NCBI GenBank assembly: GCA_902793325.1
Contig: CADBCY010000023.1
Location: 1-43,415, forward strand
Source: an uncultured Eubacteriales bacterium
GTDB taxonomy: Bacteria > Bacillota > Clostridia > Christensenellales > Aristaeellaceae
Direction of reading: 5' to 3'
Length of the DNA stretch: 43,415 nt
Below, in pieces: positions 1 to 43,415 of the stretch. The notes under the pieces are model-generated. The model had not been told where the DNA came from. It ran no database searches and was given only the letters and a program-made list of their open reading frames with translations. Positions within the stretch are counted from its first letter, which is position 1; every line of letters begins with the position of its first letter. The position numbers and the translations under genes are program-made.

Positions 1-34
1 TTTTCCATTATAAACTGGAAAACGTCCTTTTTTG

Positions 35-65
35 CCTTCTCTCGCGGCTACCAGGCGAGAGGAGG
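35..65 (+). promoter_or_regulatory. Hairpin that includes the Shine-Dalgarno of the first gene
   Basis: The arms 35-45 and 55-65 pair over 11 positions with one G-U, around a 9-base loop. The 3' arm contains the GGAGG ribosome binding site of the gene starting at 73. As RNA this would hide the ribosome binding site. It could equally be the stem of an upstream terminator cut by the window edge, but no T-run follows it. A regulatory role is inferred. Confidence 0.4.
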
Positions 66-72
66 TTCTTTT

Positions 73-438
73 ATGACGGAGAAAGAGAAAAGAACGATTC
101 TGGACATGCGGGCGGCGGGCAGGCAGTACAAGGAAATATCTGCGGAGTTGGGCATCGAGGTCTCTGCGCTGAAAGTGTTTGTGCATCGGCAGAAAAAACC
201 TGGTGCCCGGAAATGTGCTATGTGTGGGAAACGGCTGCCAGAAAAAGCCAGAGCAAGCCAGCGCTTCTGCTCCATAAAATGCAAAAACGCATGGTGGAAA
301 AAGCATCCCAACCAGGATGGAAATGACAAGCGGGTTGTTCGCGCCTGCGCATCCTGCGGCAGGCAGTTCATTTCCTACAACCCGAATTCAAAATACTGTT
401 CCAGAGATTGCTATTATGCGTCTAAGCGAAAAGCGTGA
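73..438 (+). CDS. Small HTH and zinc-finger protein
   Basis: The product is 121 residues. Residues 1-40 read as a sigma-70-like or resolvase-like helix-turn-helix (ILDMRAAGRQYKEISAELGI). Two CxxC...CxxxC zinc-binding units follow, CAMC with FCSIKC and CASC with YCSRDC. Proteins of this layout are common in Clostridia beside mobile elements and probably bind DNA; the exact role is unknown. The start is set by GGAGG at 61-65, eight bases before ATG. A Rho-independent terminator follows at 452. The gene lies outside the ssrA element, in the flank, and converges on the ssrA terminator. It may be the remnant of an older element that used the same target. Confidence 0.75.
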   Translation: MTEKEKRTILDMRAAGRQYKEISAELGIEVSALKVFVHRQKKPGARKCAMCGKRLPEKARASQRFCSIKCKNAWWKKHPNQDGNDKRVVRACASCGRQFISYNPNSKYCSRDCYYASKRKA

Positions 439-451
439 GCAACAACATCCC

Positions 452-473
452 GGCGGCTTAATGCCGCTTTTTT
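452..473 (+). terminator. Rho-independent terminator of the HTH/zinc-finger gene
   Basis: GCGGC-TTAAT-GCCGC is followed by six T residues, 14 bases after the stop codon. Confidence 0.85.
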
Positions 474-510
474 CTTTGCCCGAATCCCTGTTTCTGGGGG
501 AAAGGGCAAG

Positions 511-632
511 CGATAAAGAAACGGCAAACTCAATAAAGAAACGCATAGAGCCAATAACCAAACGCAAGGGGTTATACGGAAACGACAGACATCAATAAGG
601 AAACGGAAAAACGACGCCCGTTTCTTTATTGA
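511..632. repeat. Short repeats related to TCAATAAAGAAACGG
   Basis: Three direct copies lie at 511-524, 530-543 and 592-606, and one inverted copy at 618-632. The last two form a 15-bp inverted repeat with one G-T pair around an 11-base spacer. No gene is seen between 474 and 731. The repeats could be protein-binding sites or debris from an older insertion; I do not recognise the family. Confidence 0.5.
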
Positions 633-731
633 CCTCATTTTCGGTTGTTGAACACGTAAATTCGACCTCTGAGTGTCCAATGCAGAAACGGCATCATCCT
701 CAGAACGCCGTGTTTTCAGGGCTTTATGGGC

Positions 732-771
732 AAAAAGTAACAACGCTGATTTCGTATCAAAATCAGCGTTG
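732..771 (-). terminator. Displaced original ssrA terminator
   Basis: A perfect 12-bp inverted repeat (741-752 with 760-771, 7-base loop) is followed on the minus strand by TTACTTTTT. It lies five bases beyond the attL copy of the tmRNA 3' end. That is exactly where the ssrA terminator would be before the element inserted. After insertion it is about 17.6 kb from the gene it served. Confidence 0.75.
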
Positions 772-775
772 TTAG

Positions 776-800
776 GTGGTGGAGCCGAGGGGGGTCGAAC
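776..800. repeat. attL: 25-bp copy of the tmRNA 3' end
   Basis: This 25-bp block starts GTGGTGGAGCC and ends GGTCGAAC. It is identical to 18400-18424, the 3' end of ssrA including the encoded CCA and the T-arm. Sequence on either side differs between the two copies. It is the left junction of the integrated element. Confidence 0.9.
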
Positions 801-914
801 TGGCGTTGAGGCGATTTTAGACCATCTCTGACTATCACGCCTGATCACCCCGGGTCCCCCGGTTTTTCCTCATTTTCTGACCTTCATCACGTCCAATATT
901 GGCCTTTCACGCCT

Positions 915-998
915 GTTTTTCTACCGAAAACGCTACCAACCGGGCGATAATCCGGGCGCTCCCCTCTTTTCACTCCCCGGATTAAATTGGTAGAAAAC
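915..998. repeat. Left-end putative integrase arm-type sites
   Basis: GTTTTTCTACC occurs at 915-925, and its reverse complement GGTAGAAAAC at 989-998. The same motif recurs at the right end between 18236 and 18336. Such short repeats inside both ends are typical of arm sites for lambda-type tyrosine recombinases. The assignment is inferred from position and repetition. Confidence 0.55.
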
Positions 999-1030
999 TG
1001 TCAAAAATGAGCTAAAGGTCAAACTGAGTA

Positions 1031-1429
1031 CTAAACCCAATTCTCGATTTTCAAGCCTTCAACTCTGTTAAATTCTCGTGTATTATTGGTCACCAGTGTC
1101 AGATCCAACGCCTTGGCGTGAGCCGCGATCAGCATATCATTCGCGCCGATCAAATTGCCCTTCTTCGTCAGGTCAGCCCGAATGCCCCCATATGCCAAGG
1201 CAGCGGCTGCGTCAAATGGCAGGACCTCGATACCGGACAGGAAGGTCATCAGCGCAAGTCGATTCTGTTCCGGCTTCGAGCTGTTGTAGACGCCGAATTC
1301 CAGTTCCGCCATTGTGATTGAGGAAATGCACATGTCCTCCGGCCTGTACTGCATGAAGCGCCTGAGCACACTTTCCGGGCGATGGTTCTTGGCATAGGCG
1401 ATGATATTGGTATCCAGCATGAACTTCAT
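1031..1429 (-). CDS. vapC: VapC-type PIN-domain ribonuclease toxin
   Basis: The product is 132 residues, usual for VapC. The PIN acidic residues are visible: Asp6 in MLDTNII, Glu42 in TMAELEFG and Asp98 in GANDMLIAA. PIN toxins are Mg-dependent RNases that cut tRNA or rRNA when free of antitoxin. The start codon overlaps the vapB stop by four bases, the usual coupling of the pair. It is the gene nearest attL, where toxin-antitoxin pairs commonly stabilise an element. Target RNA cannot be read from sequence. Confidence 0.9.
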   Translation of the reverse strand: MKFMLDTNIIAYAKNHRPESVLRRFMQYRPEDMCISSITMAELEFGVYNSSKPEQNRLALMTFLSGIEVLPFDAAAALAYGGIRADLTKKGNLIGANDMLIAAHAKALDLTLVTNNTREFNRVEGLKIENWV

Positions 1430-1656
1430 AGCTGAGCCCTCTCCTGTACAGGCAAATCTTCAATGCCATCCGCCAGGAAATCCTCCGTGAACATATCCAG
1501 GCTCTGCATCATCGGTGCCCAGGGATCATTCTTCGGCATCAGGATCACCACGCTGCCGATTCGGTTCACCAGTACCTCGTCCTGATCAAAGCGGCAGTTC
1601 TTGGGCAGGCGCACCGCCTGGCTGCCTCCGTTGCTGAAAATCTTTGCAACCTCCAT
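1426..1656 (-). CDS. vapB: VapB-type AbrB-fold antitoxin
   Basis: The product is 76 residues. The N-terminal half is a swapped-hairpin AbrB/VapB DNA-binding domain (AKIFSNGGSQAVRLPKNCRF). The acidic C-terminal half would wrap the PIN toxin. ATG at 1656 is chosen because AGGAGG lies eight bases upstream; the in-frame GTG at 1665 overlaps that site. The promoter directly upstream carries two perfect palindromes, consistent with autorepression by the VapBC complex, which is known for the family. Confidence 0.88.
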   Translation of the reverse strand: MEVAKIFSNGGSQAVRLPKNCRFDQDEVLVNRIGSVVILMPKNDPWAPMMQSLDMFTEDFLADGIEDLPVQERAQL

Positions 1657-1678
1657 GACGCTCACCTCCTTCTCTTTA

Positions 1679-1708
1679 AGTATATACTTTAGTATATACT
1701 TTTGTCAA
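1679..1708 (-). promoter_or_regulatory. vapBC promoter and tandem operator
   Basis: On the minus strand TTGACA (1703-1708) is followed after 16 bases by TATATA (1681-1686). Two perfect AGTATATACT palindromes, at 1679-1688 and 1691-1700, fill the spacer and -10 region. They are 12 bp apart centre to centre and probably bind VapBC. Confidence 0.75.
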
Positions 1709-1772
1709 GGAAATTATGCCGCCAGCACCGCGGTCATATCCATTCCAACGGTTTCTATTATATGATTTGGGA

Positions 1773-2648
1773 CTACGACAGACATTTTCCGCATCGGCTG
1801 CACCCATTACATGTCAGCCGCATGCCACATTTCTGGCAGTGATCTCCGAAATAAGGCTGATACAACTGGTCTTCCTGAATGGCACAGCCCCAGGTGTCCG
1901 TCAGCCTGAACTCGATGGGTTTCCCCTGAAAGCTCAACCCTGAACGGGCGGCCTGCTCGCTTCGCAGCTTGCCGCTGTGGATGCGATAGGCCTTTCCATC
2001 CTTCACGAAGCAGCTGCCCAGCGAACAGAACACGAAGGTGATATTGTATTCCCGGCATTCGTCGTGCAGCGCCTTGACCCATTCATAATGGCAGGGGCGC
2101 GCTCCGTCATAGCTCTCTCCATCGCATAACACCTGCTCGATCTGTCCGGTCGGCAGAAACTTTGTGATACTGACTGGACCGATGAACGGCGCGCACATGA
2201 TGCCTTTGTGCTTGAAGGGCAGCTCCAGCAGGATCGGAATGCGCTCATCCGCGCGACGCTGGTTTTCACAGGTGACATTGAACATCACATTCTCCCAGCC
2301 ATCGCCCCAATCGCGGGGCAGGCACGCCGCCACTCGCTCCGGGCGCTTGGTCAGCAGAAAGAACTTCACATCCGGACGCTGATGAATGATGTCCCATGCC
2401 TCATCCCGCCAGGGGTCGGCTTCTTCGAGGAAAAAGTCGCTGTTCATGCAGACCCTGAGCATTTCACCGCTTTTAACCTTGTACTGCCCGTTGCGGTCCC
2501 TGCTGAGCGGATAACGGAAGCCGGCCTTCGTTCTATAAATATCCGCCCCATTCCTGCCGCGGCGGGCATCGTTATAGTACATGTAGCAGTTTTGACAGCC
2601 TTCACTGCATTTTACGCAGCCATGCCAGGGGTTCCAGATATCGTGCAA
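1773..2648 (-). CDS. DUF5131 (phage Gp37/Gp68-like) radical-SAM-like protein
   Basis: The product is 291 residues. It begins IWNPWHGCVKCSEGCQNCY; Cys14, Cys18 and Cys21 form the Cx3Cx2C set that binds a 4Fe-4S cluster in radical SAM enzymes. A cysteine-rich C-terminus (CQKCGMRLTCNGCSRCGKC) may bind a second metal or cluster. DUF5131 proteins are frequent on phages and mobile elements, and their reaction is not established. It is the last gene of operon A, 11 bases after hxlR, and the second radical-SAM-type gene on this element. Family assignment is good; substrate is unknown. Confidence 0.82.
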   Translation of the reverse strand: MHDIWNPWHGCVKCSEGCQNCYMYYNDARRGRNGADIYRTKAGFRYPLSRDRNGQYKVKSGEMLRVCMNSDFFLEEADPWRDEAWDIIHQRPDVKFFLLTKRPERVAACLPRDWGDGWENVMFNVTCENQRRADERIPILLELPFKHKGIMCAPFIGPVSITKFLPTGQIEQVLCDGESYDGARPCHYEWVKALHDECREYNITFVFCSLGSCFVKDGKAYRIHSGKLRSEQAARSGLSFQGKPIEFRLTDTWGCAIQEDQLYQPYFGDHCQKCGMRLTCNGCSRCGKCLS

Positions 2649-2659
2649 AGCGCCTCACC

Positions 2660-3055
2660 TCACTCGGTTGCTGTCTCTCCATAGAGCTCTTTTTCATGCT
2701 GAAAGCCCCAGTTCATGATGGCGTAGAACACGGGCAGAAGATCGCGACCCATATCGGTCAGCGAATACTCCACATGTGGCGGGATCTCGTTGAACTGCTC
2801 CCGGCTGATGAGCCCGTCCTCCTCCAACTCTCGAAGGGACTTGGTCAGCATGGTATTGGTGATGCCGGGCAGGTCCTTCTTGAGCTGCCCGAAGCGCACT
2901 GTGTCATAGATGCACATTTCATACATCAGCTGGGATTTCCACCGCCCCTGCAGCATAACCAGCAACGGCGTCACGGGGCAGTTGCCGTCCTTGTTCACGA
3001 TGCCTTTTTTCACATTGACCAGGTATTCCTCATAGCTCATGTATTCATGCTTCAT
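2660..3055 (-). CDS. HxlR-family winged-helix regulator
   Basis: The product is 131 residues, usual for HxlR. The motif CPVTPLLVMLQGRWKSQLMYEM and the following wing (EEDGLISREQFNEIPPHVEYSLTDMGRDL) are clear. HxlR dimers bind short palindromes, and many sense electrophiles or oxidants through an N-terminal Cys, here Cys22. The start at 3055 has GGAGGG upstream and overlaps the helicase stop by 11 bases. It is the only intact regulator in the cargo. Matching palindromes before operons A and B make it the likely controller of both (inference). The decayed gene at 12235 is a paralogue. Confidence 0.88.
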   Translation of the reverse strand: MKHEYMSYEEYLVNVKKGIVNKDGNCPVTPLLVMLQGRWKSQLMYEMCIYDTVRFGQLKKDLPGITNTMLTKSLRELEEDGLISREQFNEIPPHVEYSLTDMGRDLLPVFYAIMNWGFQHEKELYGETATE

Positions 3056-5297
3056 GTTGCTTCCCTCCAAACTTTTTCCAGCCAAGCACTCGCTGTTTCA
3101 TACCCTCCATGTCGAGCACACCATAGGCAAAGCCCTTACGCACCAGCTCCTCCGGCACATATTCATCGTACTTCTCAAACACCGGTACCTCCTTGGGGTA
3201 AACCAGCTCCAGCGCGTCAAAATCTGTTTCTGCTTCCTCGCAGACGATTTCGTAAAACTCCGCCTCACTCACCTGCATGGTAAACTGCATGTAGTACGGT
3301 CGGGAGGGCTGAATCCCCCTGATGCCCAGCCGCTTTCCGCAGCGCAGCTTCAGAAACCGCTCCATAGCGAGAAAAGCATAAGTTCCGACCCATGGGAACA
3401 GGGCCCACATTTTTCCGCCGAGATGGACGAGAGGCCTGTCCGCCATAAGTGATTTCCGGAAGGTCTCCCGCGCGTCGGCCAGACGGCAAACGGCGTGTGG
3501 CATCAGATAGGGGTATTGCTTTTCTTCGCTGAGCACCTGGTACATCCGCTCCAAAATGTGGGTGTGGATATCGCCCGCCACGTCGCCGAAGTAGGCGGGG
3601 ATATTTCCCTTTACCAGCGTACAAAACAGCTCTCTCCGCTTATGATCGACCTCCTCGACCACCCATACTCGGCCCGCAATGGCGATCTTGTCACCGACTG
3701 GAGGGGGCTTTACGATGGTGCCCAACTGCTCCGAGCCGGAGCGAACGGTGTATTCCACGTTCTCCTGAAACACCGCGTAGAACTTGTAGTTATTCACAAT
3801 CCACTCCCCGGCAATCCCGACGATCAGCCCGCCGTTTTCCGTGCGATTGATATGGTCGATCTCCAGCAGATGCCGCAGGAGCAGGCGGTAATCCTCCTGC
3901 GAGATGCGATGAAAACAGCTCAGCGTCAGAACGCGGGAGGCAAGCTCGCCCGGCGTCATCTCACCGTGGGAGGCCAGCGTGCTCATAGTCTGGTGATACA
4001 GCAGACTGTAGGGCAGGCGATCCAGCCGCGGCGGCTCCACAAAGCGCTCCTCAATATAGAGCTGCACCAGGGCGATGCCCTGGATCAGATACCAGGGGAT
4101 ACTGTCGGGCAGCATGGCCCTCGCCTCCTGGTGATCTTCCCGCATGACGAACCACATCTCGGAGGGATCGCCCCGTCGCCCGGTGCGACCCATGCGCTGC
4201 AGGAAGCCCGAGACGGTAAACGGCGCGTCGATCTGAAACGCGCGCTCCAGCCGCCCCACGTCGATGCCCAACTCCAGTGTCGCCGTGGCGCAGACGGACA
4301 TGAGGGAGTCGTCGTCCTTCATCTCCTCCTCGGCGCTCTCGCGGTAAGATGCGGAGAGATTGCCGTGGTGGATGAGAAAGCGGTCGGGCTCGTGATTGAC
4401 CTCGCAGTACTGCCGCAGCTGTTGGCATACGGCCTCGCATTCCTCCCGTGAATTGGTGAACACCAGGCACTTCTTGCCCCGGGTGTGCTCGAAGATATAG
4501 CCGATGCCCGGATCGGCGGCCTTGGGCGCGGTGTCGGTGGGTTCTTCCACAGGCGGGGTTTCCATCGGAACGAGTTTTCCTTCGTCAGCCTGGGGTGCTG
4601 AATTATAATAATGCTCCATGGAAAGCCGCCAGACCTCTTTGCCGCCGTCGAATTTCGGAATGATCGTGCCACGACCGCTGCCCGCCGCCAGAAACTGTCC
4701 CGCCAGCTCCGGGTTTCCGATGGTGGCGGAAAGTCCGATGCGCCGGGGATCACAGCCCGATAGCCTGCACAGCCGCTCGATCAGGCAGAATGTCTGCAGG
4801 CCCCGGTCCGCCCGCAGCAGGGAGTGGATCTCGTCGATAACGATGAAGCGCAGGTCGCCGAAGAGAGTTGGGATCTCCATGTGTTTGTTGATCAGAAGCG
4901 ATTCCAGGGATTCCGGCGTGATCTGCAGAATGCCGGAGGGCTTTTTCAGCAACTTCCGCTTCCTGGACTGGTTGGCGTCTCCGTGCCAGCGGGTCACGGC
5001 GATGTCCTCTTCCTCACACAGCTCGTTTAGGCGTCCAAACTGGTCGTTGATCAGTGCCTTGAGCGGAGCAATATAGAGGACGCCGACCGTTTGGGACGGG
5101 TTTTCATCCAGAAGCGTCAGGATCGGGAAGAAGGCCGCCTCGGTCTTGCCGGAGGCGGTGGAGGCCGTCAGCAGCACATTCTCATCCGTGTTGAAGATGG
5201 CCTCCCCCGCGGCGTTCTGCACCGCCCGCAGGCTCTGCCAGGCGGAGCGGTAAATGTAGTCCTGAATAAAGGGCGCGTAACGGTTAAATACATTCAT
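3045..5297 (-). CDS. DEAD/DEAH superfamily II helicase, Lhr-like (BrxHI-like)
   Basis: The product is 750 residues. Walker A is TASTASGKT (residues 44-52), Walker B is VIDEIHS, motif III is GLSATIGN and motif VI is QRMGRTGRRG. The Lhr-like arrangement and a long C-terminal region fit the helicases that accompany BrxD ATPases in type 2 BREX and related loci. Its start overlaps the ATPase stop as ATGA, so the two are translationally coupled. It probably translocates on nucleic acid under control of its partners. The Lhr/BrxHI affinity is judged from motifs and context. It is shorter than full-length Lhr. Confidence 0.85.
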   Translation of the reverse strand: MNVFNRYAPFIQDYIYRSAWQSLRAVQNAAGEAIFNTDENVLLTASTASGKTEAAFFPILTLLDENPSQTVGVLYIAPLKALINDQFGRLNELCEEEDIAVTRWHGDANQSRKRKLLKKPSGILQITPESLESLLINKHMEIPTLFGDLRFIVIDEIHSLLRADRGLQTFCLIERLCRLSGCDPRRIGLSATIGNPELAGQFLAAGSGRGTIIPKFDGGKEVWRLSMEHYYNSAPQADEGKLVPMETPPVEEPTDTAPKAADPGIGYIFEHTRGKKCLVFTNSREECEAVCQQLRQYCEVNHEPDRFLIHHGNLSASYRESAEEEMKDDDSLMSVCATATLELGIDVGRLERAFQIDAPFTVSGFLQRMGRTGRRGDPSEMWFVMREDHQEARAMLPDSIPWYLIQGIALVQLYIEERFVEPPRLDRLPYSLLYHQTMSTLASHGEMTPGELASRVLTLSCFHRISQEDYRLLLRHLLEIDHINRTENGGLIVGIAGEWIVNNYKFYAVFQENVEYTVRSGSEQLGTIVKPPPVGDKIAIAGRVWVVEEVDHKRRELFCTLVKGNIPAYFGDVAGDIHTHILERMYQVLSEEKQYPYLMPHAVCRLADARETFRKSLMADRPLVHLGGKMWALFPWVGTYAFLAMERFLKLRCGKRLGIRGIQPSRPYYMQFTMQVSEAEFYEIVCEEAETDFDALELVYPKEVPVFEKYDEYVPEELVRKGFAYGVLDMEGMKQRVLGWKKFGGKQHEA

Positions 5298-6622
5298 ATC
5301 GTAAACTCCACAAAGCCCGCGTCCGTCTCATCGGAGACAGCTTCTGATTTGGCGTAGCTGAATTCTTCGGAGGAGAGCAGCTCGGTAATGTTCATTTTCG
5401 GATTCTGGTACAGCAGATCCAGCAGCTCGATGAAGTCCCGGATCACCTCGCGGGGCGTGATGTTCTGATCTGCCCCGATGCGCCCGTACTCGATCTTGAT
5501 GAAGTTCACTAAATCCTCCGTAGTGACGCTGCGTGGATAGCCGTACAGCCCTGCGTGCATTTCGGCGAGCTTTTCGCACAGCACCAGCATCTCCTCGGCG
5601 GTCAGCGGCTCCAATCGGATCACCGGCGCCAGTAAATCCCTCGCGCCAGGCTTGGAGAAGCGTCCCTCCGCCAGACGGGAGCGCAGCGCTTCGTAGCTGT
5701 AGATGCCGCGCCGCTTGTCCTCCAAGGCCTGGGGCGTGGCCCCCATGAGGATGCCGAGGTACTTCGCCTTGCCCTGGAGAGTGTCGTTGTACATGGTCAG
5801 CATTTTCTCGTAGTTATACTGCCTGGTGATGGCATTGGGGATCTTGTAGATGTTCACCAGCTCGTCGATCATGATGAACATGCCCGTATATCCCGCCAGA
5901 CGGAAGAAAGCGGCAAAAAGTTTGAGATAGTCGTACCAGTCGTCGTCGGTGATGATGATGTTGATGCCCAGGGCTTCCCTGGCCTCGCTTTTCAGGGCGT
6001 ATTCGCCCCGGAACCAGCGCACCACCTTCGCCTTCCGCTCATCGTCGCCCTCCACATAGGCGCGGTAGTAGGCAGAAAGGAGCCTGGCGAACTCAAAGCC
6101 GTGCACCAGCTCGCTGACCGACGCCGTCACGGCGTAGATCTTCCTGTCCGTGGCGGCAGCCAGCGCCGGATCATCGGGAGAAAGCCCGGTCTCCTGTATG
6201 GCCTCATTCTGCACCGCGCTGATCCAACGATCCAGGATCAGTGTCAGCGCGCCGCCCTCCGGCTTCGTTTTCGTGGACAGGTTGGAGATCAGCTCCCGGT
6301 AGGTGGCAAGCCCCTGTCCCTTCGTTCCCTGCAGACGCCGCTCGGGCGAGAGGTCGGCGTCCGCCACAATAAAGCCCCGGTCCATCACATAGTTGCGGAT
6401 GGTCTGCAAGAGAAAGCTTTTGCCGCTGCCGTAGCGCCCGACGATGAAGCGGAAGGACGCGCCGCCCTCCGAGACGATATCCACGTCGTGCAGCAGGGCT
6501 TCGATCTCGTTCTTTCTGCCTACGGTAATATAGGGCAGGCCGATGCGCGGCACCACGCCGCCCTTCAAAGAGTTCAGCACCGTCTGCGCGATGCGCTTCG
6601 GCACCTTCTTGTGTTCATCCAT
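5294..6622 (-). CDS. BrxD-like (DUF2791) P-loop ATPase
   Basis: The product is 442 residues. Walker A GRYGSGKS is at residues 62-69, followed by FLLQTIRNYVMDRGFIVADA. Walker B is FIMIDELVNIYK. This matches the ORC/STAND-like ATPases annotated as the BREX ATP-binding protein BrxD. ATG at 6622 is preferred to the TTG at 6637 because GGAGG lies eight bases upstream; the start overlaps the TerB_N stop. In BREX the family acts with helicase and methylase components, but no methylase or PglZ gene is present here. The locus is therefore not canonical BREX. Confidence 0.85.
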   Translation of the reverse strand: MDEHKKVPKRIAQTVLNSLKGGVVPRIGLPYITVGRKNEIEALLHDVDIVSEGGASFRFIVGRYGSGKSFLLQTIRNYVMDRGFIVADADLSPERRLQGTKGQGLATYRELISNLSTKTKPEGGALTLILDRWISAVQNEAIQETGLSPDDPALAAATDRKIYAVTASVSELVHGFEFARLLSAYYRAYVEGDDERKAKVVRWFRGEYALKSEAREALGINIIITDDDWYDYLKLFAAFFRLAGYTGMFIMIDELVNIYKIPNAITRQYNYEKMLTMYNDTLQGKAKYLGILMGATPQALEDKRRGIYSYEALRSRLAEGRFSKPGARDLLAPVIRLEPLTAEEMLVLCEKLAEMHAGLYGYPRSVTTEDLVNFIKIEYGRIGADQNITPREVIRDFIELLDLLYQNPKMNITELLSSEEFSYAKSEAVSDETDAGFVEFTI

Positions 6623-8435
6623 TGCCTGTTCCTCCAAGGAGTTCCTTTAGTTCTTCAATATAGTCTTCCACCAGCATCAACCGATCCTCCTCACAGAGAA
6701 GCACGGTATCGCCGATCTCATCAAAGAGAGCCTCGTTGATGGCGTCAGCAGTCATGCTCGGCATCAGATGATGGGCATTCATGATTCCCGCTGCGTCCCG
6801 GCCCTCCAATAGGGTCCGAAGAATCTGAATCTGTATGTGATCCAGCGGTAGATCGCACGTTTCGCCCTTTGCCGCGGTTGGGATAGCTTCTTCAATGTCC
6901 TCGATTTCGTCCTCCGTCAGCAGGCTTTCCCGCGTCATGGCAGCATCCCGGCGAATCCGCTCCAGGCCGGAAAGGTCGATGGTGATTTTCGGCCTGGACG
7001 CTTCCATCGCGGCCTTCCTGTCCGCTTCGATCACCGCTTCAATACAGGGAATCGCCCACGCGTCCTCCGGCTTTTCCCTGAGATAACGCCCCGTCTTCAA
7101 ATAGCGGCGCAGCCGTGCGTCTGTCTCATGCAGAAAGCCCTGCAATCTGACCTTGTCATAGGACAGGGATTCATAGGCGCGCACCGTCCAAATCCCGTCT
7201 TTGCACCGAAAACCGCGGCACGCGTTGAGCACATAATCCCTGTCCTTCGGTCGTTCCTGCTCATAATAGACAGCGTTGGACAGCGGATACCAGCGGCGGG
7301 TCTTCCTTTCTCCGAAGCAGAGGGCAAACAGACCCTTTTCCTGCCAGCGGCAGGCAACGGCGGAGCGCCATGCCTCACTGAACAGGCGTTGCCCCCGCGC
7401 GGGGTCAAACGCGATGACCGGCGATTCGGCAATCTTCTTTCCGCCGAACACGCAGAGGGCTGAAAATACATCTTCCGCTGGATGGGCTTCCGGCTCTTTC
7501 AGTACGGCAATGGCCGCGTCCTGCGCCATCATTTCCGGGTCGGCATACTCCCGGGCAAGCTCCGGCGGCAGGTCGTTCACCACGGCGTATTCCAGCATCC
7601 AGCGGCGGAGGTTGCCCCGCATGCGCTGATCGCCGATGCCCGAATCCAAGTATCCGGCTTCAAAGGCCCGCAGCTTTTTCAGAACGTCTTCCGGGGAGTT
7701 CGCACCGATGCCATTCAGCAGCTCGTAGAGATAGATGAAGGCCACGGATGTGGGAATCGGCTGGAAGTCCCCCCGGCGTACATTGGCGCGCCAGGTAAAG
7801 TATCCGCGAAGCTGCCTCGCCGTCAGGTCGTGATAGGTGGGAAAGTAGCGAACAAAGTCGCCGCCTGACCATGGACAGTCATCCTCATAATCCTCCATGA
7901 ACACCGCCTGCCGGTAGAAGTTCCTGGCTCTGGATTCGACGGATTCCCTGCCGTATTCAAACAGGCGGCGCATTTCGCGCAGCTTCTCCGGCAGCGGTTC
8001 CCTCGCAGGTCGGTAGTCGCTGCCGGAAAAGGGCAGGGCCGTCTCCTGATAGCCCATCCCGTGGGTTGGGCTATGGGAATCAAGGACGATGGTGAAGCCC
8101 CGAGGCGTTTCGGAGCTTATCGCCTGATCCAGCAGATGAAAGACGATCTGCGGCTCAGTTCTTTCGTCGAAGCAAATGCCGACCCATTTGGCCCCGTGCA
8201 TTCGGATTGGCGGCGACAGGTATGGCCGCTGGATGTGCTCAAAACCGCCGCATTTCAGGTCGCAGCGCTGGATCTCTGTGCCGGTATCAGTATCCCATTG
8301 CCGCATCAGCAGGGCGACCCATTTCCCGGTCTGGGGGTGACAGAGGACAGAGAAACCCGGAAAGTCCGTCCACTTATGCTGTTCCCGCATCTGGTATTTC
8401 TCATTGGCGTATGCCGTCAGCTCTGAAAGCTCCAT
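6615..8435 (-). CDS. TerB_N-domain protein with a YjbR-like N-terminus
   Basis: The product is 606 residues. Residues 1-115 resemble the MmcQ/YjbR fold (TDFPGFSVLCHPQTGKWVAL, then DLKCG and HGAKWVGICF). Residues from about 165 match TerB_N, with the signature YFPTYHDLTARQLRGYFTWR and YLYELLNGIG. The C-terminal part is helical and acidic (TEDEIEDIEEAIP) and probably corresponds to TerB_C. TerB-type domains were linked by comparative genomics to stress and phage-response systems. It is the first gene of operon A, with GGAAGGGGG before ATG. It may recruit or sense for the ATPase-helicase pair (inference). Confidence 0.8.
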   Translation of the reverse strand: MELSELTAYANEKYQMREQHKWTDFPGFSVLCHPQTGKWVALLMRQWDTDTGTEIQRCDLKCGGFEHIQRPYLSPPIRMHGAKWVGICFDERTEPQIVFHLLDQAISSETPRGFTIVLDSHSPTHGMGYQETALPFSGSDYRPAREPLPEKLREMRRLFEYGRESVESRARNFYRQAVFMEDYEDDCPWSGGDFVRYFPTYHDLTARQLRGYFTWRANVRRGDFQPIPTSVAFIYLYELLNGIGANSPEDVLKKLRAFEAGYLDSGIGDQRMRGNLRRWMLEYAVVNDLPPELAREYADPEMMAQDAAIAVLKEPEAHPAEDVFSALCVFGGKKIAESPVIAFDPARGQRLFSEAWRSAVACRWQEKGLFALCFGERKTRRWYPLSNAVYYEQERPKDRDYVLNACRGFRCKDGIWTVRAYESLSYDKVRLQGFLHETDARLRRYLKTGRYLREKPEDAWAIPCIEAVIEADRKAAMEASRPKITIDLSGLERIRRDAAMTRESLLTEDEIEDIEEAIPTAAKGETCDLPLDHIQIQILRTLLEGRDAAGIMNAHHLMPSMTADAINEALFDEIGDTVLLCEEDRLMLVEDYIEELKELLGGTGNG

Positions 8436-8467
8436 GGACGCACCCCCTTCCTGTGAACAGTATAATT

Positions 8468-8522
8468 ATTATACCATATCTTAATTTGAAATCAAGTACG
8501 CAGAAATAACATACTTGGTATG
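8468..8522 (-). promoter_or_regulatory. Operon A promoter with HxlR-type operator
   Basis: On the minus strand TTGATT (8490-8495) and TATAAT (8468-8473) are 16 bases apart. Just upstream is the palindrome CATAC-TTG-GTATG (8510-8522). The 19-bp block 8490-8508 (aatcaagtacgcagaaata) is identical to 12180-12198 at operon B. The rest of the 8436-8601 gap holds no gene. Confidence 0.8.
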
Positions 8523-8601
8523 ATTTGTGATACCTGGATAATTATAAATCCCGGCCATATTAATTCCATGACCGGGATCGCATGCTTTACGCGAAATGCG
8601 G

Positions 8602-9474
8602 TTATTTCTTCGCTGACTTCCTGACCTCTTCATGGTAGAAGTAATTGACAACTACCGGCGGCCGGCCAAAATCAGAACGATGCTGGTCGTTGTCCCGCAG
8701 ATACGGCATGCCTTCCTGTGCCGTAAAGGCCTGCATCTCCTCATCCAATGCCGTCCAGTAGGCACGGGACTTATTGGAGTAGATATCGTGATACAGCCCG
8801 TCCAGCTCCGGATGCTTTTCGTGTATCCATTCTAGAATCCGAACACGGTAGTCGCCCCGCAGGTTCAGATTCTCCAGCCACACCAGATTGCACTGTTTTT
8901 TGGTCCTTTCAATGATGGCCTTCACATCCGTAATGCCGGGGAAGATGGGCGAAATGAAGCAGGTCGTCTGCACTCCTGCATCGTAGAAGGCCTTCATCGC
9001 CGCAAGTCTGCGCTCGATGCTCACGCCCCGGTCCATCTCCCTGCGGAAATCCTCATCCAGGGTGTTAATGGAGAAAGAAACTCTCGCATTGGGGAATGTT
9101 TTGATCAGATCCAGGTCGCGTAGAACAAGATCGGATTTGGTGGCAATGCTGATGCTGATGCCGCTGCCCTGAAGCTGCTCAAGCAATGCGCGGGTGCGCT
9201 GGTATTTGGCCTCACAGGGCTGATAGCAATCGGTCACGGAACCGAGAAACGCTTCCTTTCCGGCGTATTTCTCCGGATGCTTGATCTCCGGCCAGTACTT
9301 CACGTCAATAAACTCTCCCCATGGCTGGGGATGGTTGGTAAAGCGCTTCATGAATGAGGCGTAACAGTATTTGCAGGCATGGGCGCAGCCCACATAGGGG
9401 TTGACGGAATAGTCTGATACCGGAAGATTGGATTTCGTCATCACGCTCTTGACTGGAATTTCTTGTATCTTCAT
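8602..9474 (-). CDS. SPL-family radical SAM protein (mobile-pair type)
   Basis: The product is 290 residues. The radical SAM cluster motif is YVGCAHACKYC (Cys30, Cys34, Cys37). SVTDCYQPCE, SIATKSDLVLRDLDL and VSFSINTLDE follow, as in spore-photolyase-like SPL proteins. It closely recalls the family named radical SAM mobile pair protein, usually found as two adjacent radical SAM genes with a MarR-type regulator. Here only one member is present and it is last in operon B. The reaction is unknown; a role in spore DNA repair is unlikely given the context. Confidence 0.83.
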   Translation of the reverse strand: MKIQEIPVKSVMTKSNLPVSDYSVNPYVGCAHACKYCYASFMKRFTNHPQPWGEFIDVKYWPEIKHPEKYAGKEAFLGSVTDCYQPCEAKYQRTRALLEQLQGSGISISIATKSDLVLRDLDLIKTFPNARVSFSINTLDEDFRREMDRGVSIERRLAAMKAFYDAGVQTTCFISPIFPGITDVKAIIERTKKQCNLVWLENLNLRGDYRVRILEWIHEKHPELDGLYHDIYSNKSRAYWTALDEEMQAFTAQEGMPYLRDNDQHRSDFGRPPVVVNYFYHEEVRKSAKK

Positions 9475-9487
9475 GTATTTCTTCCTC

Positions 9488-9952
9488 TCATAGCTTCATG
9501 TAATCGGACATATCCGTAAAGCCAATCTCGTGATAGAGCCGCTTTGCCATTCCGGAGCTTTCCAGATAGATTTTCTCAGTTCCTCGCTGTTTTGCGTCGT
9601 CAATCAGGTACTCCACGATCTTTCTGCCGATCCCTTCCCCGCGCAGCTCCGGCAAGGCGTAGATGTTCATGAGATACCCGTTGGTGCCAGTGGGGTTATC
9701 CGGCGAGGGCATCTCACGCTGATAGCAGATCCCACCGCAGCCAACGATCCTGCCGGTTTCACCGTCGATGGCAAAGCAGGCCGTGTGTGTGCCGTCCGCC
9801 AAATGGTGACGGTAATAGGCCTCGTTGTTTCTGCGGATGTCTGAACGGTCCTCCTGTTCGCCCGCAGGAAAAACCTCGGCCAGCACCCGCATCCGCCATT
9901 CCATCAGGGTATCCAGATCCGCAAGACTCGCTTTTTTAACCGATACGCTCAT
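9488..9952 (-). CDS. GNAT-family N-acetyltransferase
   Basis: The product is 154 residues. The acetyl-CoA motif A is ALPELRGEGIGRKIVEYLI (R/Q-x-x-G-x-G/A type). The end, KIYLESSGMAKRLYHEIGF, is typical of GNAT motif B. The start lies 17 bases inside the adenylation gene, so the genes are coupled. It would acetylate an amine, possibly a product or precursor of the neighbouring adenylation enzyme; that link rests only on gene order. Confidence 0.87.
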   Translation of the reverse strand: MSVSVKKASLADLDTLMEWRMRVLAEVFPAGEQEDRSDIRRNNEAYYRHHLADGTHTACFAIDGETGRIVGCGGICYQREMPSPDNPTGTNGYLMNIYALPELRGEGIGRKIVEYLIDDAKQRGTEKIYLESSGMAKRLYHEIGFTDMSDYMKL

Positions 9953-11429
9953 AGGCCTGCCCTTCCTTCATTACCACCGGCATCCTCGCCATATCCGGCT
10001 TGCCGTTGGTGTTCAGCGGGATCTGCGGCATTTTCACGATAAACTCCGGAATCATGAAGCTCGTCAGGTTTTCGGAGAGCTCCTTTCGCACCTGGGAGAC
10101 CTTCAGGTCCTTCTTGCTCGGAACCACATAGGCGATCATGTAGGACAGGCCTTCTTCATCCGTAAAGGGGCGAACGATGGCCTGCTCCACGCCGCTGCAC
10201 TGGTAGAGCTTGGACTCCACCTCCATGACCTCGACGCGCTTGCCATAGATCATGATCTGCGTGTCCTTGCGGTGCAGAAAAGCGATGTTGCCATCCGGCA
10301 AAATATAGCCGAGATCACCGCTGCGATACATCCGGCCCCCGTCGGGAAGCGAGACAAACGCCTTGTTTTCCTCATCATGGTCGCCGGTGTAACCGTTGGA
10401 TACGCCCCCGCCATAGATGCAGATCTCTCCGGTCTCTCCCTTCGGCAGTTCATTTCCCGCGCTGTCCAGAATCTTGATTTCCGTGCCAAGAACCGGATGC
10501 CCGATGGGATAGGTTCCGTCCTCCAGAACCTGCCCATCGCGGCAGCGGTAGTAGGAGGCGCAGACCGTGGTCTCGGATGGGCCGTAAGTGTTGTATACTT
10601 CGGCCTTGTCCAGCAGATGATCCACGTGATGGCCGCGCAACACATCGCCGCCGCTGATAAGGAGGCGCAGTGATGACGGGATCGAATCCAGATGGTTCAT
10701 TTCCGCCAGCAGATACGGGAAACCAGAAAGCATGGTCACGCCATGCCGTTCCACAAAGGCCATCAGGCTGCGGATATCCTTCTTGTCATCCTCAGATGGA
10801 ATGGCCAGTGCCGCACCGTTGAGCAGGCTCGTGAAGACCTCCTCGACGAAGATGTCGAAGGAGCAAACGGAATACTGGAGCATCGTGTCCCCACGCTTCG
10901 GATGAAATTCGTCCTCAAATGCCCGCACATAATGGCAGACATTGCGATTGGTGACGGATACGCCCTTCGGCCTGCCGGTCGTGCCGGATGTATAGAGGAT
11001 ATAGGCAAGGTCGTCCGGTTTTTGGGTATAGACTCTGCTCTTGCTTCCGGGGGCAGCGGTGCAGATGGAACAGTCGGAATAGATCTGCTCAAAGCCTTCC
11101 AGCTTCGAGACATACTGCATTTCCGTCAGCACAAAATCGACGTGGGCTTCCTCCATCATGTAATGGATCCGCCCGGTTGGGAAGCTGGGCTCGGCGGGAA
11201 TGTACATTGCGCCGGTTTTCAATACTGCCAGGATAGAGGCGATCATCTCAGCCCGGTGCCGCATCACGATACCCACTGCACGGGTCTTATCCGGAAAGCT
11301 GTCTGCGATCATGTCCACCATGGCAGACAAATCCATAAAGGTCAGAGTGCGTTTGTTTTCGATGATTGCCGGGGCATCCGGCTGCTGCTCCACCATAGCA
11401 GTAAACATGCTATAAATTGTATTATCCAT
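9936..11429 (-). CDS. Stand-alone amino-acid adenylation (AMP-binding) enzyme
   Basis: The product is 497 residues. ATP-binding core AYILYTSGTTGRPKGV, NTYGPSETTVCASY, MYRSGDLGYI and the C-terminal lysine region NTNGKPDMARMP are all present. They mark the ANL superfamily, closest to NRPS adenylation domains or DltA. No carrier-protein domain is attached or encoded nearby. ATG at 11429 is chosen because AAAGGAGAA precedes it. It would activate an amino or aryl acid as the AMP ester and pass it to an unknown acceptor. The neighbouring esterase and acetyltransferase suggest a small pathway. Substrate cannot be called with confidence. Confidence 0.87.
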   Translation of the reverse strand: MDNTIYSMFTAMVEQQPDAPAIIENKRTLTFMDLSAMVDMIADSFPDKTRAVGIVMRHRAEMIASILAVLKTGAMYIPAEPSFPTGRIHYMMEEAHVDFVLTEMQYVSKLEGFEQIYSDCSICTAAPGSKSRVYTQKPDDLAYILYTSGTTGRPKGVSVTNRNVCHYVRAFEDEFHPKRGDTMLQYSVCSFDIFVEEVFTSLLNGAALAIPSEDDKKDIRSLMAFVERHGVTMLSGFPYLLAEMNHLDSIPSSLRLLISGGDVLRGHHVDHLLDKAEVYNTYGPSETTVCASYYRCRDGQVLEDGTYPIGHPVLGTEIKILDSAGNELPKGETGEICIYGGGVSNGYTGDHDEENKAFVSLPDGGRMYRSGDLGYILPDGNIAFLHRKDTQIMIYGKRVEVMEVESKLYQCSGVEQAIVRPFTDEEGLSYMIAYVVPSKKDLKVSQVRKELSENLTSFMIPEFIVKMPQIPLNTNGKPDMARMPVVMKEGQAYERIG

Positions 11430-11449
11430 TCTCGTTCTTCTCCTTTTTC

Positions 11450-12127
11450 TTACATCAATATCGCCTTGATGCCCTTTGCGCTTCGGAGCGCGGCATCTGT
11501 GAAGTGATTCCCGGGATTCAGTTCCCAAGTCACATCAAGACCGAGCTGCATATAATGTGAGACGATCTGTTCGGTATTGTCCTGCACCGTTTTCAGAAAA
11601 GCGTTTCTTGTTTTAGCCTCTTTATCCCCGAGAGACAGATACAGTTTATCCGGGCGTTTTTTCATTTTGTGAGTGAGTACATATTCCCTGAATTCCGGAA
11701 ACCACAGAGATCCGGACATACTCGCCACTCGGTCAAACGCGTCGCACCGATACATGGCATACAGCGCAAACAGCCCAGCCAAGGAATAACCCGCGATTCC
11801 AATAGAGCGGGGACTGCCCAGGAGCATCGACATGGCTTCCGGCAGGATCCTCGTCAGCAACAGGTTCAAATAGTCATCCGCGCCACCTGTGCATGGGGTA
11901 TCGTTCTCCGTAATTGGTGGACAGTACCATGGGGTCATATCATGATCCCATTTCAGATTTCCGACAACCAAAAGATGACAGTCAGGCGTCCCAATTTCTT
12001 CCATTGCCTGAATGACAGAAGCGCCTTCACCGGAATAATTGTTCAGTATGATAAGCGGAGCATCTGCCTGCTCCCCACAGTACAAGGTTGCCTTCCCTCT
12101 ATCGCATTCAAAGGCCTTCTTCTCCAT
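11450..12127 (-). CDS. Alpha/beta-hydrolase esterase (Fes/EsteraseD-like)
   Basis: The product is 225 residues. The nucleophile elbow IAGYSLAGLFALY gives Ser115, and a late His in LNPGNHFTDA fits the catalytic triad. The compact size and the VASMSGSLWFPEF segment resemble the enterobactin-esterase/EsteraseD group. It is the first gene of operon B, 20 bases before the adenylation gene, with GGGGG upstream of ATG. It could hydrolyse an ester or thioester made by the adenylation enzyme, acting as editing or release enzyme (inference). No signal peptide is seen, so it should be cytoplasmic. Confidence 0.8.
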   Translation of the reverse strand: MEKKAFECDRGKATLYCGEQADAPLIILNNYSGEGASVIQAMEEIGTPDCHLLVVGNLKWDHDMTPWYCPPITENDTPCTGGADDYLNLLLTRILPEAMSMLLGSPRSIGIAGYSLAGLFALYAMYRCDAFDRVASMSGSLWFPEFREYVLTHKMKKRPDKLYLSLGDKEAKTRNAFLKTVQDNTEQIVSHYMQLGLDVTWELNPGNHFTDAALRSAKGIKAILM

Positions 12128-12157
12128 ATTTACCCCCTGACAATTTAATGTACATTA

Positions 12158-12212
12158 ATTATACTGAGTCCAAGGAATAAATCAAGTACGCAGAAATATC
12201 GTACATAGTACG
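12158..12212 (-). promoter_or_regulatory. Operon B promoter with HxlR-type operator
   Basis: On the minus strand TTGATT (12180-12185) and TATAAT (12158-12163) are 16 bases apart, exactly as at operon A. The palindrome CGTAC-ATA-GTACG (12200-12212) takes the place of CATAC-TTG-GTATG, with both arms changed in step. An additional TTAATGTACATTAA palindrome overlaps the -10. Confidence 0.8.
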
Positions 12213-12234
12213 TTGCGTGATACCGAGGCGCAAG

Positions 12235-12430
12235 ATGAAAGAGACAAGGAAGTACGCGTCCTACGAAGAGTATTCTGTAAAGGTCAGGGACGGCATCGTG
12301 ACAGATCAGGGCAACTGCCCCGCCATGCCCTTGCTTCTGATGCTCCAGGGCAAATAGAAAATCCAGGTGCTGTATGAGTTCTGCATTCATAATCATATTC
12401 GATTTGAAGAGCTTAAGAGGGAGTTTCAGA
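12235..12430 (+). pseudogene. Decayed hxlR paralogue
   Basis: The plus strand reads MKETRKYASYEEYSVKVRDG, then CPAMPLLLMLQGK, then TAG, then KIQVLYEFCIHNHIRFEELK. It aligns end to end with the intact HxlR at 2660-3055. The TAG at 12355-12357 replaces the conserved Trp codon of GRWK/GKWK, and similarity stops about half way. The gene points away from operon B, with the shared operator between them. This is the usual arrangement for an autoregulated HxlR and its target. The 3' half was lost where it meets the excisionase-like gene. Confidence 0.82.
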
Positions 12431-12437
12431 TGAATGC

Positions 12438-12650
12438 TCAGGAACTCCCATTGAGCCACTGATGAAAGGCTTCCTTCGGGATGACGATCCTGTTGCCGAT
12501 TCTTATAGCTGGGAAATCCTTGCTGTGGGTCAGGCGGTATGCTTCATTCTTCCCGATGCCGAGCATCATCCTGATCTCATCGACGGTATAAACGCATTTC
12601 TTTGCGTTTTGTTCTTGATTCAGTTTCGTTACCATATTCATTCTCTCCAT
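12438..12650 (-). CDS. Excisionase-like helix-turn-helix protein
   Basis: The product is 70 residues from ATG 12650, which has AGGAGG upstream; an in-frame ATG at 12677 is less likely. The core YTVDEIRMMLGIGKNEAYRLTHS, FPAIRIGNRIVIPKEAFHQW is the MerR-like fold of Xis and other excisionase/HTH_17 proteins. It would direct excision by bending the element ends or act as a repressor. It follows vapE by 26 bases and is separated from the integrase by about 4.4 kb. Confidence 0.82.
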   Translation of the reverse strand: MERMNMVTKLNQEQNAKKCVYTVDEIRMMLGIGKNEAYRLTHSKDFPAIRIGNRIVIPKEAFHQWLNGSS

Positions 12651-12676
12651 GTGTTCCTCCTGTAATACTTGTTTCA

Positions 12677-14113
12677 TTAATTCTCGTGTGCCTCCGGGAA
12701 CGGCACGTCCGAAGTATCCGTGACCGGGACAAAGCCCTGCTCAAGCATGGACTGCTGCTTATCTGGGTTTGAAACGTCTCGTTTACGTTCTTGTTTACAA
12801 TCCTCGTCCCGTATCCATGACCGCTGCTGGCCATAGATTGGGAAGCGGTGCTGCGGACCGACCTTCCAGCCCTGAATGCTGTAACGCATGATCTCACCGA
12901 TCTCGCTGCTCTCAATCCGCGTAGGCTCGCCAAAATTGTGCAGCGCTTCCCGGTACAACTGGGTGGTGCAGACATAGTCGCCTTCGTATTCATCCAGGTA
13001 CGCCTGAATGAGACCTGCGTTGGTATCCTCAGGCATGAATTCCTGCCGGAGCTGGTCGAGCTGGCGCGTGATTTCAGGTGAGAAGGTCATGGTGTAGTCC
13101 CTTCGCTTGAAGATATCCATGGCTTCCGCCCACATCTGATTGATGTACTCCCTGGACGCTGCTTCGTCTTCCAGAATGTGCACCTCTGCGTTGTCCAGAT
13201 CTACCGTAACCGGCAGGAATCTGCGGTTGCCGGTATGGTCGAAGGGGAGACATTTCTGCCTATTGGTGGTTGCGCCGAACACGCACTGACGGGGACGATC
13301 GGCGGGATAGACCGCGTAGGGATCGCGGTACACATCGGACTGCCGGGAGACAAATGCCTTCGTTTCCTCCGCCCGCTTACCGTTCATCATGGCGAGCATT
13401 TCCGGCATCTCTATGATCCAATGACCATTGATCTTTTCATAGATTCGACTGCTCTTGAAGTCCACAAGATCGTCGGTGAACCAGTCGTCCTGGATCGCCA
13501 GGAAGCGGAAGAAGGTCGATTTACCGACGCCCTGCCCGCCGATCAGTGTCAGCACATACTCGCACTTGCAGCCCGGCCAGAACACCCTTTGGAGCGCGCC
13601 CATCATGTAGGTCTTGAGACAGAGGTACGTCAATTCATCTTCCGGAGCGCCGAGGAAGTGGCGCAGGGCGTGCCGGAGCCGTTCCTGTCCATCCCATTCC
13701 AGGCCGTTCAAGTAATCCCGGATGGGATGGAAGCTGTCGTTGTTCGCCGCCATGGAGACCGCCCGCCGGCACAGGCTATCGTTCCGAAGATCATAATTCT
13801 GTGCCATGTAGCTGAGGATGTTGTCCATGTCGTTGTCCGTCAGCGCCGCGCCGCTGCGCCGCCAGGGGACTTCCTTGCAAATCACCATCCGGCAGCTGAG
13901 CAGGTTCAGCCGTACCAGCCCACGCAGGAAGCTGTCCTCCTGAACCGCCAGCATGCAGTTCTCAATAGTCTGCGTGACTTTGCCCTTCTCGTTCCGGTGC
14001 AGCTGTTCCCGGACATAATCTACCGGCACCATTTCCGCTGACAGCTTGTCCATCTTCTCTTTGCTGATGTTTTTCCAATCGCCGTTCAATTCGCGTGATA
14101 ACCTCCCTTCCAT
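12677..14113 (-). CDS. VapE-family P-loop helicase (virulence-associated E)
   Basis: The product is 478 residues. Walker A IGGQGVGKSTFF is near residues 191-202, and Walker B-like HWIIEMPEMLAM is clear. The VapE signature TKAFVSRQSDVYRDPY and VFGATTNRQKCLP(F)D..GNRRFLPV follows. VapE proteins are replicative superfamily III-like helicases of satellites and integrative elements and act with a primase. The annotated start at 14113 lies 152 bases inside the CHC2 gene and lacks a good ribosome site. TTG at 14089, downstream of GGAAGGGAGG, or ATG at 14053 are alternatives. Confidence 0.85.
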   Translation of the reverse strand: MEGRLSRELNGDWKNISKEKMDKLSAEMVPVDYVREQLHRNEKGKVTQTIENCMLAVQEDSFLRGLVRLNLLSCRMVICKEVPWRRSGAALTDNDMDNILSYMAQNYDLRNDSLCRRAVSMAANNDSFHPIRDYLNGLEWDGQERLRHALRHFLGAPEDELTYLCLKTYMMGALQRVFWPGCKCEYVLTLIGGQGVGKSTFFRFLAIQDDWFTDDLVDFKSSRIYEKINGHWIIEMPEMLAMMNGKRAEETKAFVSRQSDVYRDPYAVYPADRPRQCVFGATTNRQKCLPFDHTGNRRFLPVTVDLDNAEVHILEDEAASREYINQMWAEAMDIFKRRDYTMTFSPEITRQLDQLRQEFMPEDTNAGLIQAYLDEYEGDYVCTTQLYREALHNFGEPTRIESSEIGEIMRYSIQGWKVGPQHRFPIYGQQRSWIRDEDCKQERKRDVSNPDKQQSMLEQGFVPVTDTSDVPFPEAHEN

Positions 14114-14693
14114 AGAGATACAGGTCGATCTGGTCGTCCAGTGTACCTGATTGCAGGGTGTTCAGGTAGAACTGGATGACCGCCTTTCTCTCCGTGATCC
14201 TGTCAAGGGCATTGCGTTCCGAGGCTTCCGATCTCCGTCGTATGCACGCCCGCTCCTGTTCATCCAGGATCGCATAATAACTTTTGAGCAGGTCTATGCT
14301 GCGTGTCCGCCATTTTTCAAACTGCCGCTGGGTCTTCTGAATGCGCCATTCATGGCGCTGCTCTGGCGTGGGCGGTGATTTGTCTTTTGTGATTGGAGAT
14401 GATGATTTTGAAAGGGTCTGGTCTTCTATGGGAATGCCAAAGTCGTTGGCAATGAGCTTTGCTGCCTCGAGCTTATCAACGTCGAGGTAGGTAGCGACGA
14501 AATCAATCACGTCTCCTGAGGCACGGCAGTCGAAGCAGTAATACCTATCGCTGATACGCATGTTGGGAGCGTTGCCTGAATGGAAGGGGCAGCAGGTCAT
14601 CCCTTTCTCGTCAATCGCCAACCCCAGATGCTCCGCCACCTGTCTCGTGGTCACCGCCTGCTTCACGGTCTTGAATATGTTGCTGTTTGCGAT
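13962..14693 (-). CDS. CHC2 zinc-finger primase-like protein
   Basis: The DnaG-type zinc finger is CCPFHSG...YYCFDCRASGDVIDF. The rest is charged and coiled-coil-like, with no TOPRIM domain, so this is a separate zinc-finger subunit. It probably recognises the element origin for the VapE helicase. The conserved N-terminus NIFKTVKQAVTTRQVAEHLG extends beyond the GTG at 14666. The only codon well placed after GGAAGGGAGG is ATC at 14691-14693, eight bases downstream, so a rare AUC start is proposed; GTG at 14666 is the conventional alternative. The 3' end overlaps vapE in another frame. Confidence 0.78.
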   Translation of the reverse strand: MANSNIFKTVKQAVTTRQVAEHLGLAIDEKGMTCCPFHSGNAPNMRISDRYYCFDCRASGDVIDFVATYLDVDKLEAAKLIANDFGIPIEDQTLSKSSSPITKDKSPPTPEQRHEWRIQKTQRQFEKWRTRSIDLLKSYYAILDEQERACIRRRSEASERNALDRITERKAVIQFYLNTLQSGTLDDQIDLYLYGREVITRIERRLEKHQQREDGQAVSGNGAGRLCPGTAAPEREGQSHADY

Positions 14694-14895
14694 TTTCTCG
14701 GCCTCCCTTCCCAGATGCCTGCATCTGCTGTGAGCGGAGCGAACCAGGATAACGGGTATGGGGGAACCCCATCAAGATGCCAGTAAACAAAGGGCGCGAA
14801 GCGCAATTTGTTTAACGTGGCGTATCTTGCCCTGGGCCAGACCACAAAGATGTACCCTGTTTACAGCTCCCAATCCAAGCCATAATCCCTTTTTG

Positions 14896-14960
14896 ATCTG
14901 ATGTCAGGCTGACATCAGATTCGCCCCAAAATCGCCGATTGCCGCCAAACTGATGTCAGG
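14896..14960. promoter_or_regulatory. 25-bp palindrome plus half-site between parR and the primase gene
   Basis: ATCTGATGTCAG-G-CTGACATCAGAT (14896-14920) is a perfect palindrome with a single central base. A third copy of the half-site, CTGATGTCAGG, lies at 14950-14960 across the parR stop. No T-run follows on either strand, so it is not a terminator. It is probably an operator, a ParR-binding site or part of the replication origin. The remaining 14694-14895 stretch holds no supported gene. Confidence 0.6.
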
Positions 14961-15333
14961 CCAGATTTCCGCAGAATGCGGTAGCCATGTCAAGTGAGTC
15001 ATCGTCGTCCTCATCATCGCCATCTGTCAGGTATTTATCCTGCGTAGAATCAACTCGGGATTCGGTTACAGTTTTCGCTGGAATCGTCGCGCCCCATTCA
15101 CGCAGCAGCGCTCTTCCCTCCGAACGAATGACACTCCTGAACAGCTTTTCCAGCTCGTCCAGGCTCAAGGCATTCTCCTGACACAGTTCCCGGTGAAGCA
15201 GTTGCACGATCAGTGTGTTCATCACCGCGCCGGTTTCCAAGCGACGCCGCATCAGGCTATCGAAGGTTTCGCTGGCTATTGGATCATCTAAATAGAACCG
15301 CAGCGTGATCCGCTTCTCCCTACTGCTGTTCAT
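14956..15333 (-). CDS. ParR-like partner of the actin-type segregation protein
   Basis: The product is 125 residues from ATG 15333, which overlaps the parM stop by 14 bases. The N-terminus REKRITLRFYLDDPIASETFDSLMRRR looks like a ribbon-helix-helix fold. The C-terminus is acidic (DGDDEDDDDSLDMATAF). Size, position and fold suit ParR, which binds a centromere and caps ParM filaments. The assignment rests mainly on gene order; direct similarity to named ParR proteins was not checked. Confidence 0.65.
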   Translation of the reverse strand: MNSSREKRITLRFYLDDPIASETFDSLMRRRLETGAVMNTLIVQLLHRELCQENALSLDELEKLFRSVIRSEGRALLREWGATIPAKTVTESRVDSTQDKYLTDGDDEDDDDSLDMATAFCGNLA

Positions 15334-16303
15334 CCTTCGCTCGCCTCTTTTCCAGCGCGCGTCGCGCCATGCGTTCGTACCCTTTGGCGTTGGCACGCAG
15401 ATCCTCGATGAAGATGACCCGCTCCGCGTCATATACGCCGAAGTTCTTGACCAGGCAGCCACCGCCGCCGATCACCCACAGCCGCATGAGCTCTGGATCA
15501 TACTCATGCTCACGCAAGCGCCGGAAGATTTCGGCGACATACTGCCTGGCGGTTTCCTGGATGACGGCTTTGTATTTCTCGCCGATGTCGGCGTTCATGG
15601 AGCGCAGATACTTTTCAATCTGGGCATCGGTGGGCAGGCTGCCGAGCTTGCGCTGGAGCATCTCCCTGGCCCGGATGACGCACTGATAGGTACCGTACTT
15701 TTCTGTGAAGCATGATTCCAGGATGGCGGTTTTCTCGTTGATGTTCATCACATTCATGGTTCCGTTCCCGATATCCACCAGCATGTTCGTTCCCCTGAAA
15801 CTCTTGTTGATCAGGTTGGCTACCGCCGCGATGCCCTGATTGAAGATCATGGCTTCCTGGACATCCACATGATAAACGATGCTTTTGTACGAAAAATCCA
15901 CGTGCTTCTTCTGGGTCAGGTATTCCTGAAAGCTTTTCTTCTGCTCGATGCCCCAGGTCAGCGGCAGCCCGGCAGCAATGACAATCGTCGCCTTCGTCAT
16001 GCCTCTGCGGTCGAGCTCTTTCCCAATCGCCGCCAGTGTGAGCAGATAGTAGTCCTGATCCATGATCTTGTCTGCGCGAAATTCCTTGTGCCCCATGCCG
16101 ACAGAATAAGAGGTTCCATCGTATATAAGAATGTCGTCGGTGAAACTCAATCCGTCATTGATGGGCGTGACGTTGGCAGGAAAGCAGAAATTGGAGGTCT
16201 TGATGTTGCCATAGCCATGATCGATGGCGATGATGATGGGCTCTGCCGGGTTAACGGTAGAAGTGGTATTGCCAGCCACTTCGGGTTTGATTGCTTGATT
16301 CAT
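15320..16303 (-). CDS. ParM/StbA-like actin-fold ATPase
   Basis: The product is 327 residues. The phosphate-1 loop IIIAIDHGYGNIKTSN is at residues 23-38, phosphate-2 is MLVDIGNGTMNV, and the adenosine motif is WVIGGGGCLVKN. This is the actin/Hsp70/ParM pattern. ParM filaments push sister plasmids apart. Finding the gene in an integrated element suggests an excised, replicating phase. It is first in a likely operon with parR, and has a strong promoter about 320 bases upstream with a long, apparently structured leader. Confidence 0.85.
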   Translation of the reverse strand: MNQAIKPEVAGNTTSTVNPAEPIIIAIDHGYGNIKTSNFCFPANVTPINDGLSFTDDILIYDGTSYSVGMGHKEFRADKIMDQDYYLLTLAAIGKELDRRGMTKATIVIAAGLPLTWGIEQKKSFQEYLTQKKHVDFSYKSIVYHVDVQEAMIFNQGIAAVANLINKSFRGTNMLVDIGNGTMNVMNINEKTAILESCFTEKYGTYQCVIRAREMLQRKLGSLPTDAQIEKYLRSMNADIGEKYKAVIQETARQYVAEIFRRLREHEYDPELMRLWVIGGGGCLVKNFGVYDAERVIFIEDLRANAKGYERMARRALEKRRAKDEQQ

Positions 16304-16369
16304 GTTCGACTCCTTTCACTCCCGTGTGGGTGTTACTGTTGTGTGGGGAGGCTTTCCAGCAAAAGCAAA

Positions 16370-16528
16370 GCCGGAGCATCGGAGAAAAACGCATCAGCAT
16401 CAGGCCGGCATAAACCGGCTGTACAGGGAATCGTGCCGAAGCACAATCCGCCCCGTCGGGCTGCCACCGCTGGCCATGGTTCCAGCGCGACACCTGGATG
16501 CTGTGGTTTTCCTTCGCAACGCTCCGGC
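16370..16528 (-). ncRNA. Candidate structured leader RNA of the parMR operon
   Basis: On the minus strand a perfect 8-bp helix (16521-16528 with 16370-16377, GCCGGAGC/GCTCCGGC) encloses three hairpins. They are CGCTGG-8-CCAGCG (16468-16487), ATTGTGC-TTCG-GCACGAT with a C(UUCG)G tetraloop (16430-16447), and GCCGG-6-CCGGC (16404-16419). It lies between the promoter at 16623-16651 and the parM start. No known Rfam class was recognised. A cis-regulatory RNA or an sRNA is possible; covariation was not tested. Confidence 0.45.
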
Positions 16529-16622
16529 TGAGGTGGGCATGCACCACGTTCAGACGATGATCTATTGCCTTGGAAAGTCTGTGAAGTTTTTAACTGCAGT
16601 CGTTCTTGTCAATGACAGGTGC

Positions 16623-16651
16623 ATCATAACCCAATGTCATAATAATGTCAA
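16623..16651 (-). promoter_or_regulatory. Sigma-A promoter of the parMR leader
   Basis: On the minus strand TTGACA (16646-16651) and TATGAT (16623-16628) are separated by 17 bases. It reads toward parM. Two tandem repeats lie directly upstream. Confidence 0.75.
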
Positions 16652-16656
16652 TAAGT

Positions 16657-16694
16657 TCTGCATAAACAGTGCCAAATCTGCATAAATAGTGCCA
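16657..16694. repeat. Two 18-bp tandem repeats upstream of the parMR promoter
   Basis: TCTGCATAAACAGTGCCA (16657-16674) and TCTGCATAAATAGTGCCA (16677-16694) differ at one base and have a 20-bp period, about two helical turns. They adjoin the -35 box. They could be activator sites, iterons or the parC centromere. Confidence 0.6.
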
Positions 16695-17020
16695 TTTTCG
16701 AATTCATGGAAGGGATTTTGAATGGGAAGATACCTGTTCACAAGAGAATACCCTGATATAAATATACCATAACACGAGAGAATGCGCAAATCACCCGTAT
16801 AAAACAAGCGTTCTATTATGTAGTTATTATTTTGTTAATTCTTGTATTTTATTGCCCGTTGGATATGCCTGTAAACGAAAACGTAAACAAACGCAATAAA
16901 ACTATTAGAGAGCCATTTCATTTGAAACAGCCTATAAAACCCTGGAATACGCAAGCAGGCAGGAGAAAAAGGGACGGATACACATTACGAACATTTAATC
17001 ACCACATGGAACATTATAAC
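16695..17020. other. AT-rich stretch with no supported gene
   Basis: The only open frame here (16832-17047, plus) has no clear ribosome site or recognisable content and was not called. The stretch is AT-rich and lies between the integrase and the parMR control region, so it may include part of an origin. No iteron series or oriT motif was recognised. Confidence 0.4.
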
Positions 17021-17045
17021 AGGGCACCGCTTCACGCGATGCCCT
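17021..17045 (-). terminator. Probable terminator hairpin after the integrase gene
   Basis: AGGGCA...TGCCCT with an inner CGC/GCG pairing forms a hairpin 13 bases beyond the integrase stop. The T-run after it on the minus strand is poor (GTTATAAT), so termination may be weak. Confidence 0.45.
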
Positions 17046-17058
17046 AGCATCCTATATC

Positions 17059-18207
17059 TCATGTCGCCTTGCCGGTCTTTTTGAACTGCTGAATCGCCTC
17101 TGTCACCCGGTCGATGGTCTCCTTGTGGGAATCGTCGAACATGTGGGTATAGATGCCGCTGGTGACGGCGGTGGAGCCATGGCCCAGCGCCTTGCTGATG
17201 TTGAACATCGGTACGCCCAGGTCGTTGGCGATGGAGGCGAAGCTGTGGCGCAGGTCATGGAGCCGTATCTTTTTCAGGCCGTTGTCCTTGAGGAACTTCG
17301 TGAACAGCTCGGAAATATAGTTCGGCCGGTAAGGCTTGCCGTCTTCCCAGCAGAGGATGAAGCCGGTTTCCATGTAATCGTCCTTGAGCATCCGCTTGTT
17401 CTCCTCCTGCTTTTCACGGAGAGCAAGCAGCAGCTCGCGCACGTCGTCGTTCATGGCTTCCTTGCGATAGGAGGACCTGGTCTTGGGCTCGTCGATCAAC
17501 AGCTGCCCGCCCGCCATCGTCATGGAGCGGCGAATCTCAAACAGATTCCGCTCGAAGTCGATGTCCTGCCACATCAGACCGCAGATCTCTTCGCGGCGCA
17601 GGCCATAGTAGCCCGCCAGCTTGACCACGATCTCGAGGCGATTTCCCTTGACCTTCTCGAAGAGATCGTGCAGTTCCTCGGCGGTGTAGATCGTGTATTG
17701 TATGGTCTCCTTCTTCGGCGCGGAGACGATGCGCATGGGGTTCTTCCGCAGCTTGTCCTCCAACACCGCCGCCTGGAAGATCTGATTGAGCACGTCGTGG
17801 TGCTTGCGCAGCGAGTTCTGGGACAGGGCTTTCGGCCCTGAGAGCTTCTTCTTGTAATACTCGCGGATGTCCGCCGCTGTGACCTTCTGCAGGGGCTTGC
17901 CGCCCAGGGAGGGAATCAGGTGCCGCTCCACCAGGTTCTTGTAGCCGTGGTAGGTAGTCGCGCGTACATTGGGCTTTGAGATGTTCTCCAGCCAATAGCG
18001 CATCCACTCACCCAGGCTGTCCCTGGTCGGCTCGACGACCTCTTCATTCGCCTTGTCCGCCTCAAACTGCTTGAGCGCCCGGACGGCATCCGCCTTGGTC
18101 GTGAATGTCTTGGTGGACTTCACGCCGTTGCCGTAATGAAAGGTGACGTAATACCGCTGGCGGTCGTCATCATAGGCGATGTTTTTTGCAACTTTCATCC
18201 TGGCCAT
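17059..18207 (-). CDS. int: Tyrosine-recombinase integrase
   Basis: The product is 382 residues. An Arm-DNA-binding N-terminus (residues 1-60) is followed by a SAM-like core-binding domain (65-160). The catalytic domain has Arg204 (YYGLRREE), Lys242, His317 and Arg320 (LHDLRHSF), His343 (LGHG) and the nucleophile Tyr353 (GIYTHMF). It would recombine the 25-bp core in the ssrA 3' end. The start at 18207 has AAAGGGG nine bases upstream. It lies next to attR, as usual for ssrA integrases. Confidence 0.95.
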   Translation of the reverse strand: MARMKVAKNIAYDDDRQRYYVTFHYGNGVKSTKTFTTKADAVRALKQFEADKANEEVVEPTRDSLGEWMRYWLENISKPNVRATTYHGYKNLVERHLIPSLGGKPLQKVTAADIREYYKKKLSGPKALSQNSLRKHHDVLNQIFQAAVLEDKLRKNPMRIVSAPKKETIQYTIYTAEELHDLFEKVKGNRLEIVVKLAGYYGLRREEICGLMWQDIDFERNLFEIRRSMTMAGGQLLIDEPKTRSSYRKEAMNDDVRELLLALREKQEENKRMLKDDYMETGFILCWEDGKPYRPNYISELFTKFLKDNGLKKIRLHDLRHSFASIANDLGVPMFNISKALGHGSTAVTSGIYTHMFDDSHKETIDRVTEAIQQFKKTGKAT

Positions 18208-18235
18208 CCTGCAAATCCCCTTTCAAAGCGGCGTC

Positions 18236-18336
18236 GTTTTTTTCTACCAAGCAGCTATATCATACCACAAAACACAGTATTTTTCTACCATAATTTTCTA
18301 CCACCGCAAAACGCGGCATCCCCTCTGTTTTTATAC
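18236..18336. repeat. Right-end putative integrase arm-type sites
   Basis: TTTTCTACC-type motifs occur at 18236-18248, 18281-18289 and 18293-18302, with a variant GTTTTTATACC at 18327-18336. They match the two motifs at the left end and lie between the int start and attR, also the region where the int promoter must be. Confidence 0.55.
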
Positions 18337-18361
18337 CACAATATATAGTGTTCATATCATA

Positions 18362-18392
18362 GAAAAACCACCATATCTTGTGATATGGTGGT
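18362..18392 (-). terminator. Element-borne ssrA terminator
   Basis: A perfect 11-bp inverted repeat (18367-18377 with 18382-18392, 4-base loop) is followed on the minus strand by TTTTTCT. It starts eight bases after the tmRNA CCA end. It lies inside the element and replaces the displaced terminator at 732-771, so tmRNA can still end correctly. Confidence 0.88.
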
Positions 18393-18399
18393 CAGGAAA

Positions 18400-18424
18400 G
18401 TGGTGGAGCCGAGGGGGGTCGAAC
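18400..18424. repeat. attR: 3' end of ssrA
   Basis: This is identical over 25 bp to attL at 776-800. It comprises the 3' strand of the tmRNA acceptor stem, the encoded CCA and part of the T-arm. Confidence 0.9.
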
Positions 18425-18752
18425 CCCTGTCCGAAGACCAGAAGACCAGAGCTTCTCCGAGCGCAGTCTGCGATTTAACGTTCCCTCCGCCGGACTCCCA
18501 CAGACGGGATTCCGGCATCAGTAGCTTCATAAAATCCGGCCGGCCGCAAAGCTTAAGTCGGCTGGTTCCCTGCTACTATGACGTCGATGGCCTGCGCGGC
18601 AGGACGCTCAGGGTCGACGGTCGCCGATTAAGCGGCGACAGGAGAATAACTGTTAGTGTCAGTTCATTTTTGATTTCCCGTTTTCAGGCGGTACAGGGCC
18701 GCCGCTCGCTTCTCTGTCCCTCCGCATCCCCGTCGAAACCAAATACGGCCCC
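18401..18752 (-). ncRNA. ssrA: tmRNA (transfer-messenger RNA)
   Basis: The 5' end GGGGCCGTATTTGGTTTCGA, followed by CGGGGATGCGG, is the conserved tmRNA start. The 3' end GGGGTTCGACCCCCC...CGGCTCCACCA is the tRNA-like T-arm and acceptor with encoded CCA; the ends pair as GGGGCCG with CGGCTCC. The internal open frame ends GAC ACT AAC AGT TAT TCT, then CCT GTC GCC GCT TAA, giving a tag ending DTNSYSPVAA. With SmpB it frees stalled ribosomes and marks proteins for proteolysis. It lies 18 bases after smpB. The 5' boundary is estimated from pairing. Confidence 0.95.
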
Positions 18753-18770
18753 GCGTGAATGGGTTGCAAA

Positions 18771-19232
18771 TCAGTTCTTTGACCGGACGGCGCGCTCCAT
18801 GTCGCGCTTGGCGTCGCGCTTGGCGATGTCGTCGCGCTTGTCGTAGAGCTTCTTGCCCTTGCACAGCGCCAGCTCCAGTTTCACGCGACCGTCCTTCAGG
18901 TACGTGCTCAGCGGGATCAGCGCCAGACCCTGCTGCATCACCTGCTGCTGGCAGCGGCGGATCTCCGCCTTGTGCATCAGCAGGCGCTTGGGGCGCAGCG
19001 GGTCGGTGTTGAAGTAGCTGCCCTTCTCGTAGGGGCTGATGTGCATGCCGTACACCAGCATCTCCCCGTCCTTCACCTGGGCGTAGCAGTCCTTCAGGTT
19101 GCACTTGCCGAGCCGGATGGACTTCACCTCGGTGCCCTTCAGCTCAATGCCCGCTTCCCAGGTTTCAAGAATGAAGTAGTCGTGCCGGGCGCGGCGGTTC
19201 TGCGCGATCACCTTGACGCCCTTTTGCGGCAT
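18771..19232 (-). CDS. smpB: SsrA-binding protein SmpB
   Basis: The product is 153 residues. IAQNRRARHDYFILETWEAG, ELKGTEVKSIRLGKCNLKDC, LLMHKAEI and the basic tail KLYDKRDDIAKRDAKRDMER are diagnostic of SmpB. It binds the tRNA-like domain of tmRNA and brings it to stalled ribosomes; the tail reads the empty mRNA channel. ATG at 19232 follows GGAGGA. It sits directly before ssrA on the same strand, so the two may be co-transcribed from the promoter at 19266-19294. Confidence 0.97.
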   Translation of the reverse strand: MPQKGVKVIAQNRRARHDYFILETWEAGIELKGTEVKSIRLGKCNLKDCYAQVKDGEMLVYGMHISPYEKGSYFNTDPLRPKRLLMHKAEIRRCQQQVMQQGLALIPLSTYLKDGRVKLELALCKGKKLYDKRDDIAKRDAKRDMERAVRSKN

Positions 19233-19265
19233 GATCCCATCCTCCTCGAACCGATTTGCAAGCCT

Positions 19266-19294
19266 ATTATACCACGGGAACGCCCTTTTGTAAA
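19266..19294 (-). promoter_or_regulatory. smpB promoter
   Basis: On the minus strand TTTACA (19289-19294) and TATAAT (19266-19271) are 17 bases apart, about 35 bases before the smpB start codon. Confidence 0.75.
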
Positions 19295-19317
19295 CCTCCG
19301 ATTTTACTTCCGCGGCA

Positions 19318-19346
19318 TTGTTCAACCCGACGAATTGTGGTAGAAT
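19318..19346 (+). promoter_or_regulatory. Promoter of the MATE transporter gene
   Basis: TTGTTC (19318-19323) and TAGAAT (19341-19346) are 17 bases apart. The promoter is divergent from that of smpB. Confidence 0.55.
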
Positions 19347-19395
19347 ACGGTGACGACGCGAAAGCGAATCGAAGCGCGGGGAAGGGGATGTTCGC

Positions 19396-20799
19396 ATGAA
19401 ACGGCCCGCGGTCAGCCGGCAGGAGCTGTTTGCCAGGACACCCGTCCCGAAGGCGCTGCTCGCCATGGCGGTGCCCACCATCATCAGCCAGCTCATCAAC
19501 CTGATCTACAACATGGTGGACGCCTTCTTCATCGGCAGGACAGGCAATTCCTACATGATGGCGGCGACCACGCTGACGCTGACCATGGTGATGATGAACG
19601 TCTCCCTGTCGAACCTGTTCGGCATCGGCGGCGGCAGCCTGGTGGCCCGGCTGATGGGCGCGGGGAAGGGCGACAAGGCCCGGCAGGTGAGCGCCTTCGG
19701 CTTCTACGGCGCCGCGCTGATCGCGCTGTGCTACTCGCTGCTGATCGGCCTTTTCCTCGATCCCATACTGCGCTTCCTGGGCGCTTCGGACGCCACCATC
19801 GGCTACGCGAGGAGCTACGCGCTCATCGTGACCGTGGCGGGCAGCCTGCCGAGCATCCTCTCGATGACGCTGGCGCACCTGCTGCGAAACACCGGCTTTT
19901 CCACGCAGGCGAGCGCGGGGCTCAGCATGGGCGGTATACTGAACGTGCTGCTGGACCCGCTGTTCATGTTCGTGCTGCTGCCGCGCGGGCAGGAGGTCAC
20001 CGGCGCGGCGTTGGCGACGGCACTGTCCAACTTCGTCGCCTGCGCGTACCTGCTGTTTGCCTATCGCAGGGCGTCGCGCGAGGCCCCGCTCAGTATGAGC
20101 CTGCGCGCCGCGCGGACGCTGGAGCGCGCACACGTGCGGGCGCTGTTCGCGGTGGGCGTGCCCTCGGCGATACTGGTGGGCCTTTTTGACGTGGCGAACA
20201 TCTGCGTGAACATCATCGCCGCCGCGCACAACGACCTGGTGCTGGCGGGCATGGGGATCGTGATGAAGGTGGAGCGCGTGCCGAACGCCGTGAACATCGG
20301 CATCTGCCAGGGCATGCTGCCCATCGTGGCGTTCAACTACAGCTCCGGCGACCACGCGCGCATGCGCGCTGTGATCCGCACCGCGCGACTCTCGGGCCTG
20401 GCGGTGTCGGCGACGTGCCTTCTGCTCTTCCAGCTTTTCGCCGGGCAGGTGGCGCGGGTATTCCTGAGCACCAGCGCCGGGGACGGCGCGTCGGCGCTGA
20501 CGACGGTGGGCTATGCGGCGCTGTTCCTGCGCATCCGCAGCGTGGCCTCGCCGGTGCAGTTCATCAACTACCACACCTCCTACTGCATGCAGGCCATGGG
20601 CAACGGGCGCAGCACGCTGGCCCACGCCTTTGTGCGGGAGCTGGTGTTCTACATCCCCTACATGTTCCTGCTGGACCGCCTGTTTGGAGAAACCGGGCTG
20701 GCGGCGGCGCTGCCCGTGGGCGAAGCCTGCGGCGCGATGTTCGCGCTGTTCCTGCTCCACCGGACGATTGAGCGCGCGGGCAGGGAACGGGCGCAATGA
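19396..20799 (+). CDS. MATE-family multidrug exporter
   Basis: The product is 467 residues with about 12 hydrophobic segments in two similar halves. The N-terminal repeat opens KALLAMAVPTIISQLINLIYNMVDAFFIGR, typical of MATE, and GIGGGSLVARLMGAG follows. Such proteins export cationic drugs or metabolites in exchange for Na+ or H+. It has its own promoter and ends 21 bases before the aldo/keto reductase start, so it may lead that operon. Substrate cannot be predicted. Confidence 0.92.
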   Translation: MKRPAVSRQELFARTPVPKALLAMAVPTIISQLINLIYNMVDAFFIGRTGNSYMMAATTLTLTMVMMNVSLSNLFGIGGGSLVARLMGAGKGDKARQVSAFGFYGAALIALCYSLLIGLFLDPILRFLGASDATIGYARSYALIVTVAGSLPSILSMTLAHLLRNTGFSTQASAGLSMGGILNVLLDPLFMFVLLPRGQEVTGAALATALSNFVACAYLLFAYRRASREAPLSMSLRAARTLERAHVRALFAVGVPSAILVGLFDVANICVNIIAAAHNDLVLAGMGIVMKVERVPNAVNIGICQGMLPIVAFNYSSGDHARMRAVIRTARLSGLAVSATCLLLFQLFAGQVARVFLSTSAGDGASALTTVGYAALFLRIRSVASPVQFINYHTSYCMQAMGNGRSTLAHAFVRELVFYIPYMFLLDRLFGETGLAAALPVGEACGAMFALFLLHRTIERAGRERAQ

Positions 20800-20819
20800 C
20801 GACAAAGGAGGCGTATCTC

Positions 20820-21845
20820 ATGGCGGATATCTACCGCGCCGACGCCGGGCGCTACGAGGCCATGGACTACTGCCGCGTGGGCCGCAGCGGCCTGAAGTTC
20901 CCGGCCGTCTCGCTGGGCTTCTGGCACAATTTCGGCTCCAACGCGAGCTACGACAACATGAAGGCCCTGTGCCGAACGGCCTTCGACTGCGGCATCACGC
21001 AGTTCGACCTCGCGAACAACTACGGCCCCGCCTACGGCAGCGCCGAGATCAACGCCGGGCGCATCCTGGCGGAGGACTTCAAACCCTACCGGGACGAGCT
21101 GCTGATCGCCTCCAAGGCCGGCTACGACATGTGGCCCGGCCCCTACGGCAACTGGGGGAGCCGCAAGTACCTGGTGGCCAGTTGCGACCAGAGCCTGAAG
21201 CGGCTGGGGCTCGACTACGTGGACATCTTCTACCACCACCGCATGGACCCCGAGACGCCGCCGGAGGAGACCCTGGAAGCGCTGGACTTCATCGTAAAGA
21301 GCGGCCGGGCGCTGTACGCGGGCATCTCCAACTACGACCGCGAAACCACCGCGCGCGCCGTGGAGATCGCCCGGGCGCTGCGCCTGCCGCTGATCGTGAA
21401 CCAGCGGCGCTACTCCCTGTTTGACCGCACCATCGAAGACGACGGCGTGAAGGCATGGTGCCGCGAGCACGGCCTGGGCATCATCGCCTTCAGCCCGCTG
21501 GCGCAGGGCCTGCTCACCGACCGCTACCTGAACGGCATTCCCGCGGACAGTCGCATCGCCAGGGACGGGCGGTTCCTGAAAGAAAGCAGCCTGACGGAAG
21601 AGCGGCTGTCGCAGATCCGCGCGCTCGACGCGCTCGCGTCCCGCCGCGGCCAGACGCTCGCGGAGATGGCGCTTTCGTGGATCCTGAAGGACGGGGACGT
21701 CTGCTCGGTGCTGATCGGCGCGTCCCGGCCGGAGCAGATCCTGGACAACATCAAGGCCCTGAAAAACCGCGCCTTTACGGAAGAGGAGCTCGGGCGCATC
21801 GACGAGATCTGTGGGAGGAAACGCGCGTGCAGCCATTCATCGTAA
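20820..21845 (+). CDS. Aldo/keto reductase (YghZ/L-glyceraldehyde-3-phosphate reductase-like)
   Basis: The product is 341 residues. The catalytic tetrad is visible: Asp and Tyr in QFDLANNYGPAYGSAE, Lys in LIASKAGYDMW, and His in DIFYHHRMDP. LIGASRPEQILDNI is the NADP-binding C-terminal motif. RVGRSGLKFPAVSLGFWHNFG fits the YghZ subgroup, which reduces sugar aldehydes and methylglyoxal. The start at 20820 follows AAAGGAGG. It overlaps the next gene by 19 bases and so belongs to the same operon. Confidence 0.92.
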   Translation: MADIYRADAGRYEAMDYCRVGRSGLKFPAVSLGFWHNFGSNASYDNMKALCRTAFDCGITQFDLANNYGPAYGSAEINAGRILAEDFKPYRDELLIASKAGYDMWPGPYGNWGSRKYLVASCDQSLKRLGLDYVDIFYHHRMDPETPPEETLEALDFIVKSGRALYAGISNYDRETTARAVEIARALRLPLIVNQRRYSLFDRTIEDDGVKAWCREHGLGIIAFSPLAQGLLTDRYLNGIPADSRIARDGRFLKESSLTEERLSQIRALDALASRRGQTLAEMALSWILKDGDVCSVLIGASRPEQILDNIKALKNRAFTEEELGRIDEICGRKRACSHSS

Positions 21846-23653
21846 ACATCATCCACCGGCCGGAGCTCGTGCCGGAGTACGCCGAGAAGGTCACCGGGCA
21901 CGGCAAGGCGGAGGACATCGGCCGTAAGGCGCTGCTGACGGAGAGCCTGGACATCTTCAAGCTTCAGCAGGACTGCGCCCACCGGAACGGCCTCAAGACC
22001 ACCATCCAGATGACCTACGCCTCGCTGTTCAACGCTGAGGCCGTGGCGCTTGCGAAGGAGCACCACGCGCAGTACGGCGACGAGATCGCGCTGAGCCTGC
22101 TGGGCCTGCCCTGCAAGGAATTCCGCGAGAAGTACCATACCCGCGACTTCTGCATCTGGATGTTCTCGATGGAGGACAAGAAGGCCATCGTGCGGGACGT
22201 GTTCGGGAAGTTCCGCGAGTGCTTCGGCTTCTACCCGGAGTCCACCGGCTCCTACTACCTGGACGCCGGGCTCATCAATTTCATCAAGGCGGAGTATCCC
22301 TCGGTGAAGTGCGCCGTGGCCACCTGCTGGGAGGAGGGACCCAAGGCCTACCACACCTGCAACAACAGTTGGTTCACGCTGATGGACGGCGGTCCCTGGG
22401 CGCCCTGGATCCCCTCGAAGCAGAACACCCACGCCCCCGCCGCCAACGAGGCCGAGGACAGCGGCATCGTGGCGATCCCGCACCTGTCCCGCGACCTGCT
22501 GGCCTGCTACGACGGCAACGGCTCCAACTTCGGCACCCACCCGCAGAACGTGCTGCGCGGCATGATCTACGACACGAAGACCTGGGAATACCCGTACCTC
22601 TACAACCTCATCGACCAGTATCGCTCGCTCGGGAAGTTCAACGACGGCTACGCCTACAACATGATGTTCGTCGGCCCCGGCTGGCTGAACAAGATGGGCC
22701 GGTGGGAGCAGCCCTTCGAGCTGCTGAAGAAGTCCTATGAGGACGGCTGCGCCTACTACGGCAAGTTGAAGCGGGAAGGCAAGCTCGCCGACATGACCAT
22801 GGCGGAGTTCGCGGACCACTACCGGAAGATCAGGACCTACACCACGCCCGAATGCGCGCTGTGGCGGGACATCCTCTACGGCAGCAAGAAGCAGCTCTTC
22901 TGGTACTGCGACCCCTTCATGCGCGCCTGCGTGAACATGGACCAGGGCGGCGCCATCGTGGACCTTCGGCCCTATGCCGCCAAGCTGGAGTGGCCGGTGG
23001 GCATCGGCACGAAGCACGTCCAGGACGCCAGCTACCCCTATCTCATCCAGGAGAAGTACCGCGCCGGCTACTTCACCCACTACGCCGGGGAGGGCACCGT
23101 GCGCTCGGCGAAGCTGCGCTACAACGGCGAGGAGGTCGACCTGTGCCTGTGCCGCACCAAGGCGCATTTCAGCAGGGACGGCGGCTGCCGCAGGCTGACG
23201 CTGGACCCGGTGGAGATTGCGTTCGAGGGCCTGATACTGAAGCTGGAGACTGTGATCACCTTCATGGAGGGGGATTCCTCGATCCGCTACGACCGCCGCA
23301 TCGTGGAGATCAGCGATCCTGCCGCGCAGGTGGAGATCGACGAGTACATGGTGGCGTCCTACGGCACCACCGAGTACCCCGAGGACATGACGCCCCTGAC
23401 GCTGGCGGTAGACGGCGAGGAGCTGCGCTACGCCTACCGGTGCAGGGAGCTGACCCGGGCGAACGCCGGGCGCGTGCGCTGCACGTTGCCGCCCATCGAG
23501 ACCCGGGTGGAGCTGACGTGCGAGGGCAGGAACCGGACCGGCTACGCCAGGGAGGGCTACGCCTTCTCCCCGGTGTTCACGCTCGGCTACACGGCGACGC
23601 TGACGGCAAAGGAGGGAGTCACCACATGGCTCAGGCTCGAAAAGGCAAACTGA
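21827..23653 (+). CDS. DUF3863/DUF3864-like protein, possible carbohydrate enzyme
   Basis: The product is 608 residues from GTG 21827, with GGGAGG upstream. Residues 1-330 look like a polysaccharide-deacetylase or glycosidase-type barrel (GFYPESTGSYYLDAGLINFI, GIVAIPHLSRDLLACYDGNG). The remainder is beta-rich. It resembles the DUF3863/DUF3864 proteins known from gut bacteria, whose reaction is not established. No signal peptide is seen, so it should act inside the cell. It shares an operon with the aldo/keto reductase and GH53 gene, suggesting sugar metabolism. Confidence 0.75.
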   Translation: MQPFIVNIIHRPELVPEYAEKVTGHGKAEDIGRKALLTESLDIFKLQQDCAHRNGLKTTIQMTYASLFNAEAVALAKEHHAQYGDEIALSLLGLPCKEFREKYHTRDFCIWMFSMEDKKAIVRDVFGKFRECFGFYPESTGSYYLDAGLINFIKAEYPSVKCAVATCWEEGPKAYHTCNNSWFTLMDGGPWAPWIPSKQNTHAPAANEAEDSGIVAIPHLSRDLLACYDGNGSNFGTHPQNVLRGMIYDTKTWEYPYLYNLIDQYRSLGKFNDGYAYNMMFVGPGWLNKMGRWEQPFELLKKSYEDGCAYYGKLKREGKLADMTMAEFADHYRKIRTYTTPECALWRDILYGSKKQLFWYCDPFMRACVNMDQGGAIVDLRPYAAKLEWPVGIGTKHVQDASYPYLIQEKYRAGYFTHYAGEGTVRSAKLRYNGEEVDLCLCRTKAHFSRDGGCRRLTLDPVEIAFEGLILKLETVITFMEGDSSIRYDRRIVEISDPAAQVEIDEYMVASYGTTEYPEDMTPLTLAVDGEELRYAYRCRELTRANAGRVRCTLPPIETRVELTCEGRNRTGYAREGYAFSPVFTLGYTATLTAKEGVTTWLRLEKAN

Positions 23654-23853
23654 ACTACCGCTGTCCCTGCTGCTTCATGCGGGACATCGACATGGATATG
23701 TTCTACGACGCGGAGAAGGGCGAGTACTACTGCCTGCGCTGCCAGTTCACCGGTACCGAGCAGGAGGTGCTGGAGGGCAACGAGCGCGTCCGGCAGAAGT
23801 ACGGGGCCATGTACCGCCGCTTCACCGACTTTGAAGATTTCACGGAGTTTTGA
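23626..23853 (+). CDS. Small zinc-ribbon protein
   Basis: The product is 75 residues. CPCC and CLRC form a zinc ribbon: YRCPCCFMRDIDMDMFYDAE, then YYCLRCQFTG. A charged helical tail ends RRFTDFEDFTEF. The start has AAAGGAGGG upstream and overlaps the preceding gene by 28 bases. It is translated between two presumed sugar enzymes. Its function is not known; the fold suggests binding of nucleic acid or protein. Confidence 0.8.
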   Translation: MAQARKGKLNYRCPCCFMRDIDMDMFYDAEKGEYYCLRCQFTGTEQEVLEGNERVRQKYGAMYRRFTDFEDFTEF

Positions 23854-23857
23854 CCGC

Positions 23858-24967
23858 ATGCAGCGCGATATAATCAGGGGCGTGGACGTGTCCACGCTCC
23901 GCGAGGTGGAGGCCTGCGGCGGCCGGTTCTTCGACGGCGGCGTCGAGGGGGACGCGCTGGCGATCCTGCGGGACAACGGCGCGAACCTCGTCCGGCTGCG
24001 CCTGTGGAACGATCCCTTCGCCGAGGACGGCACGCCCTACGGCGCGGGCGGCAACGACCTTGTGACTGTGCTCGCCCTGGCCGCGCGCGCGAAGGCCATG
24101 GGCATGCCCTGGATGGCGACCATCCACTACAGCGACTTCTGGGCCGACCCCGGCAAGCAGCGCGTGCCGAAGGCGTGGCGGGGCATGGACGCCGCCGCGC
24201 TCGCGGACGCCGTGTACGCCTATACGCGCGACGCCATGCTGGAGATGCGGCGCCGCGACCTCGTGCCGGCGTATGTTTCCATCGGCAACGAGATCACCAA
24301 CGGCCTGCTGTGGCCACTGGGGAAGGCGCCCGAATTCGGGAACATCGCCGCGTTCGTGAACGCGGGCCTGCGGGCCGTGCGGGAGGTGGCGCCGCAGGTC
24401 GCGGCCATGATCCACCTGGACCGGGGCGGCGACAACGATATGTACCGCGCGTGGTTCGACCGATATTTCGCGGCGGGCGGCGCGGACTTTGACGCGATCG
24501 GGCTCAGCTACTATCCCTTCTGGCACGGGCCGATGCAGGGCCTGGCGGACAACCTGTCCGACCTCGCCGCGCGCTACGACAAGGACCTGCTGGTCGTGGA
24601 GACGGCCATGGGCTTTACGCTCGAGGACTACGGCCGCCGGGAGCGCCTGCCCGAGGACAGGCGCAAGGGCATGGCCGCAAAGCCCGCGCTGGCGGCGCGG
24701 GTGGACTATCCCATGACGCCCGCCGGCCAGCTCGACTTCCTGCGGGATCTCGCCGCGACGATCCGCGCGGTGCCCGGCGGCAGGGGCCTGGGCTTTGTGT
24801 ACTGGGAACCCGCCTGGCTCCCGGTGCCGGGCAGCGAGTGGGCGAACGACGCGGCGCTGTCGTACATCGGGGAGCGCGGCTCCGGCGGCAACGAGTGGGC
24901 GAACCTGTGCCTGTTCGACTACGACGGCAACGCCCTCCCCGCGCTGAAGGGCCTGCGGGAAATCTGA
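23858..24967 (+). CDS. GH53 endo-beta-1,4-galactanase (arabinogalactanase)
   Basis: The product is 369 residues. The GH53 features are IIRGVDVSTLREVE, VRLRLWNDPF, the acid/base Glu145 in YVSIGNEITNGLLW and the nucleophile Glu249 in LLVVETAMG. The family cleaves beta-1,4-galactan side chains of pectin. GH53 enzymes are usually secreted, but no signal peptide is present, so it may act on imported galacto-oligosaccharides. ATG at 23858 is used; the upstream TTG at 23831 has no ribosome site. A strong terminator follows. Confidence 0.93.
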   Translation: MQRDIIRGVDVSTLREVEACGGRFFDGGVEGDALAILRDNGANLVRLRLWNDPFAEDGTPYGAGGNDLVTVLALAARAKAMGMPWMATIHYSDFWADPGKQRVPKAWRGMDAAALADAVYAYTRDAMLEMRRRDLVPAYVSIGNEITNGLLWPLGKAPEFGNIAAFVNAGLRAVREVAPQVAAMIHLDRGGDNDMYRAWFDRYFAAGGADFDAIGLSYYPFWHGPMQGLADNLSDLAARYDKDLLVVETAMGFTLEDYGRRERLPEDRRKGMAAKPALAARVDYPMTPAGQLDFLRDLAATIRAVPGGRGLGFVYWEPAWLPVPGSEWANDAALSYIGERGSGGNEWANLCLFDYDGNALPALKGLREI

Positions 24968-25016
24968 ACGGGCAGAGTGGATTGCCTGAAGCGATCAAAG
25001 AGAACAATACACACCA

Positions 25017-25040
25017 GGGGCGGCCATCGGCCGCCCCTTT
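25017..25040 (+). terminator. Terminator after the GH53 gene
   Basis: GGGGCGGCC-ATC-GGCCGCCCC is followed by TTT. It closes the sugar-related operon and lies just beyond the convergent gluQ stop. Confidence 0.8.
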
Positions 25041-25072
25041 AATCATCTGTTCGGATCAAGATGCTTATATAA

Positions 25073-25990
25073 CTACGACGGAAAGAGCTTCTCCGAGTCC
25101 AGCACGATGTCCTCCCGCCGGATGCGGTCCCAGCGGAAGTGGGGGACGAGCTCGGCGGCGGCGACCGGCTCCCAGCGGTCGATGAGCCCGCACTTCCAAG
25201 CCAGCAGCCCGACGACCCGCTCCGCCGTCCAGCGCTCCCGCAGCTCGCCCAGGTTCAGATCGCGCTCGCGCTTGCTGAGCCGACGTCCGTCCGGGGCGAG
25301 CAGCATGGGCACGTGGCAGAACGCCGGCGCGCGCAGCCCGAGCGCCTCGTACAGCCAAAGCTGCGCCGGGGTGGCGGACAGCAGGTCGCGGCCCCGAACC
25401 ACCTCGGTGACGCCGCAGGCCGCGTCGTCCACCACGACCGCGAGCTGGTAGGCCGCCACGCCGTCCGAGCGCCGCACGATGAAATCGCCCCATTCGGTTC
25501 GCAGGTTCATGGCCTGCGGACCCTGCAGGACGTCCGTGAAGGCGATCTCCCGCTCCGGGACGACGGCGCGCAGGCAGGGCGGGCGACGCATCGCCGCGCG
25601 CTGGGCTTCCGTCAGGCTCCGGCAGGTACCGGCGTAGATCACCCGCCCGTCGGAGGCGTGCGGCGCGGAGGCGGCGTGAAGCTGGTCGCGGCCGCAGTAG
25701 CAGGGGTAGATGAGGCCCATCTGCCGCAGCCTGTCCAGCGCCGCCTCGTAGGCGTCGCCCCGGCGGCTCTGGTCCTCCGCGCGGCGATCCCACCGAAGAC
25801 CCAGCCAGCGGAAGTCGTCCATGATGGCCTCGGCGTACTCCCGGCGGCTGCGGGCGGGGTCGAGGTCCTCGATCCGCAGCACGATCTCCCCGCCTTTCGA
25901 TTTTGCCGACAGCCAGGCCAGCAGCGCGGAGAAGGCGTTCCCCAGGTGCATGCGTCCGCTGGGGCTCGGCGCGAAGCGTCCGGATACCAT
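25073..25990 (-). CDS. gluQ: Glutamyl-Q tRNA(Asp) synthetase
   Basis: The product is 305 residues, the size of GluQ and much shorter than GltX because the anticodon-binding domain is missing. It has GRFAPSPSGRMHLGNAFSAL (HIGH motif, residues 15-18), EDLDPAR, a zinc site CYC...YAGTCR and the KMSKS equivalent RLSKRERD. GluQ attaches glutamate to queuosine in tRNA(Asp). AAAGGAGG precedes the ATG. It follows the HD-domain gene on the same strand at 65 bases. Confidence 0.92.
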   Translation of the reverse strand: MVSGRFAPSPSGRMHLGNAFSALLAWLSAKSKGGEIVLRIEDLDPARSRREYAEAIMDDFRWLGLRWDRRAEDQSRRGDAYEAALDRLRQMGLIYPCYCGRDQLHAASAPHASDGRVIYAGTCRSLTEAQRAAMRRPPCLRAVVPEREIAFTDVLQGPQAMNLRTEWGDFIVRRSDGVAAYQLAVVVDDAACGVTEVVRGRDLLSATPAQLWLYEALGLRAPAFCHVPMLLAPDGRRLSKRERDLNLGELRERWTAERVVGLLAWKCGLIDRWEPVAAAELVPHFRWDRIRREDIVLDSEKLFPS

Positions 25991-26055
25991 GGGGCGACCT
26001 CCTTTTCGGATGGCGGAACGGTTGGGGCGACGGGGGAAGGCCGCGCCGGGGGCGC

Positions 26056-26493
26056 CTATTTGCCCTCTTCCTCCAGCAGGCGCTTCAGCGCGCGGTTGTA
26101 CTTGGCCTGGCGCTTCACGTCCTTCATCGTCACCGTGGGCAGGCGGGAGAGGTTGCTGTTGTCGACGAGGTCGCTGATCTTCACCTTCCGCGCCACAGGG
26201 TTCTTCGCCACGCGCTCGATGTACTCCTCCCAGCCCTCGTCGTCGCGGCGGCTGATGGCGTCCACCGCCGCGGCGGTCTCCGGGCCGAACTGCGCCTCGA
26301 TGTCAAAGACGGTGAGCGGGGTGTCCTCCACCGTGTCGTGCAGCCAGCCGACCACCTGCGCCTCCGGCGAATCGAGCCTGGACGCCACGCGCTCCGGGTG
26401 GGTGACGTAGGGGAGTCCGGACTTGTCGAACTGTCCCTCGTGCATGCGCTCCGCCAGAGCCCTTGCCGCCTGAATATCCGTGCTGTACGCCAT
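26056..26493 (-). CDS. HD-domain phosphohydrolase (RelA/SpoT hydrolase-like)
   Basis: The product is 145 residues. The order TDIQAARALAERMHEGQFDK, YVTHPERVA, VGWLHDTVEDTPLT and KISDLVDN is the HD domain of small alarmone hydrolases, with the metal-binding His-Asp pair in LHDTVED. No synthetase domain is present. It may hydrolyse (p)ppGpp or another nucleotide. ATG at 26493 has GGGAGG upstream. It has its own promoter, back to back with the asparagine-synthetase-like gene. Confidence 0.85.
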   Translation of the reverse strand: MAYSTDIQAARALAERMHEGQFDKSGLPYVTHPERVASRLDSPEAQVVGWLHDTVEDTPLTVFDIEAQFGPETAAAVDAISRRDDEGWEEYIERVAKNPVARKVKISDLVDNSNLSRLPTVTMKDVKRQAKYNRALKRLLEEEGK

Positions 26494-26524
26494 GTCTCGC
26501 GCCTCCCTGCGTTTGTTTGACCCT

Positions 26525-26554
26525 ATTCTATCACAACCCGCCGCGCGTTCGCAA
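26525..26554 (-). promoter_or_regulatory. Promoter of the HD-domain gene
   Basis: On the minus strand TTGCGA (26549-26554) and TAGAAT (26525-26530) are 18 bases apart. Confidence 0.5.
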
Positions 26555-26628
26555 GCCGAAAACTGTCGAGTCATGGCCGGTTCCCGGAGAACATAGTATG
26601 TCGCAGGTCGAATGAAGGAGTGAAGCGC

Positions 26629-28347
26629 ATGAATTATTTCGGTATCTACCATGCGGAATATACCCGCTCCAGCGGCGGCATCTGCGACGCGCCGTGCGTG
26701 ACCAAGGGCAGGATGTCCCTGTGCGCCTACGGCCTGGCCTCCGAGGGGCAGTTGATCGCCATGGCCGAGGGCAGGCTGCGGAACCGTCGCGCGCTGGCGG
26801 CGGCGCTGGAATGCCCGGCGAACGTCGACGCCGCCCAGCTCGTGCTGCGCGCCTACCAGGCGTGGGGCGAGGCGTATCCCGCCCATCTCGAAGGCCCGGT
26901 GCTGAGCTGCGTGCTGGACGCCGCGGCGGACGCCATGGTGCTGAGCCGGGACAGGATGGGCGAGCAACCGGTGTTCTACGCGCGGCGCGGCGACAGCATT
27001 GTGTTTTCCGACCATCCGGACAGCCTCCTGAAGTTCGACGGCGGGCTGGCCGACATGGACGCCGACGGCATGCGGGAGCTGTTCGGCCTCGGCCCCGCGC
27101 GCACGCCGGGGCGCACCTGCTACCGCGACGTGCGCACGGTGGAGCCGGGCTGCGCGCTCGTCGTGCGGGCGGGCAGGGAGCGGACGGCGCGCTACTTTGC
27201 CATCAAAGACGAGCCCCACGGGGAGGGCGTGGAGGACACGGTGCGGCGCACGCGGGAGCTGCTGGAGACGTGCGTGGCGGACGTGGCGCGCCTCCAGCCG
27301 ATGGTGATGCTCTCCGGCGGGTTGGATTCCACGTCGCTGACGGCGCTGCTGCGCAGGGTCAACGACGTGGTGCTCAGCTTCTCCGTGGACTATCTGGACA
27401 ACGACAGGGACTTCCGGCCCAACGCCTTCCGCCCGGAGAAGGACGCGCCCTACGTGGCGCTGGCGGTGCGCGCGCTGGGGACGCAGCACCGCACGGTGAC
27501 GCTGGACCAGCCGGCCCTGGCGCACGCGCTGGGCCGGGCGCTCGCGCTGCGCGGCTTTCCGGGCATGGCGGACGTGGACGCTTCGCTGTTGCTGTTCTCA
27601 TCGCAGATCGGGCGGTACGGCCGGAACGTGGTGTCGGGCGAGTGCGGCGACGAGGTGTTCGGCGGCTATCCGTGGTTCCGGGGCGAGGCGAAGGGTGACG
27701 GTTTCCCCTGGTCGGGCTCGCTGGAGCTCCGGGAATCGCTGCTGCTGCCGGAGGTCCGCGAGGCGCTGAAGCTGAAGGAATACGTCTGCGACACCTACGA
27801 GACGCGGCGCGCCATGGCCGATCCCGGCGGCGGCTATCCGCCGGAGGAGCGCAGGCTCCGCATCCTGCAGCGGCTGTGCTTCGAATACTTCATGACCAAC
27901 CTCCAGGAGCGCGCGACGTGCATGGGCCGGGGCGGCGGCATACGCATCCTCACGCCGCTGTGCGACGAGCGGCTGGTGCAGTACGTGTACAACGTGCCCT
28001 GGACGATGAAGTTCCTGGACGGGCAGGAAAAGGGCCTGTTCCGCCGCGCCGTGGCCGACCTGCTGCCGGAAAAGCTGCTGCGCCGCAGGAAGAGCCCGTA
28101 TCCCAAGACCTGCAGCCCGCGCTACGCGGAGATCCTCCGGGAGATGGCGCTGCGCATGGCGGAGGACGCGGATGCGCCGATCTTCCGCTGGATCGACCGG
28201 ACGCGGGTGCGTGCCATCGCCGAATCCGACCTGAACCCCGTCGATACCCCGTGGTTCGGGCAGCTCATGGCCGGCCCACAGCTCCTCGGCTACCTGTGGC
28301 AGGTCAACCGCTGGCTGGAGGCGCGGAAGGTGCGCGTGGAGTTATAG
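26629..28347 (+). CDS. Asparagine-synthetase homologue lacking the glutaminase cysteine
   Basis: The product is 572 residues. The synthetase domain has the PP-loop MLSGGLDSTSLTALL and GECGDEVFGGY. The N-terminal half keeps the class II amidotransferase outline (DRMGEQPVFYARRGDSIVFSDHPDSLL). However, it starts MNYFGIYHAEY rather than MCG, so the nucleophilic Cys that releases ammonia from glutamine is absent. It should therefore use free ammonia or another amine, or act on a different substrate. ATG at 26629 fits AAGGAG; GTG at 26620 is too close. It is monocistronic, ending at a strong hairpin. Confidence 0.87.
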   Translation: MNYFGIYHAEYTRSSGGICDAPCVTKGRMSLCAYGLASEGQLIAMAEGRLRNRRALAAALECPANVDAAQLVLRAYQAWGEAYPAHLEGPVLSCVLDAAADAMVLSRDRMGEQPVFYARRGDSIVFSDHPDSLLKFDGGLADMDADGMRELFGLGPARTPGRTCYRDVRTVEPGCALVVRAGRERTARYFAIKDEPHGEGVEDTVRRTRELLETCVADVARLQPMVMLSGGLDSTSLTALLRRVNDVVLSFSVDYLDNDRDFRPNAFRPEKDAPYVALAVRALGTQHRTVTLDQPALAHALGRALALRGFPGMADVDASLLLFSSQIGRYGRNVVSGECGDEVFGGYPWFRGEAKGDGFPWSGSLELRESLLLPEVREALKLKEYVCDTYETRRAMADPGGGYPPEERRLRILQRLCFEYFMTNLQERATCMGRGGGIRILTPLCDERLVQYVYNVPWTMKFLDGQEKGLFRRAVADLLPEKLLRRRKSPYPKTCSPRYAEILREMALRMAEDADAPIFRWIDRTRVRAIAESDLNPVDTPWFGQLMAGPQLLGYLWQVNRWLEARKVRVEL

Positions 28348-28364
28348 GAGGAGTTATAATTAGA

Positions 28365-28400
28365 ACAGAGGAATCCCCCACAAAGGCGGGATTCCTCTGT
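28365..28400. terminator. Bidirectional terminator
   Basis: A perfect 13-bp inverted repeat (ACAGAGGAATCCC with GGGATTCCTCTGT) lies between two convergent genes. T-rich sequence follows on both strands (GTTTATG on plus, TTCTAATT on minus). Confidence 0.8.
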
Positions 28401-28417
28401 TTATGTATGATGGCCGC

Positions 28418-29929
28418 TTACCCCTCCGGGTTGCCGGCGCGGTCGGCGACGATGCCGGGGTTGGGGAGGAGGGGGCTGCGCAGGTAGATGTTGCCGGACA
28501 GCGTTTCCGCCGCCACGCCCTCCACGAAGAAGCGCACGGCGCGCACGTCCCGGAGCGCGCACAGCGTGTTCACCATGGCGTATACTGCGCTGCGCTCGTC
28601 CTGCTCGCTCAGGTTCTGGCAGGCGCGGTAAAAGTTGGCGGAGAGGTCCACCCGCGCGATGTGCCCGGTGATCTGCACGCCCAGCACGTCGTCCTCGTAC
28701 ATGGGTTCGGGCACCGGGAAACGGGGCGACTCCTCGCTGTCGGCGTAGCGGAACAGCTCCGCCAGCAGGCTGCGGGCCGACAGCGCGCTGCGCTTGGACA
28801 CCGCCCGGCGCACGGGCGTCAGCATGCCGTCGTCGCACGCCAGGTACAGCGTGGCCACGCTGCCGATGCGGCCGGAGAAGTCGTCGCGGCGGATCAGGCC
28901 GTCGGGGAAGCGGCTATCCTCGCTGATCTCGATGGGCGTGCCGTTGATCTCCACGCGCACCGCGTCCATCTCCGGCATGAAGCTCAGGCAGGTCAGCGAC
29001 AGCGAGCCCAGCAGCTCCCAGACGGAGAGGCCCGAGAACGCCAGGTAGTTGGTCAGCGTCGAGGAAAAGTTCAGCGTCAGGAGGTGCTCGCCCGAGCTCA
29101 GCGTGGACACCGTCGGCGCGCCGTTCAACAGCTCCACGCCCTCCGGGAGCACCGGGATGGCGCAGTCGTTTTCGCGCGGCCCCTTGCCCAGCGCCTCCAG
29201 CAGGCCCGTGGCGAAGTCGGTCCCGGAGAAGCTGATGCGCCTGCGCTCCGGGACCAGCCAGCGGCCGTCGTTGGTGGGGAAGTACAAAAGCGCCCACCGG
29301 CTGACGCCGGAGCTGGTGCCGGCGCGAAGCTGCTCCTGCTCCGTCTGGAGCTGCGCGTAGGCGGCGGCGATGCTGCCGACCGGCTCGGCCTGCGCGCCGA
29401 AGGGCAGGCCGGAAAAGCGCACGCACTGGCCGCCCACCAGCACGTTCACGGCCTCCACGCCCTCGATGCCCAGCAGCGTGTTCCCCACGGACACCACCAG
29501 CGCCAGCAGCTCCTGTTCGCTCTGCGCGCTGAGGGCGTCGATGGACAGGTTCACCGTGGCGGTGCCGCAGGCGTATTCCGTGGACAGAAGCTGCGTGTCG
29601 CGGGTGGCGAAATAGGCGGCGTCGCGGTCGGACGAGGGCCGAAGCAGCGCGTCCACGGCGGCGTCCAGCAGGCTCTCGCCGTTCTCCACGCGCAGGCTTC
29701 GCGTGACGGTGGAGAAGTTGACGCCGTCCGCGGCGGCGTAGTACAGGGTCACACTGGAGGAGCGGGCGGAGGTGTTTTCGCCCAGGAAGAGCTCCTGCGG
29801 TTCCTCGGAGGGCTGGGGGAGCGCCGCGACGAACGCATCGTCCGCCGGTTCCTGTTCCCGGAGCATGCAGCCGCCGGCGCACAGCGCCACGGCCACGAGC
29901 AGCGCCGCGAGGCGCAACAACCGGTTCAC
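28418..29929 (-). CDS. GerMN-domain lipoprotein of the WalRK cluster
   Basis: The product is 503 residues from GTG 29929, eight bases after GGGAGGG. The N-terminus is a lipoprotein signal (RLLRLAALLVAVALCAGGC, Cys21). Repeated GerMN-type segments follow (VTLYYAAADG, LLDAAVDALL, VNVLVGGQCVRFSG, VDLSANFYRACQNLSEQDER). GerMN proteins occur in spore germination and cell-wall systems. Its place after walK, where other Firmicutes carry yycH/yycI, suggests an extracellular partner or regulator of the kinase (inference). A hairpin terminator follows. Confidence 0.85.
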   Translation of the reverse strand: MNRLLRLAALLVAVALCAGGCMLREQEPADDAFVAALPQPSEEPQELFLGENTSARSSSVTLYYAAADGVNFSTVTRSLRVENGESLLDAAVDALLRPSSDRDAAYFATRDTQLLSTEYACGTATVNLSIDALSAQSEQELLALVVSVGNTLLGIEGVEAVNVLVGGQCVRFSGLPFGAQAEPVGSIAAAYAQLQTEQEQLRAGTSSGVSRWALLYFPTNDGRWLVPERRRISFSGTDFATGLLEALGKGPRENDCAIPVLPEGVELLNGAPTVSTLSSGEHLLTLNFSSTLTNYLAFSGLSVWELLGSLSLTCLSFMPEMDAVRVEINGTPIEISEDSRFPDGLIRRDDFSGRIGSVATLYLACDDGMLTPVRRAVSKRSALSARSLLAELFRYADSEESPRFPVPEPMYEDDVLGVQITGHIARVDLSANFYRACQNLSEQDERSAVYAMVNTLCALRDVRAVRFFVEGVAAETLSGNIYLRSPLLPNPGIVADRAGNPEG

Positions 29930-29979
29930 GGGGCAAGCCCTCCCTTCGTGCGGAATGGGGGAAATCGTCGGCCGGGGCG

Positions 29980-31404
29980 CTATTCCTCGGCCCGGGTCGA
30001 CGCGATGGGCATGGTGATGGTGAAGGTGGAGCCCTTGCCGAACTCGCTCTGGGCCTCGATGTCGCCGCCGAGCATCTGCAGGGTCTGCTTCACGATGGAG
30101 AGGCCGAGGCCGGTGCCGCCGGTCTCCCTGGAGCGCGCCTTGTCCACGCGGTAGAAGCGGTCGAAGATATGCGGCAGATCCTCCGCGGGAATGCCCACGC
30201 CGGTGTCCGCCACGCGGATGACCGCCTTGCGCCCCGCGCGCGCCACCGAACAGCGCACCTCGCCGCCGCGCCCGGTGTACTTGATGGCGTTGTCGATGAC
30301 GTTGTAGATGACCTGCTGCAGCTTGAGCGGGTCGCCCATGACCTCCAGGCTGTCCTTCACCGTGCAATCCAGCTCGATGCCGTTCTCCCGCGCCAGGGGG
30401 GAGAGGCGCTTGACCTGCTCCTGCAAGAGGTCGCTGATGTTGAGCGGCGTCAGCTTCAGCTTCATGGTGCCGCTGTCGATGTTCACCAGCGTCAGCAGGT
30501 CGGACACGATGCGGTTCAGCCGGTCGATCTCCTTATTGACGTCGCCGAGAAATTCCTTGGTCATCTCGGGGTCGGGCGGGTCCTGGTACACCAGCGATTC
30601 GATCAGGATCTTCATGGTGCTCAGCGGCGTCTTTAGCTCGTGGGAGGCGTTGGAGACGAACTGGCTCCTGGCCTTGTCCAGCTTTTCCAGGCGCTCGGAC
30701 ATGGAGTTGAACGCCGCCGCGAGCTGCGCGAATTCGTTCTTGCCGCGCACGTTGACCCGCACGGACAGGTCGCCGCGGCTCATCTGCGCGATGCCGGCGT
30801 TCAGCTCGCCGATGGGCCGCGTGAAGGCGCGCGTGATGAACAGGTTGATGACGAACACCAGCGCCGCCACCAGCAGCAGCCAGAACAGTATGCGAAGCTG
30901 GATGTCGTGCAGGCTCTCGTAGATCTCCTGCACGTGGGAGATGTACACCAGCACGCCCACCAGCGCGCCGTCCTCGTAGATGCCGCTGGCGTAGAAGCCG
31001 GTCATGGCGCTGACGTTGGAGAACGTGGTGAGCGCCGCACGCACCCAGAAGGCGCCCGCGCCGCCCATGTCGTAGTAGCCGTAGTCGCTGCGCTCGCCGG
31101 CGAGCACGCTGCCGATCTCCCGGGTGATGAAGCGCGTGCCGTTCAGCCGGGAGCCGGTATCCACCTGCACCACGCAGTTGGCGTCCAGCACCAGCACGCG
31201 CCCCTGGTTCTCCGCCTCGGCGGTGTCCCGGGCCAGCGCGTACATGCTCTGCGCATCAAAAGCGACCAAATAACCGCTGAGCTGCTCGGCGAGCGTGTCC
31301 GCGATTCTCTGGTCGTCTCTGGATCGCTGGGTGAACAGGTACTCGCCCACCAGCTGAATCAACGAGAAGCCGATGACCGCGAAGGCCACCGCGATGATCA
31401 GCAC
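29980..31404 (-). CDS. walK: WalK-type sensor histidine kinase
   Basis: It has a transmembrane helix at the N-terminus, an extracellular sensor domain (about 30-160), a second helix (RILFWLLLVAALVFVINLFI), a HAMP domain, H-box VSNASHELKTPLST, N-box VIDNAIKYT, and G-boxes DTGVGIPAEDLPHIFDRFYR and GTGLGLSIVKQTL. WalK senses cell-wall state and phosphorylates WalR. GTG at 31404 lies within the first helix. The frame stays open upstream and encodes KTFIHSIRWKITLAY, a normal kinase N-terminus, back to an ATT at 31450-31452 overlapping the walR stop. The true start may therefore be that non-standard codon. Confidence 0.92.
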   Translation of the reverse strand: MLIIAVAFAVIGFSLIQLVGEYLFTQRSRDDQRIADTLAEQLSGYLVAFDAQSMYALARDTAEAENQGRVLVLDANCVVQVDTGSRLNGTRFITREIGSVLAGERSDYGYYDMGGAGAFWVRAALTTFSNVSAMTGFYASGIYEDGALVGVLVYISHVQEIYESLHDIQLRILFWLLLVAALVFVINLFITRAFTRPIGELNAGIAQMSRGDLSVRVNVRGKNEFAQLAAAFNSMSERLEKLDKARSQFVSNASHELKTPLSTMKILIESLVYQDPPDPEMTKEFLGDVNKEIDRLNRIVSDLLTLVNIDSGTMKLKLTPLNISDLLQEQVKRLSPLARENGIELDCTVKDSLEVMGDPLKLQQVIYNVIDNAIKYTGRGGEVRCSVARAGRKAVIRVADTGVGIPAEDLPHIFDRFYRVDKARSRETGGTGLGLSIVKQTLQMLGGDIEAQSEFGKGSTFTITMPIASTRAEE

Positions 31405-31447
31405 GTAGGCGAGGGTGATCTTCCAGCGTATGGAATGGATAAATGTC

Positions 31448-32140
31448 TTAATCCTTGTCTGTGAAATAGTAGCCCACTCCCCACTTGGTGAAGATGTATT
31501 CAGGCTGACTGGGCACCTTTTCGATCTTTTCTCTCAGGCGGCGGATGTGCACGTCCACCGTGCGCAGATCGCCAAGATAGTCGTACTTCCAGATGGTTTC
31601 CAGCAGGTTTTCCCGGGAAAACACCTTGCCGCGGTTGGTGACGAACAGCTGCAGCAGGTCGAACTCCTTGGCGGTGAGGTTCACCTCGCGCCCGCCCACG
31701 GTGACGGAGCGGTTGTTCACGTTCAACTGCATGTCGCGCACGGTGATGATGCGCTGGCCGCTCTCCTTCTGGAGCATGGCCGTGCGGCGGAAGATGGTCT
31801 TGATGCGGGCCTTGACCTCGAGGATGTTGAAGGGCTTGGTCATGTAATCGTCGGCGCCGTACTCCAGGCCGAGGATCTTGTCCATGTCGTCGCCCTTGGC
31901 GGTGAGCATGATGATGGACACGTTGCTCCGCTCGCGGATGCGCTGGCACACCTCGATGCCGTCGATCTTCGGCAGCATCACATCCAGCAGGATCAGGTCG
32001 TACTGTCCCGCGAAGAACTTGTTGATGGCTTCCTCGCCGTCGGCGGCGGAATCGGTCTCGTAGCCGTCCTGCTCCAGGGAATATTTCAAACCCTTGACAA
32101 TGAGGGGCTCGTCGTCGACTATGAGAATTTTCTTGGGCAT
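31448..32140 (-). CDS. walR: WalR-type OmpR-family response regulator
   Basis: The product is 230 residues. The receiver has the acidic pair DDEP, phospho-Asp53 (LILLDVMLPKIDG), Thr in MLTAKGDD and Lys in MTKPF. The winged helix is VNLTAKEFDLLQLFVTNRGKVFSRENLLETIW, then RTVDVHIRRLREKIE. It should control cell-wall hydrolase genes, possibly including the divergent dacF-like genes. ATG at 32140 follows AGGAGG. It heads walR-walK-GerMN. Confidence 0.93.
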   Translation of the reverse strand: MPKKILIVDDEPLIVKGLKYSLEQDGYETDSAADGEEAINKFFAGQYDLILLDVMLPKIDGIEVCQRIRERSNVSIIMLTAKGDDMDKILGLEYGADDYMTKPFNILEVKARIKTIFRRTAMLQKESGQRIITVRDMQLNVNNRSVTVGGREVNLTAKEFDLLQLFVTNRGKVFSRENLLETIWKYDYLGDLRTVDVHIRRLREKIEKVPSQPEYIFTKWGVGYYFTDKD

Positions 32141-32212
32141 TGCACTTCCTCCTGAGACTTCCTTCGCTGTCAATTGAAAACACTGACATTTCAAGTTCAT
32201 GATTTTGTTATC

Positions 32213-32241
32213 ATTATACACGAAAGTCGCAACAATTTCAA
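32213..32241 (-). promoter_or_regulatory. walR promoter
   Basis: On the minus strand TTGAAA (32236-32241) and TATAAT (32213-32218) are 17 bases apart, about 75 bases before walR. Confidence 0.75.
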
Positions 32242-32352
32242 GGGGATAGATTGAATTAATGGCAAACACGGTGAAAAGAATCCGGAATGTCATAATTTTG
32301 TCCAGAGAATATGACATTTGCTGCCCGATTGTTAGTTTTTTACGCCCCGTGC

Positions 32353-32381
32353 TGTACAAACCCCGCGGAGGATGCTATTAT
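32353..32381 (+). promoter_or_regulatory. Promoter of the first dacF-like gene
   Basis: TGTACA (32353-32358) and TATTAT (32376-32381) are 17 bases apart. The pattern GCTGTACAAA...GGATGCTAT is repeated before the second dacF-like gene at 34098. Confidence 0.6.
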
Positions 32382-32445
32382 TATTCTATCCTACGGGCAA
32401 AGCCCGGGAAAACGACGCCGGAATCCCGGCGACAGGAGATACGAT

Positions 32446-33999
32446 ATGCCCATTCGCAGGATGCTCCGCGCGGCACTCGCGGCCGCGCTGATTGTCGCGC
32501 TGTTCTGCGGCGCAGCCCTGGCCGACGTCATCCATGACGTTCCCGCCCTGGATGAAGAAGCGCTGTTCGGCGAGGCGCTGCTGCTGCTGGATGCGGATAC
32601 CGGCGAAGTGATCTATTCCAAGGACCCCGGCGTGCGCATGTACCCGGCGAGCACCACCAAGATCATGACCCTGCTGCTGGCGCTGGAGAGCGACATCGAC
32701 CTGGACAAGGTCGTGACCGTGCCCAAGGCGGCGGGGAAGATCCCCGAGGGAAGCTCCACCATCCCCGTCAAGCCCGGCGACAAGCTCACCTTCCGCGACC
32801 TGCTCTACGGCTTCATGCTCAATTCCGGCAACGACGGCGCGAACGCCATCGCCGTGCTGGTGGACGGCAGCATCGACGCATTCGTCGCCCGCATGAACGC
32901 CCGCGCGAAGAAGCTGGGCTGCAAGGGCACGCACTTCACCAACGCCCACGGCTACCACAACGAAAACCACTATACCACGGCCAGGGACCTCGCGCTCATC
33001 ACGCACGAGGCCATGAAGAACGAAACCTTCCGGCAGATCGTCGCCACGCCCGAGTGGAAGGTCACCCTGTCCCGCAACGGCAAGAAGCAGACGCTGGACA
33101 TCCCCTCGCGGGTACTGATGGTGCGCGAGGAGGAGAAGTTCTACTACGCCGACTGCACCGGCGTCAAGACGGGCTTTCACAGCAAGGCGGGCTACTGCTT
33201 CGTGGGCACCGCCACGCGCAACGGCGTGAACCTGATGTGCGTCACGCTGAACTGCCCCAAGGAAAACCAGAAGTGGTACGACGCGGCGCGGCTGTTCGAG
33301 TACGGCTTCGGACTGTACGCGCCCTACCCGCTGGGCGATCTGGCGCGGCAGGTGGCGGTGGAATACGCCGGCGCGACCATCGAGAACGCCTCCGACGAGG
33401 ACCCCGACAGCGGGAACCTGCGGATGGACCTCGGCGCGGTGGAGGACGGCGGCGCGACGCGCATGCTGATCGTGGACAGCGACGAATCGCTGGAAAACGC
33501 CCTGTCCGAGCTGCGGGCGGGTGCGCGCGTGGAATGGTCGCGCGAGCTCGTCGCCCCGGTCCAAAAGGGCGAAGCCATGGGGCGGGTGGTGTTCGAGCTG
33601 GCGGACGGCAGCTCGGCCTCGGTGGCGCTGCTCGCGTCCAGGGATGTGGCGGAGAAGGTCGTGGAGACGCCCGCACCCACGGAGCCCGAGAAGCAGCACG
33701 GCGGCGCGGCGACCCCCAAGACCCCCAAGACCCCGGGCAAACCGGGCGGCGGCCTGCCCGGCGATTCGAACGGCAACAGCGGCGCGAGCGAGAACGGCGC
33801 CGGGCTGCACGCCGGACTGATCGTGGCGCTCGCCGCGCTTGCGGCGCTGATCGCGGTGTTGATCGTCGCGGCCAGCATCAAAGAAAAGCGCCGAAGGGAG
33901 CGCCTTCGACGTCGCCGCGCGGCCCGTCGCAGCCAGGCTTCCGCGGTGCGCAGGGCGCCCGTCGCCGCGCGCGGCGGCGTCCGGCGCGGAGCGCGCTGA
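32446..33999 (+). CDS. D-alanyl-D-alanine carboxypeptidase (DacF-like), copy 1
   Basis: The product is 517 residues. A signal peptide (RRMLRAALAAALIVALFCGAALA) precedes the penicillin-binding domain with Ser69-T-T-Lys72 (YPASTTKIM), NSGNDGAN and CTGVKTGFHSKAGYC. A Pro/Gly-rich linker near residue 410-440, a membrane helix (LIVALAALAALIAVLIVAAS) and a very basic tail (RRRERLRRRRAARR) end the protein. It trims peptidoglycan side chains outside the cell. ATG at 32446 follows CAGGAGA. Copy 2 follows. Confidence 0.92.
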   Translation: MPIRRMLRAALAAALIVALFCGAALADVIHDVPALDEEALFGEALLLLDADTGEVIYSKDPGVRMYPASTTKIMTLLLALESDIDLDKVVTVPKAAGKIPEGSSTIPVKPGDKLTFRDLLYGFMLNSGNDGANAIAVLVDGSIDAFVARMNARAKKLGCKGTHFTNAHGYHNENHYTTARDLALITHEAMKNETFRQIVATPEWKVTLSRNGKKQTLDIPSRVLMVREEEKFYYADCTGVKTGFHSKAGYCFVGTATRNGVNLMCVTLNCPKENQKWYDAARLFEYGFGLYAPYPLGDLARQVAVEYAGATIENASDEDPDSGNLRMDLGAVEDGGATRMLIVDSDESLENALSELRAGARVEWSRELVAPVQKGEAMGRVVFELADGSSASVALLASRDVAEKVVETPAPTEPEKQHGGAATPKTPKTPGKPGGGLPGDSNGNSGASENGAGLHAGLIVALAALAALIAVLIVAASIKEKRRRERLRRRRAARRSQASAVRRAPVAARGGVRRGAR

Positions 34000-34007
34000 C
34001 CCGTACC

Positions 34008-34056
34008 GCGAACGCAGCGAGCAAAACGGCGGATTCCGCCGGCGCTTTGCGTTCGC
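34008..34056 (+). terminator. Hairpin between the two dacF-like genes
   Basis: GCGAACGCA pairs with TGCGTTCGC (34048-34056), with an inner GGCGG-ATT-CCGCC stem. There is no T-run, so it may be an attenuator or an RNA stability element rather than a full terminator. Confidence 0.35.
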
Positions 34057-34097
34057 AGGAAACTCCTGCCTGAATTGTTAGGATTCGCCCCATTCGC

Positions 34098-34126
34098 TGT
34101 ACAAAGTCCGAAAAGGATGCTATAAT
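34098..34126 (+). promoter_or_regulatory. Promoter of the second dacF-like gene
   Basis: TGTACA (34098-34103) and TATAAT (34121-34126) are 17 bases apart, in a context matching the first copy (GCTGTACAAA, AGGATGCTAT). Confidence 0.65.
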
Positions 34127-34160
34127 GGTTCCATATCGATTCATGATGCGAGGGAAAGAT

Positions 34161-35765
34161 ATGCTTCAGTATCGCAGGGGTCTGGCGGCGCTGCTGATCG
34201 CGCTGCTGCTTTTGTTGTACGCGCAGCCGGCGCTGGCCGTCACGCCGGAGGACTACAGCAGCAAAATGCCCCAGGTGCTCTCGGGGGACTACCTGTATTC
34301 CCAGGCCGCCCTCCTGATGGACGCCGACACGGGCGAGGTGCTGCTGGAAAAGAACGCGGACGAGCGCATGTACCCGGCCAGTACCACCAAGATCATGACC
34401 CTGCTGCTGGCGCTGGAGAGCGGCATTTCGCTGGATACCGAAATCGTCATCCCCCGGCAGGCGGCGGACGTGCCGGGCGACAGCTCGCTGGTGCCCGTCT
34501 ACCCCGGCGACCAGACCACCTTCCGCGACCTGCTGTACGGCTTCATGCTGTCCTCCGGCAACGACGGCGCGAACGCCGTGGCGACGCTGGTCGGCGGCGA
34601 CATCCAGCCCTTCGTGGAGAAGATGAACGAGCGTGCGCAGCAGCTCGGCTGCAACAGCACCCACTTCGTCAACGCCCACGGCTACCACGATCCCGACCAC
34701 TACACCACCGCGCGCGACCTGGCCATCATCACCCGCCAGGCGCTGACCATTCCCACCTTCCGCCAGATCGTCTCCACCTCCCGGTATTCGCTGAACGTCA
34801 TCCGGAACAAGGAGAGCCTCAGCATCCGCATCAACAACACCAACCCCCTGCTGAAGGAGGATTCGCCCTTCTACTACGACGGCTGCATCGGCGTCAAGAC
34901 CGGCTTCCACAGCATGGCCGGCCAGTGCTTCGTGGGCGCGTCGGAGCGCGAGGGCATCCGCCTCGTGGCCGTGGCGCTGAACTGCTCCACGCAGAATGAA
35001 AAGTGGCGCGACGCCATCCGCATGCTGAACTACGGCTACACCCAGTACACGTCCTACACGCTGGAGCAGCTCTTCAAGCAGGCCAGCTCCAGGATCGCCA
35101 CGGTGCGCATCTCCAACGCCATCAGCACCGACCCCTACAACGGCAACATGGACCTCGACATCGCCGAGATCAGCGACGCGGACTTCCGCGCCCTGGTGCG
35201 CTCCGACAGCGACGAGGAGATGGCAAAGGCCATCGACGACTTCGTCTCCCGCACGGAAATGGTCATCACCGACGACATGGTCGCGCCCATCTCCAAGGGC
35301 GAGATCATGGGCCAGATGCGCTACATCGCCCACACGGGCGAGACGATCACCGCGCTGCTGATCGCCAGCCGCGACGTGGCCGAGCAGCCCGCCGTGATCA
35401 CGCTGGAGGACATCATCCCCGTGCTGCGGTACTTCGAAAACCCGCTGGTGGGCATGCTGATCCTGGTCATACTGGCGATGCTGGTGCTGATCGGCGTGGC
35501 GCTGGCCGGCCGGCGCGCGCGGAAGGATCGCCGCCGCAGCCGCATCTACCACGCCAGGAAGCGCGAGTACGAGCGCTCCAGCGCGGAGGCGGAGCGCCGC
35601 CGCAGGCGCGGGCCGAGGCTGCAAGACGAAGAGGTCGACGCGCTGTTCGGCGGCCCCACCGCGGCGGAGCTGCCCGACGAGGAAGCGGACGACGCGGACG
35701 ATTACGACGAGGACTACGACGACGATCCGGACGGGGACGACGGCGATTTCCTCGACCTGTTCTGA
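34161..35765 (+). CDS. D-alanyl-D-alanine carboxypeptidase (DacF-like), copy 2
   Basis: The product is 534 residues. A signal peptide (RRGLAALLIALLLLLYAQPALA) is followed by Ser74-T-T-Lys77, SSGNDGAN and CIGVKTGFHSMAGQC. A C-terminal membrane helix (LVGMLILVILAMLVLIGVAL) is followed by a basic stretch and an acidic tail (EEADDADDYDEDYDDDPDGD). It shares long identical stretches with copy 1, such as MYPASTTKIMTLLLALES. The start at 34161 follows GAGGGAAAG; earlier in-frame Mets lack a site. Opposite tail charges suggest divided roles. Confidence 0.92.
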   Translation: MLQYRRGLAALLIALLLLLYAQPALAVTPEDYSSKMPQVLSGDYLYSQAALLMDADTGEVLLEKNADERMYPASTTKIMTLLLALESGISLDTEIVIPRQAADVPGDSSLVPVYPGDQTTFRDLLYGFMLSSGNDGANAVATLVGGDIQPFVEKMNERAQQLGCNSTHFVNAHGYHDPDHYTTARDLAIITRQALTIPTFRQIVSTSRYSLNVIRNKESLSIRINNTNPLLKEDSPFYYDGCIGVKTGFHSMAGQCFVGASEREGIRLVAVALNCSTQNEKWRDAIRMLNYGYTQYTSYTLEQLFKQASSRIATVRISNAISTDPYNGNMDLDIAEISDADFRALVRSDSDEEMAKAIDDFVSRTEMVITDDMVAPISKGEIMGQMRYIAHTGETITALLIASRDVAEQPAVITLEDIIPVLRYFENPLVGMLILVILAMLVLIGVALAGRRARKDRRRSRIYHARKREYERSSAEAERRRRRGPRLQDEEVDALFGGPTAAELPDEEADDADDYDEDYDDDPDGDDGDFLDLF

Positions 35766-36121
35766 CCGGGCGGCCAAATCGCGCCGCCCAATGCGCGATC
35801 GTATTGCCCAGGGAAGCGAGGGGGCTGTCCCGGACGAATTTCTCGGATCGACAGGATGCAGTGGCGGCGTTCGCTTCGCCGCCGCGCCCGGCCGGTCCGA
35901 AGGGTTCGCCCCGGGGCAGCCCCGTTCCCGGGTTTTTCCGTAAAATCCGCGCCTGTGGCTGCGAAATTAACGGATAATGTGCTATACTGATCCCGGTATG
36001 GTTTGCGGCCCCGTCGCATACAGAGGGCATGGCAGACCGCCCGCGACAGCGTGAATTGAGCGCGCGCCCGTGCGAGGCGGCGTTTTGGATACGACCCATT
36101 CCGCAAAAAGGAGGTACCGGT
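35766..36121 (+). promoter_or_regulatory. Intergenic region with rnjA promoter
   Basis: An uncalled 356-base gap. It has a hairpin GGGCGGC...GCCGCCC at 35768-35789 without a T-run. A probable promoter follows: TGCGAA (35960-35965), 17 bases, then TGCTATACT with -10 at 35983-35988. About 130 bases of leader precede rnjA. The -35 is weak. No gene was found in it. Confidence 0.45.
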
Positions 36122-37795
36122 TTGTCTAAAAAATCAAAGGAAGCGAAACTGAAGATCATCGCCCTGGGCGGCCTCGGCGAGATCGGCAAAAACCTGTACG
36201 TATATGAATATCAAAACGACATCATCGTGGTGGACCTCGGCTCCATATTCCCCAGGGAGGACATGCCCGGCGTGGACCTGGTGATCCCCGACACGTCCTA
36301 TCTGGAGCACAACCGGGACAGGATCCGCGGCTACTTCATCACCCACGGCCACGAGGACCACATCGGCGCGGTGCCGTATGTGCTCCGAAACTTGCCCGCG
36401 CCGCTGTACGGCACGAAGCTGACGCTGGCGCTGTGCGAGCACAAGCTGAAGGAGCACCGGCTGCTGGGGGTCGCGCCGCTGAACGTCGTCAGCGAGGGCG
36501 ACGTCATCCAGGCGGGCTGCTTCAAGGTGGAGTTCATCCACGTGAACCACTCCATCCCCGGCGCCTGCGCGCTGGCGATCACCAGCCCCGTGGGCACGGT
36601 GATCCACAGCGGTGACTTCAAGGTGGACTACACACCCCAGGACGGCGCGCCCATCGACCTCGGGCGGCTGGCCCGGCTGGGGCAGAAGGGCGTGCTGGCG
36701 CTGCTGTGCGACTCCACGAACGCCGAGCGCCCGGGCTACACCATGTCGGAGAAGAAGGTGGCGGCCACCTTCAACGACCTGTTTGCCAAGGCGGACGGCC
36801 GCGTGATCATCGCCATGTTCGCCAGCAACGTGCACCGCATCCAGTCGGTGGTGGATTCCTGCGTGCGCTTCGGCCGCAAGATCTGCCTGGTGGGGCGGAG
36901 CATGATCAACGTGTCCAAGGTGGCCATGCAGCTCGGATACCTGACGATCCCCGCCGGCACGCTGATTCCCGTGGAGGAGCTGGACCGCTACCCCGACAGC
37001 CAGATCGCCGTCATCACCACCGGCAGCCAGGGCGAGCCCATGAGCGGCCTGTCCCGCATGGCCTTTGCCGAGCACCGCAAGCTGGAGATCCGCGAGAGCG
37101 ACATGGTCATACTGTCCGCCACGCCCATCCCCGGCAACGAAAAGTCCGTGTCGCGGGTCATCAACCAGTTGATCCGCATCGGCGCGAACGTCATCTACGA
37201 TTCGCTGGTGGAGGTGCACGTCTCCGGCCACGCCCGGCAGGAGGAGCTCAAGCTGATGCATTCGCTGGTGAAGCCGAAGTTCTTCATCCCCGTGCACGGC
37301 GAGTACCGCCACCTGTACCACCACGCGAACCTGGCGCGCGCACTGGGCATGCCGGACGACAACATCGCCATGGTGGAGATCGGCGACGTGATCGAGCTCG
37401 GCCCCGACAGCCTCGACGTCACCGGCGAGGTGCCCAGCGGTTCCGTGCTGATCGACGGCCTGGGCATCGGCGACGTCGGCGCGGTGGTGCTGCGCGACCG
37501 CAAGCACCTCTCGGAGGACGGCCTCCTGATCGTGGTCATGGGCCTCGACCACGAGCTGGGCAGCGTGGTGTCCGGCCCGGACATCATCAGCCGCGGCTTC
37601 GTGTACGTGCGGGAGTCCGACGAGCTGATGGAGGGCGCGCGCGAGGCCGCGGCCAGGGCCATTAACGCCTTCGGGCCCGTCGATTCCTCCGACTGGAACC
37701 GTCTGAAGAACGACGTGCGCGATTCCGTGCAGCGCTACATCTTCGATACCATCAAGCGAAACCCGATGATCCTGCCGATCATCGTCGAGATCTGA
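36122..37795 (+). CDS. rnjA: Ribonuclease J
   Basis: The product is 557 residues. The metallo-beta-lactamase motif is FITHGHEDHIG (His75, His77, Asp79, His80). The beta-CASP region has LLCDSTNAERPG, FASNVHRIQ, TGSQGEPMSGLSRM and HVSGHARQEELK, and FFIPVHGEYRHL is the usual RNase J core. It is a 5'-3' exonuclease and endonuclease of mRNA decay. The start is TTG at 36122 behind AAAGGAGG; the longer open frame upstream has no ribosome site. ylbF and mltG follow on the same strand. Confidence 0.96.
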   Translation: MSKKSKEAKLKIIALGGLGEIGKNLYVYEYQNDIIVVDLGSIFPREDMPGVDLVIPDTSYLEHNRDRIRGYFITHGHEDHIGAVPYVLRNLPAPLYGTKLTLALCEHKLKEHRLLGVAPLNVVSEGDVIQAGCFKVEFIHVNHSIPGACALAITSPVGTVIHSGDFKVDYTPQDGAPIDLGRLARLGQKGVLALLCDSTNAERPGYTMSEKKVAATFNDLFAKADGRVIIAMFASNVHRIQSVVDSCVRFGRKICLVGRSMINVSKVAMQLGYLTIPAGTLIPVEELDRYPDSQIAVITTGSQGEPMSGLSRMAFAEHRKLEIRESDMVILSATPIPGNEKSVSRVINQLIRIGANVIYDSLVEVHVSGHARQEELKLMHSLVKPKFFIPVHGEYRHLYHHANLARALGMPDDNIAMVEIGDVIELGPDSLDVTGEVPSGSVLIDGLGIGDVGAVVLRDRKHLSEDGLLIVVMGLDHELGSVVSGPDIISRGFVYVRESDELMEGAREAAARAINAFGPVDSSDWNRLKNDVRDSVQRYIFDTIKRNPMILPIIVEI

Positions 37796-37842
37796 CGGCG
37801 GAACCCGCGGGGGAGCCGCGCCGTCAAACACGGAGGATACCA

Positions 37843-38193
37843 ATGAATCCCTACGACCAGGCCCACGCGCTGGCGCGGGCGCTGAAGGACAGCGAAGAAT
37901 ACCGGGAGTACATGCGCCTGAAGGAGGTCGCCTACGACGACTCCACCAACAAGGCGCTGCTGGACGAATACAAGCGGCTGCAGTTCCGCATGCAGGTGAA
38001 GCTGGCCTCCGGCGAAAACATGCCGGAGGAGGACTTCAAGCGCCTGCAGCAGATCGGCGCGCTGTTGCAGTTCAACCCGGACGTGAGCGCCTACCTGCTG
38101 GCCGAATTCCGGTTCCAGCGGATGCTGTCCGACATCTTCAAGATCCTGGGCGAGGTCGCCGGGATCGACCTGGACATGCTGGCCCAGGGATGA
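37843..38193 (+). CDS. YlbF/YmcA-family protein
   Basis: The product is 116 residues and largely helical. Its signature is YDQAHALARALKDSEEYREY, LLDEYKRLQFRMQ and FNPDVSAYLLAEFRFQRMLSDIFKIL. In Bacillus, YlbF with YmcA and YaaT modulates RNase Y and phosphorelay. Here it lies 47 bases after rnjA, so a role in RNA turnover is plausible. Ribosome site CGGAGG precedes ATG. Confidence 0.88.
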   Translation: MNPYDQAHALARALKDSEEYREYMRLKEVAYDDSTNKALLDEYKRLQFRMQVKLASGENMPEEDFKRLQQIGALLQFNPDVSAYLLAEFRFQRMLSDIFKILGEVAGIDLDMLAQG

Positions 38194-38224
38194 GCGCCGC
38201 CCCGTGCGACGGTTTGGAGGTACT

Positions 38225-39517
38225 ATGGCGAATAAAAAGCAGCGGAGGAGCGGCGGCAGGAAGCGCCTGCCCGTGTTCGAGGCCGAGCGCTACAACATCC
38301 GCTCCCTTCACGAGGACCGGGAGTACGGCCTGTACTGGTACGCCTGGCTGTGGAAGCTCATCCGTCCCATCCTCATCTTCATCTGCAGCGCGCTGGTGGT
38401 GGTGGGCATCGTGTCCATCGGCTACGACCGCGTGTACGGCGCCTTCTTCGCGCCGGTGAGCGAGGGCAGCGCGGAGGTCGTGAGCTTCGAGATCCAGAAC
38501 GGCGAGTCGGTGTCCGCCATCGGCCGCAGGCTGGAGGATGCGCAACTGCTGCGCAACCGCCAGGTGTTCAAGTACATGGTGCAGTTCAAGGGCCTGACCA
38601 ATTCCATCAGCTACGGCACCTTCAAGCTGTCCCCCAGCATGAACGTCTCCCAGGTGGTGGACGAGCTCACCTCCGGCAGCCAGACCAACGAGCGCGTCAT
38701 CACCATCGTGCCCGGCTGGACCTGCGAGAACATCGCCGACTACCTGGTGAGCATCGGCGCGCTGGAGGATACCCGCGAATTCCTCACGCTGTGCAACGAC
38801 GTGGACCGCTTCGTGGGCAATTCCTACGCCCTGCGGGACGCCCAGAACAACGGGCGCCTGACCGGCAGGAAGTACGCGCTGGAGGGCTATCTCGCGCCGG
38901 ACACCTACCGCGTGTTCACCTCCGCTACGGCGGAAAGCCTCATCCGCACCATGCTGAACCAGGACAACAACGTGGTGGACGAGGTGTTCTACTCCGACCG
39001 CACGGAGTACTACGCCGACAACGAGGGCGTGTTCCACGAGGTGGAGACCTACAAGAGCGACCTGACCATCGACGAGATGGTGACGCTGGCCTCCATGATC
39101 GAGAAGGAAGCCGCCAACAAGGCCGACTACGCGCGCGTCTCCGCCGTGTTCCACAACCGCCTGAAGCGCGGCTGGAAGCTGGAGAGCGACCCCACCGTCA
39201 CCTACCTGTCCGGCGTGTTCAAGCTGGCGCTCACGCAGGAAGAGATCACCCAGCCGAGCGCCTACAACACCTACTACGTGGACGGCCTGCCCGCCGGCCC
39301 CATCTGCAACCCCTCGCAGGCCGCGCTGGAAGCCGCAAAGGCCCCGGACCTGTCCTACGTGGAGGCGGATTACCTCTACTTCTGCGCCATGGAGCCCACC
39401 TCCGGCCAGCTGGCCTTCTCCAAGACGCTGGAGGAACACCAGGCCAACGTGATCCGCTACCGCCCGCTGTGGGAAGCCTACGACGCCCAGCGCGCCGTGC
39501 AGGCTCAGCAGCAGTAA
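38225..39517 (+). CDS. mltG: Endolytic peptidoglycan transglycosylase MltG
   Basis: The product is 430 residues. A cytoplasmic basic N-terminus is followed by one membrane helix (about 48-70, PILIFICSALVVVGIVSIGY), a LysM-like region (SFEIQNGESVSAIGRRLED) and the YceG/MltG domain. The catalytic Glu lies in LASMIEKEAANKADYARVSAVFHNRL, and SDPTVTYLSG and YNTYYVDGLPAGPICNPS are conserved. It cuts nascent glycan strands to set their length. ATG at 38225 follows TGGAGG. The terminator at 39533 ends the rnjA-ylbF-mltG run. Confidence 0.95.
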   Translation: MANKKQRRSGGRKRLPVFEAERYNIRSLHEDREYGLYWYAWLWKLIRPILIFICSALVVVGIVSIGYDRVYGAFFAPVSEGSAEVVSFEIQNGESVSAIGRRLEDAQLLRNRQVFKYMVQFKGLTNSISYGTFKLSPSMNVSQVVDELTSGSQTNERVITIVPGWTCENIADYLVSIGALEDTREFLTLCNDVDRFVGNSYALRDAQNNGRLTGRKYALEGYLAPDTYRVFTSATAESLIRTMLNQDNNVVDEVFYSDRTEYYADNEGVFHEVETYKSDLTIDEMVTLASMIEKEAANKADYARVSAVFHNRLKRGWKLESDPTVTYLSGVFKLALTQEEITQPSAYNTYYVDGLPAGPICNPSQAALEAAKAPDLSYVEADYLYFCAMEPTSGQLAFSKTLEEHQANVIRYRPLWEAYDAQRAVQAQQQ

Positions 39518-39532
39518 CCCCGGCGACACATC

Positions 39533-39565
39533 GTGCCTGCCCGCAAACGCGGGCGGGCACTTTTT
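39533..39565 (+). terminator. Terminator after mltG
   Basis: GTGCCTGCCCGC-AAAC-GCGGGCGGGCAC is followed by TTTTT. Confidence 0.92.
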
Positions 39566-39614
39566 CATGCCCCCGGGAATAGGATAGAGGAGAAACAACA
39601 CGAGGAGGGATTCC

Positions 39615-40307
39615 ATGCTGCTGCCGCAAATCCTGGCCTGGCTGACGGAGCACGGCTGGTTGATGTTTCTGCGCATCGGCTCGGGCCAGGCGTTTCCCAT
39701 GCCGCTCGACAGGGAGGAAGAACAGGCGCTGGTGGAGCGCATGCTGGCGGGGGACCGGGCGGCGGGGGACCGGCTGATCGAGCACAACCTGCGCCTGGCG
39801 GCCCACATCGCGAGGAAGTACGCCCAGCCCGGCGTGGACCAGGACGACCTCATCTCCATCGGCACGCTGGGGCTCATCAAGGCGGTGCGCACCTTCCGGC
39901 CGGAGGCGGGGCGGCTGTCCGGTTACGCCTCGCGCTGCATCGAAAACGAGATCCTGATGTTCTTCCGCGCGCGCCGCAAGGAGCGCAACACCGTGTTGCT
40001 GGGCGAAGCGGCGGGGCGGGACGCCGACGGCGAGGAGCTGCCGCTGAGCGAGCTGCTCGGCACGGACCCGGAGCTGGTATCGCGGGAGGCGGAGACGGCC
40101 ATCGAGGCGGGCCGGGCGCTGCGCTTGATGGAGAAGGTGCTGGACGCGCGGGAGCTGGAGGTGGTGCGGCAGCGCTACGGCCTGGCGGACGGCGCGCCGC
40201 GGCAGCAGCGCGAGGTCGCCGCCATGCTGGGCATCTCCAGGAGCTACGTGTCGCGCATCGAGAAGCGCGCGCTGGAGAAGCTGCGCCGCGCCATGGAGGG
40301 AAATTGA
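39615..40307 (+). CDS. sigK: Sporulation sigma factor sigma-K
   Basis: The product is 230 residues. A hydrophobic N-terminal pro-sequence of about 20 residues (QILAWLTEHGWLMFL) precedes AFPMPLDREEEQ. Region 2 is IEHNLRLAAHIARKY..DQDDLISIGTLGLIKAV, and region 4 is REVAAMLGISRSYVSRIEKRALEKL. Order and length match SigK, which drives late mother-cell genes after cleavage of the pro-sequence. The gene is uninterrupted, so no skin-type element sits here. It is evidence that the host makes endospores. Confidence 0.93.
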   Translation: MLLPQILAWLTEHGWLMFLRIGSGQAFPMPLDREEEQALVERMLAGDRAAGDRLIEHNLRLAAHIARKYAQPGVDQDDLISIGTLGLIKAVRTFRPEAGRLSGYASRCIENEILMFFRARRKERNTVLLGEAAGRDADGEELPLSELLGTDPELVSREAETAIEAGRALRLMEKVLDARELEVVRQRYGLADGAPRQQREVAAMLGISRSYVSRIEKRALEKLRRAMEGN

Positions 40308-40327
40308 GCGCCGCGCCGACGCCGCCC

Positions 40328-40355
40328 TTGAAAATCCCGTTTCCTGTGGTATAAT
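40328..40355 (+). promoter_or_regulatory. Promoter of the DprA-like gene
   Basis: TTGAAA (40328-40333) and TATAAT (40350-40355) are 16 bases apart, 33 bases before the start codon. Confidence 0.7.
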
Positions 40356-40387
40356 AGAGGTATCACTTCTGGGAACGGGGTGCTGGG

Positions 40388-41347
40388 ATGAACCACAACG
40401 ACGACGCCTACGCGACCATGCTGCTGACCATGGCGCTTTCGCCCAACCGGGAGGAGTACGCGCGCCCCTACAGCACGCAGGAATTCGTCCGGCTGCAGGA
40501 GGCCGTGCGGGCGGCGGGGCTGCGCGGGCCGGGAAAGCTGCTGGGCGTGGACATCAGCGGCCTGATGGCCTGGCTGAACCTCAGCGAAGAGGAAGGCTAC
40601 CGCGCCTTCACGCTGCTGAACCGCACGGTGCAGCTCTCCTATGCGCTGGAGGGCTACATGCGCGAGGGCATCGAGGTGGTCACGCGCTACGACGACGCCT
40701 ACCCCGACCGGCTGCTGCGCAAGCTGGGGGAAGGCGCGCCGGCGTTCTTCTATCGCGCCGGGCCGGCATCGCTGCTGGAGCGACCCGCCGTGGCCGTGCT
40801 GGGCATCAGCGGGGTGCGGACCAGCCCCGAGGTGCGGGAAGCCATCGAGCGTCTGGCCGTGCTGGCGGCGGAGAAGGGCTTCGCGCTGATCACCGGCGGC
40901 GAGCTGGGCGTATCCAGGGTGGCGGCGACGGCGGCGGCCGAGCGCGACGTGCCGGTGGTGGACATCCTCGGCGGCGGCATGCTGGCCCACCTCCACGAGG
41001 AGGTCGTCGGCGCGCGCGTCGCGGCGGGAAGCGCCGCGGCGGTGTCGCTGGAGCACCCGGAGGCCATGTTCACCGTCAGCCATGCCATCGCCCGCAACAA
41101 GCTGCTGTTCGCCCTCGCCGACGCCGCGTTCGTGTTCAACACCGACGGCAAGCGGGGGGAGAGCGACGCCCTGCAGAGCCGCACCTGCGACTGGATCTAC
41201 GCCTGGGAGGGCTATCCCGGCAACGGCGGGATCATCGCCCGCGGCGCGACGCCCTTCCGCGCGCTGGACGCGGAGCGCCTGGAGGTCATGAGCCGAAGCT
41301 GGTGCGAATCCCAGGCGCAGCAGATGAGCCTGTTCGACCTGATGTAG
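40388..41347 (+). CDS. DprA-like (Rossmann/LOG-fold) protein, divergent
   Basis: The product is 319 residues. A helical N-terminal part is followed by VVTRYDDAYPDRLLRKLGEGAPAFFYRAG, the usual entry to the DprA Rossmann domain. The core is then unlike classical DprA: LGISGVRTSPEVRE replaces the GSR motif, and ITGGELGVSRVAATAAAERD replaces SGxARGID. EHPEAMFTVSHAIARNKLLFALADAAFV is conserved. Canonical DprA loads RecA on incoming ssDNA; this is probably a paralogue with another role. It is followed at 16 bases by the YunG-like gene. Confidence 0.75.
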   Translation: MNHNDDAYATMLLTMALSPNREEYARPYSTQEFVRLQEAVRAAGLRGPGKLLGVDISGLMAWLNLSEEEGYRAFTLLNRTVQLSYALEGYMREGIEVVTRYDDAYPDRLLRKLGEGAPAFFYRAGPASLLERPAVAVLGISGVRTSPEVREAIERLAVLAAEKGFALITGGELGVSRVAATAAAERDVPVVDILGGGMLAHLHEEVVGARVAAGSAAAVSLEHPEAMFTVSHAIARNKLLFALADAAFVFNTDGKRGESDALQSRTCDWIYAWEGYPGNGGIIARGATPFRALDAERLEVMSRSWCESQAQQMSLFDLM

Positions 41348-41363
41348 TCTACGGAGGAAGGAT

Positions 41364-41798
41364 ATGCAGTACGGATTCTACGGCTGGCAGGACTGCGCCG
41401 TGCCCGCCCGGAGCGGCGATGTCCCGGGCATTCATACGCCGACGGACCTCTACGACGCGCTCACCCACGTGTGGAGCGCCGACACCTGCGCGCCCCGCAT
41501 GCGCGGCGACTGGACCCCGGAGAACCGCACGCTGGGCCAGTGCTCCATCACCGCCTTCCTGGCCCAGGATCTCTTCGGCGGCCGGGTGTACGGCGTACCG
41601 CTGGAGGACGGCAACTTCCACTGCTTCAACGTGGTGGACGGCCACATGTTCGACCTGACCAGCGAGCAGTTCGGCGATGCGAAGCTCGACTACGCAAATT
41701 GCCCCGAGCAGTTCCGGGAGACGCACTTCGCGAAGGAGGAGAAGCGCCTTCGCTACGAGGCGCTGAAGCGAGGACTGATCGACTGGCTGAAACGTTGA
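41364..41798 (+). CDS. YunG-like conserved protein
   Basis: The product is 144 residues. Segments LTHVWSADTCAPR, NRTLGQCSITAFLAQDLFGGRVYGVP and FHCFNVVDGHMFDLTSEQFG recall the uncharacterised YunG family of Bacillus. The Cys-containing GQCS and the later HCFNVVDG His suggest a papain-like or transglutaminase-like fold, but this is only a guess. GGAGGA precedes the ATG. It follows the DprA-like gene and ends at a strong terminator. Confidence 0.7.
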   Translation: MQYGFYGWQDCAVPARSGDVPGIHTPTDLYDALTHVWSADTCAPRMRGDWTPENRTLGQCSITAFLAQDLFGGRVYGVPLEDGNFHCFNVVDGHMFDLTSEQFGDAKLDYANCPEQFRETHFAKEEKRLRYEALKRGLIDWLKR

Positions 41799-41810
41799 GA
41801 TTTCATAAAA

Positions 41811-41860
41811 AACAGACCGAAGTCGGATTTGCGCTCAAATGCGACTTCGGTCTGTTTATA
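41811..41860 (+). terminator. Terminator after the YunG-like gene
   Basis: A perfect 15-bp inverted repeat (41811-41825 with 41842-41856) is followed by TTTATATT. Confidence 0.88.
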
Positions 41861-41910
41861 TTCTCTCACGCAGCGGTCGACGGCGGTCAAGCGCAGCCCG
41901 CGATGCCCGC

Positions 41911-41966
41911 ACAGGGCGCGAGCGCGCGACGATGGCTGCAACACGCTCCCGAGACGCCCTGTTTTT
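41911..41966 (+). other. Long-loop hairpin with T-run in a gene-free stretch
   Basis: ACAGGGCG (41911-41918) pairs with CGCCCTGT (41955-41962) and is followed by TTTTT. It is the only notable feature between 41861 and 42060, apart from the promoter that follows. It may be a terminator for a small transcript; no promoter for such a transcript was seen. Confidence 0.3.
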
Positions 41967-42060
41967 GCCCCGAAAGTGGGCCCTAAAGGCGACGAAAGGG
42001 CGCGAATGGCCGCATTTTTCGCATAACCGGCGGTGGAAATGTAAATTCTAGATACATAGA

Positions 42061-42089
42061 TTGAAAAAAAGCGCTGCCCGTGATAATAT
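42061..42089 (+). promoter_or_regulatory. Promoter of the IscU-like/GGGtGRT operon
   Basis: TTGAAA (42061-42066) and TAATAT (42084-42089, preceded by TGA) are 17 bases apart, about 78 bases before the first gene. Confidence 0.65.
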
Positions 42090-42166
42090 TGTAGTGATGA
42101 TGAACGACGGATTTCATCAAGGATCATGATTCATGCCCGTCATGAAACGACAAGGAGGTAAGCAGT

Positions 42167-42868
42167 ATGCAATATTCCCGCGAAGTTGAGGAAATGGTAT
42201 GCGTGGCCAAGGGCCCGCACCACGGCCCCGCGCCCATTCCCGAGGAGGGCAAGTGGATCCAGGCCAAGGAGATCAAGGACATTTCCGGCTATACCCACGG
42301 CATCGGCTGGTGCGCGCCGCAGCAGGGCACCTGCAAGCTGAGCCTGAACGTGAAGAACGGCATCATTGAGGAAGCGCTGGTGGAGACCATCGGCTGCTCC
42401 GGCATGACCCACTCCGCCGCCATGGCCGCCGAGATCCTGCCCGGCAAGACCATCCTCGAGGCGCTGAACACCGACCTGGTTTGCGACGCCATCAACACCG
42501 CCATGCGCGAGCTGTTCCTGCAGATCGTCTACGGCCGCACCCAGTCCGCCTTCTCCGACGACGGCCTGCGCATCGGCGCGGGCCTGGAGGACCTGGGCAA
42601 GGGACTCAGGTCCATGGTCGGCACCATGTACGGCACCAAGGCCAAGGGCGTGCGCTATCTGGAGATGACCGAGGGCTACGTCGTGAAGATCGCCCTGGAC
42701 AAGGACGACCAGGTGTGCGGCTACCAGTTCCTGTCTCTGGGCAAGATGATGGATGCCATCAAGGGCGGCATGACGCCCAACGAAGCCTATGAGAAGAACA
42801 TCGGCACCTACGGCCGCTTCAAGGCCGAGGACGGCGCGGTCAAGTGGATTGACCCGCGCAAAGAGTAA
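42167..42868 (+). CDS. IscU-like iron-sulfur scaffold-type protein
   Basis: The product is 233 residues. The first half resembles the IscU/NifU scaffold (HGIGWCAPQQGTCKLSLNVKNGIIEEALVETIGCSGMTHSAAMAAEIL). The Cys residues in GWC, GTC and IGC are possible cluster ligands. The second half is not recognised. This type is regularly paired with the GGGtGRT protein, as here at 17 bases. The pair's role in anaerobes is not established; cluster handling is inferred. AAGGAGG precedes the ATG. Confidence 0.82.
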   Translation: MQYSREVEEMVCVAKGPHHGPAPIPEEGKWIQAKEIKDISGYTHGIGWCAPQQGTCKLSLNVKNGIIEEALVETIGCSGMTHSAAMAAEILPGKTILEALNTDLVCDAINTAMRELFLQIVYGRTQSAFSDDGLRIGAGLEDLGKGLRSMVGTMYGTKAKGVRYLEMTEGYVVKIALDKDDQVCGYQFLSLGKMMDAIKGGMTPNEAYEKNIGTYGRFKAEDGAVKWIDPRKE

Positions 42869-42885
42869 GCAGGAGGTGCGCTAGA

Positions 42886-43415
42886 ATGGCTCTGTTTGAG
42901 AATTATGAAGGTCGTATGCCTCAGATCCAGCCCGTGCTGGACAAGTATGGCTTCAAGGATTTTGATGAAGTAAAGGCTTTCAACAACGCCAAGGGCGTGG
43001 ACGCCTACAAGATCGTCGAGAGCACCCAGCCCATCTGCTTCGAGAACGCCAAGTGGGCCTATGAGCTCGGCGCCGCCATCGCCCTGAAGGAGGGCGTCAA
43101 GACCGCCGCCGAGGCCGCGCGTTGCATCGGCATCGGCTTGCAGGCCTTCTGCATCCCCGGCTCCGTCGCGGACCAGCGCCAGGTCGGCATCGGCCACGGC
43201 AACCTGGGCGCGCGCCTGCTGGAGGAGGACACCGAGTGCTTCGCCTTCCTGGCCGGCCACGAGTCCTTCGCCGCCGCCGAGGGCGCCATCAAGATCGCGC
43301 TGAACGCCAACAAGGTGCGCACCAAGCCCCTGCGCGTCATCCTGAACGGCCTGGGCAAGGACGCCGCCATGATCATCAGCCGCATCAACGGCTTCACCTA
43401 CGTGCAGACCAAGTA
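42886..43415 (+). CDS. GGGtGRT-family protein (cut by window end)
   Basis: At least 176 residues are visible; the frame runs off the window. It starts MALFENYEGRMPQIQPVLDK behind AGGAGG. Segments GVKTAAEAARCIGIGLQAFC, QRQVGIGHGNLGARLLEEDT and FLAGHESFAAAEGAIKIALN fit the conserved GGGtGRT family of anaerobic Firmicutes and archaea. The name-giving motif would lie beyond the window. Its biochemical role is unknown; constant pairing with an IscU-like gene suggests an iron-sulfur function. Confidence 0.85.
   Translation, partial: MALFENYEGRMPQIQPVLDKYGFKDFDEVKAFNNAKGVDAYKIVESTQPICFENAKWAYELGAAIALKEGVKTAAEAARCIGIGLQAFCIPGSVADQRQVGIGHGNLGARLLEEDTECFAFLAGHESFAAAEGAIKIALNANKVRTKPLRVILNGLGKDAAMIISRINGFTYVQTK

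Follow-up and report, generated by a model that had tools for sequence, protein, structure and literature searches.

HypR, YodB and CatR, redox regulators of the MarR/DUF24 type from Bacillus subtilis, are described in the excerpted text of PMC6943732 as sensing oxidants and electrophiles via an N-terminal cysteine. HxlR from the same species is a positive regulator, according to a title carried in reference lists. The anti-phage system Shango is presented with three genes and no HxlR in the excerpted text of PMC10250203. In the available portions of PMC9122601 and PMC12255303, the regulators of defence islands are WYL-domain proteins (BrxR/CapW) and RptR, and a word search of the main text of both, insofar as it was available, found no HxlR, MarR or Shango. 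HxlR is named in a reference only in PMC12724294, in a table of regulons only in PMC3616900 and in an expression table only in PMC8617998, with no link to defence in the available portions of the three.

HxlR regulation and Shango are each known; in the open-licence literature searched, no paper was found that treats Shango and HxlR together or unites them with a traceable operator, and none was found on the "radical SAM mobile pair". Little is known of how defence systems get switched on, and a link between Shango and a redox-type HxlR with a sequence-searchable operator would point to a testable inducer class. In the locus described here, a Shango operon (operon A) and an adenylation operon (operon B) are preceded by the same putative promoter-operator cassette. 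From sequence comparison, it is likely that these cassettes are HxlR (DUF24) operator-promoters and that the HxlR encoded in operon A controls both operons, the hxlR of operon B having decayed; one regulator probably switches the two operons together.

The element and its two cargo operons

The window, that is, the whole stretch of 43,415 nucleotides that was analysed, is one entire contig of a 67-contig assembly (3.23 Mb, 95.06% complete). It contains a 17.6-kb element that is flanked by a 25-bp direct repeat (776-800 and 18400-18424) and lies at a tmRNA gene (18401-18752, minus strand). The cargo of the element comprises two operons, both reading leftwards. Operon A runs from 8435 to 1773 in the order of the first five features listed here, and operon B from 12127 to 8602 in the order of the next four.

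6615..8435, minus strand: SngA of Shango (TerB_N / TerB_C; PADLOC SngA 1.3e-74; Pfam TerB_N, TerB_C)
5294..6637, minus strand: SngB of Shango, a BrxC/BrxD-type ATPase (PADLOC SngB 2.4e-192; Pfam BrxC_BrxD)
3045..5297, minus strand: SngC of Shango, a BrxHI-like DEAD helicase (PADLOC SngC 7.2e-283)
2660..3055, minus strand: intact HxlR regulator, gene 4 of operon A (Pfam HxlR 1.9e-27)
1773..2648, minus strand: DUF5131 protein with a radical-SAM-like CxxxCxxC, closing operon A (Pfam DUF5131 1.5e-40; sequence)
11450..12127, minus strand: esterase-like alpha/beta hydrolase, gene 1 of operon B (Pfam Esterase 1.1e-07)
9936..11432, minus strand: stand-alone amino-acid adenylation domain enzyme (TIGR01733, 342.4 bits, cut-off 317.4)
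9488..9952, minus strand: GNAT acetyltransferase (Pfam Acetyltransf_1 2.5e-15)
8602..9474, minus strand: radical SAM mobile pair protein B (TIGR04470, 429.2 bits, cut-off 410)
12235..~12427, plus strand: dead hxlR remnant, divergent from operon B (by comparison with the intact homologue in another genome, G175)

With adjacent TerB-like, ATPase and helicase genes that match all three PADLOC models, operon A is the predicted anti-phage system Shango plus HxlR and DUF5131. The hxlR ORF opens at 3085; its ATG, at 3055, falls within the 3' end of sngC, and the DUF5131 gene begins 11 nt past the hxlR stop codon. From this spacing, both are taken as members of the Shango operon. The HxlR domain scores 95.4 bits against a Pfam cut-off of 20.8, which places the protein in the HxlR/DUF24 family. 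The DUF5131 protein does not reach the model for radical SAM pair A (TIGR04471, 25.3 bits against a cut-off of 355), a model that a 229-aa protein in a census locus (L109) passes at 404.6.

By Pfam, the operon A gene is the sole intact hxlR found in the assembly, and a protein search of the assembly adds just the dead copy, at 12247-12426. Compared with its intact homologue in G175, this copy has one in-frame TAG and has lost its C-terminal half. A first-pass annotation of this DNA had placed one intact HxlR gene in operon A and a dead copy beside the operon B operator, and both assignments hold. It had also called the 3.7 kb between the two operator sites unrelated coding DNA, which is wrong in that this stretch is operon B itself.

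A putative promoter-operator cassette before each operon

The two cassettes, with the coordinates of their parts, are as follows.

8460..8533, minus strand: cassette A, promoter and putative HxlR operator of operon A (sequence; matrix score 42.0)
Parts of cassette A: O1 8460-8474 (over the -10), -10 8468-8473, -35 8490-8495, O2 8496-8514, O3 8518-8533
12150..12223, minus strand: cassette B, promoter and putative HxlR operator of operon B (sequence; matrix score 44.3)
Parts of cassette B: O1 12150-12164, -10 12158-12163, -35 12180-12185, O2 12186-12204, O3 12208-12223

Apart from these two sites, the matrix scores -25.3 or less across the window. The common promoter geometry that the first-pass annotation had read before the two operons was recovered as TTGATT-N16-TATAAT on the minus strand of both, and a promoter scan lists both as well. 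The blocks 8489-8534 and 12179-12224 are identical at 38 of 46 positions without gaps, against a best 46-mer of 31/46 (mean 28.2) in 60 Markov-1 simulations of region 8000-13000, and the claim of sequence common to both operons therefore stands. The identical block reported within it is real, but it measures 20 bp rather than 19 (8489-8508 = 12179-12198), and the -35 lies inside it, not before it. Searches of the assembly with a 16-mer (two or fewer mismatches) and with a 41-mer (three or fewer) each gave two matches, so that only these two copies were found. The same putative operator precedes both operons, as a shared HxlR regulon would have it.

The cassettes hold three recurring inverted repeats, with symmetry centres at 19, 57 and 77.5 in the alignment frame of the analysis. 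These consist of RTAY-type half-sites, with O1 over the -10, O2 abutting the -35 and O3 upstream. The search pattern given below partly imposes the symmetry of O2 and O3 and does not cover O1. The central "palindrome" of the earlier reading (8510-8522 and 12200-12212) is better taken as two adjacent half-sites, the right one of O2 and the left one of O3, and other cassettes do not keep its symmetry. Nor did the proposal that its arms change in step survive the comparison of 104 distinct cassettes, in 44 of which the tested position of the first arm is T, unpairable with its partner C or T. No significant covariation was detected among the 60 cassettes with A or G at this position (Fisher p 0.30), nor in the close-HxlR group, 35 of whose 48 cassettes carry one of these bases and entered the test (p 0.18).

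Recurrence of the cassette and its link to HxlR

The pattern CAAGTACGCA-N10-A-N4-GTAY-N8-ATAC was sought, as DNA alone, in public bacterial and archaeal genomes, and it matched at least 119 stretches, with about 4 expected by chance in the collection by our own arithmetic. A pattern scan of viral contigs gave no cassette. All 119 listed stretches were analysed, three pairs of which are identical over 200 nt around the cassette. Searching genomes for the cassette and listing what follows it had been suggested in the first-pass annotation. Among the matches listed, 97 of 119 contain an HxlR gene, which is divergent and adjacent in 78, lies downstream on the driven strand in 16 and takes neither position in 3. 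No HxlR was found by profile in the other 22 of the 119 matches listed; 7 of these end less than 400 bp into the divergent side, and two others (L131 and L149) hold a short HxlR piece by tblastn. By eye, the recurrent first driven proteins have nitroreductase-, FMN reductase-, alcohol dehydrogenase-, thioredoxin- and Cu-ATPase-like starts. Genes of these five kinds are the usual company of HxlR genes. The linkage to HxlR and the presence of these neighbours suggest that the cassette is at root an HxlR-linked operator and is not peculiar to the element in the window.

Gene content was assessed by tblastn on the driven strand within each stretch, leaving operon membership aside, with a query set of Shango, adenylation enzyme, GNAT, esterase, radical SAM pair A or B, DUF5131, UvrA-like, RarA, flavin reductase and HxlR proteins. 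Among the matches listed, at least one query-set gene is present in 62 of 119 and none in 57. Of the 119 listed, 28 have a flavin-reductase-like gene after the cassette, and 7 have Shango genes there (L044, L056, L059, L078, L142, L143 and L145). The hxlR gene often sits among adenylation genes (e.g. L061, L081, L095, L099 and L134), and L134 has consecutive adenylation, GNAT, HxlR, radical SAM B and DUF5131 genes, a combination of the kinds found at the ends of operons A and B in the window. Further cassettes elsewhere precede UvrA-like, radical-SAM or DUF5131 genes.

A family-wide scan with a 16-mer, allowing 1 mismatch, matched 12 of 300 genomes (own included) in 15 places, and a backward control pattern gave 4 matches. 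Beyond the two places in the window, four have distal half-sites (L003, L004, L008 and L012); the remaining 9 were dropped as chance. L018, the stretch around L008, stops short of any driven gene and was left uncounted.

The likeness of the two cassettes could be plain homology: a single promoter would have been duplicated locally and recently, and the copies would share no regulator. The 46-nt similarity and the presence of a dead hxlR beside one copy only would fit such an event. However, cassette A is nearest to two Shango cassettes (65 and 63/76) and cassette B to the G175 esterase cassette (65/76), whereas A and B agree at just 52/76, in an ungapped comparison with 28 other, hand-chosen cassettes in which indels were not handled. 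The motif is also kept throughout the census, mostly with HxlR. A duplication is thus highly improbable, and local copying of one cassette was rejected, A and B each being nearer to cassettes of the same operon type elsewhere. Each cassette seems to have arrived together with its operon.

In a tree of 98 distinct HxlR sequences (of 105; alignment of 125 columns; 17 of the 98 labelled outside Bacillota), a 19-row clade with support 99/96 brings together the HxlRs of Shango operons and those of the majority of the adenylation operons represented: 5/5 Shango-operon rows, 9/9 distinct rows from within adenylation operons, 2/2 hxlR-first rows and 3/6 divergent rows. The divergent HxlRs inside the clade adjoin esterase or radical SAM B genes; those outside it, L080 and L098/L216 (one locus), lie beside adenylation operons. 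The cysteine of the NCPVT motif in the operon A HxlR aligns with the CPV cysteine of YybR (PDB 4a5m), which we take to be HypR, and precedes the first domain helix, as in regulators of the HypR/YodB type. Among the 98 distinct HxlRs, 86 have a cysteine followed by Pro or Ala in their first 45 residues, and every one of the 19 clade members listed has CP.

Samples drawn by protein instead of by DNA (with some records shared with the DNA scan: L098 with L216, L145 with L017, L059 with L019 and L066 with L029) gave a similar picture. SngB relatives occur in 28 of 391 genomes of the class, at 31 places, 27 of which were sampled, leaving out the window and three fragments. The cassette was found in 2 of these 27 loci (L183 and L184, scores 37.8 and 23.6), and these are exactly the 2 with HxlR sequence, either a gene or a remnant. 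The other 25 have negative scores, two of them being incomplete (the contig lacks SngA in L186 and the downstream side in L185); among 108 shuffled controls, the highest score was -0.4. The adenylation enzyme was detected in 7 of 391 genomes of the class, 3 with HxlR and the cassette and 4, from one genus, with neither. An order-level protein search gave five other HxlR relatives (42-57% identity), 4 with a clear adjoining cassette (32.9-53.2), one of which shares its record with L066, and a fifth with a variant (12.6).

The four one-genus genomes keep the adenylation-GNAT-esterase genes, and the module can therefore exist without HxlR. According to the first-pass annotation, finding the two operons apart, with unrelated upstream DNA, would argue against a common regulon. 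They do occur apart in this way, in these four genomes and in those Shango loci where, likewise, no HxlR was seen. On the co-occurrence of HxlR and cassette in the census and in the SngB and adenylation samples, the first-pass interpretation as a shared HxlR regulon appears largely supported. Counting against this interpretation are the 22 listed matches without HxlR, the four one-genus genomes, the position of the L080 and L098 HxlRs outside the clade, and the short alignment, of only 125 columns, behind the tree.

Probable control of the two operons and comparison with known systems

Other genomes also pair these operons. Among 29 genomes, obtained from 30 hand-picked handles of the Shango, adenylation and radical-SAM classes (at most 28 of them distinct, since contig and site coincide in G806 and G1056), two cassettes precede query-set genes in eight: G175, G736, G1034, G1036, G1041, G1044, G1051 and G1052. 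The second cassette of G736 was found by matrix, not by pattern, and the G1044 pair consists of L062 and L095. Second sites of another operator type (G253, G1035 and G1053) and weaker 3-mismatch sites (G1050, G1051, G1052 and G736) were left uncounted, and HxlR was sought in the fetched stretches of these genomes.

G736 carries Shango-HxlR and esterase-AMPbind-GNAT in divergent orientation; their cassettes score 4.7 and 37.8, respectively, and HxlR is found only at the end of the Shango operon. G1036 has the tandem layout of the window: its first cassette is followed by Shango-HxlR-DUF5131, its second by a UvrA-like gene. One HxlR with two cassettes is thus seen in G736 and G1036 besides the window. 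In G175, Shango lies behind a cassette on one contig, off which its operon runs, and the esterase gene with an intact divergent hxlR lies on another. In G670, a divergent esterase gene and SngA flank a single cassette; no adenylation gene was found at this locus, and its HxlR is broken, yet the cassette remains. The broken HxlR of G670 and the low score on the Shango side of G736 (4.7, against -0.4 for the best shuffled control) also count against a shared regulon.

These loci bear on whether HxlR governs operon A alone, cassette B being a relic since its own hxlR died. The death of that divergent gene points this way, and the second cassette of G1036 likewise lies beside remnants, of esterase and divergent hxlR genes. 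Set against this, cassette B scores like A and keeps O1-O3, the second cassette of G1036 still precedes a long, open UvrA-like gene, and the esterase operon of G736 has its cassette with no divergent hxlR. Separate control is improbable on this evidence. Given the same cassette on both operons, with relatives that usually lie near an HxlR gene, one regulator is probably responsible for both; the comparative basis is the shared sequence, the HxlR linkage, the HxlR lineage common to Shango and most adenylation operons sampled, the recurrence elsewhere and the one intact HxlR with two cassettes.

The main rival concerns the direction of control. HxlR might activate both operons, with the modified protein at O2 and O3 recruiting RNA polymerase and hxlR in operon A giving positive feedback. 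Relative to a start assumed about 7 nt past the -10 of the driven promoter, O2 and O3 span roughly -35 to -72, and this placement upstream of the -35, which would also suit an activator, counts against repression. The positive action of B. subtilis HxlR and the imperfect -35 hexamers, of which TTGATT is the commonest at 15/55 close-HxlR cassettes, favour activation as well. However, O1, with TA in both arms, covers the -10 in 40/55 close-HxlR cassettes (against 1/36 distant-HxlR cassettes), where a bound protein would block polymerase, and this suggests repression. The spacer is 16-18 in 54/55 and the -10 agrees with TATAAT at 5 or 6 of 6 positions in 51/55, unlike an activator-dependent promoter. 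Activation is therefore rather unlikely, though the strongest of the alternatives.

Under repression by the operon A HxlR, the protein would bind the putative operators O1-O3 and block transcription by occupying O1/O2, and it would be released once its conserved N-terminal cysteine reacts with an electrophile or oxidant, as in HypR, YodB and CatR. The location of hxlR inside operon A would provide negative autoregulation, and loss of the operon B hxlR may have been tolerated since the operon A copy would act in trans.

A broader reading is possible, though we put it forward tentatively: a mobile, mix-and-match genome-integrity regulon, mainly of Clostridia, in which one thiol-sensing HxlR lineage and its operator would control Shango, UvrA-like, RarA/MgsA-like and photolyase-like radical-SAM genes and the adenylation/GNAT/esterase module. 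If so, the trigger of Shango would be electrophilic or genotoxic stress, within a DNA-damage programme, instead of a signal specific to phages; the role of the adenylation module would be to produce or detoxify some small molecule linked with this stress. The partner genes (UvrA-like, RarA-like and radical SAM) may hint at how Shango acts.

Like HypR, YodB and CatR, the regulator has an HxlR domain and an N-terminal Cys-Pro, and the flavin-reductase-like genes that follow the cassette in the census are a target kind reported for that group. Unlike theirs, the putative regulon lies on a mobile element and takes in phage defence, an adenylation operon and radical-SAM genes; the hxlR of the window sits within its own putative target operon. 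It belongs to the same family as HxlR of B. subtilis, a formaldehyde-responsive activator, and PDB 7bzd matches it at 4.2e-19. In formaldehyde sensing by HxlR, a lysine two residues after the cysteine is reportedly the crosslink partner; in the window, the cysteine is followed by Pro-Val-Thr and has no such lysine. As in known Shango, SngA, SngB and SngC are all present, but here the operon continues with hxlR and DUF5131. Finally, like the WYL regulators (BrxR/CapW) and RptR, this is a regulator of DNA-binding type that travels with a defence system, but it belongs to another protein family, HxlR.

Genes behind the cassette in other stretches

Among the 119 stretches listed, 13 have a flavin-reductase-like gene followed by radical-SAM pair A and B genes behind the cassette (including L040, L083, L109 and L112), and in these hxlR is usually divergent. 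A UvrA paralogue also recurs behind the cassette (L258, L259, L263, L037, L049, L080, L110, L124 and L128); in genomes G1034 and G1041, this paralogue and the HxlR operon are on different contigs. RarA/MgsA-like AAA+ proteins are found in cassette-driven operons of L065 and L081.

L258:8811-11315, UvrA paralogue (TIGR00630, 710.6 bits, under the 729.8 cut-off)
L259:5314-7827, UvrA paralogue
L263:5227-7734, UvrA paralogue
L065:2626-4020, RarA/MgsA-like AAA+ protein, immediately after HxlR
L081:6978-8000, RarA/MgsA-like AAA+ protein, immediately after the esterase

The window's own genome encodes a further SngB-like ATPase (49%; G000:C1:7769-9001, locus L203), accompanied by an SngC-like helicase; a search of this locus for the cassette found none.

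A second operator type

Another operator type consists of CAAGTACGATTTTT, then the half-sites GATAC and GGTATC, and perhaps belongs to a different, putative HxlR paralogue. Its sites are:

L256 (G253:C31:16575)
G1035:C29:31277
G1053:C16:2052

The element carrying both operons

In the window, operons A and B lie in a mobile element of 17.6 kb, bounded by a 25-bp direct repeat and inserted at the tmRNA gene.

776-800 and 18400-18424, 25-bp direct repeat
1031-1660 (-), PIN-like ORF (1031-1429) with a small AbrB/VapB-like ORF ahead, both by eye
12677-14113, VapE-like protein, within the element
13962-14666, DnaG-zinc-finger-like protein, within the element
17059-18207 (-), integrase-like ORF, named by eye
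18401-18752 (-), tmRNA gene

PADLOC returned no match for the PIN-like ORF. Judged by eye, the pair at the left end of the element looks like a candidate VapBC toxin-antitoxin system.
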